This document shows positions 1 to 64,000 of a DNA stretch of 64,000 nt, piece after piece. The notes below the pieces were generated by a model, which saw only the letters and a list, made by a program, of their open reading frames with translations, was not told the origin of the DNA and made no database searches. This stretch comes from Pseudobutyrivibrio ruminis. Its GTDB lineage: Bacteria > Bacillota > Clostridia > Lachnospirales > Lachnospiraceae. The position numbers were made by a program, and so were the translations under genes. Within the stretch, counting starts at the first letter, position 1. Each line of letters starts with the position of its first letter. Where the stretch lies: positions 1-64,000 of the forward strand of contig SVER01000009.1 in NCBI GenBank assembly GCA_015057315.1, given 5' to 3'.

Positions 1-95
1 CCAAGATGCATCTCAATCTTACCTTGAGGTTCTTTTTTATTCAATTGGTGTTATTTATGAATTACAGGAATGCTCCCTTTTTCATGAATTCTTAA

Positions 96-515
96 TTAAA
101 AAAATGTTTTATAAAAAACTACATCACTATTTAAGCTTGTCATTAGCTTTCTTCCATTTGTAGACAGTTCAAATTGAAAAGACATGCCCTCCATTGAAGT
201 AGACAGCTCTACGAGATATTTGTATTTACCTTTATTTAGAAGGGTCACACTGGAAAAATCATAATCCGCTATTTTTTCACTTTCATCAAAGAATGAATCC
301 TTTTGTTCCACTGATACGCGATAAACGCCCTCATCATTCTCATAGAAATTAATGATGCATTTTCCATCTACTGATCTCCATGTACCCTTCATATCTTCCT
401 GAAAGGTCTCTTCAGTAATGGAATCCTTTTTTAGTTTTTCTGGCGTTGTGCCACATGCCATAAATGTGAAACACAGGCATAGGCAACAAATAATTATTCC
501 CAACTTTTTCATCAT
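96..515 (-). CDS. Small lipoprotein of the metallopeptidase module
   Basis: 139 residues. The N-terminus is a lipoprotein signal: two lysines, a hydrophobic stretch and a lipobox (FMAC) with the lipidated Cys near residue 21. The mature part is a short domain rich in beta-strand-like segments with a GTWRS-type start, reminiscent of small lipocalin-like lipoproteins; I cannot name a family. A GGAG ribosome site precedes a double ATG. It lies last in a run with the metallopeptidase effector and the 194-residue protein. By analogy with lipoprotein immunity proteins of T7SS effectors it may protect the cell surface from that effector, which is inference from position. Confidence 0.7.
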   Translation of the reverse strand: MMKKLGIIICCLCLCFTFMACGTTPEKLKKDSITEETFQEDMKGTWRSVDGKCIINFYENDEGVYRVSVEQKDSFFDESEKIADYDFSSVTLLNKGKYKYLVELSTSMEGMSFQFELSTNGRKLMTSLNSDVVFYKTFF

Positions 516-534
516 TCGTTTCTCCGCTCTCTTT

Positions 535-1119
535 TTATCGTTTTAGCATATCAATAAAATCATTAACATTATCTAATTTCTCTACAGAATGAATATAGTA
601 TTTCTTTATTAATCTGTCTTTACTCATGAGCATGATTGTAGCTTCATACACTGGTATAGCCTCAGGACTGGCTTTCTGCTCAAGCTCGTTAATTATACCG
701 CCCAAGGCATCCTTTACATTACTCTTAAACTGCTCATCAATCTCTTCCTTGGCAAGAGTTGTATAATCCTCACCTACATTTCCATGCACATGAAACAGAC
801 CATTTTCTGTAAAATCTACTATTGAAAAGCAAGAAATAAACATCTCACCTTTACGCTGTGCTGTCCTCAAAAAAACCCTATCAAGATTTTCTAATACCAC
901 CGCTGCACTTTCTTCACAGTTTGGCTTGCTTAGCATCTGACCAATATCAAAACCAAATCTTTTGTTGCTATCAAATCTTTTTCTAATTAATTTTCCCCAG
1001 AATGGCTTTTGTAGATTTTCTTCCTCAAGCGGATAGTCATATAAAAATGACTGTATATATTCATCTGGTATTTGCTCTAATTTTTCAGCATATGCATTTC
1101 TTACTGCACTTACTTCCAT
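535..1119 (-). CDS. Putative immunity protein for the metallopeptidase effector
   Basis: 194 residues, soluble, no signal or membrane segment. I do not recognise the family. The start has a strong AGGAGG site 8 bases upstream, and that site overlaps the end of the metallopeptidase gene, so the two are probably translated together. In T7SS effector loci the gene directly after the effector is usually its immunity gene, so that role is proposed from position only. Charged helical stretches dominate the C-terminal half. Confidence 0.65.
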   Translation of the reverse strand: MEVSAVRNAYAEKLEQIPDEYIQSFLYDYPLEEENLQKPFWGKLIRKRFDSNKRFGFDIGQMLSKPNCEESAAVVLENLDRVFLRTAQRKGEMFISCFSIVDFTENGLFHVHGNVGEDYTTLAKEEIDEQFKSNVKDALGGIINELEQKASPEAIPVYEATIMLMSKDRLIKKYYIHSVEKLDNVNDFIDMLKR

Positions 1120-1131
1120 ATTATAATCCTC

Positions 1132-3045
1132 CTATGAAGCCGCATCCATTTCCTTTACTATTTCTTCAAATATTTCCTTCGTTTCTTCGCTGTAGCCATT
1201 ATATCCATCCATACCAAAGTCAGCTCCAGTCATATGTGCAGACATACTTTCAGCAAAAAATTCTTTTTCTTGTGAGCCTGAATAAATTACATTACCATTA
1301 CTATCATACTTAATTACAGCTTTATCATTTGAGTCAAGATCACTTTCTAACCAATAAGTACGTTCATAGGTTGTTCCATCTGACCTTGTTTCTTCAGATA
1401 CTGCGTCATGACCCCAATTTACCCTCAATGTATTTCCTGTGTAGCCACCATATACATCGGACATTTCATTTATTACATCTTCTTTTACGTCTTCAACAAC
1501 CTCTGAATAATATCCTTGATAAGTAACGTTACCATTAAATGAAGGTGTGGCATTAGGATCATAGTTTGTGGTATTCATTATTTCATTTGTTATAGTTTCC
1601 ACTATCTTTTTCTGCTCTTCCTTGGTATAGCCTTCATCCGCTATTGTTTCATAGACAGTGTCTTCAATCTTTTGTCTTACTTCTTTCTGTAATGTATCAT
1701 CTAGAGTTGTGCCATTTGCATTGGAGTAAGAGTTTGATTTCCATTTAAAATGATCATCAATGCCATGACTCATTTCATGGAAATATGTTCTATAATCATT
1801 TTCACTGGCATCAGAAGCATCCCCCATATCATCAACATTGATGTATATGCCGTGACACCATTCATAAGAACTTGAGGAATGAATATCCTCTATTTTAACG
1901 TACTGAACATTTTCCAAAAATACCGACTTGTATGGTTCATCAGCAGTGTACGCAAGCAATTTGATATTATTTACATGGTCATCATATCCTTCATTTATCA
2001 TTGGCAAAAGGTTATGAGTCATAGTCCTAGCTTCGTCCAGATGATAAATATCATAGTATGCAACCGCTGCTGCAGTTCTTTCATTGCTAAGCTTTTTCAT
2101 TGATATTTTTCCATTATCAAACTTATCAAAATCCTCTTTTGCCTCTGCTGCATCAGTAACATTATTTATAAAATTATCCTTAAACCTAGGTGGTGCTGTA
2201 TATACTCTTGCCTTTAAATCTATTGCCTCATCATCTGACAATTTTTTAGTAGCTTTTGCAAGTGCTTCTGCATCGTCTGGATGCAAAGCTTCATAATATT
2301 CCACTATCAGCTCTTTTTGTTCGTCTGTAAGATCGTCGATATCTATAGTATTGCTTGTAACCTTATAATATAAATCCGCTGCATCTTCTACAGCACCAAA
2401 GCGTTTTGCCATTTTTCCCTTCATACTATCTGTTGCAAGGGTATTATTAACATCTGTGCTAAGCCCCTTTGAATTTGGTCTGTTAGGATCCTTTACACAA
2501 TATGACCTGCTGGTTGCGCTTCCAGAGAACAATCCACTGGTAGCTCCTTCTATCTCATCAAATTTGTCAGATTTTCGCTTCCAGTATAAATATGTTAAAT
2601 AATCAAACCCTGCTAAAGTTGAAAAGCTCGATCCAATTTGGCTATAACTGCTAGACAGCATAATATCTGTTGTAGATGCTGCCAAACCATAATAATAATT
2701 TGCTGTATTTTCGTTGTTTGTTTTTGATTCCCAAGCTGCCTTCATTTTAGGCACGATAATGGAACCATCTAATACCTCTGAACCAACAGAACTTTTTAAT
2801 GTTTCAAAATCAGCTTTATCTGATTCATTAGCATTTTTTAATCTGGTTATAATCGTTAAATATGGCCTAAAAGATGATTTAAGCGCATCGAATGCATCAC
2901 TTTTAATTGTTGTGTCATTTATAAAGGAATCTACCGCAGTGTACGCCACGCTTAGGGCGCTATTATCCGTGTCTATCTCAGTTATTGCCGCACTACACTG
3001 AGATTTAATTGTCGATGGATCCAAATAGTCTTTTTCTAACATCAT
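1132..3045 (-). CDS. T7SS effector candidate with HExxH zinc metallopeptidase domain
   Basis: 637 residues without a classical signal peptide. The first about 200 residues are helical and could be a secretion/partner-binding region. The C-terminal third has a zincin motif HEMSH (H423, E424, H427) followed by G-I-D-D, and an E-F-F-A-E segment (E595, E599) about 170 residues later, which fits the third zinc ligand of gluzincin-like peptidases such as the anthrax lethal factor group. Two small helical proteins precede it and an immunity-like protein plus a lipoprotein follow, the usual layout of an LXG-type effector module. It lacks an obvious LXG signature, so secretion by T7SS is inferred from context; the peptidase call rests on the motif. 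Target unknown. Confidence 0.75.
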   Translation of the reverse strand: MMLEKDYLDPSTIKSQCSAAITEIDTDNSALSVAYTAVDSFINDTTIKSDAFDALKSSFRPYLTIITRLKNANESDKADFETLKSSVGSEVLDGSIIVPKMKAAWESKTNNENTANYYYGLAASTTDIMLSSSYSQIGSSFSTLAGFDYLTYLYWKRKSDKFDEIEGATSGLFSGSATSRSYCVKDPNRPNSKGLSTDVNNTLATDSMKGKMAKRFGAVEDAADLYYKVTSNTIDIDDLTDEQKELIVEYYEALHPDDAEALAKATKKLSDDEAIDLKARVYTAPPRFKDNFINNVTDAAEAKEDFDKFDNGKISMKKLSNERTAAAVAYYDIYHLDEARTMTHNLLPMINEGYDDHVNNIKLLAYTADEPYKSVFLENVQYVKIEDIHSSSSYEWCHGIYINVDDMGDASDASENDYRTYFHEMSHGIDDHFKWKSNSYSNANGTTLDDTLQKEVRQKIEDTVYETIADEGYTKEEQKKIVETITNEIMNTTNYDPNATPSFNGNVTYQGYYSEVVEDVKEDVINEMSDVYGGYTGNTLRVNWGHDAVSEETRSDGTTYERTYWLESDLDSNDKAVIKYDSNGNVIYSGSQEKEFFAESMSAHMTGADFGMDGYNGYSEETKEIFEEIVKEMDAAS

Positions 3046-3061
3046 TCTCTCCTTTTAATAA

Positions 3062-3355
3062 CTATCTCTCGCCTAATTCCCAAAATCCTGAAAGCATCTC
3101 ATCATATTGTTTAAAATCCTCTCCCAAAGATTCAATGTTTGATGCTTCAGCATCCAGAGTTTCACCCAAACTCTGCAATAATAATTGTCCTTCTAAGTAT
3201 GCCTGTTTTCCATTTCCATTGGCGGAAATAGTACTCTTACTGTCTTTTGAAGACAGGTCCTTCATCTCGAGGTAACTTGCCGCACTATCCACGGATGAAG
3301 ATTGTGTACTTACATTTGATTGGCTAACATTTATTGTTGGATTCTTTCCACTCAT
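3062..3355 (-). CDS. Small helical effector partner (WXG-like size)
   Basis: 97 residues, predicted mostly helical, about the length of WXG100/Lap-type proteins that bind T7SS effectors. It has a serine-rich N-terminus and a W near the C-terminus (GFWELGER) but no clear W-x-G turn. It sits 16 bases before the metallopeptidase gene and after the coiled-coil protein, matching the place of targeting partners in LXG loci. The partner role is inferred from size and order. Confidence 0.6.
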   Translation of the reverse strand: MSGKNPTINVSQSNVSTQSSSVDSAASYLEMKDLSSKDSKSTISANGNGKQAYLEGQLLLQSLGETLDAEASNIESLGEDFKQYDEMLSGFWELGER

Positions 3356-3367
3356 TACGCTCCCTAC

Positions 3368-3715
3368 CTACTTCCTTTCATCTTCTTCTGATTCAAGCTT
3401 TTTTGTAATACTATCTCTTTTAGCAGTAATCTCGTTCAAAGATTTTTTGAACTCATGATCAGCCTCATCAGCATATTTTGCACTGGCTTCCTTCATCTGC
3501 TGCAACACATCATTTTTCTCCTCCAAAATACTTGCAAGCTTTGGATCACCGTGCGCAGCTTCTAACATCTCATCGCTCTTTTGCACCTGCTGTCTTCTTA
3601 TAGCATCATGCTCTTCCAGCTCTTTAAAGAATTTTTTATATGAAGCTCTTAAAGTTTCCTCCTTTTCCTCCAATTCCCTAAGTTCTTTTTTTAGAGCTAA
3701 TTTCTCATCTGACAT
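3368..3715 (-). CDS. Coiled-coil partner protein
   Basis: 115 residues, almost entirely charged heptad-like coiled coil (many E, K, L), no signal peptide. It starts the metallopeptidase module and corresponds in place to the coiled-coil proteins at 14133-14537, 32569-32988 and 42834-43268. It probably helps present the effector to the secretion machine; this is inference. No recognisable promoter is seen in the 70 bases upstream, so it may depend on readthrough from the immunity island. Confidence 0.6.
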   Translation of the reverse strand: MSDEKLALKKELRELEEKEETLRASYKKFFKELEEHDAIRRQQVQKSDEMLEAAHGDPKLASILEEKNDVLQQMKEASAKYADEADHEFKKSLNEITAKRDSITKKLESEEDERK

Positions 3716-3787
3716 TAATTATTCCTCCACTTTATTGTTTAACTAATCAACCATCCCTTATTTTCTGTAAGATATGCCTCGACTGGA

Positions 3788-4291
3788 TTATACTAACTCT
3801 AGTCCATATTTTTCACGTGCTATTTTTTGGCAACGCTCAAACCAATGATCAAAAGAATCATAATCTTGTCTATAGACTTCTTTATTATCTTCAATTAGCT
3901 TGTTTACGCGAGCCATTATTTCATCAATGTCAACATTAAACTCTGCTGTTCCTTCTTTTTCTTTTTTTACCTGATAGAAAATAATATTTATAAGTAAATC
4001 TAAACTTCCAACCTTAGCACTTGATACCCTTGTTAATGCCTCAATACCATCAACAAATCCTCTATCATAGCCTCCATCAGGATTATTCTTATAACAGTTA
4101 TGTATTGCATCTACCACCGCATAAAAATTATGCCCTGCACCTGGACGCACTTCCATCTTGCATGGTCCTATTCCTGATAAGAGCGGCAAATATGCGACAT
4201 TACAACCATCTTCTCCAGATAAATATTTATCGTTTATTATTCGGACTATTCTCTCAGCATGTTCAACTAATTTCTCACGTTCTGTTTTCAT
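3788..4291 (-). CDS. Immunity-like protein, family A copy 1
   Basis: 167 residues, soluble. One of five family A paralogues (3788, 6383, 7738, 8397, 9458). Shared landmarks are an N-terminal helix with E-R, the block AYLPLLSGIG, VVDAIHNCYK, a GGYD-G-DG segment, SSAKVGSL and a C-terminal K-I-A-R-E-KYGLEL end. I do not recognise a named family. The gene directly follows the tail of a lost toxin (4300-4398), which supports an immunity role. Differences from the other copies lie mainly in the first half; the second half is nearly identical to the 6383 and 8397 copies. Confidence 0.7.
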   Translation of the reverse strand: MKTEREKLVEHAERIVRIINDKYLSGEDGCNVAYLPLLSGIGPCKMEVRPGAGHNFYAVVDAIHNCYKNNPDGGYDRGFVDGIEALTRVSSAKVGSLDLLINIIFYQVKKEKEGTAEFNVDIDEIMARVNKLIEDNKEVYRQDYDSFDHWFERCQKIAREKYGLELV

Positions 4292-4299
4292 CTTTTCTC

Positions 4300-4398
4300 C
4301 TATTCTAATTTGGAAATAGTGTAATCAACCCCATCAACTCTTCCGACTAATTCATTTGAGTTTTTCGATACATTTTGATTGGTAAAAGTTGCTTGGAC
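4300..4398 (-). pseudogene. Toxin C-terminal tail remnant (type 1)
   Basis: An open stretch of 32 codons plus stop that begins exactly after the TGA of the 4399-5016 gene and ends with ELVGRVDGVDYTISKLE. The same ending occurs at 8912-8990 and, shortened, at 6895-6925, each time just upstream of a family A immunity gene. It has no start codon or ribosome site, so it is read as the orphan 3' end of a toxin gene whose body was lost. Confidence 0.7.
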
Positions 4399-5016
4399 TC
4401 ATTTTTGGATATTTAGCTTTAATTCATTAATACATTTTTCCCTTGCAGAAGCATTATTTAATATAAAACTATTTATATAATCTCGCTTTTCAATAAATTC
4501 TGCTAAATCATCAATATCATTTATTTGACCGACATTATACAATATTCCTTCAATAGCAATACTTCTTAGTTTTTCATCTTCATCGTTGATATACACTTTT
4601 TCAAGAATGTGCAACAAACTATCATTTTTATTATGTGCAATTATATATATATAATCTTCCTTTTCCTGATCGGCTTTATAAATATTATCTTCAATTATTT
4701 TTAAATATGATACATCCCCTGTAACTTTTAACAGAACAATGGCTATATACAAGCTATCCTCACTGGGTATGGGCTTTACTTGCAATGTCTCCTTGAGAAT
4801 ATCTACACCATTATAAGAATGTAATAGTGGCATGAATTTGGCCCACTTATAATTTCCATTTTTTCCTTTAAAAGAATTTACTATTCGACTCTCAATATAT
4901 CCGACTTCATTTGGTAATAAATCTTCAAATGCTCTAATATCAATTTCATCATCTCCATTTTTTAAATTAACATCTAATTGTTCTATCAAATATAAAAACG
5001 CCTTACTATTTTCCAT
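4399..5016 (-). CDS. Immunity-like protein with HEAT-like helical repeats
   Basis: 205 residues, acidic, soluble. The middle and C-terminal parts contain repeated two-helix units (for example LHILEKVYINDEDEKLRSIA and a following DIDDLAEFIEK), resembling HEAT/Imm30-type immunity proteins. That family assignment is tentative. It is single copy here, sits in the immunity island, and its stop codon is fused to an unrelated toxin tail, which marks a recombination junction. Confidence 0.6.
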   Translation of the reverse strand: MENSKAFLYLIEQLDVNLKNGDDEIDIRAFEDLLPNEVGYIESRIVNSFKGKNGNYKWAKFMPLLHSYNGVDILKETLQVKPIPSEDSLYIAIVLLKVTGDVSYLKIIEDNIYKADQEKEDYIYIIAHNKNDSLLHILEKVYINDEDEKLRSIAIEGILYNVGQINDIDDLAEFIEKRDYINSFILNNASAREKCINELKLNIQK

Positions 5017-5054
5017 TTATAACCATCTCATTTATGCTTGTAACTTTGCCTTGT

Positions 5055-5672
5055 TTAATCCTTCTTATAAACTTTATCCCATGTGTATTTTCTACTATAA
5101 AGAAATCCATCATTCTGTAACCAATCGAGTATTTTTCCTTGGATATTTTCAGCCTTCATAAGACTAAATATATCATCTGGAGTTCTGTGTCCATCTTGCT
5201 TTTCTTTATACATTTCAGAAAGACGTTTTCTGTATCCTTTTGTCTCACTAATATACATAGATGGAAATTTAGGTTGGCGTACTTCTATTCCATATTTATA
5301 TATTCCACTTATACCGATAGATTTTGATTCAATCACTTCCTCTATGAAAGTTCTATAGAATTTTTCTGTTAACACATTTCTAGGATCATCTTCTTTCCTA
5401 TCATTACTTATTTGCATTACAGGTATTTTTAATAACTTTCCATTCAACAAAATACAGGCTATATATGCTGTATCTCTGTAATCAGTTGTTGAGCCTCTAT
5501 CATGCCCCGTCCACGCAAAAGCTATTCCATTTCTTGGAATAGTCCACTTTTTAATTACAAACTTTTTAAAAAGAAATAATCTAACTTCTATATACTCTTC
5601 ATTTTTATACATTTGCAAATCGCAGAATAAATCCTGCGCTGGCGCTGTGCATAATAATTTCATGTTATCCAA
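5055..5672 (-). CDS. Immunity-like protein, family B copy 1
   Basis: 205 residues, soluble, no named family recognised. The likely start is TTG at 5672: an AGGAGG site lies 8 bases upstream, whereas the first ATG (codon 4) would be far from it. Start and site both lie inside the tail of a lost toxin. It is paralogous to 7061-7678; about the last 70 residues (from RQPKFPSMY) are identical in both and the DNA there is essentially identical, while the N-terminal two thirds differ. Conserved features include KKWTIPRNGI and LLNGKLLKIPVMQIS. Confidence 0.7.
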   Translation of the reverse strand: MDNMKLLCTAPAQDLFCDLQMYKNEEYIEVRLFLFKKFVIKKWTIPRNGIAFAWTGHDRGSTTDYRDTAYIACILLNGKLLKIPVMQISNDRKEDDPRNVLTEKFYRTFIEEVIESKSIGISGIYKYGIEVRQPKFPSMYISETKGYRKRLSEMYKEKQDGHRTPDDIFSLMKAENIQGKILDWLQNDGFLYSRKYTWDKVYKKD

Positions 5673-5768
5673 AAATAAGACCTCCTAACGCATTGCAACC
5701 TAAATCTACCAAGTGTTTAAATCCATTTTCTTCTAATGCCTTAATTAATGCTCCGGTTCTGTCATTTT
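5665..5768 (-). pseudogene. Toxin tail remnant (type 2) fused to the start of a lost 325-residue-type gene
   Basis: In one frame this reads as ALIKALEENG, then HLVDLGCNALGGLIFG and a stop. The same GCNALGGLIFG ending precedes the other family B gene. Its upstream edge is the first about 30 bases of a copy of the 10007-10984 gene (MTE...), joined at a shared GCATTAATTAAGG string with one base lost. The junction therefore looks like recombination at short homology. Confidence 0.65.
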
Positions 5769-5783
5769 ATTCCCTTTAGTAGA

Positions 5784-6203
5784 TTACAAGCTTATCTTTC
5801 TTCTGTCTTCTCCTACATATTCCAGGTCTTTATCATCTTTATCTATAATTGCGTGATACCACATTACTCCTGGTCTATCAATAGGCTCTCCTTTTAGCCC
5901 TAGTTTAGTGGCTATTTCTGAATCATATGTAAAAATAAAGTATTGCCCCTGCTTAGTTGTATTTATATTTATGTCACTTCCCTTGTACGTAAATAGTTTA
6001 TTAAATTCATATATATCACCTATTTCACTAAGCTGAACACGTTTTTCATACATGGTCTCATCTTCATCACTTATTTGTGTAAAGGTTTTATCTACCTTAT
6101 TCTTATCCCACGTATAAATATCTATATTATCGTCATTATCTTTCCAATAATAGTATTCTATCCCTTTATATGTAGTTAGACGTCCTGATAATAGTTCTTT
6201 CAT
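5784..6203 (-). CDS. Immunity-like protein, family C copy 1
   Basis: 139 residues, soluble, paralogous to 11003-11422. The C-terminal half (from ELNKLF/FNKRFKYKGS through GPVMWYHAII-type residues to EYVGEDRRKISL) is almost identical in the two; the first half differs. The 11003 copy directly follows the 801-residue LXG toxin, so this copy is probably immunity to a related toxin tip. A remnant of such a tip lies just upstream at 6243-6320. No named family recognised. Confidence 0.7.
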   Translation of the reverse strand: MKELLSGRLTTYKGIEYYYWKDNDDNIDIYTWDKNKVDKTFTQISDEDETMYEKRVQLSEIGDIYEFNKLFTYKGSDININTTKQGQYFIFTYDSEIATKLGLKGEPIDRPGVMWYHAIIDKDDKDLEYVGEDRRKISL

Positions 6204-6242
6204 CAGTTTCTTCCTTTCATAATCTTATCCTTTATGATAACG

Positions 6243-6320
6243 CTATTCTGCTCCCTTAGGATTCCAATCTCCAACCACAACATCTTCACCATATAAATCA
6301 ACAAAGCCGTTTATATTTCC
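6243..6320 (-). pseudogene. Toxin tail remnant (type 3, like the 801-residue LXG toxin end)
   Basis: One frame gives GNINGFVDLYGEDVVVGDW followed by NPKGAE and stop, matching the C-terminus of the 11436-13841 toxin (HFVVDGEDVVVGDW...). A further RYHKG after the stop echoes the intact toxin's TYHKH end, so the frame was broken near the end. It sits just before the family C immunity gene. Confidence 0.7.
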
Positions 6321-6382
6321 GTTTTATATAATTAATAAATGCACCCCTTTTATTAGCTGCCTCTATACATGAATAACATCGA

Positions 6383-6886
6383 TTATCCTAACTCTAGTCC
6401 ATATTTTTCACGTGCTATTTTTTGGCAACGCTCAAACCAATGATCAAAAGAATCATAATCTTGTCTATAGACTTCTTTATTATCTTCAATTAGCTTGTTT
6501 ACGCGAGCCATTATTTCATCAATATCAACATTAAACTCTGCTGTTCCTTCTTTTTCTTTTTTTACCTGATAGAAAATAATATTTAAAAGTAATTCTAAAC
6601 TTCCAACCTTAGCGCTTGATACTCTCGTTAATGCCTCGATACCATCAGCAAATCCTCTATCATAACCTCCATCAGGATTATTCTTATAGCAGTTATGTAT
6701 TGCATCTACCACAGTACGAAAATTATGCCCTGCACCTGGACGTATTTCCACCTTGCATGGTCCTATTCCTGATAACATAGGTAAATAGGCAACATTACAA
6801 CCTTTTTCTCCTGACAAATATTTTTTATTAATTCTTCGAACCATTCGTTCTGCGTATTCTACTAATTCTTCACGTTCTGTTTTCAT
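6383..6886 (-). CDS. Immunity-like protein, family A copy 2
   Basis: 167 residues, closely related to the 3788 and 8397 copies and nearly identical over the second half. Variable positions cluster in the first 70 residues (for example KYLSGEKGCNVAYLPML, CKVEIRPGAGHNF). A type 1 toxin-tail remnant lies just upstream. Family unrecognised; immunity role inferred from linkage to toxin tails. Confidence 0.7.
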   Translation of the reverse strand: MKTEREELVEYAERMVRRINKKYLSGEKGCNVAYLPMLSGIGPCKVEIRPGAGHNFRTVVDAIHNCYKNNPDGGYDRGFADGIEALTRVSSAKVGSLELLLNIIFYQVKKEKEGTAEFNVDIDEIMARVNKLIEDNKEVYRQDYDSFDHWFERCQKIAREKYGLELG

Positions 6887-6894
6887 CTTTTCTA

Positions 6895-6925
6895 CTATTC
6901 TAATTTGGAAATAGTGTACTCAACC
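6895..6925 (-). pseudogene. Short toxin tail remnant (type 1)
   Basis: Only the last nine codons remain (VEYTISKLE, stop), the same ending as the remnants at 4300 and 8912. Unrelated sequence follows upstream. It directly precedes a family A gene. Confidence 0.55.
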
Positions 6926-7060
6926 CGAGTTGTTTACAGATGGCATACTAATATTTGAACCATTAAATGGTACCTCTGTTGTTGATCATATAGGCTCCAC
7001 CTAAATTATTCATTGGAAAACCAGATAAAACCTTTTCACCAAATTGATGAAAATCATTTT

Positions 7061-7678
7061 TTAATCCTTCTTATAAACTTTATCCCATGTGTATTTTCTA
7101 CTATAAAGAAATCCATCATTCTGTAACCAATCGAGTATTTTTCCTTGGATATTTTCAGCCTTCATAAGACTAAATATATCATCTGGAGTTCTGTGTCCAT
7201 CTTGCTTTTCTTTATACATTTCAGAAAGACGTTTTCTGTATCCTTTTGTCTCACTAATATACATAGATGGAAATTTAGGTTGGCGTACTTCTATACCATA
7301 ATCAGATATCCCATCTATGCCAATAGATTTAGTTTCGATCACCTCTTCTATAATGGTTCGATAGAATTGTTTTGTTAAAAAATTCCTTGGATCATCAAAA
7401 TGTATATCAGTACTTATTTGCATTACTGGAATTTTTAATAACTTTCCATTTAACAAAATAAAACCTATATATGAAGCGATACCATAATCACCCGCCCCGC
7501 TAGGATCATGACCACACCATGCAAATCCAATTCCATTTCTTGGAATGGTCCACTTTTTAATTACAAACTTTTTAAAAAGCAATAATCTAACTTCTATATT
7601 CTCTTCATCCTTATACACTTGCAAATCGCAGAATAAATCCTGTGCTGGTGCTGTGCATAACAATTTCATATTATCCAA
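7061..7678 (-). CDS. Immunity-like protein, family B copy 2
   Basis: 205 residues, paralogue of 5055-5672. As there, TTG at 7678 is the best start because AGGAGG lies 8 bases upstream inside a toxin tail. The last roughly 70 codons are identical to the other copy, and the 3' DNA (about 7068-7286) matches 5062-5280 essentially base for base; the N-terminal two thirds carry most substitutions. This suggests recent duplication or gene conversion with specificity residues at the N-terminal side. Confidence 0.7.
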   Translation of the reverse strand: MDNMKLLCTAPAQDLFCDLQVYKDEENIEVRLLLFKKFVIKKWTIPRNGIGFAWCGHDPSGAGDYGIASYIGFILLNGKLLKIPVMQISTDIHFDDPRNFLTKQFYRTIIEEVIETKSIGIDGISDYGIEVRQPKFPSMYISETKGYRKRLSEMYKEKQDGHRTPDDIFSLMKAENIQGKILDWLQNDGFLYSRKYTWDKVYKKD

Positions 7679-7725
7679 AAATTAGACCTCCTAACGCATT
7701 GCAATCTGGATCTACCACATGCTTT
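7671..7725 (-). pseudogene. Toxin tail remnant (type 2)
   Basis: Reads HVVDPDCNALGGLIFG and stop, overlapping the TTG start of the following family B gene. Same ending as the remnant at 5665. The toxin body is missing; the upstream side runs straight into the 3' flank of the 7738-8280 gene. Confidence 0.65.
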
Positions 7726-7737
7726 GAATAACATCGA

Positions 7738-8280
7738 TTACCCTAACTCAAGTCCATATTCTTCTTTGGCAATCTTTTTATAACGTTCCAGCCAAGAGTC
7801 AAACATTGCATAATCTTTTCTGTAAACCTCGCGATTTTCGCATATCAATGCATTAATTTTAGCTATCATATCGTCAATATCAATTTTGAAAGCTGCTGTA
7901 CCGTCCTTTTCTTTATCTAATTGATAGAAAAGTATTCTCAGTAATTGCTCTAAGCTACCAACTTTTGCTGATGATACGCTAATTAAAGCATATAGGCCAT
8001 CAGCATATCCTTTGTCGTATCCGCCCTGAGGGTTCTTTTTAAAACAATTATGAATAGCATCCACCACTTCAAAAAAATCATGTCCAGCGCCAGGTTTTTT
8101 TTCCATTTTATAAGTTGCTATACCTGATAATATTGCAAAATAGGCAATCTTGTTTCCTTTTTTATAATTATTATTTATATTTTCAACCGAACTCTCCACA
8201 TAATTTGAGAACTCAAACACTTCTAGCGCTTTTACATCTATGCCTAACACTTCGGCCAATTGTCTATCTAAATCGTCCAT
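7738..8280 (-). CDS. Immunity-like protein, family A copy 3 (long N-terminus)
   Basis: 180 residues. The C-terminal about 100 residues are identical to those of the 9458 copy, including the DNA over some 280 bases with a single visible difference, whereas the N-terminal parts are unrelated in detail (here VKALEVFEFSNYVESSVENI). The start codon overlaps the end of a toxin tail (8268-8330). The mosaic pattern suggests exchange of N-terminal halves within the family. Confidence 0.7.
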   Translation of the reverse strand: MDDLDRQLAEVLGIDVKALEVFEFSNYVESSVENINNNYKKGNKIAYFAILSGIATYKMEKKPGAGHDFFEVVDAIHNCFKKNPQGGYDKGYADGLYALISVSSAKVGSLEQLLRILFYQLDKEKDGTAAFKIDIDDMIAKINALICENREVYRKDYAMFDSWLERYKKIAKEEYGLELG

Positions 8281-8330
8281 ATATGAACCCCAGTTGACTG
8301 TATTGCATCTTCACCATCTACAACAATTTG
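8268..8330 (-). pseudogene. Toxin tail remnant overlapping an immunity start
   Basis: Reads VVDGEDAIQSTGVHIWTI and stop; the VVDGED part matches the end of the 801-residue LXG toxin, the rest diverges. The stop codon lies 13 bases inside the following immunity gene, typical of translationally coupled toxin-immunity pairs. Upstream frame is lost within a few codons. Confidence 0.6.
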
Positions 8331-8350
8331 TTACTTTTCCTACATATAAT

Positions 8351-8380
8351 AGAGGCAACTAAATTTACTAGCTACCTCTA
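8351..8380 (-). terminator. Hairpin after family A copy 4
   Basis: On the minus strand AGAGGTAGCTA pairs with TAGTTGCCTCT around a short AT-rich loop, followed by TATTATATG. A related hairpin follows family A copy 5 (9411-9440) and a degraded version follows copy 2 near 6335-6365, so the terminator seems to travel with the immunity cassette. Confidence 0.5.
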
Positions 8381-8396
8381 TACATATTAGCATCAA

Positions 8397-8900
8397 TTAC
8401 CCTAACTCAAGTCCATATTTTTCACGTGCTATTTTTTGGCAACGTTCATACCAATGATCGAAGGAAGCATAATCTTGTCTATAGACTTCTTTATTATCTT
8501 CAATTAGCTTGTTTACGCGAGCCATGATTTCATCAATGTCAACATTAAACTCTGCTGTTCCTTCTTTTTCTTTTTTTACCTGATAGAAAATAATATTTAA
8601 AAGTAAATCTAAACTTCCAACTTTAGCACTTGAGACCCTTGTTAATACCTCAATACCATCAGCAAATCCTCTATCATAACCTCCATCAGGATTATTCTTA
8701 TAACAGTTATGTATTGCATCTACCACCGCATAAAAATTATGCCCTGCACCTGGACGCATTTCCACCTTGCATGGCCCTATTCCTGATAACATTGGTAAGT
8801 ATGCAACATTACATCCTTTTTCTCCTGACATATACTTTTTATTAATCCTACGAGTCATTCGCTCAGTATATTCTACTAAATCTTCATATGTTTTAATCAT
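8397..8900 (-). CDS. Immunity-like protein, family A copy 4
   Basis: 167 residues. Nearly identical to copies 1 and 2 after residue 30; the first about 25 residues differ (MIKTYEDLVEYTERMTRRI). An AGGAG site precedes the start, and a type 1 toxin tail ends a few bases upstream. A terminator-like hairpin follows. Family not recognised. Confidence 0.7.
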   Translation of the reverse strand: MIKTYEDLVEYTERMTRRINKKYMSGEKGCNVAYLPMLSGIGPCKVEMRPGAGHNFYAVVDAIHNCYKNNPDGGYDRGFADGIEVLTRVSSAKVGSLDLLLNIIFYQVKKEKEGTAEFNVDIDEIMARVNKLIEDNKEVYRQDYASFDHWYERCQKIAREKYGLELG

Positions 8901-8911
8901 AATATTTTCTC

Positions 8912-8990
8912 CTATTCTAATTTGGAAATAGTGTAATCAATCCCATCGACTCTTCCGACTAATTCATATGAGTTTTTTGGGCACAGTTTG
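8912..8990 (-). pseudogene. Toxin tail remnant (type 1)
   Basis: Reads CPKNSYELVGRVDGID then YTISKLE and stop, the same ending as 4300-4398 with few changes. It stands directly before family A copy 4 and after unrelated sequence. Confidence 0.65.
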
Positions 8991-9014
8991 ATTTATTAAA
9001 TCAGAATAAGTTTT

Positions 9015-9185
9015 TTGTGTTTATACTTTACTAAAATCCTCCTGCGAACCATCCAAAACTCCATCATCAAATACCAGCTCACTTTTCGACCATTCAGAAA
9101 AATTTGGTCTCCTAAGGCATTGCAACCTGAATCTACCACATACTTTAATCCAGCTACAGCAGAATCCTTTTTAACATCATCACCT
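9015..9185 (-). pseudogene. Toxin tail-like remnant (type 2 relative)
   Basis: A minus-strand frame contains DSAVAGLKYVVDSGCNALGD then QIFLNGRKV, related to the GCNALGG endings at 5665 and 7671 but continuing further. No family B gene follows it; family A copy 4 does, after another tail. It is best read as the remains of a third toxin of that kind. Together with 8912-8990, the repeat array and the hairpin, this accounts for the 557-base gap between genes. Confidence 0.45.
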
Positions 9186-9196
9186 TGGACTCCTTT

Positions 9197-9391
9197 GGGC
9201 GGAAAAGTCTTTATAAACCCACAAAACTCGTTTCAGCCGCCCAAGAAAATAACTGATTTGGTCAAATTTCTGGGCGGCTACAGTTTATAAGACTGATACA
9301 TTCATCTACCAGCGCCCAAAACAACCTGATTTTCGTATCCAATTTGGGCGGGATATATCTATATTAACTAATTAATCGTTTCTTCACGCCC
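9197..9391. repeat. Three phased 46-bp GGGCG...CGCCC units
   Basis: Three units, 9197-9242, 9272-9317 and 9346-9391, each begin with GGGCG and end with (C)GCCC and are each exactly 46 bp. They are separated by 29 and 28 bp, giving a period of 74-75 bp. Interiors differ but share weak TTTATAA-like and TGATTT-like blocks, so this is an old degenerate tandem repeat with preserved GC-rich inverted ends in very AT-rich surroundings. No reading frame runs through on either strand. Function unknown; possibilities are structured RNA, a protein-binding array or a recombination site. Confidence 0.6.
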
Positions 9392-9410
9392 AAGTTTTTT
9401 ATCTAAATAA

Positions 9411-9440
9411 TAAAGGCAACCATTTTATTACCTGCCTCCG
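9411..9440 (-). terminator. Hairpin after family A copy 5
   Basis: Minus-strand AGGCAGG...(AT loop)...TTGCCT followed by TTATTATTTAG. Related to the hairpin at 8351-8380; weak stem, so confidence is moderate. Confidence 0.45.
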
Positions 9441-9457
9441 TACATGAATAACATCAA

Positions 9458-9991
9458 TTACCCTAACTCAAGTCCATATTCTTCTTTGGCAATCTTTTTA
9501 TAACGTTCCAGCCAAGAGTCAAACATTGCATAATCTTTTCTGTAAACCTCGCGATTTTCGCATATCAATGCATTAATTTTAGCTATCATATCGTCAATAT
9601 CAATTTTGAAAGCTGCTGTACCGTCCTTTTCTTTATCTAATTGATAGAAAAGTATTCTCAGTAATTGCTCTAAGCTACCAACTTTTGCTGATGATACGCT
9701 AATTAAAGCATATAGGCCATCAGCATATCCTTTGTCGTATCCACCCTGAGGGTTCTTTTTATAACAATTATGAATAGCATCAACCACATAAAAGAAATTA
9801 TGACCAGCCTCTGGATGTATCTCCACCATGCACGCTCCAATTCCTGCAAGTAGAGGCAAATATGCTATTTTTATTCCTTTTATATAATCATTATTAACTA
9901 AATCAACCATGCGCTCAGTTCTTTTGTTAGGTTCCATATAATCTACAAAATCCTGACTAACGCCATATTTCTTCAATAAATCGTTATCCAT
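9458..9991 (-). CDS. Immunity-like protein, family A copy 5
   Basis: 177 residues. The N-terminal third is its own (DNDLLKKYGVSQDFVDYMEP), the middle resembles copies 1, 2 and 4, and the C-terminal about 100 residues equal those of copy 3. It follows the 325-residue gene by 15 bases and has a hairpin after it. Family not recognised. Confidence 0.7.
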   Translation of the reverse strand: MDNDLLKKYGVSQDFVDYMEPNKRTERMVDLVNNDYIKGIKIAYLPLLAGIGACMVEIHPEAGHNFFYVVDAIHNCYKKNPQGGYDKGYADGLYALISVSSAKVGSLEQLLRILFYQLDKEKDGTAAFKIDIDDMIAKINALICENREVYRKDYAMFDSWLERYKKIAKEEYGLELG

Positions 9992-10006
9992 AAAAACCTA
10001 TCATTT

Positions 10007-10984
10007 CTACAACAATTCAAGAGCTTTTTCTCTTGGTATTATCCCTAAATATCTTGGGCCGTCAGTAATCACTAATCTTTCAGCATTTGTTTCACGAAGT
10101 AATGTTTTGATCCCCTCTACGCCACTTTCAATTTTTTCGTATTTGTATTTTCCATTTTTCTCATATTTATCAGTAATAAATACATAAACAGATTCATTTC
10201 GAATCAGTGTATAATTTGTTGCTGGATCAATTGCGGTAAATAGATTCTTTTCTTTAATAACTTTGTTCCATACAACCTCTTGTAAAATAGGCTCAACTGT
10301 CTTGAAATACTCAACATCCTGCATTTTGTTATCGTGCATAGCAGTAGGAATAAATTTTGTTGTAACATAGTCCAGCAATAATAAACACTCTATTAATGAC
10401 AATTTATTATAAGTGTTTTTATAATCACCAACTGTTTCACCAGCATCAAAAACTAATTTCAAAATCTCTTTTTCTCTATCCTTACTAATTTCAAAAGAAT
10501 CTTTGAAACCTATTATCTTCATAGGATTAAAACTCATATCTATTCCCTTTCCTGCCTGTATTTCTTTAAATTTTTCTTCAGATATTATCATTGATACGGA
10601 TTCGTGTTCTAATGAATTAGCCTGCATAAACCATGGTATAGCTACACCAAATACATCTTCTGTCATCGAATTATATTCCATATGGTATATACCTAATGAA
10701 ATAGCTATATCCATTATGGATTTTAGGTTACTTCCTTTTAAACTATTTGTAATTCTTGCAATTGGATAAATATCATCTTCTATAATCATATGATTAGCAA
10801 TAACAAAATTTTGAGCCTTTTTGTATTCGTCAAATATGAAAATGATTTTCTTATCATCTAATTGTCCCACAAAGGGAATAGACATTCCCAACGCCAAGTC
10901 TGCTCTAGTTTTTGAAAGAATAATAAATAATTCTTCTTTTCTATAAATATCTTTCGCCTTAATTAATGCTTCCTGTTCTGTCAT
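10007..10984 (-). CDS. Unrecognised 325-residue protein in the immunity island
   Basis: Soluble, no signal peptide. Residues 1-110 (IYRKEELFIILSKT..., then IIFIFDEYKKAQNFV) look like an alpha/beta SseB-like domain; a later segment (ETNAERLVITDGPRYLGIIP) resembles a second similar unit. That similarity is a guess. The gene follows the family C immunity gene directly, and a fossil of the same gene start lies downstream of the other family C copy (5740-5768), so the C gene plus this gene once formed a repeated pair. Confidence 0.55.
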   Translation of the reverse strand: MTEQEALIKAKDIYRKEELFIILSKTRADLALGMSIPFVGQLDDKKIIFIFDEYKKAQNFVIANHMIIEDDIYPIARITNSLKGSNLKSIMDIAISLGIYHMEYNSMTEDVFGVAIPWFMQANSLEHESVSMIISEEKFKEIQAGKGIDMSFNPMKIIGFKDSFEISKDREKEILKLVFDAGETVGDYKNTYNKLSLIECLLLLDYVTTKFIPTAMHDNKMQDVEYFKTVEPILQEVVWNKVIKEKNLFTAIDPATNYTLIRNESVYVFITDKYEKNGKYKYEKIESGVEGIKTLLRETNAERLVITDGPRYLGIIPREKALELL

Positions 10985-11002
10985 TTTATCCCCTTTAATA
11001 GA

Positions 11003-11422
11003 TTACAAGCTTATCTTTCGTCTGTCCTCTCCTACATATTCCAGGTCTTTATCATCTTTATCTATAATTGCGTGATACCACATAACTCCTGGTCTATCAA
11101 TAGGCTCTCCATTTAGCCCTAGTTTAGTGGCTATTTCTGAATCATATGTAAAAATAAAGTATTTCCCCTGCTTAGTTGTATTTATATTTATGTCACTTCC
11201 CTTATACTTAAATCGTTTATTAAATTCATATATTTCTCCGATTTCACTTCGCTGAACATACTTTTTATATTTCGTACCTTTATCACTACTAATCTGAATA
11301 AAACTATCATCTACTATATCTTTATTCCAAGTATATATGTAAATACCTTTTTCTTTATCACTATTTACATAAAATTCATCATCTTTATATATTGTCATTT
11401 TTCCACTAAGTAATGTATGCAT
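11003..11422 (-). CDS. Immunity protein candidate for the 801-residue LXG toxin (family C copy 2)
   Basis: 139 residues, soluble. It starts 13 bases after the stop of the LXG toxin gene, which is the standard place of the cognate immunity gene. Paralogue of 5784-6203 with a near-identical second half. The first half (MHTLLSGKMTIYKDDEFYV) differs most. Named family not recognised. Confidence 0.75.
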   Translation of the reverse strand: MHTLLSGKMTIYKDDEFYVNSDKEKGIYIYTWNKDIVDDSFIQISSDKGTKYKKYVQRSEIGEIYEFNKRFKYKGSDININTTKQGKYFIFTYDSEIATKLGLNGEPIDRPGVMWYHAIIDKDDKDLEYVGEDRRKISL

Positions 11423-11435
11423 TTGTCTATTCCTT

Positions 11436-13841
11436 TTAATGTTTATGATATGTCCATTCTAATTCGTCAGCGTCCCAATCTCCAACCACAACATCTTCAC
11501 CATCTACAACAAAATGTATTTTTCCTTGTTGAGGTTGTAATCCTTTAGGATATGTACCTTCATTCACATAAAATTCAGGTACATCAAAACCATTATTGGA
11601 CATGGTGAATCCGTTTCCTGTATATGGTTGGTCGAAATGATACTCTCCACCATATAAGTCACCATACGGTATATCTATAAAATCATGTTTTGATATAGTA
11701 AATTCAATATAACCATAGGCTTCTTCATGTTCTGGGAATGGTTCGATTTTCACTCCATTTGAGTCTTCGTAGCTATAATCTAGTCGTAAACCGTCTCTCA
11801 TCTCACCATAGGTATTAAATGCATTTACATCATCTGCTTTTGCAACAAATCCTTTTATAGACCAATTTTGATTAATATATGAATCTAAATCCTTCCATGG
11901 TACAGTCTTACGTATAACTACTTTATCATCAATTGCAGGTACAGATTCACGAATAATCTGCATTTGCCTAAATTCTTCAGGCGACAAATCTCCAACTGGT
12001 GTAAGTTTCATTCTTTCAAATTCAGCTTTTGTTGGTCTATCCTTAGCCAATATAAAATCGTTTATTTCTTTGATATCTATACCATCTTTTCTTAAATTCT
12101 CCCATTTCTGATATCGTGCTCTATCAGCTACAGTAAAGTTTTCGTCAATCTTATCAAAGTAATCACAATCACCCAAAATATGTCGACCATCTGAAACTGG
12201 TGCCAATGTGCTATTATCAGCATCCACCTTAACGCTCTCGCTCCTCAGCTTAAGCAACTCACTACCATCAATACGTGACATAGCTGTTGCAGTTGCAATC
12301 TGACCATCGGCGAACTTCCATGCTTCTATATCAACATCCTTTAAACCAGGGAAGTTATTGTGTGTACCGTTAGCACATTCAGAACTCCAAGCATTATATC
12401 TGGCTGCATCTTCGGCAGACATAAAGTCAGTGAAATTAATTTCGTTGTCAGGCAATAATGATTCATGGGCAATAGCATTAAGACTTGGGCCATCTGGCTT
12501 AGCTTTCATATTGCCAGCAAAGTTTCCGATAGATTCGTATGTGCCAGGGTCTACCAATGCACCAATAAATATCTCTGATAATGCTTTCTGTGTCTGATTC
12601 AAGCCTATATGCTGGTCCATGAAATCTACTGCAAACCCTGTTGCCTGATCGCCAGCAAAATTAAATACCATTTCCTTTGCCACACCAACTGAAACTGCCT
12701 TGGTAACCTCTATGCCTTTCATTCCCGCATTTAGTGCTTCCGAGTAAGCATTGCTACCAGGCATTAATACAGATACTGCAAACAGATTTGCTTGTCCCCA
12801 GATATCATATATCTGCTGATTACCCATAAATATAGTATCTCTTAATGGGTTAAAAGCATAAGAAGAGAGGTCTCCTTTCATGCCGTAATATACATCATCC
12901 ACACCTTCCAATGCATTAGATATTCCATATCCATAAACACATGTACCTGTAACGCACAATGCACCTGCGACAAGCGGAGTAGCTGCACCAGCCGATGCTA
13001 TAATAGCTAATCCACCTATGACTGCTATACCAACTCCCTTAATTATTTCAGCTCGGCCTTGATCTATTCGAGCTTGAACAGCTGCATCATAGTCAGCCTG
13101 CATTTGGTCAGCAACCTTCTGTAGGTTTTCTCCAGCTGCAACTATATCAGCCTCATGATTCTTTAGGAATTCCTGGCTTACTTGCATGGATTCGTACAGC
13201 TGATATGCGTACATATTGTTAGCACAATCGCCACTCTTATATTCACCTGGCTTTATACTCTCATGATAATAGGTAATAAATGTCTCAAGATTTGCTATAA
13301 ATTCCTTCAGCGAATCTAAATCTGTAGAGTGTAGATTTTCATAATTAACTATAGATTCATCAAGTGTATCTATTTTCTGAATCATCCAATTCAAATCAAA
13401 ATCCACTGTCTCTTTACTTGGTACAGACAAGCTAATAATATCTGAAACACTATTTAATGATGTCTGCATTTCTGTGCTAATTGCTTCATTATCGCTCAAG
13501 TATTGTTGTACCTGCTCCTGTACCTGAGCCATTGTCTCAGCATTAAACTTAGTTGCATAATCACTATCAATATTAAAATAGTTTGACTCATACAGCAGTA
13601 ATTTTGACTGATATTCTACAAGCATGCAAGAAACTGCGCCTATTAATGGCAGATGTATTTCTGATGCATAGGTCTTTATATTGTCTGCCGCTGTACCTGT
13701 AAAAGCTTCCGAATTAATTATGTTATTTAAATCTGTTGAAACCTTTTCAAGAATATCCTGAATCTCTGATATTCTTGAAACCGCTGTATTGTAAGCTGAT
13801 AATGTTTCCAAAAAGCTTACTTTGTAATTCTTCCCTTCCAT
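11436..13841 (-). CDS. LXG-domain polymorphic toxin, 801 residues
   Basis: N-terminal about 220 residues form an LXG domain: helical, with the signature FTGTAADNIKTYASEIHLPL near residue 60. A glycine/alanine-rich hydrophobic segment (about 265-310) and a spacer shared with the other LXG toxin follow. The last about 200 residues are the variable toxic tip, ending GEDVVVGDWDADELEW. I do not recognise the tip; the arrangement of R, GFVAKAD and VPEFY elements could fit an ADP-ribosyltransferase-like fold, which is weak inference. Two helical partners and a DUF4176 protein precede it; the immunity gene follows. It should be exported through the EssC channel encoded upstream. Confidence 0.85.
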   Translation of the reverse strand: MEGKNYKVSFLETLSAYNTAVSRISEIQDILEKVSTDLNNIINSEAFTGTAADNIKTYASEIHLPLIGAVSCMLVEYQSKLLLYESNYFNIDSDYATKFNAETMAQVQEQVQQYLSDNEAISTEMQTSLNSVSDIISLSVPSKETVDFDLNWMIQKIDTLDESIVNYENLHSTDLDSLKEFIANLETFITYYHESIKPGEYKSGDCANNMYAYQLYESMQVSQEFLKNHEADIVAAGENLQKVADQMQADYDAAVQARIDQGRAEIIKGVGIAVIGGLAIIASAGAATPLVAGALCVTGTCVYGYGISNALEGVDDVYYGMKGDLSSYAFNPLRDTIFMGNQQIYDIWGQANLFAVSVLMPGSNAYSEALNAGMKGIEVTKAVSVGVAKEMVFNFAGDQATGFAVDFMDQHIGLNQTQKALSEIFIGALVDPGTYESIGNFAGNMKAKPDGPSLNAIAHESLLPDNEINFTDFMSAEDAARYNAWSSECANGTHNNFPGLKDVDIEAWKFADGQIATATAMSRIDGSELLKLRSESVKVDADNSTLAPVSDGRHILGDCDYFDKIDENFTVADRARYQKWENLRKDGIDIKEINDFILAKDRPTKAEFERMKLTPVGDLSPEEFRQMQIIRESVPAIDDKVVIRKTVPWKDLDSYINQNWSIKGFVAKADDVNAFNTYGEMRDGLRLDYSYEDSNGVKIEPFPEHEEAYGYIEFTISKHDFIDIPYGDLYGGEYHFDQPYTGNGFTMSNNGFDVPEFYVNEGTYPKGLQPQQGKIHFVVDGEDVVVGDWDADELEWTYHKH

Positions 13842-13847
13842 TTTTCA

Positions 13848-14120
13848 TTATCCCTCAAAATTATTTTGTAAATCTTCATCCATCTCTTCTAATTCTGATA
13901 CTACAGTTTTCATGCTAGAAACATTTGCTGTGACCATCTGCTTATATAAATTAACTGTATTTAACATTGTATCTAACATATCACCATAGTTCTCTAGCAT
14001 GATATTATTCGAATCTGTAAATTCAAGCTTTTCCGCTGCATGATTAATACTTTTTACATCTGTGTTGTAAGTGTCTAGTAAGGTTTCAAACCCACTATTA
14101 ACTTTTAAAGTTTCTCCCAT
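13848..14120 (-). CDS. LXG partner, small helical protein
   Basis: 90 residues, all-helical, acidic C-terminus (ELEEMDEDLQNNFEG), WXG100-like length. It lies 6 bases before the LXG toxin. In LXG systems two such small proteins bind the LXG stalk and complete the secretion signal (Lap1/Lap2). Role assigned from size and position. Confidence 0.7.
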   Translation of the reverse strand: MGETLKVNSGFETLLDTYNTDVKSINHAAEKLEFTDSNNIMLENYGDMLDTMLNTVNLYKQMVTANVSSMKTVVSELEEMDEDLQNNFEG

Positions 14121-14132
14121 AACACACCTCTA

Positions 14133-14537
14133 CTAATTAACCTTTTTCTCAATCTCGTTCAGAAGCGACTGTATTCTTGAGTTGAGCCATCCTATTGCAC
14201 CATAATGATCGTTGTTTTCAGCTTTAAGAGCAGTGATTTTATCACAGATAGCATCTAATACAGCATCAATATTATCAATATATGTATCATACGCTGGTGG
14301 CACATAATCCTGACTACATTCCACTACTGTATTCTTATTAGTGCCGTACCATGTACCATCTGCTGCAAATGCAGTTACAAAATTGTCATTCCAATTAGTC
14401 TTTAATTGGTCTGCTTCATCTTTGGCATCCGCAATATCCTTTTTTACAACTTCAAGTCTGGATATCTTTGCATTGTTAGCATCAATAGCGCTGTTATGCC
14501 CATTGATTTCTGCATATAAATCATCTATCAGTCCCAT
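14133..14537 (-). CDS. LXG partner, coiled-coil protein (YwqH/DUF5082-like)
   Basis: 134 residues. An N-terminal coiled coil (residues about 10-50), a central TKW/W-containing turn and a C-terminal coiled coil, the pattern of YwqH-like LXG accessory proteins. It resembles 42834-43268. Sits between the DUF4176 gene and the small partner gene. Confidence 0.65.
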   Translation of the reverse strand: MGLIDDLYAEINGHNSAIDANNAKISRLEVVKKDIADAKDEADQLKTNWNDNFVTAFAADGTWYGTNKNTVVECSQDYVPPAYDTYIDNIDAVLDAICDKITALKAENNDHYGAIGWLNSRIQSLLNEIEKKVN

Positions 14538-14547
14538 AATTCTCCCC

Positions 14548-14865
14548 TTATTTGCTTAATAATGATACCGAACCTTTTTCAAAGTTCTTTTCCTCTGTCC
14601 ACTTATCAAGATTGTTAATCATTCGGGCATCATCCTCGTCACGGTAGCCTTCAAAAATGATTTCAGAAATATCTTCATTATTGAAATATAATAGTTTGTC
14701 ACTAACCAATCCCTGAGGATAGATGCAACCACCATATTCAAACAAGTACTGTTTTCCGTTTCTTTGAATAACCATTCCTCTTGAAATAATCATAAGCTTC
14801 TGGATTCCACCGTTGAGAATCACCACACTACCAATTGGTAATCTTCCTGTTATCTTTTCTTCCAT
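14548..14865 (-). CDS. DUF4176 family protein
   Basis: 105 residues. The N-terminus (LPIGSVVILNGG, then KLMIISRG) and the segment EYGGCIYPQGL are typical of DUF4176, a small beta-rich family regularly found in Firmicutes T7SS effector loci. A paralogue lies at 43270-43596. Biochemical role unknown to me; location between EssC and the LXG module fits an accessory to effector delivery. Confidence 0.8.
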   Translation of the reverse strand: MEEKITGRLPIGSVVILNGGIQKLMIISRGMVIQRNGKQYLFEYGGCIYPQGLVSDKLLYFNNEDISEIIFEGYRDEDDARMINNLDKWTEEKNFEKGSVSLLSK

Positions 14866-14880
14866 GATTTTTATCCTTCT

Positions 14881-15042
14881 TTATTTCTTTTGCTCGATAT
14901 TATTTTTCTTTAGATACTCCGTATATGCGTTACTATCATCCCTATCAATTCCGTATCTGTTACTTGGGAAAAATACGGCTCTTAATATGGATAATACAGC
15001 TATAACAACTAACAATATAATAGTAGCTTTTTTACTCATCAT
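14881..15042 (-). CDS. 53-residue single-pass membrane microprotein
   Basis: Reading frame from ATG-ATG at 15042 to TAA at 14881, with GGAGAG 3 to 6 bases upstream of the two ATGs. It encodes a short basic start, one hydrophobic helix (TIILLVVIAVLSIL), a basic FFPSNRYG turn and a charged tail (YTEYLKKNNIEQKK). It sits 9 bases after the EssC stop and before the DUF4176 gene, filling what would otherwise be a gap in a tightly packed operon. It could be a small core subunit or EssC regulator; that is inference. Confidence 0.7.
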   Translation of the reverse strand: MMSKKATIILLVVIAVLSILRAVFFPSNRYGIDRDDSNAYTEYLKKNNIEQKK

Positions 15043-15051
15043 TTCTCTCCT

Positions 15052-18000
15052 TTATTCTTCTTCCCACAATGGTGTCTTCAACTTAACAACCATGTTGTCC
15101 TTCATGTAATATCCGTCACCAAGCTCTACCTTCTTCTTGAATGCACGAGCTACAGTTAGAGGTATTTCAACTGGCTTCATCAATACTAAATCATCGAAGA
15201 ACATGAAGTGCTTCTGTTCCTTAATCTTCTTTAAGATTTCAGGTGCGTTAAATGGAATCTGCTCATTTTCGATTCCACCAATGATGATGCCGACATGCAT
15301 ATTCTTGTATTTACCAATGATGTTTCTATAAGCGTTCATAACTGTTGTATTAGAAGAAATGCTTGTAACAATATCAGGCTGCTGAATAATGATAAGGATT
15401 AGCTTGCCATCATTTACCGCATTAACATTGCCATTTGCCAATGCTTCGTATCTTGATGCAAGAGCCTGCTCAGTACTTGTAATCACTTCAATAGCAGCAT
15501 CTTCTGTCATCGAATAGCTTGCCACATTAGGCATATCCTTTAATGATGCAAGGCCTCTGTCGATACCATCGATGATGTGTACCTCTGTCATGTCTGGATA
15601 CATCTTGTTTAACATGCCAACAATATACTTGATGATATTGTGACGGCCACGGCCTTCTCTACCAGAAATAGCCATTGCACCCATTGTTCCGATATCTAAC
15701 ATGAATGGCTCTACAGTTGCATAGTTAAGACCTACTACAACCTCGAACTTCTTACGTGTAAATCTGTTCAGGTTAGCTTCTACCATGCTAGATGTAAGGA
15801 CTGCAGGGATTTCTGGAATCTCTCTAGCCTTAAGACCAGCATATGTTTCGTTTGTAGATGATATAAATGTCTTGATAGCTTCTACTCGCTCAATTTCCTT
15901 TTCGCCTTCAAATGCAAGATATGTCTGGCAATCTAAATGCTTCTTGTCGATTTCCACAATGGCACGACCACTAATATCTTCTATACGCTCTCTACAATGC
16001 TCGAATAATGCACTATATTCATTTGAATCGTTGCAGAATAATGCAATTCTACAAGAGAAATTACTAAGATACTTGTAACCCATACCTGCTGTCTGTGCAT
16101 TTGCGAGCACAACATTAACACCTACTGTGATACCTTCTCTACAAAGTGTTAGTAGGTCGTCATTTTCTGTGAAATACATTTCCTTCAAAGCTGTAAAGTT
16201 ATCCACCATAAGAACTATTTGTGGAAGGTCTGTCTTTCCAGCTTCACGATATGCAGCAAAGGAACTTACACCTACTGAAAGTAGCTTTTCCTTTCGCATT
16301 TCGATTTCTGTATATAAAAGCTTGAACAGGTTCTTTAGCTTCTCATCTTCAGATGATGTAACTACACCACCCACATGATTCAAGCCTTCAAAATTCTTAA
16401 GAACCATTGATGCAAAATCCAATACGTAAATATTTACTTCCTGTGGAGAATATTTTGTAGCAATGCTTCTTACAATAGCCTGAAGAAGGTTTGTCTTTCC
16501 AGACTGCGAAGAACCAATAATCATTACATTTTCTTTTGTAAGATTGATAGAATGCTTGCCCTGGAACTGGCTGTCTGGATCATCAAAGATACCGATATCT
16601 GCAATAATATCTGTTCCATTTGTTGCAAGCTCTTCTCTTGCAGGGAAGTCTATAACCTTTGCTAATGGTGGTAAACAAATTTCCTGAAGCTTTTCAATAT
16701 GATGCTCCTTGCAATATTCATTAACACGCTCAACAATAGCTTCAAGCTGATTCTGCTCGCCCTTAGACTTTTCTGCCTTTTGCTTGTAAAGGACAGTTCT
16801 CTTTCCTGATAAATCTACACCGTTAATCTCAAACTTTCTGCTGTTTTCTGTACTGCTGACAACTGCTGGTGCACCACTATATGCAGACTGGAACAGTTCG
16901 AAGATTTCGTTGTTACCAACCTGGAGATAAGCTCTACCAGGCTCTCTAATTTCTGCTGCAAGAGGTGATTTTAATACCTCATTACTATCTGATTTATCCT
17001 GTACCTTCAAACAAAGCTTGAACTTTGAGTTAGACCAGATCTGGTCGTTAACTACACCGGCTGGCTTCTGTGTTGCAAGAATAAGGTGAACACCTAAGCT
17101 TCGTCCGATACGGGCAGCAGAAATAAGCTCCTTCATGAACTCTGGCTGCTCGCTCTTTAACTCCGCAAACTCATCTACGATAAGAATTAAGTGTGGTAGT
17201 GGAGTCTCAACCTTGCCCTGCTTGAACAAGCTGATATAATCATCAATCTTATTTACTTTAGCTTCTCTAAATAATCCCTGACGGCGTAACAGCTCGGCCT
17301 TGATAGAACGAAGTGATCTATCAATCTGCTTTCCGTCAATGTTTGTAATAGTTCCTGTTAAGTGTGGAAGGTTTGCAAACTGGTCGGCCATTCCACCACC
17401 CTTAAAGTCGATGATAACGAATCCAACTTCGTATGGATGGAAAAGTGTAGCCATAGACAGGATGTAAGACTGGATAATCTCTGATTTACCAGAACCTGTT
17501 GTACCAGCAACAAGACCGTGTGGTCCATGGAATTTTTCATGTAAATCAAGGTAAACTATTTCACCACCACTCTTCACACCAAGTGGTGCTGCCATGCTCT
17601 TGTAAATTTGAGAGCTTCCCCATCTTTCTTCAAGGTTAAGGTCATAGGCATTCATTATTCCAAGGAGCTGATAGAGAGAAATGTTCTTTGTCAATGTTCC
17701 CTCTAGGCTCATTTCATCTATATAAACGCAGCCCAATCTAAGTGCTAGCTGCTGCACATCTTCTCTGCTTGTGTGAGGATATTCGAAGGTCTGGATATTC
17801 TTTCCATCCTCAGCATCCTGAATGTAGCCTCTGTAAGCATCGCTCTGCAAGAATACAAGCTGTGAGCAGTACATATTTAAAAGCTCCTGCTGCTCTTCCC
17901 AGAACAAGAATACAAATCCAAGCTTTGATGCTCTATCCACATAATCCATAACTGGGTGCTTACGGATACGCTCTGAACGATATACAAATACAACGTATGT

Positions 18001-19593
18001 AGGAAGCTTGGCTACCACATCTTCACCAAGCTGCTCTCTTGCATTTAATTCGTTATATAAGAATTCAAGTGCTCTCTTTGCACTTTCATCATCATACATG
18101 AAATATCTCATGCCACCATTATTGGATGACATATTTTTGAACCATCTAGCCCATGCAAAATCAAGAACATCATTCTCGCCAATAACCAAGAACATCTTTA
18201 CTTCTTTGTAGAAATATTCGCCGGCGATTGTTACCATCATGTTCTTCATAAGCTGATATAGTTTTTGACGCTCAGCAACAAAACCTACAGCATTTGCTTC
18301 CTTTAAATGAAGCACTACAGGCATTCCATCAATATACTGATATTTATCATGAATCTTCTCAGGAATATCCATCATGTCATCCTCGATATCGATGTATTCC
18401 TGCTTCTTATAATCAACCTGCTCTTTGGATTCTACTAAACCAGTTCCAATCCAAACATCCAGGAAATCTTCCTCTTCCTTTGTGTGAGAAAATAGGTTTC
18501 CATCAAACTGCTTGATAGAATTCATAGTATCTTCTACTGAACGATTCATCTTGAGCATGATAGTCTTTTCGTCATTTCTGGCAGTGACTATTTCATCCTC
18601 TTTTCTAGCAATGTAATCGTCGTAGTAAGCTATTCTTTCCTCTTCCTTTTTCTTACGCTTTTTCTTGTCCTGGAAATAATTGATTACTGCAAGGACACCA
18701 CTAATCATACCTGTTGCAGCAAACATGATTACGTAAGAAAGATTACTTCCCATCATAAGACCACGGACGCCAACCATAACGCAAAGCATCATAACTGTTG
18801 GAAGTAAAATCATAAACAGATTCTTCTGCTCGTCGTTCTGTTTTGATTTTGGTGGCAATACCTCTATACTTTCCTCCGGCACCTTATAATGCTGACGCAC
18901 ACTTCTTGAATAGCTAGGGTAATTGAAATGAATATTATTTGCTTCGATTAACTGATTTGGGAGCTTTGTATCGATTCCGATAGAATCTGAAGTATAAAGA
19001 TTATCATTCTCCAAATAAAATACATGACCATATAAGCCTAAGAAATCCTTAGACTTAAACTTTTCATTGCTATCCTTATGTAACAAACCATTAACTGTAA
19101 CACCATACTCCAGGTTACTGGTATCGATGGTAAAACCATCTCCTGACTTGTTTAGTACAACAGAACCTGACTTTAATTCTCTATCAAAGAATCTGATATC
19201 ACAGTTTCTATCACCACCGATTGATAAGGTGTTCTTTCCTGCAATATTTATTACCAGGTTATAGTTATCCTGTACTGTATCAAAAAATACATCATATTCG
19301 ATATTAAATAATTCGCTGCCTGTCTCTCCATTTGATACCTTTAGCACATTACCAATAGTTAGGCTTGCGTTCCTAGAATCCTGCTTGCCATTAAAACAAA
19401 CCGGGCTTTCTGCAATTGCCTCCAATTCACCATTATTATTCTTTAATGCAATGGTGAACTCCTGCTCAAAGTCCTCCCTCAGCAACTGCACCTGGCAGTT
19501 CTTACCTGTTCCTATTAGCAAACCCTTAAAGTCATCTTCTACAACCACTTCCTTGTATAATTTGCTACTGAATACCGTAATCTTATACTTCAT
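15052..19593 (-). CDS. essC: T7SS motor ATPase EssC
   Basis: 1513 residues. The N-terminal part has two FHA-like domains (about 1-220), then two membrane helices (about 258-305) and a charged coiled segment. Three FtsK/SpoIIIE-type ATPase domains follow: D1 with Walker A GTTGSGKS (about 700) and Walker B LILIVDEF; D2 with GSSQSGKT (about 1028) and IVLMVDNF; D3 with the degenerate GREGRGRH (about 1314). This is the layout of Firmicutes EssC/YukBA and is the energy source and channel component for substrate export. It ends the signalling part of the operon and precedes effector genes. Confidence 0.95.
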   Translation of the reverse strand: MKYKITVFSSKLYKEVVVEDDFKGLLIGTGKNCQVQLLREDFEQEFTIALKNNNGELEAIAESPVCFNGKQDSRNASLTIGNVLKVSNGETGSELFNIEYDVFFDTVQDNYNLVINIAGKNTLSIGGDRNCDIRFFDRELKSGSVVLNKSGDGFTIDTSNLEYGVTVNGLLHKDSNEKFKSKDFLGLYGHVFYLENDNLYTSDSIGIDTKLPNQLIEANNIHFNYPSYSRSVRQHYKVPEESIEVLPPKSKQNDEQKNLFMILLPTVMMLCVMVGVRGLMMGSNLSYVIMFAATGMISGVLAVINYFQDKKKRKKKEEERIAYYDDYIARKEDEIVTARNDEKTIMLKMNRSVEDTMNSIKQFDGNLFSHTKEEEDFLDVWIGTGLVESKEQVDYKKQEYIDIEDDMMDIPEKIHDKYQYIDGMPVVLHLKEANAVGFVAERQKLYQLMKNMMVTIAGEYFYKEVKMFLVIGENDVLDFAWARWFKNMSSNNGGMRYFMYDDESAKRALEFLYNELNAREQLGEDVVAKLPTYVVFVYRSERIRKHPVMDYVDRASKLGFVFLFWEEQQELLNMYCSQLVFLQSDAYRGYIQDAEDGKNIQTFEYPHTSREDVQQLALRLGCVYIDEMSLEGTLTKNISLYQLLGIMNAYDLNLEERWGSSQIYKSMAAPLGVKSGGEIVYLDLHEKFHGPHGLVAGTTGSGKSEIIQSYILSMATLFHPYEVGFVIIDFKGGGMADQFANLPHLTGTITNIDGKQIDRSLRSIKAELLRRQGLFREAKVNKIDDYISLFKQGKVETPLPHLILIVDEFAELKSEQPEFMKELISAARIGRSLGVHLILATQKPAGVVNDQIWSNSKFKLCLKVQDKSDSNEVLKSPLAAEIREPGRAYLQVGNNEIFELFQSAYSGAPAVVSSTENSRKFEINGVDLSGKRTVLYKQKAEKSKGEQNQLEAIVERVNEYCKEHHIEKLQEICLPPLAKVIDFPAREELATNGTDIIADIGIFDDPDSQFQGKHSINLTKENVMIIGSSQSGKTNLLQAIVRSIATKYSPQEVNIYVLDFASMVLKNFEGLNHVGGVVTSSEDEKLKNLFKLLYTEIEMRKEKLLSVGVSSFAAYREAGKTDLPQIVLMVDNFTALKEMYFTENDDLLTLCREGITVGVNVVLANAQTAGMGYKYLSNFSCRIALFCNDSNEYSALFEHCRERIEDISGRAIVEIDKKHLDCQTYLAFEGEKEIERVEAIKTFISSTNETYAGLKAREIPEIPAVLTSSMVEANLNRFTRKKFEVVVGLNYATVEPFMLDIGTMGAMAISGREGRGRHNIIKYIVGMLNKMYPDMTEVHIIDGIDRGLASLKDMPNVASYSMTEDAAIEVITSTEQALASRYEALANGNVNAVNDGKLILIIIQQPDIVTSISSNTTVMNAYRNIIGKYKNMHVGIIIGGIENEQIPFNAPEILKKIKEQKHFMFFDDLVLMKPVEIPLTVARAFKKKVELGDGYYMKDNMVVKLKTPLWEEE

Positions 19594-19611
19594 AATCCTT
19601 CTTCCTATCTA

Positions 19612-19863
19612 CTATTTTTCGTAAAATATAACTGACCCATTTCTGAGGCCGAGGCTTTCAAGTGTAGCCTCGCCTCTAATTAATGCTATTGGGTTTTCCG
19701 CACGCATATAGCACTGTACTGGATCATCCATATCTATTGGCAGCTTAAAACTGTTTTTCAAGCCGTAGATTAATTCATTTGCAGTAATATCCAGCGGAAC
19801 CTCTATATCGAATTCCTGATTCTCTTTAACGTTTTTAAATCTAATGATTATCTTTGTATCCAT
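19612..19863 (-). CDS. esaB: EsaB/YukD ubiquitin-like T7SS protein
   Basis: 83 residues. Beta-grasp pattern: strand, LDITANELIYGL helix, and the late LESLGLRNGSVIFYEK end. This matches YukD/EsaB, a small cytosolic T7SS component encoded beside EssC. The gene is 18 bases upstream of essC. Confidence 0.85.
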   Translation of the reverse strand: MDTKIIIRFKNVKENQEFDIEVPLDITANELIYGLKNSFKLPIDMDDPVQCYMRAENPIALIRGEATLESLGLRNGSVIFYEK

Positions 19864-19872
19864 ACCTAACCC

Positions 19873-21441
19873 CTACTTTCTGTATACAAACTCCTCGTTT
19901 GATAGCTTAATAACATCGCCTACACGCAACTCCTGAGGCTGGCCTGCCACAAGCATTACATCGTTAAGGAATGTGCCATTCTTAGAATGATTGTCTTCTA
20001 CAAAAACACTGTTGCCTTTGATTGTAAATACCGCATGCTGTCTACTGATTGTGTTATTATCGCGGATGCAGTAATCACAATGTAAATCATCCTTACCTAT
20101 GCAGAAGTTTGTCTTAGTGATTGAAATATTATCATTGTTCTTTGTACGCTCCAGGTAGCCACCGTTAAGCTGCTGGGATGGTGCTGCCATGTTTGTACCA
20201 GTCATAGAATCACTTACACTTGTGCCTGCGCCTAATACTGTTGTATCAGAACTGGTTGAATCTCCTGCAAATCCTGCTGGAACTGTAGACTGAGCACGGT
20301 ACTGTGCTGTTGGACTTACCTTTACTGGCTCCTCTTTTTTAGCAGCGTTTGACTTATTTCCCTTTACCAGAATAATAATCACTACAACTACTAAAACGAT
20401 GACAACTACTGCTAATACGATTGTCATAACAATTACCCAAACTGGGATTTTTTCCTGTTTTTCAATAACCTTTGGCTCCACTGGTGCAGGCTTATCTGCT
20501 TCTATTTCTGCCTGTAAATCTGCAAATGTCTTGCTTGAAAATGCAAGTCCCATTCCATTTAATGCCTTAACAATTGTGTTAGAGCTGGTTGCATAGTAAT
20601 AATTTCCTTCAGCTCTAAGTGTGTTCATACCAATTACATATCCATCTTCTGTGATAATTGGGCCACCTGCATTATTTGCTCCTACCTGAGCTGTATGCTC
20701 TACCCACTGTGTATCACCTTCTGCGATGATATTGCAGATTTGTCCAGATGTTTTATTTACTCTATCATTTGAGTAATAGACTTCATTTGTTTCAAATACA
20801 ATCGCATCTGGAAATCCTAAAGCATATGCACTGCTCACTGAATTGTAATCACTCTTATTATTGTCAGCAGAATATAAGAATGTCATTGGTGTTCTGTTGT
20901 ACAAAGACTGTGATAGCTTAAACACTGCTAAGTCTAAATCAACACTACTATTAACAAGTGAAGCCTCTGTTGTCATATCGTTTTCAATAACTACTTCGTA
21001 CGTAAGAGTGGCTCTCTCTCTGTCGTCAGCGCCTACACCAAGGGCTGTTAAAAAGCTGTTCTTTGTTTCGTCATCTGGTGTCATTAATGCAAGACTTGTA
21101 AGAACATATTCTGTTCCATCAGCTTCTCCAATAAGAATTCCTGATGCACCCCTTAAAATATGGCTTATGTTATCACTAGTCTTATAAACACAGTTAATCT
21201 GAACAACACCATTTTTAGCTCTATCGATGTTGTCCATTTCTTTCTCATCTTTTGCTGTTTCTTCTTCTTCTACTTCTGAAGCTTCTTCTGATTGCATTTC
21301 ATCAGATACAGGAGCCTCTCCCTCTACCTGCTCTGTGGCTTCTGTTGCTTCAGCAGCATAGGCTATGCTGCTAAAGCTTGTGGTCATAATTCCAAATGCA
21401 ACTAATGTTGCTGTTAATATTGCTACTATTTTCTTATTCAT
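19873..21441 (-). CDS. Membrane FHA protein with inactive trypsin-like ectodomain
   Basis: About 522 residues from ATG at 21441, which has AGGGG seven bases upstream. Order: signal peptide; acidic linker; trypsin-like fold (about 65-320); membrane helix (IVMTIVLAVVVIVLVVV); linker; C-terminal FHA domain with the ISRQHA and SKNGTFLND motifs. In the protease domain the Asp region (DLDLAVFKL) is present, but the His site reads LTSLALM and the Ser site reads GANNAGGP instead of GNSGGP, so two of the three catalytic residues are gone. The cytosolic linker carries SDTTVLGAG, a possible phosphothreonine site. Proposed role: surface sensor linked to phospho-recognition. Confidence 0.85.
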   Translation of the reverse strand: MNKKIVAILTATLVAFGIMTTSFSSIAYAAEATEATEQVEGEAPVSDEMQSEEASEVEEEETAKDEKEMDNIDRAKNGVVQINCVYKTSDNISHILRGASGILIGEADGTEYVLTSLALMTPDDETKNSFLTALGVGADDRERATLTYEVVIENDMTTEASLVNSSVDLDLAVFKLSQSLYNRTPMTFLYSADNNKSDYNSVSSAYALGFPDAIVFETNEVYYSNDRVNKTSGQICNIIAEGDTQWVEHTAQVGANNAGGPIITEDGYVIGMNTLRAEGNYYYATSSNTIVKALNGMGLAFSSKTFADLQAEIEADKPAPVEPKVIEKQEKIPVWVIVMTIVLAVVVIVLVVVVIIILVKGNKSNAAKKEEPVKVSPTAQYRAQSTVPAGFAGDSTSSDTTVLGAGTSVSDSMTGTNMAAPSQQLNGGYLERTKNNDNISITKTNFCIGKDDLHCDYCIRDNNTISRQHAVFTIKGNSVFVEDNHSKNGTFLNDVMLVAGQPQELRVGDVIKLSNEEFVYRK

Positions 21442-21913
21442 GATTAATCCCCTTATCCATAACATCATTTGTAATTACAATTTCATCCTCTATTTCAAAT
21501 CCGGCAACACTTCCAGATGCAGGTATATTTGTTTCACTCAATAAAACGGTTCCCTCATCTTCATCACCGGAATCTAAAACTGTTGTTGCTTCTACCTCTG
21601 AAAGTAAAACTGTTTCCTCGCTCTCTGAAGTACTGTTTTTTAATAATCCCGATGTATTCCAAGACAATGCTGCCTTCTGATGTTTTTGACCAACATACTC
21701 CATACCAGTCTTTGTAGTCGATGAAATCTTTCTGATTTCCTTTTCTACACCCATTCCAGTAAGAACTTTTATAGAATGTGGTATCTTAAGTAGGAAAAAA
21801 AATACTATTGCCATTATGGTAAACACAATAGCTATGATTAACAGACTTAGTCCTAGTGTTTGGTAAAACTTCATCTGTTCTGTTACGTTTGTTGCATCTG
21901 TACTTACTATCAT
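21434..21913 (-). CDS. Single-pass membrane protein with repeated TVL threonine motifs
   Basis: About 159 residues from ATG at 21913. A short N-terminal outside segment, one membrane helix (LGLSLLIIAIVFTIMAIVFFFL), a basic stretch, then an acidic tail with EETVLLSE, EATTVLDS and EGTVLLSE. Similar TTVL/TTIL motifs occur in both FHA proteins of this operon. The tail is therefore a good candidate substrate of the neighbouring kinase and ligand of FHA domains. Its topology could suit a distant EssA counterpart, which I cannot show. It overlaps the next gene by 8 bases. Confidence 0.75.
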   Translation of the reverse strand: MIVSTDATNVTEQMKFYQTLGLSLLIIAIVFTIMAIVFFFLLKIPHSIKVLTGMGVEKEIRKISSTTKTGMEYVGQKHQKAALSWNTSGLLKNSTSESEETVLLSEVEATTVLDSGDEDEGTVLLSETNIPASGSVAGFEIEDEIVITNDVMDKGINHE

Positions 21914-21923
21914 AATAATCACC

Positions 21924-23606
21924 CTATTCAGCTAGCATAATAGCTTGTCTAGCCTTTTCTATATTTGTATTGAGCTCTTCCTCCAGCTCCTTTACCATTT
22001 CGTTATCTTCGGCATCTGTTCCAGCTATATCTTCTTTCACATGCTTTTCTATGTTTATAAGCTGAAGCTCCATGTCCGAATAGCTAACTCCAGCTTTTGC
22101 GAAGTTCTGAATGTTTGAATAAATCTGTGAGGCCATTTCTTTGTAAATGATTAATGCTGTATTAGCATTATCTATTTCTGCGATATTTCCGCTGGATACG
22201 GCAACCAAATCCTCCCAATACTGCTTATAATCAACCTTTGTATCACCTGTTTTATCAACACTTCCAAGATTGATATAATAATCTGCAATGGCGCCTAATC
22301 GCTTTGCTCTTGCTGTTCTGGCTTCGTCCAATCCACCATCTGCCGCTTTCTTTAACCAATATGCTGATTGCTGCTTATTTCCTTCACCGTTGTAGTTATA
22401 GAAATATGCAAGACCTAGTCTATAAGCAAACAAGCTATATGCTTCTTCATTTTGAGATAGCAACTGCTCGTATGTAGCCTTTCCCTGAGTTCTGATCAAC
22501 AGCTCTCTTATCTCTAATGCTTCATCCTCAGTAAATACATCATCTACTAAATAAATTTTATCTATCAGACTTATATATGCATCTGGCTTTGCTGGGTCCA
22601 CTGAAATTGTGTCTATAAGTGCTTCCTTCATTCCATCAATTGTCTCAACACGTGTCGCCTGCTCCAGCATACTGTCGTAACTTACCATCTGGAACTTGCT
22701 AGCATGTCTGTATGAGGCAAAGGAACCGATTCCTGCTGCAAGAGCTAATGCTGCTGCAGTACAGAAAATACCTAATTTTAATTTTTCACCACGTCTATAT
22801 GAATTATCTAACTCATCATAATGATCAAGGTCATATAGTAGCTTTGCACAGTTCTGATATCTGTTGCTTGGATCCAGCTGAGTACATTTAAGAATAATCT
22901 GCTCTAATCCCTGGGATAAAGCCCCATTCCAATATCTTATTGGATACATCTCGTATGGTGGCTCACTAGGATTTTTACCAGTAACCAGATGATACATTGT
23001 AGAACCTAAGCAATAGATATCTGTACGGGCATCTGTTTGACCATGGCCACCAAACTGTTCAGGTGCTGCGTAGCCTCTTGTTCCAAGACATGTAGTATCC
23101 TCAACATTCTCTTCCTTGTACTGACGAGCTGTACCAAAATCGATAAGCACGATTGTTCCGTCAGGCTTGAGCATAATATTTCCAGGTTTTAAGTCTCGAT
23201 ATATGATAGGTGGATTCTGTGAGTGTAGATAACCTAACACATTACAAAGCTGCTTTGCCCATTCAATTACGTATTCCTGAGGTTGAGGACCATATTCGTT
23301 GACAGCCTTGCTAAGAGTGTTTCCTTCTACGTAATCCATAACAATTAGCAATGAATCATCATAGTCGATAATATCGATAATACTTGGCAAGTTTGGATGT
23401 GATAGATTTCTAAGCATTTCAATTTCGTTCTTTAAACTCTGAAGTGTAATATCAGAATTAGCCATTGCATCTTTTCTAATCTCTTTTATTGCCCACTGCT
23501 TGTTGGCTCTTTCATTCATTGCCAGGTATACGGTACTCATTCCGCCCTGTCCAATCTTATTTAATATTTTATATTTGTTATCTATTAAGGATCCTATTTC
23601 TAACAT
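21924..23606 (-). CDS. Transmembrane Hanks-type Ser/Thr kinase of the T7SS operon
   Basis: 560 residues. Kinase domain 1-270 with GQGGMSTVY, ATP-binding K41, catalytic YRDLKPGN (D138; His of HRD is Tyr), DFG at 156-158 and a GTRGYAAPEQ activation-loop end, so it should be active. One membrane helix follows (about 282-302) and then a 255-residue extracytoplasmic part with Sel1/TPR-like helices (AYWLKKAADGGLDEA). Stop and start with the PP2C gene are 2 bases apart. It probably phosphorylates the TVL-motif proteins and thereby controls assembly around the FHA domains of EssC. Confidence 0.92.
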   Translation of the reverse strand: MLEIGSLIDNKYKILNKIGQGGMSTVYLAMNERANKQWAIKEIRKDAMANSDITLQSLKNEIEMLRNLSHPNLPSIIDIIDYDDSLLIVMDYVEGNTLSKAVNEYGPQPQEYVIEWAKQLCNVLGYLHSQNPPIIYRDLKPGNIMLKPDGTIVLIDFGTARQYKEENVEDTTCLGTRGYAAPEQFGGHGQTDARTDIYCLGSTMYHLVTGKNPSEPPYEMYPIRYWNGALSQGLEQIILKCTQLDPSNRYQNCAKLLYDLDHYDELDNSYRRGEKLKLGIFCTAAALALAAGIGSFASYRHASKFQMVSYDSMLEQATRVETIDGMKEALIDTISVDPAKPDAYISLIDKIYLVDDVFTEDEALEIRELLIRTQGKATYEQLLSQNEEAYSLFAYRLGLAYFYNYNGEGNKQQSAYWLKKAADGGLDEARTARAKRLGAIADYYINLGSVDKTGDTKVDYKQYWEDLVAVSSGNIAEIDNANTALIIYKEMASQIYSNIQNFAKAGVSYSDMELQLINIEKHVKEDIAGTDAEDNEMVKELEEELNTNIEKARQAIMLAE

Positions 23607-23608
23607 AT

Positions 23609-24409
23609 CTATACTCCAATTACTAAACCTGAAATGTTATCTGTCTCACCACGGGACTTGACTAATTCAGTCATCTTTTTTATGCCATTCTTTTGGCTTC
23701 CATACTTAATAATTTCATCATTAGAAAGCAGTCGCCACAAGCCATCTGAGCATAATAAAAAGTTTGAACCATCCTCCACTTTTCCTCTGAAAAAATCGGG
23801 ATAAACATTTTCCGACGCTCCTATACACTGTAAAAGCACACTCTTATCAGGACTTTTTTCTGCCTCTTCTTTTGTCATACGCCCCAAATCCATCTGCTGC
23901 TGCACATAGCTTTGATCGTGAGTGATTTGCTTAATATCCTTTTTGTTAAACATATAGGCTCTAGAATCTCCTACGCTCATAATCAAATACTCGTTTTGCA
24001 TAATAAGCAGGCAAACAGTAGTTGTCCCCAATTTAAATCCTTGTTCATAACCATACTGCTTAAGACCTTGATTTATTTGTCTGACTATCATTTCCCACTG
24101 TGCCTGTATCTGACGCATGAAATCTGGTTTTGTATCACCGCATACAGATAAATCTTCAGTAACATCCTCCACAGAAATGATATGTGGAAATTCATTTTGG
24201 AACCATTGTCCCATTCTATTTACTAAGGATGAACTAGCGACCTCGCCTTGAGACAAGCCCCCCATTCCATCGCATAAACACGCAAAACAGACACGACCAA
24301 TATTGCCTGTTCGTGCCTGTTTTACAATAAGCGCATCTTGATTCACCTTCTTCTTATTTCCTATATCAGAATAGGCGTCAATCTTAAATTTTGAATTAAA
24401 AATATCCAT
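23609..24409 (-). CDS. PP2C-type Ser/Thr phosphatase
   Basis: 266 residues, soluble. The PPM metal-binding set is complete: NQDA near residue 23, CDGMGG near 51, SVGDSRAY, CSDGLW and a final GETDNISGLVIGV. It lies 2 bases upstream of the kinase gene, the usual kinase-phosphatase pairing, and should reverse the kinase within the T7SS signalling set. Confidence 0.92.
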   Translation of the reverse strand: MDIFNSKFKIDAYSDIGNKKKVNQDALIVKQARTGNIGRVCFACLCDGMGGLSQGEVASSSLVNRMGQWFQNEFPHIISVEDVTEDLSVCGDTKPDFMRQIQAQWEMIVRQINQGLKQYGYEQGFKLGTTTVCLLIMQNEYLIMSVGDSRAYMFNKKDIKQITHDQSYVQQQMDLGRMTKEEAEKSPDKSVLLQCIGASENVYPDFFRGKVEDGSNFLLCSDGLWRLLSNDEIIKYGSQKNGIKKMTELVKSRGETDNISGLVIGV

Positions 24410-24439
24410 TTTTTCATTACCCTTTATATATTACTTTTC

Positions 24440-25072
24440 TTACGCTCCATACACAAACTCTTCATTAGCAAGCTTTAATACATCCCCATCTTTAATTAAT
24501 ACCTGTCTTCCGCTTTCAAGCTTAATGCCATTAATCCAAGAACCATTTGTTGAATTACAGTCTTTTACGTATACACCATTCTGACCTAATGTAAATAATA
24601 AATGCTGTCGACTAATAGCTCTATTGTCGCTGATGCAATAATCTGCATTAATGCTATCTTTTCCTACCGAATAATCATTCTTACTAATCTTAACTTCTTC
24701 ATTAGTCTTCTTTCGTGTCAATGTTCCTAATGAAATGTTATTTGATAATTCAGCTGCACCTAGTACTGTTGTTGCCCCATCCTCTACTGGATTAAGTGCT
24801 GCATTACTTAAAATTGTTGTTGCATCACTATATTCTGGTTTTACTGGAGCAATATTCATGTACTGTGGGCCTGTGTATGATGATCTGTTTTTCTTTTCTG
24901 TTTTCTTAAAACTATGATTTGAATTTACTTTTTTTACATCAGAAGCTACTTCTCTAGGTACATCACTTGCATTTTTGTTTCTTAGAATAAGAAGTACACC
25001 TATAATTATTACAACTATTACTAAAAGTAATTCCAATCCTACTATCATCATCCATATATTTAATGTATTCAT
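24440..25072 (-). CDS. Membrane-anchored FHA protein
   Basis: About 210 residues from ATG at 25072 with AGGAGG 8 bases upstream. N-terminal membrane helix (MIVGLELLLVIVVIIIGVLLI), a basic linker, two threonine motifs (DATTILSNA and GATTVLGAAE) and a C-terminal FHA domain with RAISRQHLLF and CNSTNGSWING. First gene of the signalling/EssC operon. The linker and FHA domain suggest phospho-dependent self or partner binding. Confidence 0.88.
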   Translation of the reverse strand: MNTLNIWMMIVGLELLLVIVVIIIGVLLILRNKNASDVPREVASDVKKVNSNHSFKKTEKKNRSSYTGPQYMNIAPVKPEYSDATTILSNAALNPVEDGATTVLGAAELSNNISLGTLTRKKTNEEVKISKNDYSVGKDSINADYCISDNRAISRQHLLFTLGQNGVYVKDCNSTNGSWINGIKLESGRQVLIKDGDVLKLANEEFVYGA

Positions 25073-25108
25073 TTTCAATTCCTCCTAATATCTCATTTAT
25101 TCAATAGG

Positions 25109-25153
25109 TTGATTAAATAATAAAACATTTATTTCTTTTTATTATTTAATCAA
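25109..25153. promoter_or_regulatory. 17-bp perfect AT-rich inverted repeat before the FHA-kinase-EssC operon
   Basis: Arms 25109-25125 and 25137-25153 (TTGATTAAATAATAAAA and its complement) around an 11-base loop, 40-80 bases upstream of the first start codon of the operon. It could be a repressor site, an RNA hairpin or part of the promoter; no clean -35/-10 pair was found. Confidence 0.5.
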
Positions 25154-25176
25154 ACAATTGCATCTTCTAACAAATA

Positions 25177-25201
25177 GCGGCAGACCAAAACAGCCTGCCG
25201 C
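25177..25201 (-). terminator. Terminator hairpin after the WXG100 gene
   Basis: GCGGCAG...CTGCCGC hairpin 20 bases after the WXG100 stop, followed on the minus strand by TATTTGTT. It belongs to a repeated GCGGCAGGCTG-type hairpin found six times in the T7SS region. The tail is weak, so some readthrough into the EssC operon is possible. Confidence 0.7.
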
Positions 25202-25220
25202 ATCCATTTTGTAGAGATTA

Positions 25221-25514
25221 TTATGCTCTAAACTGTGCTGCAATATCGCTATCTGTAGACTCTACGATTGATGCTGTAGAATCAAGTGCTGAAGCGATTT
25301 CTCTGATAAGCTCTTCTGCCTTCTGGAATCCTGGCTTAAGCTCCTCGTAACGTCCAGCGTAAGACTCGCTTGCTGAACCTTCCCACTCAGCCTGAAGATT
25401 TGAAAGAAGAGAATCCATGTTAGAGATAACTCCGTTAACTGTATCAGCCTCGTTACGATACTGATTTGCTCTCTCTCTCATCTGATCTGGTGTAATTCTA
25501 ATCTGATTTGCCAT
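25221..25514 (-). CDS. esxA: WXG100 protein, EsxA-like
   Basis: 97 residues. Two helices with the W-x-G turn (QAEWEGSASESY) in the middle, and the typical start ITPDQMRERANQYR. WXG100 proteins form helical-hairpin dimers exported by T7SS. It follows the Ig-like surface protein gene by 58 bases and is closed by a terminator, so it shares the regulated promoter at 29244-29318. The symbol reflects the family; orthology to S. aureus EsxA is not proven. Confidence 0.93.
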   Translation of the reverse strand: MANQIRITPDQMRERANQYRNEADTVNGVISNMDSLLSNLQAEWEGSASESYAGRYEELKPGFQKAEELIREIASALDSTASIVESTDSDIAAQFRA

Positions 25515-25543
25515 TTTTCATTTTCCTCCTATTGGCTTATTTA

Positions 25544-25566
25544 TATATACTGGTTTTCCAGTTATA
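25544..25566 (-). other. Small hairpin between surface-protein and WXG100 genes
   Basis: ACTGG-TTTT-CCAGT stem extended by TATA pairs with one bulged base. It lacks a T tract, so it may be an RNA processing or stability element that sets the ratio of the two products. Confidence 0.35.
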
Positions 25567-25571
25567 TACCA

Positions 25572-28500
25572 TTATTTGGTTTTCTTCACAACAACTATTC
25601 CTCCAGCAACCAATGCAAGAGCTGCAATTACTGCTAACACGATGATAATCTTGTTAATTGGAGCGCCTGCGATAACATCTTCTACCTTATCACCAGCTGA
25701 ATATGTTGGAGTTAATCCACCTTCAATAATAAGTTCTTCTGCCTTCTCTGAAACAAGAATGTTGTTATATGCTAATTTTGTTTCATTTCCAGCAACGTCT
25801 GAACAGATAATTTCTACTTTCTGATAATCATCTTTGCTAGAAAGTGTGATAACCTCTGTTCCACCATTCTTTAGGAGCTGATCACCTGTGTAATCTGCTA
25901 CCTTCTCACCATCCAAGATAACACTCATTTTTGATACACCAATTGTATCTACTGCGTTTATTGAGAAATCATGGCTAGCTTCTTCATACACGCCTTCATT
26001 CTCTAATCCTGATACAACTACGCTTGGTGCGGTTGCATCCATTAGGAATTCAACCTCAGCATCCTTTGTCTGGTTGCTCTGCTTGTTAGATGCTCTATCT
26101 TCAGAATAAACTGTTACTGTATAAACACCGTCTTTCTTAAAGTTTGCCGCATCTAATGTATAGCTAATTGAATGCCAACCTTTTTCATTTGTGTAATCAC
26201 TTGTCTTAAATGTTCTGCCTTCTGATAATTCTTTTACATTACCTTCGTTTGCAACAGATACTTCCTTGTAAGTAAGTGCATCTACATTAATCTCTGTAAT
26301 AACAACATCCTGTGGACTTGTTACATAATAATTATCCACCATAGCCTTTGTTGCATCACTAAGTACGAAGATTGAGCCAAATCTATTAATAGAATATTTA
26401 AGTGTCTTTTCTACTACATTTCCTGCTAAATCAGTAAGCTTTACATTTAATGTGTAAAGATCATCGTTGCTCTTATCATGAGCTAAATCAGCGATTGTGT
26501 ATGTGATGTTCTCTGACTGACCTTCTGCTCTAATAGAAGGATTAACCTTTCCATTATTAGAACCTGAAAGATTGATTTCTGTACTAGCCTGTGTGATGTT
26601 TGTATCCTTTGATTTGATAACAGGTACAACCACACCATTGTTAGCTGACATATCTTGAACACCTGTGATTTCAAGCTCAGGCATTGTTAAATCTATTACA
26701 AAATCATCACTAACATACTGCTTAGCTTTGTTACCAGCCAAATCTTCACAATCAACAATGAATCCATAGCGGCCATCCTGATTGAAAGAAATCTTTGTTA
26801 CATGCTTATTATCTGAATTAGAATATGCAGATAATGCAGGAACTGCATTCTTCTCACCAGAATTCTTTGTTACAGTAACTAAATCCTTATCAAAGTTTAC
26901 TTCCTTGAAAAAAATTGTAGCTGTACGACCTGCTTTGTAATACATATCGTTCTGAGCACTGTTATTATCAAATTCTACTGTGAAAGTAGGTACTGTCTTA
27001 TCAATTACAAACTCTGATGTACATTTGTCTGAAGACCCTTCAGCTGGGAACTCGCATGTATTACCTGCTCTATCAGTAATTGAGCAGCCACGAATCTGAT
27101 AAACACCATCTTCGTTAAATACAATAGTACCTGTGTATGACTTTTCAGAGCCTGTCATAGCATTATATTTAGGAGTTCCAACCTTTGAAGAAATATCTAC
27201 CTTATGAATATCTGCATCCTCTGGTGCAAGGTTCTCATCTTCAAGTTTTATAGTAGCAGTTCTATCTGCATTGAAATACTTTTCATGGTGAGCTTCACCG
27301 TCAAGAGTTACATATACCTTTGGAGCTGTCTTATCGACAATAAATTCATCTTCCTCAATCTTCTTTGTGTTACCTGCTAAATCGACGATTTGACCTTCAA
27401 CAACATGCACGGTTTCTGCATTAACTAATGCTGATGCGATGTTTGTCTCTTCATCATCGAAGTAAATTGAATCTGTTTGATTTGTTACGTTGAAGAATGA
27501 TTTATTATAATTGATAAATTCATCAACAGCTTCAACTTCTACAGTTACATCTGCAGCATAATACTTTTCATTTTTCTTATCTGCTGTAGATATATACTTG
27601 ATTCTATAATCAGGAACTGTGTTATCAACAAATGTGCTAACTGTATCCTCCTTTTCAGGTCTTGCGCCAAGCATTGAACCTGAAAGCTTGTATACATGCT
27701 CGCCATCTTTAACTCGTGTATCAGCTGGAACGTTAAAGGCTAATTTTGTCTGATAGCCAATGAAGCCTTCCCCATTATCTGTCCAAACATATTGAATATC
27801 TGGATCAACAGCCTGCTTTATTGAAGAACCTTTAGCTTCATTTGAAAGCTGTTCTGTTAAAGCTGCATTATCTAACACACCACCAAGCAAACCTTCGTAT
27901 ACAACTGTAATATCTTTAGGTCTGTTTTCGTTAAGAATACTTGAATACCACTTATTATCTTCGCCATCGTATTCCCAATCACCAGCGTAAATTCTTGTAG
28001 TTTCAAGTAAGTTAATGTGTTCTGTTGGGTTTACATTTCTTACGATATAATATGGATAGACGTCCTTGTCGCCCTTCTTCCTACGAATCTTTGTCCTTCC
28101 GTGACCGAGCCATTTTTTATATCCCATATTAAAGTTTACATTGACTTTCGAAATAGTTATTGGTGCATCCAATTCTTCAGGTGTCGTCCATGCATAAGTT
28201 CCAACTTTATTGCCGTTAGCATCTGTTTCTAAATTAATCAAATTCATTGGCATATCATCATACTTACCATTGTAATAATAATGTGCATTAACATATACCT
28301 TGTTTGCCCACACATCTTCATCTTCATCATTCAATAACTCACTAGATACAGTTGCAACAACTTTTATTTTTTTATCGAATACTTTGTATTCTTTACTGTT
28401 GTCTCCATCAACATACTTATGAATTGTTGAAGGCTCTATTGGAGTTCCATCTTCAGCTTCATATGAAACGCCTAAAACTACTTCTTGATTACTTCTGTCA

Positions 28501-29183
28501 TCAACATTTACACAGCCTTCTTTTGAACATCTCCATTTCTTGGTTCCGTCAATTTGTAATGAGAAATCGCAGTTTTCTTCATATTTCATGTCGCGTTTAC
28601 AATGTAAACATTTACCTGAAACCATGTGATGATCATCATCGGTAGACTCGTATTCTATAGATTCAGCAGTGTCTATTTGGCAATTAATAGTATCTACTAA
28701 ATACTTTTCACCACATACACTACATATACCCCATTCTTCATCCTTTTGTTCACCCTCGACAGGCTCATAGGTTACACCTTTGGTTTCATCTAATACATGC
28801 TCTTCACATGCTGGCTGTGGAGCTGGCTGCTGTCCGCCAGGTACTGGTGGATTATTTCCTCCAGGATTTCCATCTCCCAAAATCGCCTTAACCTTTGATT
28901 CAAGCACATCTAGAAGAGTTTCTTTTTCTTCTTGTGTCTCTTTTCCTTCCTGTGCTTCTGTCTCTTCAGAAACTTCAGCATTTTCCTTATTCTCAGTTTC
29001 TTCTATTTTGTCGCTAGAACTAGTTTCAACTGTTTCAGTGGTTTCTTCAACCACTTCTTTAGATGGTACATTTCCATCCTCAACCGTATCCGCATATACG
29101 GCTGTACTACTTAATAGCAATGTGCACAACATTGCCAACGCCACAACTCGTCTTAATGTGACGATTTTTCGTAACTTTTTCAC
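25572..29183 (-). CDS. Very large surface protein with Ig-like repeats and C-terminal membrane anchor
   Basis: 1203 residues. Signal peptide (cleavage near residue 31), acidic low-complexity stretch, proline-rich PGGNNPPVPGG, then a Cys-containing segment (CSVCGE, CLHCKRD, CSKEGC) that could bind metal. At least five Ig-like units follow, each with DKTAP or DxTxP starts and GYY/LAGN-type ends. A membrane helix with KKTK tail anchors the C-terminus; no LPXTG. Immediately upstream of the WXG100 gene and driven by the shared T7SS promoter. Likely an extracellular stalk or adhesin; a structural replacement for EsaA is possible but unproven. Confidence 0.85.
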   Translation of the reverse strand: MKKLRKIVTLRRVVALAMLCTLLLSSTAVYADTVEDGNVPSKEVVEETTETVETSSSDKIEETENKENAEVSEETEAQEGKETQEEKETLLDVLESKVKAILGDGNPGGNNPPVPGGQQPAPQPACEEHVLDETKGVTYEPVEGEQKDEEWGICSVCGEKYLVDTINCQIDTAESIEYESTDDDHHMVSGKCLHCKRDMKYEENCDFSLQIDGTKKWRCSKEGCVNVDDRSNQEVVLGVSYEAEDGTPIEPSTIHKYVDGDNSKEYKVFDKKIKVVATVSSELLNDEDEDVWANKVYVNAHYYYNGKYDDMPMNLINLETDANGNKVGTYAWTTPEELDAPITISKVNVNFNMGYKKWLGHGRTKIRRKKGDKDVYPYYIVRNVNPTEHINLLETTRIYAGDWEYDGEDNKWYSSILNENRPKDITVVYEGLLGGVLDNAALTEQLSNEAKGSSIKQAVDPDIQYVWTDNGEGFIGYQTKLAFNVPADTRVKDGEHVYKLSGSMLGARPEKEDTVSTFVDNTVPDYRIKYISTADKKNEKYYAADVTVEVEAVDEFINYNKSFFNVTNQTDSIYFDDEETNIASALVNAETVHVVEGQIVDLAGNTKKIEEDEFIVDKTAPKVYVTLDGEAHHEKYFNADRTATIKLEDENLAPEDADIHKVDISSKVGTPKYNAMTGSEKSYTGTIVFNEDGVYQIRGCSITDRAGNTCEFPAEGSSDKCTSEFVIDKTVPTFTVEFDNNSAQNDMYYKAGRTATIFFKEVNFDKDLVTVTKNSGEKNAVPALSAYSNSDNKHVTKISFNQDGRYGFIVDCEDLAGNKAKQYVSDDFVIDLTMPELEITGVQDMSANNGVVVPVIKSKDTNITQASTEINLSGSNNGKVNPSIRAEGQSENITYTIADLAHDKSNDDLYTLNVKLTDLAGNVVEKTLKYSINRFGSIFVLSDATKAMVDNYYVTSPQDVVITEINVDALTYKEVSVANEGNVKELSEGRTFKTSDYTNEKGWHSISYTLDAANFKKDGVYTVTVYSEDRASNKQSNQTKDAEVEFLMDATAPSVVVSGLENEGVYEEASHDFSINAVDTIGVSKMSVILDGEKVADYTGDQLLKNGGTEVITLSSKDDYQKVEIICSDVAGNETKLAYNNILVSEKAEELIIEGGLTPTYSAGDKVEDVIAGAPINKIIIVLAVIAALALVAGGIVVVKKTK

Positions 29184-29243
29184 TAATTCATATCCTTTCC
29201 CACAGAATTTTCAAAATATATTCACATATTTTTCACAAAGTTT

Positions 29244-29318
29244 ATTTTAAATTATTTAATTAGCTTAGTCAATTATATGACATATATAATTCTTGCCAGA
29301 TTTTGTCATTTCTTGCCA
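29244..29318 (-). promoter_or_regulatory. Regulated T7SS promoter P1
   Basis: -10 TAAAAT at 29244-29249 and -35 TTGACT at 29267-29272 with a 17-base spacer. Upstream are two TGGCAAGAA direct repeats (29290-29298 and 29310-29318) 20 bases apart, as for an activator bound on one DNA face. Downstream of the -10 lie TGTGAA-like motifs also seen in the related promoters. It drives the Ig-like protein and WXG100. With the terminator at 29382-29401 it accounts for the 357-base gap. Confidence 0.75.
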
Positions 29319-29381
29319 AAGTCAACATTATTATCTTTATGAGTATTATATTTTCTTTTAATATTTAACTGAAATTAATAG

Positions 29382-29401
29382 GGCAGGCTAAACAGCCTGC
29401 C
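29382..29401 (-). terminator. Terminator after the lipase gene
   Basis: Perfect GGCAGGCT-GTTT-AGCCTGCC hairpin, followed on the minus strand by CTATTAATTTC. A 40-base block just before it (AAGAACAGAATAAGATTCTT region) is also repeated at 33210-33250 and 42330-42370. Between the lipase stop and this block a broken frame LELEKDIWENKDKAAQILQ suggests a decayed small gene. Confidence 0.75.
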
Positions 29402-29540
29402 GCATTAACTAAGAATCTTATTCTGTTCTTAAAGATAAATATATCGCAAACTACAGTGTATAATTACTGTAAAATTTGTGCCGCTTTATCTTTATTTTCC
29501 CAAATATCTTTTTCTAGTTCTAATAATCTTTAATCAACAT

Positions 29541-31274
29541 TTATCCCGCCATCTGCATTGAACTTTCAAACTCTGCTATTAAATCTTCCATTTCTGTGAC
29601 TTCAGAATTAATAATAGTTGCATATTCTTCATCTGCTTCATTAGCTTTGTTGAAAATATCATCTAGAATAGAACACACCTCATCGTCTGAATCATCCATA
29701 TTCTTATAATATGAACTAACCTGCATAATATCATCATCTATATTAATATTTAACAATACTGGCCCGTAAACCGTATATGGAGCAAGGAATGTTACAAAAT
29801 CTGTAAAATTAATTTCTTTGATTTTATTAAATATATCTTTTAATCCTTGTTTGAATGCATCCCTAAAATCTCTTACTATGCTTTTAACTTCTGCCCATAC
29901 ATTTTTAACTAACTTTGCAAAAGCTTTGGCTGTTTCTACAACAAAGTCAACAAACTCTTTAAGCTTTTCAGTTATAAAATCTAATGCAGCTAAAAATGCT
30001 ACTTCTAGACACATAAAAGCATATCTCAATACTTCTAGCACCCATAACACTGCTTCTCTAATTGTAGATTGTATTAGCAGCCAAGGGCAGATAATAAGAG
30101 TAACTAATGTAACACCTAGCATTACCCATTTTCTTGTACTCTCGTCAGGGAATACAAAAGTAAGAATTATATTTGTTATATCATAAATATTATATCCATA
30201 CAGTTCACAGAACATATAAAGCTTAGTGATAATAAGTCCTAGGGTAGCTGGATTCTCCTTAAGCATATTAAAAATTGCCTGCGGATCCTTCGTTCCGTTT
30301 GCTAAAATTTCTCCCGCAATAGGTCCTAAATAATTCACAATAGACTGAAGTTCCCTTTCAGTGCTTGTATCCATAACAAATATTGTGAATCGACGAATCA
30401 TCTTAATATTCGTATCTTCTTCCACATCAGTGTTGAATAGGAGATGTCCATCACCATCTGAAACCAAATGTCCATCTTTATCCTGAACAAAGAAAGATAC
30501 CGGACTATGATATTGGCCTGCATTTTCCATTCCATATCCCTTACAATATACCTGATTACTGAAAGGAATTTGTTGCATCAAAACATGCACAAAATCTGTT
30601 GAAATAGAATAATTGGTAATTAACTTTCCTCTGGAAAATATTTCGGATGCATAATGATAAATAAGCTTATAAGAAAATCCTTGTCCATCTAACGCTACAC
30701 ATCTTGTTATTCTAGGTGTTCCATTTTCTCCTGATTTATCAGTGATAGTTACATACATTGCCTTATTGGCACCCTTAGAATGTCCAACAACAGTGATATC
30801 TGTAATACTTTTATCAATTTCATTAATAAAATTCTGTGCTTCTAGCTGTGCTGGTGTTTCTATAGTATTTATGCCTGCAACATTATCATTCCACTCATCA
30901 TAACCAGTAGTTCCCTTAAATGCCACAACACCTTTGCTTGGATTATTTTTATCGTAAAAACAAATACCCAAAGTAGCTGTTCCTGACTCTTTTGGATATT
31001 TTGAGCTTACTGTTAAACTACTCAACTCCTCGTTTGCTTTTAATGCTTCAATTGTATCGGCCCATTCATTTGCATCAGTCCATGCACCATCAATCTGCAC
31101 TTTTCCTTTTTCTCGAAGTGTTTCTAAGGCTTCGTCGTCAAAATTTTCTAATATACTATCTACAGTATCACCCTCAGTGATTACATGTACACTTTCATCT
31201 ATTCCGGCCGCTTTATATAAATCTTTATTTATATATGTTACCTGCTCTAATAAAGCTAAATCCTGATCTGTCAT
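29541..31274 (-). CDS. T7SS lipase effector with lipase domain first (TslA-like)
   Basis: 577 residues, no signal peptide. The N-terminal 350 residues are an alpha/beta hydrolase of the Mbeg1/lipase type with nucleophile elbow GHSKG (Ser near residue 165). A hydrophobic helical stretch (about 375-430) and a C-terminal helical region follow. The order lipase then helical targeting region, preceded by two small helical genes and a lipoprotein gene, matches the reverse-arranged phospholipase effector TslA of S. aureus with TlaA1/TlaA2 partners and TilA immunity. The analogy is by architecture, not by measured similarity. Confidence 0.8.
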   Translation of the reverse strand: MTDQDLALLEQVTYINKDLYKAAGIDESVHVITEGDTVDSILENFDDEALETLREKGKVQIDGAWTDANEWADTIEALKANEELSSLTVSSKYPKESGTATLGICFYDKNNPSKGVVAFKGTTGYDEWNDNVAGINTIETPAQLEAQNFINEIDKSITDITVVGHSKGANKAMYVTITDKSGENGTPRITRCVALDGQGFSYKLIYHYASEIFSRGKLITNYSISTDFVHVLMQQIPFSNQVYCKGYGMENAGQYHSPVSFFVQDKDGHLVSDGDGHLLFNTDVEEDTNIKMIRRFTIFVMDTSTERELQSIVNYLGPIAGEILANGTKDPQAIFNMLKENPATLGLIITKLYMFCELYGYNIYDITNIILTFVFPDESTRKWVMLGVTLVTLIICPWLLIQSTIREAVLWVLEVLRYAFMCLEVAFLAALDFITEKLKEFVDFVVETAKAFAKLVKNVWAEVKSIVRDFRDAFKQGLKDIFNKIKEINFTDFVTFLAPYTVYGPVLLNINIDDDIMQVSSYYKNMDDSDDEVCSILDDIFNKANEADEEYATIINSEVTEMEDLIAEFESSMQMAG

Positions 31275-31276
31275 AT

Positions 31277-32002
31277 CTATTTATTTCTCCATGAACGAGC
31301 TGATGAATGCTTTGAATCAACTATATTTTCTGTCTTTAACTGCTGTTCCCATTCTTCTTTTGTGAGAGAAGCAATATCTATACCATCCACATAATAAACT
31401 GCCAACTGATCATATCCTGCATTTTGATAAACTGCATTTTCTATTTTGGACATTGTTTCATCAAAATCATTTATATCTGATGCATTTAAAAATATGTATC
31501 CTACACCTCTTGCAATACCTTTGTCTTCATCAATTTCACTTACGGTACTAATTACTTTATATGGCGTTTCATGAAGTACATTTTTAACTGATTCTTCTAA
31601 TGTTTCTTGAAATTCTACTGCCTTTATTACTATCCCATAATTATCAGTGAAGCCATCTTCTGTTCTCTCTACAGTAAAGCAGTCAGTCTTTGGATTATCC
31701 CCATCTGCATACACAAGCAGCGACTCTTCATCATATCCCATCATATCTGGCAGCTTATATCCCGCATAGATGAATTCCTTATCATACTTGTTCTCCAGAT
31801 ATTCAAGCATCTCTTCTATTGCCTGTATTGATTTTTGTTGATTTGGTGTTAATTTATTCCATTCTGTTGGTAAATCCTCGCTTAACAAAATATCAATTTG
31901 TCTATCATTCAAAGTCACGCTTTCTTTCATATTTGTTGAACATCCTCCTATTAATACAACAAATATCATTGTTGTAATTATGCCAACTAGTCTTGTCTTC
32001 AT
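31277..32002 (-). CDS. Lipoprotein, likely immunity to the lipase effector
   Basis: 241 residues from ATG at 32002, which overlaps the stop of the preceding gene (ATGA). Lipoprotein signal with lipobox LIGGC. The mature domain is acidic and unrecognised. It lies 3 bases before the lipase gene. Outer-surface lipoproteins protect against T7SS phospholipases in S. aureus, so this role is likely but inferred. A fossil of its signal peptide region is found at 46537-46607. Confidence 0.75.
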   Translation of the reverse strand: MKTRLVGIITTMIFVVLIGGCSTNMKESVTLNDRQIDILLSEDLPTEWNKLTPNQQKSIQAIEEMLEYLENKYDKEFIYAGYKLPDMMGYDEESLLVYADGDNPKTDCFTVERTEDGFTDNYGIVIKAVEFQETLEESVKNVLHETPYKVISTVSEIDEDKGIARGVGYIFLNASDINDFDETMSKIENAVYQNAGYDQLAVYYVDGIDIASLTKEEWEQQLKTENIVDSKHSSARSWRNK

Positions 32003-32298
32003 TGATTTACCCTTCCACAATACTTAAACTGATTTGATAATGTATCATCCATTTCTCTAAAAGTTTTTGCAGCACACTCTAAATCTATTACTAGATCATC
32101 AATTGCTTTTTGCAACATTAACCCTGCATTTATTGTTGTGTCTAATTGCTTCGCTAGAGCCTCTTTAGATAAACCTTCGGATTCAGAGAAACAATCTGTA
32201 TAGCTCTTTATTCCTCCTAATGTTGTAGATATATTTTTCAATTCATTAATATTGTTTTTTAAATTTATAAATGAAAACTTAATTTCCTGGTCCGTCAT
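31999..32298 (-). CDS. Small helical partner 2 of the lipase effector
   Basis: 99 residues, helical, TlaA/WXG-like size, with EGLSKEALAKQL and a final EMDDTLSNQFK typical of LXG/TIGR04197-like partners. Overlaps the lipoprotein start by 4 bases. A truncated copy of its 3' end is present at 46604-46721. Confidence 0.7.
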   Translation of the reverse strand: MTDQEIKFSFINLKNNINELKNISTTLGGIKSYTDCFSESEGLSKEALAKQLDTTINAGLMLQKAIDDLVIDLECAAKTFREMDDTLSNQFKYCGRVNQ

Positions 32299-32306
32299 AT
32301 ATCCCC

Positions 32307-32585
32307 CTAATCTAATTTAGAATCTAGCTCAGCTATATAATTTATAAAATTACTTACATTTGTTTTATCATTATTCGATAACAAAACCAGCTTATCTGCA
32401 TAAGAATGTATCTTTCGCATTTTATTATCTATTGCTTCATTGATATATTTATCAACTATAGCGTCTTCTAGAATACTTTCTAAAACATTTTTTGTTTGAA
32501 GAGCTGCATCATTTATAGTCGCATTTACCTCTAATATCTTTTCAACTTGACTCTCGAATTCAGAATCTTTAACAACAAGCTTCAT
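32307..32585 (-). CDS. Small helical partner 1 of the lipase effector
   Basis: 92 residues, fully helical, no W-x-G. The start overlaps the preceding coiled-coil gene by 17 bases, showing translational coupling. Presumed targeting partner of the lipase. Confidence 0.65.
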   Translation of the reverse strand: MKLVVKDSEFESQVEKILEVNATINDAALQTKNVLESILEDAIVDKYINEAIDNKMRKIHSYADKLVLLSNNDKTNVSNFINYIAELDSKLD

Positions 32586-32988
32586 GTCTACGCCTTTCCT
32601 CTTCTTGTGCTGCTATTATCCTTGCTATTTCATTTTCTAAGTTAGAAATCTGCTGCCTTTTATTTGCAATAGCATCCTCAATTTCATAAATTCTATTAAA
32701 GGCTTTATTCAACATATTATTTGCCGACTCCGCTATTTGCTGTCTTTTTATTTGTCCATAATTATTCTGCATTCTAGACATTAGCTTTTCTGCAAATGTT
32801 GCTCTACCACGTTTCTCACCCATTCCAGTTGCCAAAGAATATCTCCTGTCAAATTCCTCGTCATTGTGTGAAACACCTCGATTTACCTCATCAATAAAAT
32901 CCTCGCCAACTTCTTTTTCTTTTTGAAGCTCTCGGATTTCATCCTCCAAACGATATATTTCTCTTTGCAAACTCGAAATATCTCCCAT
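32569..32988 (-). CDS. Coiled-coil partner of the lipase module
   Basis: 139 residues: N-terminal coiled coil (about 4-30), middle segment with GMGEKRGRATF, C-terminal long coiled coil ending RRRHEACC. First gene of the lipase operon behind promoter P4. Position equals that of the YwqH-like proteins in the LXG modules. Confidence 0.7.
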   Translation of the reverse strand: MGDISSLQREIYRLEDEIRELQKEKEVGEDFIDEVNRGVSHNDEEFDRRYSLATGMGEKRGRATFAEKLMSRMQNNYGQIKRQQIAESANNMLNKAFNRIYEIEDAIANKRQQISNLENEIARIIAAQEEERRRHEACC

Positions 32989-33059
32989 ATAATCACCTAA
33001 CCCTAAACTGTTACATTATTAATTATTATATAGAAAAATTCACATCTTTTTCACAATAT

Positions 33060-33125
33060 ATATTAGATATTTTAACTTCTTTAGTCAATCTTTTAATCCT
33101 CGCCATATTTCGCTCATTCTATCCA
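33060..33125 (-). promoter_or_regulatory. Regulated T7SS promoter P4 (lipase operon)
   Basis: -35 TTGACT at 33083-33088 and -10 TAATAT at 33060-33065, 17-base spacer. Relative to P1-P3 about 9 bases are missing around the -35, so a TAAAAT copy (33069-33074) is out of register. Direct repeats TGGCGAGGA (33097-33105) and TGGATAGAA (33117-33125) keep the 20-base period of the regulator site. Confidence 0.65.
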
Positions 33126-33188
33126 AATGTAGAATTGTTCGTTATGCAGGCAATATCTTATTTTGTATGTTGTTTAACCAAAAGAATA

Positions 33189-33210
33189 CGGCAGGCTAAA
33201 CAGCCTGCCG
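33189..33210 (-). terminator. Terminator after the 1672-residue surface protein
   Basis: Perfect CGGCAGGCT-GTTT-AGCCTGCCG hairpin followed on the minus strand by TATTCTTTTGGTT, 40 bases after the stop codon. Confidence 0.8.
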
Positions 33211-33249
33211 CATTAACTAAGAATCTTATTCTGTTCTTAAAGATAAATA

Positions 33250-36200
33250 CTATTTCTTGTTAATCTTGTTTAGTCCAGTTGCTTTTACATTAGCGTTAAT
33301 TGTACCTGAATATAACTGTGTTGGACTAAATGTCACAACACCTTTTTCCGCTGACGATTTTCCAGTTATATTATTCAGGTTATCTATTGTAGTATTGCTA
33401 GCTTTGAATTCACTACTCTTACCTACAGTGATATTTACAGGCTTTTTACCAGTCTTATCCGCTTTGAATTTAATGTTATCGACTATTACCTTTTGGTTAT
33501 TTCCAACATTAAGATTCATTCCTGCACGACCTAAATAATTTAATTCCATACCGTCACCTTGTAATTCAAACTGTGGTGCTTTCTTTGCACTTGGAATTGT
33601 GTATGTTTCTGCCTTGTGCTGTTTTGTCGCATCCTCTTTATTTGCGATTATCGTGTACTTAGTAGCCGATGGTAAAACATTGTTTATTGTAGCAACAGCA
33701 TCTGCATAATTTATGAATGTTCCTGCTGTTTCACCGCTAGCATTCTTGACAGTGTAACCAGGGACAGTTTGTAGCGCTTTTGTATTACAGTAGAACTTAT
33801 CACCTTTTCTAATTATCTCGTTTTCTTTTCGATTGGCTGTTTTAAATAAAAGATTTCCATCTTTATCTTTAAACATAGCGTTTTTAGTTTTAAACAATTC
33901 ATATGAAAGCTTATCACCATTCAACAAGCTATCAGAGAGGCTAAGATTCAAATAATCCTGAAGTTCTTTTTCATTTAATTGTTCTATACTGAAATCATCC
34001 ACCCCTTTATATTTAAGTCCTAATTCTATATTTAATGGTTTTGGGACATCATTACTAACGGTTTTAAATCCCTGTATTCCATTAATTATATTAATTTTTG
34101 AAGTAACTTTTGTTACTTTATTTCTACTTACTGTGATATCCGATCCACCTATAAGATCACATTCAGAACTCCATGAATATTTAACCTCACCTACAGATAC
34201 AGCCCCCATACAATATAACTGTCCATCTGTACATACATCTGTATCACCTAATTGTAAACATCCTACCTTTGTAAAACTACCGGTTAGAGTGAGTGCTGTT
34301 CCTAATAAAACAGTAGGTTTTGTTCCATCTTTATTGACCTTTGTTTCTCCTGCACCTGTAATGGACTTTATTATAGAAGTTCCAGTATCTTTCTCTAAAT
34401 CCATTTCATATCTTTTCCAGTCATACTCATTTATAAAATATGAGTTCAAAATATGTAATGCATGAGTTCCAATATTAAATGACAATGGCTTTTTAGTATA
34501 AATATGACTGTGATAAAAATAGAGATTGCAAGTTGGATTTATACTAGTATTTGTCAAATAATAATTTTCTGCTCTATTAATTTTTCCAATAATGAGTCCC
34601 TTAGCACAACCCGCTTTAGGCATTGGTAATGGCTCATAGTTTTTTATATCTTTATTATTTACATGTATATCATATGTTGCATTTGGGTCTTTTATTGCAT
34701 TTATCTCGTTTACTGCTTCTTTCAATGTATCAAAATATGCAATATGCTTATAGCTAAGAGAATCCACTTTAGGATTATTTTTTAATCTTAATTCATATCG
34801 TGGGTCACCTGTAGCCGGATCCACGAGATAAAGAGCGCCATTCTTCTTTCTATCTACATATGTTTCTGGAATTTTTTCAAAATCATCTACATACGTAATC
34901 AGCTTTTCAGAAACCTTTACACCCTTTAATATCTGAAATCCCGCTTTAGCTCGCGTGAACATTGAAGCATCATACCCGTCAATTTCGTTTAAAATATTTT
35001 TACCTGAGTAATATATTAAAGAAAATGCTAAATTTCGCGCATTCTCACTGCGTAATATTTCACTATATATCTCATTAATAGTTACATTTGATTTAACCGA
35101 TGTTACTATTACTTGTCCATCTACTTTTTTAGTTGTTACATTGGCACTTCCTACAAATACTCGTGGTAAATCTATCCCCTTACAGGTCATTAATCCGATA
35201 TTTGTTTTACCTAATACAGCTAATGAGCTGCTTTTTAAATTTACCTCTCCAACATTTTCCAGATTACCTGTAACTATAAGATTAAGCTTATTATCACTAT
35301 TTAATGATCCAGCCCCATTTAATATAAGTGCTGATGTTCCTGTTACACTATTACCAAAGATTCTACCAATTCTATCGCTATCCTTGTTTACTGTAACATT
35401 GTTTAGTGTAAGCTTACTCTTTCCAAGATTGAAATTTAACTTTACATTTTTTCCATTCTTAGCAATGTTATCTTCAAGCTTTATATTTGTTAATGTAAGG
35501 TCTGTCTTAAGTGTTATTGTGTTGTTAAGCTTTAACCCATACACGCCATTTGCAGATTCTATGGTAACGTCCTTTGCATTTGCAGGTATTATAAGATTAT
35601 CCAATTCTGTTGATGGCTTCTTATCTGCTTTTGTAGCTACATCAGTATATATCTTTAGTTTATAGCTCTTTGTTGCATTACCTGTCTTTACAATTTCATT
35701 AACTGCTTCTGTTAAAGTATCAAATCTACCTAATGTAATATTTCCATTCTCGATAAGCTCAACTGCTCTATCAGGATTTAAATCAAGCACTAATGCATCA
35801 TGAGATTTTCTTAGTGCATGCTTAATAGTACTTCCGCTCTTACCAATTACTACATAGCAGGCTGGAACCTGTTTTGCTGTTACGATTGTCTTATTTTCGT
35901 ACTGTTTAGCATCCTTGTAACCATTAGCTGAAAGATACTTTGGAACAATGCTTAAAGCGTATGTACTTACATTGATTTTCTTGCTTCCTACAGACACTTG
36001 CATTTGTGATGGTGTCTTGTCGGCATTTATTGTTCCGGTGATATTGAAAGCGTTTTTGTAATCTGTACCGTATGTAATGCTATTATTCCCATCATTTGAA
36101 ATGATGTTTTTAAACGATACTGTTGTTTTAACATCAATCTTTGCACCTGTAAGGTCTGCAAGATTTGAAACTGTTATACCAGCTGTGTTTGATATAAGCT

Positions 36201-38268
36201 GTCCACCTGCCATCTTAAGATTAGAAAGCGAAATAGCACCTGTAGATACAACTTTACTATTTGTTAGTACAAGCTGACCTGCACCTGTAGAAGTTACAGT
36301 TGCAAACTCATTGCTTGTTACATTATTAAATTCTACCTTGTGTGTACCTGCAACAAGCTTTGCCTTTTTGTTCTCTGTAGCAAGACTTACATTCGAAAAG
36401 GCTACATCGCAGCTAGGCGCAATGTCTCCTGAGTAGGTTATCTTTTTCTTTGCATTTGGATCTGATGTTACCTTTACTAAGGCTGCCTTTGGAAATGTCA
36501 GCTTTCCTGTTACTTCAACATCTTTGTTAAGCTTTATAGTGTATACATAATTCTTATTTTGGGTATTTATAAACTTTACAGCATCCGCCCATTTATCAAA
36601 TCCTGTAGGATTAATAGCTACAGTTGAATCTGTCAATGACTTAACTGCTGATACAGAAATATCCTTTACTGCTGCACCAAGAAGATTATCCTTTACAACA
36701 AGCTTTAAATAGTTCTTTACAAATCTCTCATCTGAATATCTTTCAAGCTCTTCTGCTCTTTCAAAAGATGTTCCTGTAAGATAAATTCCTGCACTGCAAT
36801 CTAAGAAATACCAATATCCCTCATCAAGCTCTACAATGTTGTAGGCATGTGCACCAGAATCAACGCCCATAATAGCGCGGCTCTTTACTCCAAGCTCTCT
36901 AGAAAGTCTTGTGAAGGCAAGCGCGTATGCATCTGCTGTTCCAATACCGTCTACTAATACACTATATGCTGTGTGATATGTAGGATTTGTTCCATCTACA
37001 TCCACATCATCTGAAACAGTTTCTGTTAAATAATCATAGATAGCCTTAATCTTATCTTCATTTAGCCATAGGTCATAGCCTTCAAATACTGTAGCTTTAA
37101 GCTCTTCTATCTTCTTATCAACAGCTTCTTCCTGTGACTTTGTTGTCATAACAGGAAGATAGATTTCATATACATTGTATGTCACATCTTCTGTTGTAAC
37201 CTGCTGTAACACTTCATCGTTTTCTGTATATATGCTTGGATTATAATATGCAAAATCTACAGCATTATTTGAACCGATATATCCTAGGATATAATCTCCT
37301 TCCCAGGCATTCATATCCTCTCTTTCCTCGTAGAAATCACATATTTCTAAAAGAGAAAGTTCACTGTCCGCTACAGCATCTGCAGCTACTGCGATTCTAT
37401 CGTATACATAAGCACCATCCTGATAGCTTCTATAGTTTGATGCTCTATAATCCTCTAACTTGTTTACCCTATTTGTGATAATGTCTCTAACAGCAGCATA
37501 AGCTTCTTCTTTAGTTGCACAGTATGTAGTTGGCTCAACAAAAGAAGCTGATGGATTTTCAGCCACAACAATTGGTACTGTCACTGTGCATTCTTCTGTA
37601 TATTCAGAAGCATTAAGTGTTGCCTGAAGATAGAACTCATTCTCGCTTGCAGTTTTTCCATCCACAAGACATTCAAACTGGCCATCTTCTCTAACCAGCT
37701 TTACTGGTGATGCTTCCTCGCTTACTTCTTCGTAAGAATCCTCTGCCTTCTTTACTACCTTGTAGGTAACATTTGATGCTTCAGTATTTGCATCACTTAC
37801 ACTAACCTGGTTATCCTCGGCATCATACATAACAATGCCAACCACCTGGTATGTAACACCTGCAGAAGTATCGTAATTACGATAATCTCCTTCATACTTA
37901 GATTCTGTTACATTTACTGAATCGAGAGGCTTCTTATCAGCGTTCCAATCAACAAGCTTGATGCTTTCAACCTTATTAATTGCTTCTTCTTTAGATTCTT
38001 CTTCGGCTTCTTCCTTGACTGTCTCTTCCTCTTCAACTTCTTCAGTCTCTAATTCCTCTTCAGAAACATCTTCTAATTCTTTTTCTTCTGTAGAAGCTTC
38101 TTCCTCCTGTTCAGTATTCTCAGAGTCTTTCTTGAAAAAATTGTCAATAAACTCTCTCTCCAAGGAGTCTCCCTGTTCGGTTGTTTCCACCTCTGCCGCA
38201 TTTACAGGCATAGGTGTGCCCATCATCATGACCGCCGCCATGAATAGGGCGATGATTCGTTTTTTCAT
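33250..38268 (-). CDS. Giant surface protein with degenerate transglutaminase-like domain and repeats
   Basis: 1672 residues. Signal peptide (MKKRIIALFMAAVMMMGTP), acidic low-complexity region (30-100), then a transglutaminase-like domain (about 390-500): the His (AHAYNIVEL) and Asp (YWYFLDCS) segments are present, but the Cys segment reads GTADAYALAF, so the nucleophile is missing. The remaining 1100 residues are repeated beta-rich units (LTLTNIKLE, LTNSKVVS and similar) that resemble a right-handed beta helix, with interspersed YVVIGKSG/FDTLTEAVNEI units. No C-terminal anchor. Likely an extracellular matrix or adhesin component; co-regulated with T7SS through P2. Confidence 0.8.
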   Translation of the reverse strand: MKKRIIALFMAAVMMMGTPMPVNAAEVETTEQGDSLEREFIDNFFKKDSENTEQEEEASTEEKELEDVSEEELETEEVEEEETVKEEAEEESKEEAINKVESIKLVDWNADKKPLDSVNVTESKYEGDYRNYDTSAGVTYQVVGIVMYDAEDNQVSVSDANTEASNVTYKVVKKAEDSYEEVSEEASPVKLVREDGQFECLVDGKTASENEFYLQATLNASEYTEECTVTVPIVVAENPSASFVEPTTYCATKEEAYAAVRDIITNRVNKLEDYRASNYRSYQDGAYVYDRIAVAADAVADSELSLLEICDFYEEREDMNAWEGDYILGYIGSNNAVDFAYYNPSIYTENDEVLQQVTTEDVTYNVYEIYLPVMTTKSQEEAVDKKIEELKATVFEGYDLWLNEDKIKAIYDYLTETVSDDVDVDGTNPTYHTAYSVLVDGIGTADAYALAFTRLSRELGVKSRAIMGVDSGAHAYNIVELDEGYWYFLDCSAGIYLTGTSFERAEELERYSDERFVKNYLKLVVKDNLLGAAVKDISVSAVKSLTDSTVAINPTGFDKWADAVKFINTQNKNYVYTIKLNKDVEVTGKLTFPKAALVKVTSDPNAKKKITYSGDIAPSCDVAFSNVSLATENKKAKLVAGTHKVEFNNVTSNEFATVTSTGAGQLVLTNSKVVSTGAISLSNLKMAGGQLISNTAGITVSNLADLTGAKIDVKTTVSFKNIISNDGNNSITYGTDYKNAFNITGTINADKTPSQMQVSVGSKKINVSTYALSIVPKYLSANGYKDAKQYENKTIVTAKQVPACYVVIGKSGSTIKHALRKSHDALVLDLNPDRAVELIENGNITLGRFDTLTEAVNEIVKTGNATKSYKLKIYTDVATKADKKPSTELDNLIIPANAKDVTIESANGVYGLKLNNTITLKTDLTLTNIKLEDNIAKNGKNVKLNFNLGKSKLTLNNVTVNKDSDRIGRIFGNSVTGTSALILNGAGSLNSDNKLNLIVTGNLENVGEVNLKSSSLAVLGKTNIGLMTCKGIDLPRVFVGSANVTTKKVDGQVIVTSVKSNVTINEIYSEILRSENARNLAFSLIYYSGKNILNEIDGYDASMFTRAKAGFQILKGVKVSEKLITYVDDFEKIPETYVDRKKNGALYLVDPATGDPRYELRLKNNPKVDSLSYKHIAYFDTLKEAVNEINAIKDPNATYDIHVNNKDIKNYEPLPMPKAGCAKGLIIGKINRAENYYLTNTSINPTCNLYFYHSHIYTKKPLSFNIGTHALHILNSYFINEYDWKRYEMDLEKDTGTSIIKSITGAGETKVNKDGTKPTVLLGTALTLTGSFTKVGCLQLGDTDVCTDGQLYCMGAVSVGEVKYSWSSECDLIGGSDITVSRNKVTKVTSKINIINGIQGFKTVSNDVPKPLNIELGLKYKGVDDFSIEQLNEKELQDYLNLSLSDSLLNGDKLSYELFKTKNAMFKDKDGNLLFKTANRKENEIIRKGDKFYCNTKALQTVPGYTVKNASGETAGTFINYADAVATINNVLPSATKYTIIANKEDATKQHKAETYTIPSAKKAPQFELQGDGMELNYLGRAGMNLNVGNNQKVIVDNIKFKADKTGKKPVNITVGKSSEFKASNTTIDNLNNITGKSSAEKGVVTFSPTQLYSGTINANVKATGLNKINKK

Positions 38269-38371
38269 ACTTATCCTCCAAATAAAAATATATGTATTAA
38301 AATTATCAATTACTTCATCGACTTAAGCGGTTTACCAGGCGAGAGAACTCCGTCATTAATCACCAACAAAA

Positions 38372-38394
38372 CGGCAGACCATAACAGCCTGCCG
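38372..38394 (-). terminator. Terminator-like hairpin inside the leader of the giant surface protein gene
   Basis: CGGCAG...CTGCCG hairpin followed on the minus strand by TTTTGTTGG. It lies between promoter P2 and the start codon at 38268, so it would attenuate expression unless bypassed. It is the old terminator of a deleted WXG100-type gene. Confidence 0.65.
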
Positions 38395-38470
38395 CTAATT
38401 CTCTATGGAAAAAATATACTATAAATCTAGTTGCAGTATCACTGTCTGTATCTACTACATTCAATTGAAT
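38395..38470 (-). pseudogene. WXG100 gene ghost 1
   Basis: Minus-strand reading gives VVDTDSDTATRF, matching the end of the intact WXG100 protein (IVESTDSDIAAQFRA), followed by the same terminator hairpin. No start codon or body remains; promoter P2 sits directly upstream. The nucleotide match to 25201-25265 is easily visible. Confidence 0.65.
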
Positions 38471-38531
38471 ATTGTGATTATCTCACTCACAATTTTTTCA
38501 TAATAAATACACATATTCTTCACATAGGATA

Positions 38532-38586
38532 TTTTAATTAATTTAATTAGTTTAGTCAATTGTTTAAGCCTTGTAATTCTTGCCAG
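38532..38586 (-). promoter_or_regulatory. Regulated T7SS promoter P2
   Basis: -10 TAAAAT at 38532-38537, -35 TTGACT at 38555-38560, 17-base spacer. One TGGCAAGAA half site at 38578-38586, at the same distance from the -35 as in P1 and P3; the second half site is disturbed (TGGCAGGTT at 38592-38600). Drives the giant surface protein. Confidence 0.7.
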
Positions 38587-38625
38587 ATACAACCTGCCAT
38601 GTTTGCTTCCCCCTCTCTGTTAATT

Positions 38626-39081
38626 CTATAATGCAATACCTTGTATCCCCACTTCATCTACGTCTTCCCCAACAAGACGTACACCAACGCCATTTTCTTT
38701 ATCCCACTCACAATCAAATACTAAGAAAACAGCGCGTTCATCGTAATCTTCCTGATCAGGAATAGTGATTCCAATCAAACTCAAAGTCTTAATAACGCTC
38801 TCAGAATCTGTGTACTCCGGATAAGATGGATTAGCTTCTACATCATATCCCAAATCAGTTCTTCTATTCTGATAGTATTTTAAGACCGCATCTCCTATCT
38901 TAATGTGTATACTATCAATTTCACTCAAGAATGATTCCAATGCAACTATTTCTTTCTCAGGTTTTTCCTCTTCATCATAACCATTTAACTGAACATCTAC
39001 CTCAAAATCATTATCAGCGAATTTTACATTCATTTTTTTTAACCATGCTCCATAGTATTCAAATCCTTCAAAAATATTCAT
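38626..39081 (-). CDS. Immunity-like protein (DUF6985-type guess)
   Basis: 151 residues, very acidic, soluble. Contains VFLVFDCEWDKENGVGVRLVGEDVDEVGIQ near the end, a pattern of small cytosolic immunity-island proteins. The family suggestion is weak. AGGAGG precedes the start and lies within the 3' end of a broken GAD-like immunity gene. Confidence 0.6.
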   Translation of the reverse strand: MNIFEGFEYYGAWLKKMNVKFADNDFEVDVQLNGYDEEEKPEKEIVALESFLSEIDSIHIKIGDAVLKYYQNRRTDLGYDVEANPSYPEYTDSESVIKTLSLIGITIPDQEDYDERAVFLVFDCEWDKENGVGVRLVGEDVDEVGIQGIAL

Positions 39082-39087
39082 ATTTTA

Positions 39088-39263
39088 GTCCTCCTACCAA
39101 TTGAGTTATAACTTCTATATGCTCTCTTGTCTATCCTATTTCTAGAGTTTTAACCGACTTTTTCCCTCCCAGTGGAAGTACTGGTACAAAGCAGTAACAC
39201 TCATCATTCTTTAGTATGCCGACAAATTTCTTTGCCTCTTCAAATAAATCCAAATCAAAGATT
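39088..39263 (-). pseudogene. 3' fragment of a GAD-like/Tdi1-type immunity gene
   Basis: Nearly identical to the C-terminal coding part of 40663-41202 (DLDLFEEAKKFVGILK through VPVLPLGGKKSVKTLEIG), but with a TAG in place of the Lys codon after LEIG and no N-terminal part. About 170 bases of homology end abruptly at 39263. Confidence 0.75.
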
Positions 39264-39291
39264 CAGTTCTTATGTGAATATACCTTCTCAA

Positions 39292-39600
39292 TTAAATATC
39301 ATTTATAGAATAAAAATGGTTGCTCATATATACTGAAAATTCTTCATTAGTAAATCTATATTCCTGAAATAATTTTCCACTATGAAGCTTTACAGCGCAA
39401 GCATAAACAATAGCTTTATCATTGAAAGGACCTGTAAAAATACAGTCATTGTGATCATCAACTGAATATAAATACCAGCCACCTTTTATATCTACACACC
39501 CACACATTCCAGGTTTTCTAACAAACTCACCAACGGTAAAATCCTCTCTTATTTTTAACTTACTGTGTAAAATATCATTTATTTCTTTCTTAGAAATCAT
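39292..39600 (-). CDS. Immunity-like protein, 102 residues
   Basis: ATG at 39600 is favoured because GGAGG lies 8 bases upstream; a longer frame starts at 39615 overlapping the stop of a toxin tail. Short soluble protein (KPGMCGCVDIKGGWYLYSVDDHND region), family unrecognised. Linked to the toxin tail at 39615-39713. Confidence 0.6.
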   Translation of the reverse strand: MISKKEINDILHSKLKIREDFTVGEFVRKPGMCGCVDIKGGWYLYSVDDHNDCIFTGPFNDKAIVYACAVKLHSGKLFQEYRFTNEEFSVYMSNHFYSINDI

Positions 39601-39614
39601 AGAATATACCTCCA

Positions 39615-39770
39615 TTAATGAGTAACAACATCAGGCCCACCTGAAACTATACCGCTTTCTTTCATTGCTACCCAACTAAACACAGTATTCAACTGTCCAG
39701 TGCCACCTTCCATTTGTACTAATATCAAATTGAAGTATCTTCTTAGCTGTTTCAATTGTAGTATTATCTA
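39615..39770 (-). pseudogene. Toxin tail remnant (type 4)
   Basis: One frame reads GGTGQLNTVFSWVAMKESGIV then SGGPDVVTH and stop, overlapping the next gene (TAATG). GGTGQ plus the following helix recalls the end of TNT-type domains. A second short frame upstream (IETAKKILQFDI) is out of phase, so the gene is broken as well as truncated. Confidence 0.5.
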
Positions 39771-39809
39771 TTCTTCTCATGTTTCAAAATCTCCCCATTA
39801 AGAAAATTT

Positions 39810-40265
39810 TTAAATATCTTCTCTGTACTTCTTTAACATTTCCTCATATACACTGGTCTGTTCTATGCGGATATCTTCTATTTCGTCCCTCTTAATCTTT
39901 TTCCACGCGATGCGTTCATTAATATTATCTTCAAAACCTATTTTTTTATCTTCATACTCAAACCCTTTTCTAGCTTTTATTATAATTTCCTCAAAACCCT
40001 TACTAACCATTAAAGCTTCATATTCTTTTCCACCATATGTCACATACAGTTTTGCCAGAGTAATATCCGTTAACTCTTCAGGAATAACCTCAGTCAAATA
40101 ACCATCTCTTTTAGCAATAGATTTTTCATTAATGGCGTTTTGAGATAATATAAAAATCCTATCATCAATTAATGATATGTAACTTTCCCCATTGTAATAA
40201 GATAAAAAGAATCTACTTCCATCAAATCCTCTTATCGACTTTTCTAAAAGCATTTCTATAGTCAT
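39810..40265 (-). CDS. Immunity-like protein, 151-152 residues
   Basis: Soluble, acidic at the C-terminus (RIEQTSVYEEMLKKYRED). Start at the second of two ATGs gives a 6-base distance to GGAGG; the first ATG overlaps the stop of the upstream toxin tip (ATGA). This coupling suggests it neutralises that tip. Family unrecognised. Confidence 0.65.
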   Translation of the reverse strand: MTIEMLLEKSIRGFDGSRFFLSYYNGESYISLIDDRIFILSQNAINEKSIAKRDGYLTEVIPEELTDITLAKLYVTYGGKEYEALMVSKGFEEIIIKARKGFEYEDKKIGFEDNINERIAWKKIKRDEIEDIRIEQTSVYEEMLKKYREDI

Positions 40266-40639
40266 CATTTTCCTCCATTCAGTATTATCTCACCTGTTTC
40301 ACCAATTATGCCAACCAGCATTCGGTTTGTTCCTTCAACTCTGTAAATATGTCCATTTTTAATATTTGCTCTACTACCATTTACGGTATAAAATTCTGGT
40401 AGTCCCATAGAATGGTTTGAGCCCTGATTTAAAGTTATTCCCGTTCCTGTATCCGGATTAGTAATTCGATTATAGTATCGTGCTTCCTCGGTAATTATAT
40501 TCTTTTGTTCGATGCCCGTAATCTCCGATAAAGCTCCAACTTGTTTTTCTGAATTTCTTGTCCAAATCTCATTTAGGTAAGTATTGTTTTTACTACTATT
40601 ATCATCAATATAAAATGGTCTAACATCCCCATTTATCAA
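40265..40639 (-). pseudogene. Orphan toxin tip, 124 codons
   Basis: Open frame with no ATG near its 5' end (TTG at 40639 is the first possible start, with a stop five codons upstream and no ribosome site). It encodes a compact domain with SSKNNTYLNEIWTRN, ITNPDTGTGITLNQGSNHSM and GLPEFYTVNGSRANIKNG. It looks like the C-terminal tip of a polymorphic toxin cut off from its LXG part; it overlaps its likely immunity gene. Activity unknown. Confidence 0.6.
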
Positions 40640-40660
40640 CTTGAGCAGCAGTTTCTATGT
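40620..40660 (-). pseudogene. Fragment of a TNT-type toxin end
   Basis: Reads TAAQVDKWGC and stop, matching GTAAPVDKWGCGG in the intact LXG-TNT toxin. It is out of frame with the orphan tip that follows, so the two pieces were joined by a frame-breaking recombination. Confidence 0.55.
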
Positions 40661-40662
40661 TT

Positions 40663-41202
40663 TTATACCATCCCTACTCCTCCTACCAATTGAGTTATAA
40701 CTTCTATGTGCTCTCTTGTCTTTCCTATTTCTAGAGTTTTAACCGACTTTTTTCCTCCAAGTGGAAGTACTGGTACAAAGTAGTAACACTCATCATTCTT
40801 TAGTATGCCGACAAATTTCTTTGCCTCTTCAAATAAATCCAAATCAAAGTAATCCTTCTTATATCCATCAACTTCCAAATATCTAAAGAAAAGAGCCAGA
40901 CCTTTATTCATAACTTTAAAATCATGCTCTTTGTAATAAATAGATGTAAGAAATTCGCCATCAAATACAATAACATCTCCAAATGCACTAACAAATAATG
41001 GCACTACTGAATCACCTTTAAAATATGACGTTCTTACCAATTCAGCGTAATCATCAGGATTAATAATTCTAAGATATCCGTTTAAAAACGATCCTTCGCC
41101 ATATTCTTTCCACATTTTGACAACATCTTCCCCAACGATGCCCTGATATTTAGCAATTACATCATCCTTAATATCTTTTTCTTTAATAAAGTCCTTAATC
41201 AT
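40663..41202 (-). CDS. GAD-like/DUF1851 (Tdi1-type) immunity protein
   Basis: 179 residues from ATG at 41202 (AAAGGAG five bases upstream). The N-terminal GAD-like part (MIKDFIKEKDIKDD... WKEYGEGSFLNGYLRIINP) and the segment VPLFVSAFGDVIVFDG, then LPLGG and a final HIEVITQLVG, match the GAD-like/T6SS Tdi1 immunity family. Tdi1 in Agrobacterium blocks a DNase toxin. The frame continues upstream into a toxin tail. Two broken copies of the 3' part lie at 39088-39263 and within 41690-41743. Confidence 0.75.
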   Translation of the reverse strand: MIKDFIKEKDIKDDVIAKYQGIVGEDVVKMWKEYGEGSFLNGYLRIINPDDYAELVRTSYFKGDSVVPLFVSAFGDVIVFDGEFLTSIYYKEHDFKVMNKGLALFFRYLEVDGYKKDYFDLDLFEEAKKFVGILKNDECYYFVPVLPLGGKKSVKTLEIGKTREHIEVITQLVGGVGMV

Positions 41203-41299
41203 GTTATCTCCTTTATTTTGGCTAGTTCCCATAACAGCACCCTTCATTCCTCTTTCAAAATCTGAAAGGTCTTCAATCTGTAATATAATCTGTTCCTGT
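41203..41299 (-). pseudogene. Toxin tail remnant (type 5)
   Basis: In frame with and running into the GAD-like gene: HEQEQIILQIEDLSDFERG then MKGAVMGTSQNKGDN. No start signal. Probably the end of the toxin once neutralised by the GAD-like protein. Confidence 0.55.
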
Positions 41300-41743
41300 T
41301 CATGCCTCTATTAGAGGAAGTATTATAGTAATAACAAGCACAGCTGATAAGAACTGCCTAAACGGCTGGTCCTTAGTATGAGAAAACTCTCCCATGCTAA
41401 CAAGCTGGTTTAGGTATTCTTCAAGGGTTATCTGATTTCCATCCTCATCCACCAGATCAGCTTTCATGTTTTCATACATAGTTACATACTGATTACTGAA
41501 ATCCGTAAATTCTTTTGGAATATTAGATAAAGTGCCACCATTCTCGGGTGCAGTGACACCTAGAAAATCCTCAATTGAAAGAGTCTTCTTAGCACAATTT
41601 TCATAATCACCATGGCTAGTATGTGCTGTATATGTAATCCCTAATGTGTTTTCAGTGCTATAGTCTTCTACCTTCATTCTCTCTGCTAATTCTAGAGTTT
41701 TTACCGACTTTTCCCTCAAAGTTGAAGTACTGGTACAAAACAA
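41300..41743 (-). pseudogene. Chimeric fragment, probable toxin piece
   Basis: 147 codons. The first about 18 codons (STSTLREKSVKTLELAE) are a frame-shifted piece of the GAD-like gene end. The rest (LSIEDFLGVTAPENGG..., LEEYLNQLVSMGEF) is unrecognised and finishes with a hydrophobic helix QFLSAVLVITIILPL. No ribosome site is seen. It is most likely recombination debris, though translation cannot be excluded. Confidence 0.45.
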
Positions 41744-41768
41744 TCAAGCTGTTTCAATCATATTCGTA

Positions 41769-42227
41769 TTACTTTCGCAATGCTTGCTTGAAGTCCTCAA
41801 ACATAGTGAATGCCTTCTCTAAAATATCATCTATGTCTTCATATGAGCCAATCACTGGATAGCTTATTTTATAATCAGGATTAATAAGTAACCTTGAATA
41901 CAAGCTCCAAGGTAACCCTAACAAAAGTTCTTTGTTTTCTTTAACAATCCATACTAAATCAACATTCCCATCTCGTAAGATTATATGGAAACCAAATGTA
42001 AACTCACCATTTTTTTCTTCTTTGATTTTATAAAACTTTTCTTTAGCATCAAACGAGGGCTGATATCCCAAAGAAGCAATTGTCTCCATTACCTCTTCGC
42101 CATCAATATGAACTAAACGATCATTTGATGGGGTCCTATTGGCATTGTACTCTTCCGCAATTTTTTCATATCTGTTTACAAAATCAATTTCCTGCAAAGC
42201 ACACTTTATCTTTGAATTTAATTCCAT
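41769..42227 (-). CDS. Immunity-like protein, 152 residues
   Basis: Soluble; GEEVMETIASLGYQPSFDAKE then FTFGFHIILRDGNVDLVWIVKEN, and a C-terminal helix. An AGGAGG-like site precedes the ATG. Pattern typical of small alpha/beta immunity proteins, named family not recognised. Confidence 0.65.
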   Translation of the reverse strand: MELNSKIKCALQEIDFVNRYEKIAEEYNANRTPSNDRLVHIDGEEVMETIASLGYQPSFDAKEKFYKIKEEKNGEFTFGFHIILRDGNVDLVWIVKENKELLLGLPWSLYSRLLINPDYKISYPVIGSYEDIDDILEKAFTMFEDFKQALRK

Positions 42228-42306
42228 TATCTTATTTCCTCCTTAAATCTTAAAATAACACCCCATTTATAATCTCCCTCTTTCTCATAAAAATGTATAT
42301 ATGAAA

Positions 42307-42329
42307 CGGCAGACCATAACAGCCTGCCG
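42307..42329 (-). terminator. Terminator of the repeated GGCAG type
   Basis: CGGCAG...CTGCCG hairpin followed on the minus strand by TTTCATATATAC. Belongs to the collapsed copy of the giant surface protein gene just upstream. Confidence 0.65.
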
Positions 42330-42364
42330 CATTAACTAAGAATCTTATTCTGTTCTTAAAGATA

Positions 42365-42495
42365 AATACTATTTCTTGTTAATCTTATTTAATCCAGTTG
42401 CTTTTTACATTAGCGTTAATTGTACCTGAATATAACTGTGCTGGACTAAATGTCACAACGCCATGAACAGGGCAATTACTCTTTTTTCATGCTTA
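42365..42495 (-). pseudogene. Collapsed copy of the giant surface protein gene
   Basis: The start (ATGAAAAAA..., IALFMA-like codons, with GGAGGATAAGC site) is joined directly to the last about 25 codons (VVTFSPAQLYSGTINANVK) of a copy of the 33250-38268 gene; roughly 1600 internal codons are gone and the frame is broken. The 3' repeat block and terminator follow. With the hairpin this accounts for the 284-base gap. Confidence 0.8.
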
Positions 42496-42511
42496 TCCTC
42501 CAAGTTAAAAA

Positions 42512-42817
42512 TTATATCAGTTTCATGGATGTTCCCAAGTTCACATCGGTTTCCTGAAGTTTATCCACCGCCTTTTTAACATTCCCTAAATCTCCAAACC
42601 CCATGCTGTTATAGGTTCCAATCAGTGTACGATAGGAAGAAAGGGTTTTTATCAACTGGTTATACTCCTCAATAAACTTCGATAAAGCTGGCGACACACC
42701 CTCGATTTCTTCAGGGTCATCCACTACAATTCCGTTTTTGTTGCTATCTATTAACTTGAACTTTGTATCTACATTTATAGAATTAATTTTTATTTCCAAA
42801 CCGTAAGTATCACTCAT
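42512..42817 (-). CDS. Small LXG partner protein
   Basis: 101 residues from ATG at 42817 (AAAGGAG nine bases upstream; the frame upstream of it overlaps the preceding gene and is not needed). N-terminal beta-like segment, C-terminal helices (SKFIEEYNQLIKTLSSY). In the main locus an LXG toxin follows at this place; here none does, only a terminator and debris. Confidence 0.65.
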   Translation of the reverse strand: MSDTYGLEIKINSINVDTKFKLIDSNKNGIVVDDPEEIEGVSPALSKFIEEYNQLIKTLSSYRTLIGTYNSMGFGDLGNVKKAVDKLQETDVNLGTSMKLI

Positions 42818-42833
42818 TCTACTAAACTCCTTT

Positions 42834-43268
42834 TTAATTAAAGTAATTACGTATACGCGTAGATAAATTGTTCCATGCATTAATCAACCCCTGTAATATT
42901 CCCCACTTTTCACTACGAATATTATTAAGGCGATTAATCTCATTATTGATGTTGTCTTCTATCTCATCCAATGCATCAACATAATTTGCATATTCAGTCG
43001 ATAAGGTTCCGCTAGCCTCGCAGGCTGTATAGACAGAATTTGCATGAGCCCCCTTCCATAAAGATTCATAAAAATCTGGCATATTACCAACAATATTTTT
43101 TTGAACCTTTACAGATTCTTTTGCCTCGTCAAGCTTATTATATGCATCTCTTAAACGCTGAATTTTATTGTCCAAATCACTAATTTCACTACGCGTAGTA
43201 GCCTGCTGACTCTCATTACTACTTAATTCACCTTTTAAGCTTTCATATTCTGCGTCACTACTTCCCAT
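42834..43268 (-). CDS. LXG partner, coiled-coil protein (YwqH/DUF5082-like)
   Basis: 144 residues. Coiled coil 10-55, a FYESLWKGAHANSVY turn in the middle and a second coiled coil, the same pattern as 14133-14537. One base separates it from the DUF4176 gene. Confidence 0.7.
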   Translation of the reverse strand: MGSSDAEYESLKGELSSNESQQATTRSEISDLDNKIQRLRDAYNKLDEAKESVKVQKNIVGNMPDFYESLWKGAHANSVYTACEASGTLSTEYANYVDALDEIEDNINNEINRLNNIRSEKWGILQGLINAWNNLSTRIRNYFN

Positions 43269-43269
43269 A

Positions 43270-43596
43270 TTAGTTTTTCCTTTGCACCTTCATTTGTTTA
43301 ACATCAGTTTTAACTAATTTTTGCTTCTCGTATACATCTTGAATTGCCTTAACCATCTCTTCATCATTTCTATCAGAGTACCCCTTAAAAACAACTTCTT
43401 GGATATCCTCATGTTGAAAATATGCTACTTGATCTCCAATTAATCCTTCTGGATACATACAGGCTCCATAATCAAAGAATAGTTTCTCTCCTTCAAACTT
43501 AACTTGAAGGCCTCTAGAAATTATGACGTATAGCTTCTTTCCGCCATTAATCTTAACCAAGCTTCCTAGTGGAAGATACTCTGTTTTTTCATTCAT
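43270..43596 (-). CDS. DUF4176 family protein, second copy
   Basis: 108 residues from ATG at 43596 (GGAGAG seven bases upstream). LPLGSLVKINGGKKLYVIISRG and FFDYGACMYPEGL match the 14548 copy and DUF4176. Begins the second partner trio (DUF4176, coiled coil, small helical). Confidence 0.8.
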   Translation of the reverse strand: MNEKTEYLPLGSLVKINGGKKLYVIISRGLQVKFEGEKLFFDYGACMYPEGLIGDQVAYFQHEDIQEVVFKGYSDRNDEEMVKAIQDVYEKQKLVKTDVKQMKVQRKN

Positions 43597-43632
43597 CGTT
43601 TTGCTCTCCATTTTTTGCTGTGTAAACTGTTA

Positions 43633-43899
43633 TTATTTTCCCCAAATCTTTTTTCTTAATTCCAATTCTCTTTTTTTCCAGCGCAGTTTTTCTATAAAGT
43701 CTTCGCATGCCTCTTCCTCGGAATCAAAACTATATACTACGCCATACAAACCTGCACGTTCGCCTGTATTATAGACCTTCCATTTACCGTCCTCTTGAGT
43801 TATTACAACCTCATCAGGCTTCAATGAATTAGCATTACAAATATTTGCACCTTTTAAATTTTCTTCTTTAATTATTTTTTCTAAATCCTTAATCAGCAT
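43633..43899 (-). CDS. Immunity protein candidate for the TNT toxin, copy 2
   Basis: 88 residues, closely related to the next gene upstream (43913-44200). Landmarks: MLIKDLEKIIKEENL, GANICNANSLKP, WKVYNTGERAG and SFDSEEEACEDFIEKL. The W-x-V-Y...ERG and E-A-C pattern resembles small Imm59-like immunity proteins, tentatively. Confidence 0.7.
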   Translation of the reverse strand: MLIKDLEKIIKEENLKGANICNANSLKPDEVVITQEDGKWKVYNTGERAGLYGVVYSFDSEEEACEDFIEKLRWKKRELELRKKIWGK

Positions 43900-43912
43900 T
43901 TTTCATTAACAC

Positions 43913-44200
43913 TTACTTTTCTTTATTTTCTAATCTCCGTTCCCTAAGTATCTTTTCCAGTTCAAAATGTCTTTTTCGCAAGCGCAATTTTTTAATAAAA
44001 TCCTCGCATGCCTCAGTCTCAGAATCAAAACGACTTACTACTCCTATCAAAGAAGCCCTTTCATCTGTATTATAGACTTTCCATTTATCATCCTCTTGTG
44101 TTATTACGACCTCATACGGTTTCAATGACATAGCATTACAAATATTTGCACCATCCAAATTTTCTTCTTTAATTACATTTTCTAAATCTTTAATCAACAT
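43913..44200 (-). CDS. Immunity protein candidate for the TNT toxin, copy 1
   Basis: 95 residues, soluble, directly after the LXG-TNT gene (8 bases). Tandem duplicate of 43633-43899; the copies differ mainly around the ERA-S/G loop and the C-terminal helix. Likely binds and blocks the NADase tip. Confidence 0.75.
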   Translation of the reverse strand: MLIKDLENVIKEENLDGANICNAMSLKPYEVVITQEDDKWKVYNTDERASLIGVVSRFDSETEACEDFIKKLRLRKRHFELEKILRERRLENKEK

Positions 44201-44208
44201 TTTTTCAC

Positions 44209-46224
44209 CTACTTCTCTTCCTGAATATCTTCAATATAAAAATATGGATTTCCTTGTCCTGTAGTATTTATTCGATTTGGCGGAACAGGGATTTCTTCTA
44301 CCATTCCCAAATCCATTAATATCTGAATATTCAAACCAAATTCCTGCTGAGTTGCGCCACCACATCCCCATTTATCAACTGGAGCAGCAGTTCCCCTAGA
44401 TGAAGAGAAGTTACTGTAATCTCCACCCATATATTGATCTCTTAGTACCTCTACATTTTCTCTTACTATTGGATCTGTACAATTGTTCACATACTCTTCT
44501 AAATTATTAAAATCGCCTGTTACCTGATATCTATGATACTGCCGCGAATCTTCTACGTAAGGCAGAGATCTCTCATCATATGAATAAGACTGATTTCCCT
44601 CTAAAGGAGAGGTGTATCGGCCATCTGAAGGTCCATATCGATCAAATTTATCGCCCTCATTAGGAACAAAACTTTCCTTAATTGGATTCCCATCTTTATC
44701 CAAGGTATAACCATTATTAGGGGCTTTATCCCAGCACTCGGAGCCATCAGGATTAATAAATGCAGGATCCTTTGGAATTTGTATATCATCTGGCCATATT
44801 CCTTCGTTGTTGAATAAATCTACTGCCTCCCGGCTAACAAGTCCCTTTTCTGCTTTTTTACTTAGGAATTTAGATAACTCTTCCTGACTGCAATTAGATT
44901 CCTGTAATAATTGAGCTGTGGTCTTTGGTGTTCCTGTAGAAATGTTAAATTTTGCATCTAATTGATTCAAGCCATATCCTGTCATAGTACTTACCGACAT
45001 ACCCGCAAGCATACTCAATGTACGATTGTCTGTAGCATTCATGGTAAGTCTTGATGCGCCATCGCCTGCCAAAGTTGAGATTGCAACCTTTCCAGTTGCA
45101 ACTGCTCCAGAACGCAAAGTTAATGTACCAGCCTTAGACGCTGCACCAATCGGAGTAAGCGCAGAAGCGGTAAACGCAAATATATTTTCCGTAATATAAT
45201 AAGCCTGATAGTTGCCTTGAAAGACTTCATCTCGCATTACATTTAATGCATGAGAATCAATATCTCCCGCATTTCCATACATAATATCCTGCGCACCTTC
45301 TAAAGTATCTGATAATCCAAAAATAACAGTACCGCCACCGAAAACTCCTCCTGCTGCAACCACAGCTGGTGTTGCAGCTCCAGCTGTGAATACAATACAT
45401 AACGTACCACCAGTAATTAAAGCAAGGCCACCAATTGTCTTCCATACACCTTCTTCTTCTCGCTCGGCAGCGGCTTCTTCAAGTTCCTTTTCTGTATTCC
45501 ATATAGCTTCATATTCCTCAGAGTATTTTTCGTGCTGCTCATCAAAAAAATCGCCAACAGCCTTCATGGCCTGCACATTTTTATTAGTAAAAAATGCTCC
45601 CGGTTGATATGTAGACGCTGTTGCTCCTGTTGATGCAGCATTAATACTTGCCATAATCTGTTCCAATAGAATTGCTGTAGAATTTGTCAGCGCTTCTACT
45701 GTCTGGTTTTCTAGCGTACCAGTATTAGTAATTAAATTCGTCATCTCATTTGTAACAGTAATATTAGCCGCTTCAAGATTTGTAATAGAAGGACTCGTTG
45801 CTGAATAAATATCCGCTATATCTAATAGCGCCTTATCCACTTTGTCTTTACAGTCATATACGCCTGTAGTTTCTTCTGTAAAACGCTTATTTAAATTATC
45901 CTTGTACAGATTTATATACTCTTCATTGATAATAAAGTTCGTGGAAGCATCAACGCTGTAATATCCAGATTTGTATAAAGCCATATTGTCCAACATATTC
46001 TGAGCAAGAGAATCCAATGCATCCAGAAGTGTAAGATGCACTTCTGAAAAATAGCTTTTTATTGAATCAGCTGTCGCACCTGTAAAATTTGGGTCACTCA
46101 CTACTGCTTCAATAGAATTTTTTAGAATTGTAATTTTAGATTTAAGTTCATCTAAATTTCTTTTATATGTTTGTTCAACATTTAATATATCAGTATATCT
46201 GACATCTAATGTATCACTCATCAC
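44209..46224 (-). CDS. LXG toxin with TNT-type NAD(P) glycohydrolase tip
   Basis: 671 residues. LXG domain 1-220 (FTGATADSIKSYFSEVHLTL near 55), then a hydrophobic glycine-rich segment (about 265-310) and spacer shared with the 801-residue toxin. The tip from about 530 has KFDRYGPSDGRYTSPLEG, DERSLPY, HRYQV and GGATQQEFGLN followed by ILMDLGMVEEIP, the order of motifs in tuberculosis necrotizing toxin (TNT), including the Gln after the GG. TNT-type tips destroy NAD in target cells. Two small immunity-like genes follow. It sits behind promoter P3 but also behind a terminator hairpin. Confidence 0.85.
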   Translation of the reverse strand: MMSDTLDVRYTDILNVEQTYKRNLDELKSKITILKNSIEAVVSDPNFTGATADSIKSYFSEVHLTLLDALDSLAQNMLDNMALYKSGYYSVDASTNFIINEEYINLYKDNLNKRFTEETTGVYDCKDKVDKALLDIADIYSATSPSITNLEAANITVTNEMTNLITNTGTLENQTVEALTNSTAILLEQIMASINAASTGATASTYQPGAFFTNKNVQAMKAVGDFFDEQHEKYSEEYEAIWNTEKELEEAAAEREEEGVWKTIGGLALITGGTLCIVFTAGAATPAVVAAGGVFGGGTVIFGLSDTLEGAQDIMYGNAGDIDSHALNVMRDEVFQGNYQAYYITENIFAFTASALTPIGAASKAGTLTLRSGAVATGKVAISTLAGDGASRLTMNATDNRTLSMLAGMSVSTMTGYGLNQLDAKFNISTGTPKTTAQLLQESNCSQEELSKFLSKKAEKGLVSREAVDLFNNEGIWPDDIQIPKDPAFINPDGSECWDKAPNNGYTLDKDGNPIKESFVPNEGDKFDRYGPSDGRYTSPLEGNQSYSYDERSLPYVEDSRQYHRYQVTGDFNNLEEYVNNCTDPIVRENVEVLRDQYMGGDYSNFSSSRGTAAPVDKWGCGGATQQEFGLNIQILMDLGMVEEIPVPPNRINTTGQGNPYFYIEDIQEEK

Positions 46225-46282
46225 ATATCTCCCTTTCTTTATCTCTTTATTTTTTATCTAAAAAATTTCTGCATATATAAAT

Positions 46283-46307
46283 CGGCAGACCATAAAACAG
46301 CCTGCCG
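46283..46307 (-). terminator. Terminator-like hairpin in the leader of the LXG-TNT gene
   Basis: CGGCAG...CTGCCG hairpin followed on the minus strand by ATTTATATATGC, 60 bases before the toxin start. As at 38372 it is what remains of a deleted WXG100 unit and may hold down toxin expression. Confidence 0.6.
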
Positions 46308-46385
46308 TTTATTCTCTATAGAAAAAATATTACTTTTAACCGAGTTGCAGTATCCTGTCTATATCTACTACATTTATTTGAAAAT
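46308..46385 (-). pseudogene. WXG100 gene ghost 2
   Basis: Minus strand shows VVDIDR-type codons then DTATR out of frame, clearly parallel to ghost 1 and to the end of the intact WXG100 gene. One or more small indels break the frame. Confidence 0.6.
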
Positions 46386-46446
46386 GTGAGTTTGCTTAAT
46401 TCCCTCACAAAATTTTCATAGTTTATACACATATTTTACATAGATT

Positions 46447-46521
46447 ATTTTAATTTATTTAATTAGTCTAGTCAATTGCTCAAGTCTCTTAATTCTTGCC
46501 AGATTTTGTCATTTCTTGCCA
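46447..46521 (-). promoter_or_regulatory. Regulated T7SS promoter P3
   Basis: -10 TAAAAT at 46447-46452, -35 TTGACT at 46470-46475, 17-base spacer; TGGCAAGAA direct repeats at 46493-46501 and 46513-46521, 20 bases apart. Nearly identical to P1 over the regulator site. It drives the LXG-TNT operon. Confidence 0.75.
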
Positions 46522-46536
46522 ACAGTGACGAAGAGT

Positions 46537-46760
46537 TTTGTTGAACATCCTCCTATTATTACAACAACTATCATTGTTGTAATTATGCCAACTAGTCTTG
46601 TCTTCATTGATTTACCCTTCCACAATACTTAAACTGATTTGATAATGTATCATCCATTTCTCTAAAAGTTTCTGCAGCACACTCCAAATCTATTACTAAA
46701 TCATCAATAGCTTTTTGCAATGTATATTTTGGATATTTCGACTATTATAGTCAATCTTTC
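46537..46760 (-). pseudogene. Collapsed copy of the lipase-module start
   Basis: Contains the first about 24 codons of a lipoprotein like 31277-32002 (46537-46607), the last about 38 codons of a partner like 31999-32298 (46604-46721) and, fused to that, a P4-like promoter (TTGACT near 46750). Everything between promoter and partner tail, and the lipase itself, is missing. With P3, ghost 2 and the two terminators this accounts for the 579-base gap between the LXG toxin and recR. Confidence 0.75.
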
Positions 46761-46770
46761 TAACATAAAA

Positions 46771-46792
46771 AGAAAGGCCCGAAGGTCTTTCT
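46771..46792 (-). terminator. Terminator after recR
   Basis: AGAAAGACC-TTCG-GGCCTTTCT hairpin followed by TTTTTATG on the minus strand, 12 bases after the recR stop. It separates the housekeeping block from the T7SS region. Confidence 0.85.
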
Positions 46793-46803
46793 CAATCATT
46801 TCA

Positions 46804-47403
46804 CTATAATTCTGTTCTACCATCAAGTGCCCTAAGCAGTGTCACCTCATCAATATACTCCAGGTTTCCACCTACTGGCACGCCGGATGCTATGCGGCTT
46901 ACCTTGATTCCGGTAGGCTTAATCAGCTTGCTGATGTAGGCGGCTGTAGTTTCACCCTCTAGGGATGAGTTAGTGGCGATGATTACTTCCTCAGCATCCA
47001 CCTGCTGCAACCTTACCATCAGTTCCTTTAGCTTGATATCGCCAGGACCGATACCTGCCATTGGTGATATTGCGCCATGTAAAACGTGGTAAACGCCATC
47101 AAATTTGCCTGTCTTTTCATAGGCTGCCAAATCCCTGGTGTCCTCCACAACCATAATGACATTGTGGTTACGCTTAGGGTTAGCACATATTGGGCACAGC
47201 TCATCATCTGTGAGAGTAAAGCACTCCTTACAGTATCTAACGTTTTTTCTTGCCTGCACTATAGCATTGGCAAGGTCGTTTACCTTGTCCTCATCCATGC
47301 CTAATATATGGAAAGCCAGCCTCTGGGCTGACTTGTTTCCAATGCTTGGCAAATCGCTTAGCTCTGCTATTAAGTTGCTAATTTCTTTGCTGTAATATTC
47401 CAT
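46804..47403 (-). CDS. recR: Recombination mediator RecR
   Basis: 199 residues, the usual size. HhH region with SIGNKSAQRLAFHIL, zinc finger (CKECF...CPIC), Toprim domain with VVEDTRDLAAYE and the C-terminal VPVGGNLEYIDEVTL. Works with RecF/RecO to load RecA at gaps. Standard dnaX-ybaB-recR order with 3 bases to ybaB. Confidence 0.97.
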   Translation of the reverse strand: MEYYSKEISNLIAELSDLPSIGNKSAQRLAFHILGMDEDKVNDLANAIVQARKNVRYCKECFTLTDDELCPICANPKRNHNVIMVVEDTRDLAAYEKTGKFDGVYHVLHGAISPMAGIGPGDIKLKELMVRLQQVDAEEVIIATNSSLEGETTAAYISKLIKPTGIKVSRIASGVPVGGNLEYIDEVTLLRALDGRTEL

Positions 47404-47406
47404 CTA

Positions 47407-47748
47407 TTAGAATCCTAGTCCACCTGGCATCTTTGGCATAGATGCTGCTGTAATCTCATCAATCTTGTGAAGTGCCTCGTTTGTTGCTGCCATAACAAGG
47501 TCCTCAAGCATTTCTACATCATCTGGGTCTACTGCCTCTGGGTCGATGTGTACCTTTGTGATTTCCTTTGAGCCTGTAGCTGTTACCTCTACAACACCGC
47601 CACCGGCTGTACCTGTAACCTCTGTTTCCTCAAGCTTTGCCTGAGCCTCTTCCATCTGGCGCTGCATACGCTGAGCCTGCTTCATAAGGTTAGCCATGTT
47701 AGCTCCACCCATTGCTCCGCCTGGAAATCCGCCTCTTCCTTTACCCAT
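47407..47748 (-). CDS. ybaB: YbaB/EbfC nucleoid-associated protein
   Basis: 113 residues. Gly-rich start, then MANLMKQAQRMQRQMEEAQ and VEVTATGSKEITKVHIDPE, the family hallmarks. Binds DNA as a dimer; invariably near dnaX and recR. Confidence 0.95.
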   Translation of the reverse strand: MGKGRGGFPGGAMGGANMANLMKQAQRMQRQMEEAQAKLEETEVTGTAGGGVVEVTATGSKEITKVHIDPEAVDPDDVEMLEDLVMAATNEALHKIDEITAASMPKMPGGLGF

Positions 47749-47790
47749 ATCTTTAATCCTCCATTTTCTATCTGGTTAATGTTACGTAGA

Positions 47791-49383
47791 CTATTCTGGG
47801 TCTACTTCTATTTCAATTCCTTTGCTAGCGAAGAAATCACGGATATCTGTCTTGGAATCCTGTGAGCTTACGCTGCCGGAATTAATCTCAACTTTAATCT
47901 TTACAGTCTTGTTTATCAGGGCTTCGATGGCCTTAGAAATCTCTTCGATGACCTCTGGTCTGTTTACGAAATCCCCTGCCATGCGCTCGCTTCCCTGTGG
48001 CTGGTCGAATATAAGCACTAATTCGCCTAGCTCGTTAACTGTAATTGTTGTAACTTCTTTCAGGTACATCTTGATGTTTGGTGGTACCTTGCCTAGCACG
48101 TTACCCCAGCTGGATGCCACCTGTTTTACCTCTTCTGGCACTGCTGCTGGAAGTGGTTCCTTTTTCACTGGTGCAGCACTTGCAGCTGGCGCCTGTCCTG
48201 CTGCAGGAGCGGCCATTACTACTGGCACACCCTTTTCCACCTTTTTCTCAAGGTTTGCCATTCTATTGTTGAGAGCGGAAATATCCTGCTCCATCTCTGG
48301 CTTACACAGCTTGATAAGTGCTATCTCGATAAGAACTCGCTTACCGCTTGCATACTTAATATCATTAGAAAGTGCCGAGAGAACTTGAATATATCGCATC
48401 AAAATCTCGGTGTCAACCATCTTGGCTTCTTCTTTTAATAAAGCCAGATTATCAGAAGACATTTCAAGTACATCCTCCATATCATCTGAACTCTTAAGAA
48501 GCATCAGGTTTCTAAGATACCATGTGAAATCTATTACAAACTGATTCAGATCACGTCCCTGAGTGATTATCTCCTCTAAGATGCCGATGCACTGGGTGAT
48601 TTCTCCGTTGATGATATGACGAAGTAATCTTGAAAATACCTCAGTATCAATTGCGCCTAACACCTTCAGTACATTGTCATAGGTAAGAGTCTGGCCTATG
48701 TAAAAGGCTATGCACTGATCCAAAAGACTTAATCCGTCTCGCATGGAACCGTCTGCTGCCTTAGCGATATAGCGGATGGCCTTATCCTCTACATCTACGC
48801 CCTCCTTATCCATCAGCTCCTTTAAGCGGGCTGCGATGGTGTCGATGGAAATACGATGAAAATCATATCTCTGGCAACGGCTAAGGATGGTAATTGGAAT
48901 CTTGTGTACTTCTGTTGTTGCCAATATAAACACAACATAAGAAGGTGGCTCCTCCAAGGTCTTAAGCAAGGCGTTAAAGGCTCCGGTACTAAGCATATGT
49001 ACCTCATCGATGATGTAAACCTTGTATTTACCTTCTGTAGGAGGGTATGCCACCTCCTCTACTATCTGTCGGATGCTATCTACACCGTTGTTTGAGGCAG
49101 CATCCATTTCTATTACATTCATGGAATTGCCAGCTGTGATGGATTTACACATGGCACATTCCATACATGGGCAGCCGTCCACAGGATTCTCGCAGTTGAT
49201 GGTGCGGGCAAGAATCTTTGCGATAGTTGTCTTACCAGTTCCTCTTGTTCCTGTGAAAAGATATGCATGTCCTATACGGTCACTCTTTATCTGATTCTTT
49301 AAAGTTGTCACGATGTGGTCCTGGCCCTTAACATCCTCGAAGGTCTGTGGCCTGAACTTTCTATATAATGCCATATAAGACAT
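47791..49383 (-). CDS. dnaX: DNA polymerase III subunit gamma/tau
   Basis: 530 residues. AAA+ clamp-loader ATPase with Walker A GTRGTGKTT, a four-Cys zinc module (CENPVDGCPCMECAMC), Walker B IIDEVHML and the SRC motif (LSRCQRYDF). C-terminal tau-like part with an Ala/Pro-rich linker near 390. No slippery A-run for frameshifting was noted. Confidence 0.97.
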   Translation of the reverse strand: MSYMALYRKFRPQTFEDVKGQDHIVTTLKNQIKSDRIGHAYLFTGTRGTGKTTIAKILARTINCENPVDGCPCMECAMCKSITAGNSMNVIEMDAASNNGVDSIRQIVEEVAYPPTEGKYKVYIIDEVHMLSTGAFNALLKTLEEPPSYVVFILATTEVHKIPITILSRCQRYDFHRISIDTIAARLKELMDKEGVDVEDKAIRYIAKAADGSMRDGLSLLDQCIAFYIGQTLTYDNVLKVLGAIDTEVFSRLLRHIINGEITQCIGILEEIITQGRDLNQFVIDFTWYLRNLMLLKSSDDMEDVLEMSSDNLALLKEEAKMVDTEILMRYIQVLSALSNDIKYASGKRVLIEIALIKLCKPEMEQDISALNNRMANLEKKVEKGVPVVMAAPAAGQAPAASAAPVKKEPLPAAVPEEVKQVASSWGNVLGKVPPNIKMYLKEVTTITVNELGELVLIFDQPQGSERMAGDFVNRPEVIEEISKAIEALINKTVKIKVEINSGSVSSQDSKTDIRDFFASKGIEIEVDPE

Positions 49384-49411
49384 AACAAATACCTACCCTT
49401 TTTTCTTTCTT

Positions 49412-50485
49412 TTAATCACCGAAGCTAATGCCGATTCGCTTAGCTTCTTCTATCATCTGGCAATCTGGCTCTACTACCTTTAGCTTGCCTGCCACCTTTT
49501 CAAGTGGGATGCGCTTTGTCTTGCCATCTACCATTGCAATCATGTTACCAAAATCTCCGTCCATGATAGCCTGTGCAGCTGCTGAACCAAGTCGTGTACA
49601 AAGCACTCTATCGTATGGATCTGGGCTACCACCTCGCTGCATGTGGCCTGGCACTGTAACACGTACCTCGATGCCTGTTTCCTTTTGGATTCTATCAGCG
49701 ATTTCATAGGAAACAGATGGATACTTAGAAGTCTCAAGTTTCTTCTTGTAATCCTTCTTAGAAAGCTTAGCATCTTCCTTGGAAATAGCGCCTTCTGCAA
49801 CCGCAAGAATAGTGAATCCCTTGCCCTCTTCCGCACGATGATTGATAGCCTTAACTACCTTTTTGATATCGTATGGAATCTCAGGAAGCAGGATGATATC
49901 AGCACCTGATGCAACACCTGCATACAGTGTAAGCCAGCCTACCTTGTGTCCCATAACCTCTACGATGAACACGCGGCTATGTGATGATGCTGTAGTGTGA
50001 ATGCAGTCGATTGTGTTACATGCAATATCAATAGCACTCTGGAAACCAAATGTTACATCAGTTCCAAAGATATCGTTATCGATTGTCTTTGGAAGATGGA
50101 TGATGTTAAGGCCCTCTTCTCTAAGAAGATTAGCTGTCTTCTGTGTTCCGTTACCACCAAGGATAACTAAGCAGTTAAGATTCAGCTTGTAGTAGTTTGA
50201 CTTCATAGCCTCTACCTTATCAAGTCCATTTTCATCAGGCTCACGCATGAGCTTGAATGGCTGACGGCTAGAGCCTAATATTGTGCCACCACGTGTAAGA
50301 ATTCCTGAGAAATCCTGGCTGGTAAGAAGCCTGTAATCCCCATAAATCAGGCCCTTATAGCCATTGAAGAAGCCGTAAACCTCCAGGTCCTTCACATTGG
50401 CTGCCAAGCCCTTAACAACACCACGCATAGCAGCGTTTAACGCCTGGCAGTCACCACCACTAGTAAGCATTCCGATTCTAAGCAT
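49412..50485 (-). CDS. pfkA: 6-phosphofructokinase, group III-like
   Basis: 357 residues. Phosphofructokinase fold: LTSGGDCQALNAAMRG start, GGNGTQKTA, PKTIDND, MGHKVGWLTLYAG and GHMQRGGSPDPYDR. The Lys in PKTIDND is typical of PPi-dependent or group III enzymes, and GGNGT has Asn where Asp or Glu is usual, with Gly next to it as in ATP enzymes. The phosphoryl donor is therefore uncertain. Glycolysis, cytosolic. Confidence 0.9.
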   Translation of the reverse strand: MLRIGMLTSGGDCQALNAAMRGVVKGLAANVKDLEVYGFFNGYKGLIYGDYRLLTSQDFSGILTRGGTILGSSRQPFKLMREPDENGLDKVEAMKSNYYKLNLNCLVILGGNGTQKTANLLREEGLNIIHLPKTIDNDIFGTDVTFGFQSAIDIACNTIDCIHTTASSHSRVFIVEVMGHKVGWLTLYAGVASGADIILLPEIPYDIKKVVKAINHRAEEGKGFTILAVAEGAISKEDAKLSKKDYKKKLETSKYPSVSYEIADRIQKETGIEVRVTVPGHMQRGGSPDPYDRVLCTRLGSAAAQAIMDGDFGNMIAMVDGKTKRIPLEKVAGKLKVVEPDCQMIEEAKRIGISFGD

Positions 50486-50538
50486 AGTCCTTCTCCTTCC
50501 TGTAACCCCTTATTATTTTGTTCTTATCTTTGGCTCGC

Positions 50539-51972
50539 CTACTGCATTTCGATAACTCGGCGAACGTAATTGTATATTCTCTCTGTAGAAGCAATTCCAA
50601 GGCGCTCCTTTGGAGTATGAATATCGTAAAGCTCTGGACCGATTGATACTGCATCAAGTCCTGGTAGCTTAGATGCTAAAAGTCCACACTCTACACCTGC
50701 GTGCATTGTCTCAACGATTGCATCCTCGCCTGTCATTTCTTTATATAAAGCTACAAGCTCATCTCTGAATGTAGATTCACGCTTGAACTCCCATGCTGGG
50801 TACTCACCATGAGTAGATGTCTTGCAACCAAAGCCCTCTGCAATCATTCTTACCTTGCGCATAAGAGCGGCCTTAGCACTATCTACTGAGCTTCTAAGTG
50901 AGAATGAGAACTTAAGCTCGTCCTCAAGCAAGTTAAGGATACCTAAGTTTAATGAAGTCTCAACTAAGCCCTCAATATCGTGGCTCATTGCCTGAACGCC
51001 GTTTGGTAAAGAAAGAATAAGCTCTACTATCTTTCTTGTATCTGCTGCATTTACGCCATCTACTACCACATTGCCCTCAGACTTGATTTCGATTTTCATA
51101 TCTGGGTCTGTAACTGCATATTCATTCTTGATAGCTGCTGCCTCAGCCTCCATAGCCTTGATAGCATCTGCGTTTGTAACTACCTTTGCTATAGTTGCAC
51201 GTGGGATGGCATTATCCTTTGTACCACCTACATAATCTGCAAGGCAAACATCTGCTGTATCAATACCTGCTGCAAGGATTCTGTTTACCATCTGTGTGGC
51301 ATTAGCTCTACCCTTGATGATTTCTGTGCCTGAGTGTCCACCTGTACAATCCTTAACTTCGATTGAAACAAGAGCGCCCTTAACTGATTCCTTCTTAAAT
51401 GGGTACTCAATATCCATTCTGCATCCACCGGCACATCCGCTAAGGAAATGTCCTTCTTCCTCAGAATCAAGGTTAAGCATCTTGCGACCCTTAAGCATTG
51501 ATACATCGATGCCTGCTGCACCTTCCATACCAACTTCCTCAGAAACTGTGATGATTACCTCTAAACGTGGGTGCTTAAGTGTATCATCCTCTAGGATTGC
51601 AAGTGCCATAGCTACTGCGATTCCGTCATCACCGCCAAGTGTTGTGCCCTTAGCAGTAACGAATCCATCAACTACCTCAAGATCAAGACCTTCTGTAAGC
51701 ATGTCCTTCTTGCAATCTGGCTCCTGCTCAGCAACCATATCCATGTGGCCCTGAAGGATAAGTGGTGCAGCACCTTCCATTCCCTCAGAAGCTTCCTTAA
51801 TCATGATTACGTTGTAAAGGTCATCTGTGTAATATTCAAGATTATGTGCCTTTGCAAAATCTACAAGATATGCACTAATCTTTTCCTCGTGATAACTTGG
51901 GTGAGGGATACTACAAATCTCCTCAAAATAACGAAATACTCTTTCTGGCTGTAAACCTGCTAAAACTGCCAT
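50539..51972 (-). CDS. pepD: Xaa-His dipeptidase/aminoacyl-histidine dipeptidase, M20C
   Basis: 477 residues. Di-zinc M20 peptidase: QGHMDMV, GGDDGIAVA, SEEVGMEGA and a late DIHTPKERL. Length and motif order match PepD. Cleaves dipeptides in the cytosol for amino acid recycling. Confidence 0.93.
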   Translation of the reverse strand: MAVLAGLQPERVFRYFEEICSIPHPSYHEEKISAYLVDFAKAHNLEYYTDDLYNVIMIKEASEGMEGAAPLILQGHMDMVAEQEPDCKKDMLTEGLDLEVVDGFVTAKGTTLGGDDGIAVAMALAILEDDTLKHPRLEVIITVSEEVGMEGAAGIDVSMLKGRKMLNLDSEEEGHFLSGCAGGCRMDIEYPFKKESVKGALVSIEVKDCTGGHSGTEIIKGRANATQMVNRILAAGIDTADVCLADYVGGTKDNAIPRATIAKVVTNADAIKAMEAEAAAIKNEYAVTDPDMKIEIKSEGNVVVDGVNAADTRKIVELILSLPNGVQAMSHDIEGLVETSLNLGILNLLEDELKFSFSLRSSVDSAKAALMRKVRMIAEGFGCKTSTHGEYPAWEFKRESTFRDELVALYKEMTGEDAIVETMHAGVECGLLASKLPGLDAVSIGPELYDIHTPKERLGIASTERIYNYVRRVIEMQ

Positions 51973-52004
51973 TTTTAAAATTACTTCCTTTCTATTTCTA
52001 ACAT

Positions 52005-53264
52005 CTATTCAGAATAGACGCCGTATTCGCAGCCTATATTATAGGCTTCCATATCATCCACAAGCTCCCATTTCCACTCAGCTTTTTTATTAGCTGTAGT
52101 GTCCTTAGTCTTTAAGATTTTCTTATATAGCTTTATCTCGCCTGTGCCATTGCCACCATTCCACAGATTGTTATGGCGCTTCTCACCGTTTGGTGCCTCG
52201 TAATTAATCAGAAGCATATCCTTCTTATCACAGGTAATTTTCGCTTCAAGCTTGGCAAGCGGTGTCTCCTGGGTGATTTCCCATACTACCTGCTCGCCAT
52301 CTGTATTGCAATTGAAATCTGTGCTAGTAAGAGTCCAAAAACGAGAGAAGTTAAACTCGTAAGGCTGACCCTCATACCAAAAAGCGCCAAGGATAACATC
52401 GTCAAAGCTATGACCTGTTCTTACCTTAGGACGGCCGCCTCCAATATCAAATGCACTGTTATCAAGCCACTTACCTGATATTTTACTCTTAATATGTGAT
52501 GAAGCAAGCCATACCCATGGGGATGTGAAGTCCTTGCCCCAGTTCTTATCTGCGTAGCCATAGCAGCTATCCGGACTAACTTCATATTCTACACCATCTA
52601 GTATAACCGAGCCACTAAATAATGTCTTCATGCCCTCTGCATGCCAGAACATTTCAAATGCCTCTATCTCACGTGATGCCCAGCCTGCGCCGTAGCCCAC
52701 GTTGAAAGCTATCTGCTTTTCGATGTTAAGGTCCCAAACCATCTTACCTGCCTGGCACATCCACTCTGGATGAGCCTTAGCATCCGCCTCTGTCACCTCT
52801 ACCTTACCAAGAGTGCGGCTTTCTGAGCAGAAACAATCCTCTGCACTAATAAGAAATGGCACATCTTCCTTAATATTAACCTTGTTCCAGCCAAAGAAGC
52901 GGTGCATCTGCTTAGTGCCTTTGCCCCAGCAGCCTACCTTCACCATCATGTAAGATGGCTTTACGCCCGATGACTTATTCTCTGGAAGCTGGCCAAACAC
53001 TGGCTCATCCCCACCAAGCTCTGGGTTAATTGTGAAAAACTCGATAAAGAAAGCCTTTTCCTCGCCCGTCTGTTTGTTATGACCGGTGAAGCTGTGCCAC
53101 CACCAATCATACCCCTCACTGGCAAGAGCACCCTTTAGCATAAAATCATCTCTTGTTATATCCGAATGGTTAAAGCTATGCTCGATAAGCTTGTCCTTCA
53201 CATCAAGCCCATCAATTTTTTCAAGTACTGTCTCCCCAATTTGACTAAGTTTCTCTTTTACCAT
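52005..53264 (-). CDS. Tocopherol cyclase-like protein
   Basis: 419 residues. Contains YADKNWGKDFTSPWVWLASSHI, close to the YxEKNWGxxFPxxWxW core of the tocopherol cyclase-like family, in an all-beta lipocalin-type arrangement. No membrane segment. Tocopherol itself is not expected in an anaerobe, so the substrate is unknown. Upstream, TTTACC and TATATT 18 bases apart around 53300 may be its promoter. Confidence 0.7.
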   Translation of the reverse strand: MVKEKLSQIGETVLEKIDGLDVKDKLIEHSFNHSDITRDDFMLKGALASEGYDWWWHSFTGHNKQTGEEKAFFIEFFTINPELGGDEPVFGQLPENKSSGVKPSYMMVKVGCWGKGTKQMHRFFGWNKVNIKEDVPFLISAEDCFCSESRTLGKVEVTEADAKAHPEWMCQAGKMVWDLNIEKQIAFNVGYGAGWASREIEAFEMFWHAEGMKTLFSGSVILDGVEYEVSPDSCYGYADKNWGKDFTSPWVWLASSHIKSKISGKWLDNSAFDIGGGRPKVRTGHSFDDVILGAFWYEGQPYEFNFSRFWTLTSTDFNCNTDGEQVVWEITQETPLAKLEAKITCDKKDMLLINYEAPNGEKRHNNLWNGGNGTGEIKLYKKILKTKDTTANKKAEWKWELVDDMEAYNIGCEYGVYSE

Positions 53265-53346
53265 AATTCTTTCCCCATTTTCTCATAAAAATCTAATATA
53301 AATATACCATTATTTATGGGTAAATTCTATTCTGAAAGTAATATAA

Positions 53347-53373
53347 AAAAGCCGCTTAATAAAAGCAGCTTTT
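53347..53373 (-). terminator. Terminator after greA
   Basis: AAAAGCTGC...GCGGCTTTT stem with one mismatch followed by TTATATTAC on the minus strand, 8 bases after the greA stop. Confidence 0.75.
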
Positions 53374-53380
53374 GTAATCT

Positions 53381-53884
53381 TTAATATCTTTTTATCTGGT
53401 CATCCTCATCTGTTGTTGATTTATCAATCAACCTAATCTCAACTTCATAGGAATAATCATCGTTTACTTTTACCATGACTCTATCGCCTACATGTTTGCC
53501 ACGTATTGCAGCTCCCAGTGGTGATTCTATGGAAATTAGCCCTTTAAGTGAGTTTCCACGAATGCTTGTTACAAGCTTGTAGGTTTCCTCGCAATCGTCC
53601 TCTGGGATGTAGATTGTAACTGTGTTATTGATTCCTACTTCGTCATCGGCACTGCTATCATCTACTACCTCTGCAAACTTTAGCATCTTCTCTAAATAGC
53701 GGATACGGCTATCATTCATGTTTTTGGCACGCTTTGCCTCATGGTACTCGAAGTTCTCGGACAAATCTCCTTGCGCTCTGGTCTCCTTAACTTCCTCTAG
53801 AAGCTTTGGACGAAGCACCAGCTTACGCTCATCTATCTCTGCCTGAATCTTTTCTATATCACCCTTTGTAAGTCTCTCTCCCAT
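53381..53884 (-). CDS. greA: Transcript cleavage factor GreA
   Basis: 167 residues from ATG at 53884 (GGAGG 8 bases upstream; a longer frame from 53899 would include that site). N-terminal coiled coil (GDLSENFEYHEAKRAKNMND with the usual acidic tip) and C-terminal FKBP-like part (ESPLGAAIRGKHVGDRV). Rescues backtracked RNA polymerase. Confidence 0.93.
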   Translation of the reverse strand: MGERLTKGDIEKIQAEIDERKLVLRPKLLEEVKETRAQGDLSENFEYHEAKRAKNMNDSRIRYLEKMLKFAEVVDDSSADDEVGINNTVTIYIPEDDCEETYKLVTSIRGNSLKGLISIESPLGAAIRGKHVGDRVMVKVNDDYSYEVEIRLIDKSTTDEDDQIKRY

Positions 53885-53905
53885 TTGTGTTACCTCCATT
53901 TACAA

Positions 53906-54373
53906 CTATTCTACTACAACTTGAGTTTTTCCCTTAGCCCAATCTGTTATTGGTCTTGCATCAGGTGCAAATAAATCTGCTGGGATATCCTGTGGGTCAA
54001 AAAATCTATGTTCAAGCACCTCGGAATCCTCATCTGAGATAGTTCCCGTGTACTTATTTGTCTTAAAAATCACTGCAAGTGAATAGACAACATCCTGGTT
54101 TGGATATGTAATCATCCTATCATCACCTGAATACAGGCCAAACAACTGAAGCTCCTTAACTTCTATACCAACCTCTTCCCTAAGCTCTCTTGCTGCAGCT
54201 TCCTTATAAGTCTCCCCAAGCTCTAATGCTCCACCTGGTACACACCACTGACCATTATCGCTTCGCTTTTGCAATAGCACCTGGCCCTTTTCATTTTCCA
54301 CCAGCACACCACAGCCTACAGTCATTATGGTATCGTGGCCTATCACTTTTCTCAAATCGCCTATATAGTTCAT
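53906..54373 (-). CDS. Nudix hydrolase
   Basis: 155 residues with a complete Nudix box, GGALELGETYKEAAARELREEVGIEV region (G-x5-E-x7-REVxEExG type spacing). Probably hydrolyses nucleoside diphosphate derivatives; substrate not predictable. Monocistronic or read with greA 6 bases downstream. Confidence 0.88.
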   Translation of the reverse strand: MNYIGDLRKVIGHDTIMTVGCGVLVENEKGQVLLQKRSDNGQWCVPGGALELGETYKEAAARELREEVGIEVKELQLFGLYSGDDRMITYPNQDVVYSLAVIFKTNKYTGTISDEDSEVLEHRFFDPQDIPADLFAPDARPITDWAKGKTQVVVE

Positions 54374-54461
54374 GTTTATGCCCTCTTTAACTTTTGTACT
54401 ATTCTTGACAACCTAAAATTAATTCTAATGGTTTTACTCCTCTTTTTAAAGTACAAAATAA

Positions 54462-54481
54462 GGCGCCGCAAACGCGGCGCC
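54462..54481 (-). terminator. Terminator of the ATP synthase operon
   Basis: Perfect GGCGCCGC-GTTT-GCGGCGCC hairpin followed by TTATTTTG on the minus strand, just after the 83-residue gene. Confidence 0.85.
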
Positions 54482-54514
54482 ATGATTATACACTCCCAGC
54501 CATGCCAGGATTCT

Positions 54515-54745
54515 TTATTCTGTTGGCTTCTTGGCGGCAGCACCATGTCGTTGCTGATACACCATAGTCAGCATATCCTGCTGATATTTGTCATCGTTGC
54601 TGAGGACCTTGAGTTTGTCTTTGACCTCATTCTTTCGGGCACGTAAGGTCTCAAGCTCTTTCATGAGCTGTGCTTCCTCATCCTCATACCTTTTCAATTG
54701 AATCTTTAAATCTTCAATATCACGTTTTGTATCAGCATCAATCAT
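54515..54745 (-). CDS. Small coiled-coil protein at the end of the atp operon
   Basis: 76 residues from ATG at 54745, with GGGGAGG seven bases upstream. One long charged helix (DLKIQLKRYEDEEAQLMKEL). Function unknown; placement suggests co-transcription with atpC. Confidence 0.75.
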   Translation of the reverse strand: MIDADTKRDIEDLKIQLKRYEDEEAQLMKELETLRARKNEVKDKLKVLSNDDKYQQDMLTMVYQQRHGAAAKKPTE

Positions 54746-54790
54746 AGTGTTACCTCCCCGCCACACGTAAGGCTAATTTCAGGAGAAGCC

Positions 54791-55198
54791 TTATCGTGTT
54801 TGATGAATCTCTTGTCTAACCAGCGCTTTTTTTAACGCAACTTCCGCTCTTAGCACATCAAGACCTACTTCCTTCTGTGCTAAACGATTCTTAGCTCTTT
54901 CTTCAGCCTTTTTAGCTCGCTCTACATCTATCTCGTCTGGCCACTCAGCAATCTCGGCAAGCAATGTCACCTTATCTGGGAGGATCTCAGCGAGGCCCGC
55001 ATGTATAGCTGCTTTCTTCACACCATCAGCCTCTGTAATAGTACAGATACCTGGCGCGATTACTGTGGTGAGTGGTATATGTTTTGGCAGAACGCCAATC
55101 TCACCACAGGCAGTATTAAATTCAACCATTGTAGCTTCTCCCTCGTAAAAGCTACGCTCTGGCGTGATGATTGATACCTTAAAGGTGTTATCTGCCAT
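54791..55198 (-). CDS. atpC: ATP synthase epsilon subunit
   Basis: 135 residues. N-terminal beta sandwich (FKVSIITPERSFYEGEA, GEIGVLPKHIPL) and C-terminal helical pair (DVERAKKAEERAKNRL). Normal length; last ATP synthase subunit gene. Confidence 0.96.
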   Translation of the reverse strand: MADNTFKVSIITPERSFYEGEATMVEFNTACGEIGVLPKHIPLTTVIAPGICTITEADGVKKAAIHAGLAEILPDKVTLLAEIAEWPDEIDVERAKKAEERAKNRLAQKEVGLDVLRAEVALKKALVRQEIHQTR

Positions 55199-55210
55199 TT
55201 ACGCCACCTC

Positions 55211-57500
<2,290 letters not shown>

Positions 57501-57515
57501 AACAGATCACCCTCC

Positions 57516-59571
<2,056 letters not shown>

Positions 59572-59584
<13 letters not shown>

Positions 59585-60087
59585 GTGCTTTCACCCATTT
59601 CCTTAAGAGTTTGCTCTACTAAGGTGTTCTGAATAGTTGTGTCGATGTTAGCAGCTACAACCTTGCTAGCCATAACAGCTGCAACTGATATCATTTCCTG
59701 CTTAACCTCATCAGCAACCTTCTTCTTCTCAAGCTCAGCCTCCTCGTTTGCACGAGCGATAATAGCTGCTGCCTCTTCCTTAGCGTCGCTAATAATTTTG
59801 GTTTCATTCTTCAAGGCCTTTTGTCTTGCTTCAGCCAGGATAGCATCTCTTTCTTTGTTGATATCCTTAAGCTTTGCCTCGTACTCGAGCCTTAGCTTTT
59901 CTGCCTCTTCCTTATCTTTCTTAGCATCTGCGATGTCCCTTGCAATGCCATCCTTTCTATCCTGCAAAAGCTTTCTTGCTGGATTGAAAAGCTTGTTTGA
60001 CATTATAAGGAATAGGAAGAATACTGCTATGGCTAAAAGTACTACGTCGTTCACCAACTGAACGTCTAAGTCAAATAGTCTTTCCAA
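59572..60087 (-). CDS. atpF: ATP synthase b subunit
   Basis: 171 residues. One N-terminal membrane helix (VVLLAIAVFFLFLIM) and a long charged coiled coil (EEAEKLRLEYEAKLKDINKE). Peripheral stalk. Overlaps atpH by 13 bases. Confidence 0.95.
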
Positions 60088-60126
60088 CTTTTAGCCCCTC
60101 CTTTTTCTATTTCTTCCTGATAATGA

Positions 60127-60420
<294 letters not shown>

Positions 60421-60427
60421 TCAGCTG

Positions 60428-61156
60428 TTAGCTGTCTCCATAACTTTGAGCGATGTATGTCATTGTCAACATACAGAATACATAGGTCTGGATTGCACCA
60501 GAGAAAATATCAAAGTACACATGAAGTGCTGCAGGCCATACCAGGGCGAACTTGCCTAGCAATCCATACACAAGACCCATAATGATAGTTCCTGAAAGAA
60601 CGTTTGCAAACAAACGTAGTGACATAGAAATTGGTACCGCAATGTCGGAAATGACATTGATAGGCATCCAAATTGGCAACCATGGTGGCAATGGAGAACA
60701 CTTGTCAATCCAAATGTCCTTTGCACTCTGATGCCTAATCTTTACTACATGGATGCAAACAAAGGTAATTAATGCAAGCGCAAGTGTTGTACCGTAATCG
60801 GCTGTTGGTGGTCTTAGTCCAACCAAACCAGATAAGTTAGATACCAAGATGAAACAGAATATCGTACAAATCCAGTTTGCAAACACTGGTGCGTGCTTAC
60901 CCATACTGCCTTCCACCATTCCATCTAAAAGCGAAACAATCAGCTCCAAGATGCTTTGGAAGGTATCAGGAACTTCAGTGGCATGCTTTAGCTTATGGTT
61001 GGCTATTAAAGAAAAAATAACCAGCGAAAGCCAAACGATTAGGATACAGACATGAGATGTGGTAATCCAAACTTCCTGTCCAAATACTTCGTACTTGTAC
61101 AGACCCTTAATCATGTCCACAGTATCGCTCGAGGCCAGTAAAATTCCTTCTGTCAC
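60428..61156 (-). CDS. atpB: ATP synthase a subunit
   Basis: 242 residues, five to six membrane helices, with the stator Arg in MSLRLFANVLSGTI and the later GAIQTYVFCMLTMTYI. Ion half-channels. Overlaps the upstream gene by 4 bases. Confidence 0.96.
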   Translation of the reverse strand: MTEGILLASSDTVDMIKGLYKYEVFGQEVWITTSHVCILIVWLSLVIFSLIANHKLKHATEVPDTFQSILELIVSLLDGMVEGSMGKHAPVFANWICTIFCFILVSNLSGLVGLRPPTADYGTTLALALITFVCIHVVKIRHQSAKDIWIDKCSPLPPWLPIWMPINVISDIAVPISMSLRLFANVLSGTIIMGLVYGLLGKFALVWPAALHVYFDIFSGAIQTYVFCMLTMTYIAQSYGDS

Positions 61157-61599
61157 ACTTTCACCTCCTTCGTATTTAGTTCGTTGTTAATCCCCTCGGC
61201 TGTATTTAAATTGTTATTACCGAGAATTCTATTTAGCAAAGGCTGCGCATAAGCACTAACCTTGAGCCCTAAAATACCGATGAGTGCTGTAAACATGTTG
61301 CCAAGCTTAAACACCATCATAAGAATCATCACTGCACATACAATCAAATATCTCATCACCGATTTGAATGAAAGGTACTTTTCATGCCCTTCACCAATTC
61401 GTACTGATTCTTCGATTATCATGGCTATATGAATCGCCATAAATATTGCACAGCCGATTCCAAACACTAAACCTGTGGTATACCTGATTTTGTCCTTTAC
61501 AAACCACACTCCCACAAGCTCTACTAATCCGCCGAATATAAGTATTCCTAAAACCAAGCCTGGCAAAGCTTGATTTAGTCTTTTCATCCAATTAATCAT
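61153..61599 (-). CDS. atpI: ATP synthase protein I-like membrane protein
   Basis: 148 residues, four membrane helices (LVLGILIFGGLVELVGVWF, LVFGIGCAIFMAIHIAMII and two more) and a polar C-terminus. The place directly before atpB and the four-helix form fit AtpI/UncI, a c-ring assembly helper. Sequence conservation is low in this family. Confidence 0.75.
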   Translation of the reverse strand: MINWMKRLNQALPGLVLGILIFGGLVELVGVWFVKDKIRYTTGLVFGIGCAIFMAIHIAMIIEESVRIGEGHEKYLSFKSVMRYLIVCAVMILMMVFKLGNMFTALIGILGLKVSAYAQPLLNRILGNNNLNTAEGINNELNTKEVKV

Positions 61600-61840
61600 G
61601 CTTTTCCTTCGACTCGAATCGTTTTAAATATCCTCTTAGGTAACGGTACGCCCCATTACATGCTGCTACTACACCTATAAGGATTCCCCCTATAGTGAAC
61701 CCCTTTGAACCAAAGTGATTAGTTAGCAAAACACCTATTACCGTACATAAGAGAATAGGTACTATTACATTTATTCCTAGCTGAAGCACCATTACCAGTG
61801 CGCTTGCTACATCCTTACTTGCCTTTTTCTTGTCCCTCAC
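61592..61840 (-). CDS. atpZ: AtpZ/AtpI-type two-helix protein
   Basis: 82 residues, two membrane helices with a GSKGFTIGGILIGVVAACNGAYRYLR ending typical of the F0F1-ATPase-associated AtpZ family. First gene of the atp operon; overlaps the next gene by 8 bases. Confidence 0.8.
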   Translation of the reverse strand: MRDKKKASKDVASALVMVLQLGINVIVPILLCTVIGVLLTNHFGSKGFTIGGILIGVVAACNGAYRYLRGYLKRFESKEKHD

Positions 61841-61869
61841 TGCTTGCTCCTATCTGGTAAGTTTTAATG

Positions 61870-62355
61870 TTATAGAGTAAATGATATTTCTCTACCAGTA
61901 TGTTGATATTGATAAAACTCTACCCCAGCTGCTCTTAGCATACGCTTTGAAGCGATAACTGATGGTGTGTTCTCATATTTATCACTATCGTAGATGATAG
62001 TTTTGATGCCTGACTGAATGATAGCCTTGGCACATTCATTACATGGAAAAAGTGACACATACAGCTTTGAGCCTTCCAATGAACCACCTCTATAATTGAG
62101 GATTGCATTTAACTCGCTGTGTGTTGTATAGAAATATTTATTCTCCAGAGGGTCTCCTACTCTTGCCCAAGGAAACTCATCATCTGAACAACCATTTGGA
62201 AAACCATTGTAGCCCATGGATAAAATCTTGTTATCCTGGCTAACAATACAAGCTCCAACCTGTGTGTTTGGGTCTTTAGATCTCATACCCGATAATACTG
62301 CTACGCCCATAAAGTATTCATCCCAGCTAATGTAATCAAGTCTCTTGTCACTCAT
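61870..62355 (-). CDS. dCMP deaminase (ComEB-like)
   Basis: 161 residues from ATG at 62355 (GGAGG 8 bases upstream). Zinc site HSELNAI and PCNECAK, plus DPNTQVGACIVSQDNKILSMGYNG. Makes dUMP from dCMP for thymidylate supply. Cytosolic. Confidence 0.92.
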   Translation of the reverse strand: MSDKRLDYISWDEYFMGVAVLSGMRSKDPNTQVGACIVSQDNKILSMGYNGFPNGCSDDEFPWARVGDPLENKYFYTTHSELNAILNYRGGSLEGSKLYVSLFPCNECAKAIIQSGIKTIIYDSDKYENTPSVIASKRMLRAAGVEFYQYQHTGREISFTL

Positions 62356-62382
62356 GGTCTTGTCCTCCAATACGTATATAAT

Positions 62383-62835
62383 TTATGCCGAAAGTACCCT
62401 CATTAACTTCTCTATTGATGCCTTTAAGACCTCGTAGCACAGACCGTATGTCTGTACCGAACCACCATAAGGGTCCATGACCTCCAGCTCGTCCCCCACA
62501 AGCTCATTTAGAAGTCTCACATTCTCCTCGGTGGCATTTGCATATTCATTTAATATCTTTTGCCTCTGGCTTTCCTCCATTGTTATAACCAGGGTGTTTT
62601 CGGAAAAATCCGAATCCATCAACTGCTTTGAGGAATAATCCGTCAACGTAATGCCATTACTGATAAGTACTGCTTCCGCCTTTTGATTTAGCGGCTCTGG
62701 AAACTGAACTATCAAGCCTCTGGCCTCACATATAATAGGCCTTGAGTGCTCAGTGGCGTGGAATATGGCTGTTGCCATAGGCGCCCTTGCAGTTCCGCTT
62801 CCGGAAGCAAATATCACTCTATTAATTTTTTCCAT
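62383..62835 (-). CDS. Low-molecular-weight protein tyrosine phosphatase homologue without catalytic Cys
   Basis: 150 residues with the LMW-PTP fold. The P-loop reads FASGSGTARAPMA instead of FVCxGNxCRSPMA: Ser11 (codon TCC) stands where the nucleophilic Cys should be, Arg17 is kept, and the general acid Asp (VMDPYGGSVQTY) is kept. The neighbouring Sua5-LMWPTP order recalls ywlC-ywlE of Bacillus. Probably a binding or regulatory pseudophosphatase, unless this is an isolated mutation. Confidence 0.85.
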   Translation of the reverse strand: MEKINRVIFASGSGTARAPMATAIFHATEHSRPIICEARGLIVQFPEPLNQKAEAVLISNGITLTDYSSKQLMDSDFSENTLVITMEESQRQKILNEYANATEENVRLLNELVGDELEVMDPYGGSVQTYGLCYEVLKASIEKLMRVLSA

Positions 62836-62863
62836 TCCATTATCTCCTGACTGCGGGCTATGA

Positions 62864-63925
62864 CTATACTTCTATTGTCTTTTGACCTGCCGCCTTAAGC
62901 AATCTGTTCATAATCGCCTGCCCCATCTTAGGTGTTGCAAAGCTTTCTGAATAGATAACATCTACACCAATTTCATCAAACTGACGAAGGATATCGTATA
63001 GATTGTGAGCTATAGTTCCCTCATCTGCTCTGTCTCCAATAATTAGCACCTGGCCATCTTTGTATCTGTCCGCTGATTCAGATGTGGCTATAATGCCTAC
63101 CCTTTGACCTTTATCAAGTGCCTCTTTTGTCATTTGGTTGATTGTGGCTACAACAATATCCTCTTCCCCTGAGATTATTGTTAAATCGCCCTTTGGTGCA
63201 TAGTGCTTATATCTCATGCCAGGCGCCTTTGGCCTAGCACCTGATGTGGTACCCTTGTCATTATATACAATGCCTGGGTCCATTCTGACTTCTCCTACCA
63301 CTTCACGCAGCATATCCATATTGATATATCCCGGGCGTAGGATTGTCACCACATCCTCTGTCAAATCTACTATTGTAGATTCAAGACCTATATCTACTGA
63401 ACCGCCATCAAGTATGGCTTCTATCTTGCCAGATAAATCCTCATATACATGGCTTGCCTTTGTAGGGCTTGGTCTGCCTGATGTATTAGCACTAGGGGCT
63501 GCAATCATGCATCCGCTTTCTTCTATAAGAGCTAGTGCCACCGGGTTATTAGGCATTCTAACAGCCACTGTATCAAGGCCTCCTGTGGTTTCGTAAGGGA
63601 TTACTTCGTTCTTATTAACCACCATTGTAAGTGGACCTGGCCAAAATGCATCTGCAAGCTTCTTGGCATTGTCTGGCAAATCCTTTGAAATATCTTCTAA
63701 CTGTGAAAACTTTGCAATATGCACAATAAGTGGGTTGTCCGATGGACGTCCCTTAGCCGCATATATCTTTTTTGATGCTTCTTTATCTGTGGCGTCTCCA
63801 CCTAATCCATATACTGTCTCAGTTGGAAAGGCTACAAGCCCGCCGTTTCTTAGTATCTCTGATGCCTCTTTGATGTAATCCATGTTCATAGGCTCAGTCG
63901 ATACATCCATAATCCTAGTAATCAT
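62864..63925 (-). CDS. ywlC: L-threonylcarbamoyladenylate synthase, Sua5 type
   Basis: About 353 residues from ATG at 63925. N-terminal YrdC/Sua5 catalytic domain (GGLVAFPTETVYGLGGDATD, KGRPSDNPLIVHI, APSANTSGRPSPTK) and C-terminal Sua5 domain after the SGARPKAPGMRYKHYAP linker. Makes the threonylcarbamoyl donor for t6A in tRNA. The promoter lies only a few bases upstream. Confidence 0.94.
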   Translation of the reverse strand: MITRIMDVSTEPMNMDYIKEASEILRNGGLVAFPTETVYGLGGDATDKEASKKIYAAKGRPSDNPLIVHIAKFSQLEDISKDLPDNAKKLADAFWPGPLTMVVNKNEVIPYETTGGLDTVAVRMPNNPVALALIEESGCMIAAPSANTSGRPSPTKASHVYEDLSGKIEAILDGGSVDIGLESTIVDLTEDVVTILRPGYINMDMLREVVGEVRMDPGIVYNDKGTTSGARPKAPGMRYKHYAPKGDLTIISGEEDIVVATINQMTKEALDKGQRVGIIATSESADRYKDGQVLIIGDRADEGTIAHNLYDILRQFDEIGVDVIYSESFATPKMGQAIMNRLLKAAGQKTIEV

Positions 63926-63932
63926 ACTCAAA

Positions 63933-63960
63933 ATTATAACACTTTTGCTTTATAACACAA
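63933..63960 (-). promoter_or_regulatory. Candidate promoter of the Sua5 gene
   Basis: TATAAT at 63933-63938 and TTGTGT at 63955-63960, 16-base spacer. The -10 ends 7 bases before the ATG at 63925, so the transcript would be nearly leaderless, in keeping with the missing ribosome site. Confidence 0.5.
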
Positions 63961-64000
63961 ACCCTTTAAACCGTCTCAGAACCTAACAAACAGTGATTTT

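Follow-up and report, generated by a model that had tools for sequence, protein, structure and literature searches.

An EssB-less, kinase-type T7SS locus with an HtrA-fold pseudoprotease-FHA protein in Pseudobutyrivibrio ruminis

The window, the whole 64,000-nucleotide stretch of DNA analysed here, carries a nearly contiguous set of genes on the minus strand, as do all features below. EssC and a WXG100 protein, the two features common to any T7SS, are both present. The EssC/TsxC ATPase (15052..19593, 1513 aa) matches TIGR03928 with 1161 bits (cut-off 778) and starts with two degenerate FHA-like domains; the WXG100 protein (EsxA/TsxA-like, 25221..25514, 97 aa) matches Pfam PF06013 at 9.2e-21. 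EsaB/YukD/TsxB (19612..19863, 83 aa) is found with Pfam YukD at 2.1e-6 (28.8 bits, cut-off 27). The Hanks Ser/Thr kinase (TsxD-like, 21924..23606, 560 aa; Pkinase 4.6e-50) consists of a kinase domain, one helix assigned by eye and a TPR-like outside domain, and its YRD, DFG and APE motifs were all found, as the initial annotation had claimed. The PP2C phosphatase (TsxF-like, 23609..24409, 266 aa; Pfam PP2C_2 5.9e-13) has all five motifs looked for. The "TVL" protein (21434..21922, 162 aa) has a membrane helix and a cytosolic tail in which T-x-[V/L]-L occurs three times, and was recognised by its family and motif enrichment. By topology it is TsxH/TsxK-like.

Every gene named in the initial annotation was located, and some of its descriptions had to be corrected. 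Both membrane FHA proteins do carry an FHA domain. The short one (24440..25078, 212 aa; Pfam FHA 1.1e-14) has one helix (by eye), a linker with TTIL and TTVL, and an FHA domain. The other (19873..21441, 522 aa) has in addition an HtrA-fold outside domain (Pfam Trypsin_2 2.4e-11), followed by a membrane helix, a TTVL linker and the FHA domain (Pfam FHA 4.7e-17). Its structural match is HtrA1 (Foldseek 6e-13, probability 1.00) and its triad is broken, with Ala-Asp-Ala at the catalytic positions in place of His-Asp-Ser. Among 43 aligned related rows, five have His-Asp-Ser and ten His-Asp-Cys, and the latter, judged by these residues, may be active proteases. The canonical phosphothreonine-binding residues of FHA domains include S-x-x-H. 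The short membrane FHA protein retains S-R-Q-H and N-G, but neither FHA-like domain of EssC has S-x-x-H. Finally, the genes had been described as one operon-like run, but a terminator-like hairpin (25177..25201; 11-pair stem with 7 G-C pairs, a consensus match only) separates the WXG100 gene from the FHA gene, and more than one transcript may therefore be made.

The set extends to a large surface protein (TsxI-like, 25572..29183, 1203 aa) with Ig-like repeats (Pfam Big_13 6.7e-11, Big_3_3 1.5e-8), a signal-like start and a C-terminal membrane helix, the last two seen by eye. Although the initial annotation stopped short of it, this gene is part of the set; a homologue lies within 10 kb of EssC in 33/66 related loci. 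On the other side of EssC is an LXG operon with a DUF4176 protein (14548..14865; Pfam 9.7e-26), two small partner-like proteins (13848..14537; YwqH-like 5.7e-12, and DUF5344 at 7.3e-4, below cut-off) and an LXG-domain protein (11436..13841; Pfam LXG 8.2e-20), which is likely a substrate of the T7SS.

The absence of EsaA, EssA and EssB, first proposed from the window, was borne out by profile searches of the genome, which is 94.5% complete. The EssB (PF10140) and EssA (PF10661) profiles had no matches, and both found their B. subtilis controls. The EsaA profile (TIGR03929, cut-off 122 bits) gave only two matches, of 42 and 35.5 bits, both on another contig. These two candidates (a 722/744-aa pair) were rejected, being YhgE/Pip-like by eye. 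There is one EssC copy in the genome, and no complete esaA-essA-essB set was found elsewhere in it.

To place the locus among its relatives, 107 EssC loci above 1700 bits were collected. Dereplication at 95% left 92, of which 72 had 7 kb or more upstream (66 FHA-bearing, 4 FHA-less and 2 with EssB). In the EssC tree, the eight sequences whose genomes also encode EssB group apart in a clade of their own (support 1.0). By our own profiles, EsaB-EssC has an FHA protein beside it in 54/66 related loci and a CpaE/MinD-like ATPase likewise in 54/66. Pfam recognised DUF6382 in one of two FHA proteins scanned, and AAA_31 with no TadZ receiver domain in the five ATPases scanned. Neither profile has a match within 10 kb of the window locus, and no DUF6382-FHA protein (TsjJ) lies within that distance; the genome's one DUF6382 match sits in a Tad pilus locus.

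The pseudoprotease follows EssC closely in part of the tree. In the subclade of the window, its profile reaches at least 100 bits in 23/23 assessable FHA-bearing EssC loci, of which 9 have a kinase and 13 CpaE within 10 kb; outside the subclade, it exceeds 700 bits in only 3/43 loci. The flanks of FHA-less EssC first suggested that kinase and pseudoprotease disappear together with the EssC FHA domains, as the kinase is missing in 4/4 such loci and the pseudoprotease from the flank in 3/4. The idea was dropped because six FHA-less genomes of the same genus (G151, G153, G154, G160, G171, G176) retain both genes, located elsewhere. The FHA-less Butyrivibrio locus L164 (G187) kept the pseudoprotease and had no kinase match at E 1e-40. 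Because it accompanies FHA-bearing EssC throughout the subclade, the pseudoprotease-FHA protein is a better candidate than the kinase for an EssB-like connector.

A functional link between the T7SS and the kinase is supported by their co-occurrence, as the initial annotation had proposed for a T7SS without EsaA, EssA and EssB. In the genus, the kinase and a full-length pseudoprotease are both present in 20/20 EssC genomes and both in 1/9 others, the same counts as for the kinase by itself. In the family sample, a kinase scoring 300 bits or more was found in 17/31 genomes with EssC and no EssB and in 15/111 without EssC (Fisher 6e-6, relatedness ignored). It could be argued that the active kinase physically replaces EssB, with its kinase lobe on the EssC FHA domains, one helix and an outside domain. 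The kinase has the topology of EssB, every EssC genome of the genus has it, and it was found in 0/7 genomes with EssB against the 17/31 (Fisher 0.011), so that the two are mutually exclusive in this sample; moreover, the part of PMC9600267 consulted describes binding of the EssC FHA region by the EssB pseudokinase. A comparison of kinase and EssB with hhalign did pair their membrane helices and first outer helices, at 13% probability over the full length, a value that decides neither way; the ectodomain alone reached 0.4%, no match to EssB. The ectodomain (residues 299-560) models as a helical TPR superhelix (pLDDT 87) with generic TPR matches only. EssB/YukC is not among the 50 matches listed, which in itself is no evidence for or against the EssB place. 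In addition, 15 family genomes have the kinase and no EssC above cut-off, which indicates that it has other uses, and 30/66 related EssC loci have no kinase within 10 kb (36/66 do). At least 8 of these 30 are edge or threshold cases: the sequence ends inside the cassette in L155, L199, L200 and L207, the kinases of L196 and L209 are slightly below the 60-bit limit, and those of L168 and L121 are slightly outside the flank. About a third of EssC loci without a nearby kinase is therefore a fair figure. The earlier suggestion that the kinase occupies the place of EssB is thus not supported, and we consider it quite improbable.

The initial annotation had itself named frequent occurrence of the signalling genes without essC as evidence against it, and this was seen in part. 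The neighbourhood was inspected in 9 of the 15 EssC-less genomes, with PP2C and a TVL protein in 9/9 and an Ig-like protein in 7/9. The kinase-PP2C-FHA-TVL-Ig cassette could then be an independent surface-sensing system that has only neighbourhood, and perhaps transcription, in common with the T7SS. Four cassettes (L058, L059, L062, L088) do lie beside Tad pilus-type genes; L058 and L059 are in EssC-less genomes, and the genomes of L062 and L088 have EssC elsewhere. A general Tad link of EssC-less cassettes was not retained, being clear in these four loci only; L057, L060 and L065 have only a CpaE-profile match, with a TadZ receiver domain in L060. Against independence, the cassette tracks EssC in the genus, and genomes have the kinase even where none was seen beside EssC: 21/27 genomes with such a locus encode a kinase that scores 300 bits or more (28 loci, namely 26 of the 30 plus L139 and L164), and the genomes of the four remaining loci (L037, L038, L040, L121) have the kinase too. 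We regard an independent cassette as rather unlikely. Degradation or silencing of the locus would fit the absence of EssB, EssA and EsaA and of the CpaE-like and DUF6382-FHA partners of its relatives. However, its reading frames are open, five genomes of the same genus have an EssC 75-99% identical to that of the window, DFG is kept in 57/57 and YRD in 56/57 related kinases, and each PP2C motif in 53-61 of 62 related phosphatases, which makes decay very hard to believe.

FHA domains read a pT+3 pattern. The T-x-[VLIP]-L pattern, which was picked after the sequences were seen and counted in families of related members, occurs 175 times in 44 TVL proteins (shuffle mean 16.9, maximum 28) and 42 times in 28 pseudoprotease linkers (mean 4.1, maximum 12). 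The linker and the "TVL" tail are thus rich in the motif; the PP2C, EsaB, Ig, FHAc, CpaE and kinase families are inside the shuffle range. The EssC family, with 200 (mean 148, maximum 182), is slightly above its shuffles. In the EssC of the window, the motif occurs only in a P-loop, and with its FHA domains lacking the phosphothreonine residues, no direct phospho-link to the motor was seen.

We therefore favour, with slightly better than even confidence, an EssB-less, kinase-type, phospho-switched T7SS with a pseudoprotease connector. The Ig-like protein and the TPR-like ectodomain of the kinase would form a surface module for sensing contact or the envelope. The active kinase would phosphorylate the T-x-[V/L]-L threonines on the membrane-tethered "TVL" tail and on the linkers of both membrane FHA proteins, and PP2C would take the phosphates off. 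Binding of the phosphothreonines by FHA domains could re-arrange the membrane FHA proteins around EssC and so gate secretion, with the HtrA-fold pseudoprotease-FHA protein, presumably in contact with EssC, as the connector, the role EssB has elsewhere. A bolder version, somewhat unlikely in our estimate, is that the dead HtrA-FHA protein took over the EssB role, that the repeated pTxVL tail is a multi-site docking platform, which the kinase would write, PP2C erase and the FHA proteins read, and that the module also serves Tad pili. The phospho-switched T7SS would give the assembly and control of secretion in EssB-less systems concrete residues, the TxVL threonines and FHA pockets, and one EssC subclade gains the pseudoprotease-FHA protein as a new constant part.

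A kinase-linked EssB-less T7SS as such is not new. The parts of PMC11217815 consulted already describe, under the names T7SSc-j, systems that lack EssB and come with kinase, phosphatase, FHA and Ig-like proteins, and they remark for TscD on the likeness of an active kinase to EssB in topology. Within the open-licence full texts covered, EssB-less variants are treated only there and the term "T7SSf" is likewise confined to it. The main text of that paper, as far as it was covered, has no pseudoprotease-FHA protein ("trypsin" occurs 0 times, "protease" only for mycosin). The same literature gave no paper combining an FHA domain, a pseudoprotease and a kinase, and T7SS, FHA domain and HtrA came together only in one S. 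aureus paper. The pseudoprotease-FHA protein and the repeated T-x-[VLIP]-L docking motif thus look undescribed within the open-licence literature.

We place the system among the EssB-less, kinase-type T7SS, probably of the T7SSe/f/j kind; the EssC tree used contains no sequence known to be a TsfC or TsjC. As described in the sections of Garrett et al. 2024 (PMC11217815) covered, T7SSj shares the WXG100 protein, an EsaB-like protein, EssC with FHA, a kinase with a TPR C-terminus, the PPM phosphatase, the Ig-like TsjI and the single-helix TsjK, matched here on topology by eye. The window locus differs in that TsjJ (DUF6382-FHA) is missing and the phosphothreonine residues of the EssC FHA domains are not retained. 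Relatives of the window EssC resemble T7SSf of the same source, with an FHA protein and a CpaE/MinD-like ATPase as TsfJ and TsfV, although neither J nor V is present in the window locus. No kinase is reported for T7SSf in those sections, whereas 36/66 loci of our T7SSf-like clade have one within 10 kb, and the clade is mostly in kinase-bearing genomes. T7SSb likewise combines EsaB, WXG100 and LXG substrates with an EssC that carries two FHA-like domains; here, in contrast, EssA and EssB are absent, EsaA is sub-cut-off only, and the EssC of EssB-bearing genomes cluster apart. The machines of the T6SS and the T7SS are not known to be homologous. Threonine phosphorylation of the type VI secretion system, an analogy drawn in the parts of PMC11217815 covered, likewise has kinase, phosphatase and FHA activities controlling a secretion machine; the window system has in addition a pseudoprotease and a membrane tail with several motifs.

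The locus lies on the minus strand. Read in the direction of transcription, it starts with genes for an Ig-like surface protein and WXG100, continues with those for a short membrane FHA protein, PP2C, the Hanks kinase and a 162-aa TVL-motif membrane protein (TVL protein), and ends with a second FHA protein (19873-21441, here called the pseudoprotease), EsaB and EssC; an LXG operon comes next. All T7SS and signalling genes named in the initial annotation are present on this strand. Their description as one operon-like run holds for the gene set; a terminator-like hairpin 3' of WXG100 (consensus match) counts against a single unbroken transcript. As annotated, the window kinase carries the catalytic motifs (YRD, DFG, APE); related kinases have YRD in 56/57 and DFG in 57/57, and the window PP2C has all five motifs looked for. 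A profile search of the window's own genome (94.5% complete, one EssC copy) gave no match to EssB or EssA, and its EsaA matches were all below the cut-off and on another contig, in agreement with the reported lack of these three components.

EssC relatives were taken from a family sample (150 genomes, match in 39), a genus sample (29 genomes, match in 20) and named contigs (best 80 of 276), and their neighbours were scored with home-made profiles. Dereplication and a required minimum of 7 kb upstream reduced the 107 EssC loci to 72, and 66 of these have an FHA-bearing EssC without EssB. Near EssC in these 66 loci were EsaB (61), a CpaE/MinD-like ATPase (54), an FHA protein of the FHAc profile (54) and an Ig-like protein (33); 36 loci have a kinase of any kind no further than 10 kb away. 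These counts define a common core of FHA protein, CpaE-like ATPase, EsaB and EssC; by the same profiles, the FHAc-type protein and the ATPase are both missing from the window locus. In the EssC tree, the eight sequences from genomes with EssB group together as a clade (support 1.0), separate from that of the window EssC. In four same-genus genomes, a separate frame of 324-455 aa matches the FHA and membrane region from the EssC N-terminus (genome:contig:positions G150:C1:70114-71049, G161:C183:20-1012, G163:C78:9366-10349 and G164:C191:5308-6651).

Among the 29 genus genomes, EssC was counted in 20 (G163 with the N-terminal piece only) and the kinase and full-length pseudoprotease in 21 each. 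Both occur in 20/20 EssC genomes versus 1/9 others (Fisher 2e-6, kinship ignored), the exception being G166 (82% complete). In the family sample, with the own genome excluded and kinship ignored, a kinase scoring 300 bits or more occurs in 17/31 genomes with EssC and no EssB, 15/111 EssC-less genomes and 0/7 EssB-bearing genomes. In those 15 EssC-less genomes nothing reached the EssC cut-off, the best matches (98-123 bits per genome, one stretch) being such as FtsK would give. In nine of the 15 the kinase neighbourhood was viewed: PP2C and the TVL protein lie there in all nine, and the Ig-like protein in seven. Of the 66 loci, 30 showed no kinase up to 10 kb from EssC, at least eight of them edge or threshold cases; the 27 genomes with such loci include 21 whose kinase reaches 300 bits, four with a weaker one and two with none at E 1e-40. 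The co-occurrence counts indicate that the kinase goes with the EssB-less T7SS, yet is neither always linked nor confined to it. The kinase-PP2C-FHA-TVL cassette adjoins Tad pilus-type genes in four loci (L058, L059, L062, L088), and beside it in L062 (15728-17170) is a TadE-like pseudopilin fused to a TNT toxin domain.

The pseudoprotease consists of an outside domain, a helix, a disordered linker and an FHA domain. The outside domain has the HtrA fold (Foldseek on the model, 6e-13, probability 1.00; pLDDT 74.5 overall, mostly 81-95 per block in this domain). The triad positions read Ala-Asp-Ala, which excludes catalysis via an HtrA-type triad. His-Asp-Ser is found in 5/43 aligned rows (four genomes, whose EssC belongs to another class in the tree) and His-Asp-Cys in 10/43, so some relatives could, judging by these residues, be cysteine proteases; the remaining rows are broken. 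In the window EssC subclade (35 sequences, support 1.0), 23 loci have both an FHA-bearing EssC and 7 kb or more upstream, and all 23 match the pseudoprotease profile at 100 bits or more, two as short frames (L165, L210) and one downstream of EssC (L152, score 144). A kinase lies within 10 kb in nine of the 23 and CpaE in 13; for at least two of the 14 kinase-negative loci (L121, L168), the kinase is just past the flank. Outside the subclade, the profile reaches 100 bits in 8/43 loci and exceeds 700 in three, the other five (108-116 bits) being taken as FHA-only.

Each protein of the TVL family combines a single membrane helix with a repeat-bearing tail (ETTVL, STEVL and ATDVL, for example). 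Counts of T-x-[VILP]-L are 175 in 44 of these proteins (shuffle mean 16.9, maximum 28) and 42 in 28 pseudoprotease linkers (mean 4.1, maximum 12), figures that overstate the evidence because the motif was picked after inspection and the proteins are related. For T-to-L spacing in the TVL family, +3 is enriched (243 versus 62 expected) and +2 less so (120). Counts for the PP2C, EsaB, Ig, FHAc, CpaE and kinase families fall inside the shuffle range; the EssC family is slightly above it (200 versus mean 148, maximum 182), the window EssC matching at the P-loop only. FHA domains favour Leu, Ile or Asp at pT+3, and the TVL tail thus looks like a multi-site FHA ligand. The window's two membrane FHA proteins keep the S-R-x-H and N-G positions, with Lys after the first Gly where Arg is usual; S-x-x-H is missing from the FHA-like domains of the window EssC. 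We infer phosphorylation, binding and gating of secretion: upon sensing on the outside, TxVL sites would be phosphorylated, FHA proteins would assemble and EssC would be adjusted, with PP2C resetting the circuit.

Other window genes include candidate cargo. Tandem paralogues at 3788-10000, recognised by eye (a 167-180 aa family at 3788, 6383, 7738, 8397 and 9458; a 205-aa pair at 5055 and 7061), look like an immunity-gene array by the LXG operons. A second LXG protein (44209-46224) has a partial C-terminal TNT match (PF14021, 2.7e-8). A 637-aa protein (1132-3045) preceded by two small proteins, with an HExxH motif recognised by eye and nothing matching in Pfam at 0.001, is a possible T7SS substrate. 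A 1672-aa protein (33250-38268) combines a signal-like start with a transglutaminase-core domain (PF01841, 2.5e-9). An Mbeg1-like (lipase-fold) protein with a long C-terminal part (29541-31274, 4.5e-9), encoded after three small proteins and a lipoprotein-like gene, may be a substrate of the 'reverse' lipase type reported for TslA.

Among the best 80 of 276 named relatives, the closest EssC is from an uncultured Pseudobutyrivibrio (98% identity), followed by Butyrivibrio (71%). The pseudoprotease-FHA protein and the TxVL motif were found nowhere described in the literature searched; the overall kind of system is known. The common core of the 66 loci closely resembles T7SSf, subject to two reservations: one of two scanned FHA proteins has DUF6382, and 0/5 scanned ATPases have the TadZ receiver domain. 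The own genome's one DUF6382 match sits in a Tad pilus locus. The EssB-less subtypes T7SSc-j were described by Garrett, Higginson and Palmer 2024 (PMC11217815); several have kinases, PPM phosphatases, FHA proteins, Ig-like TsxI and single-helix TsxH/TsxK. The same paper points out that TscD resembles EssB in topology, that its active site is conserved and that the two show no apparent sequence identity. The main inference of the initial annotation is therefore not new, and a system of this kind is already published.
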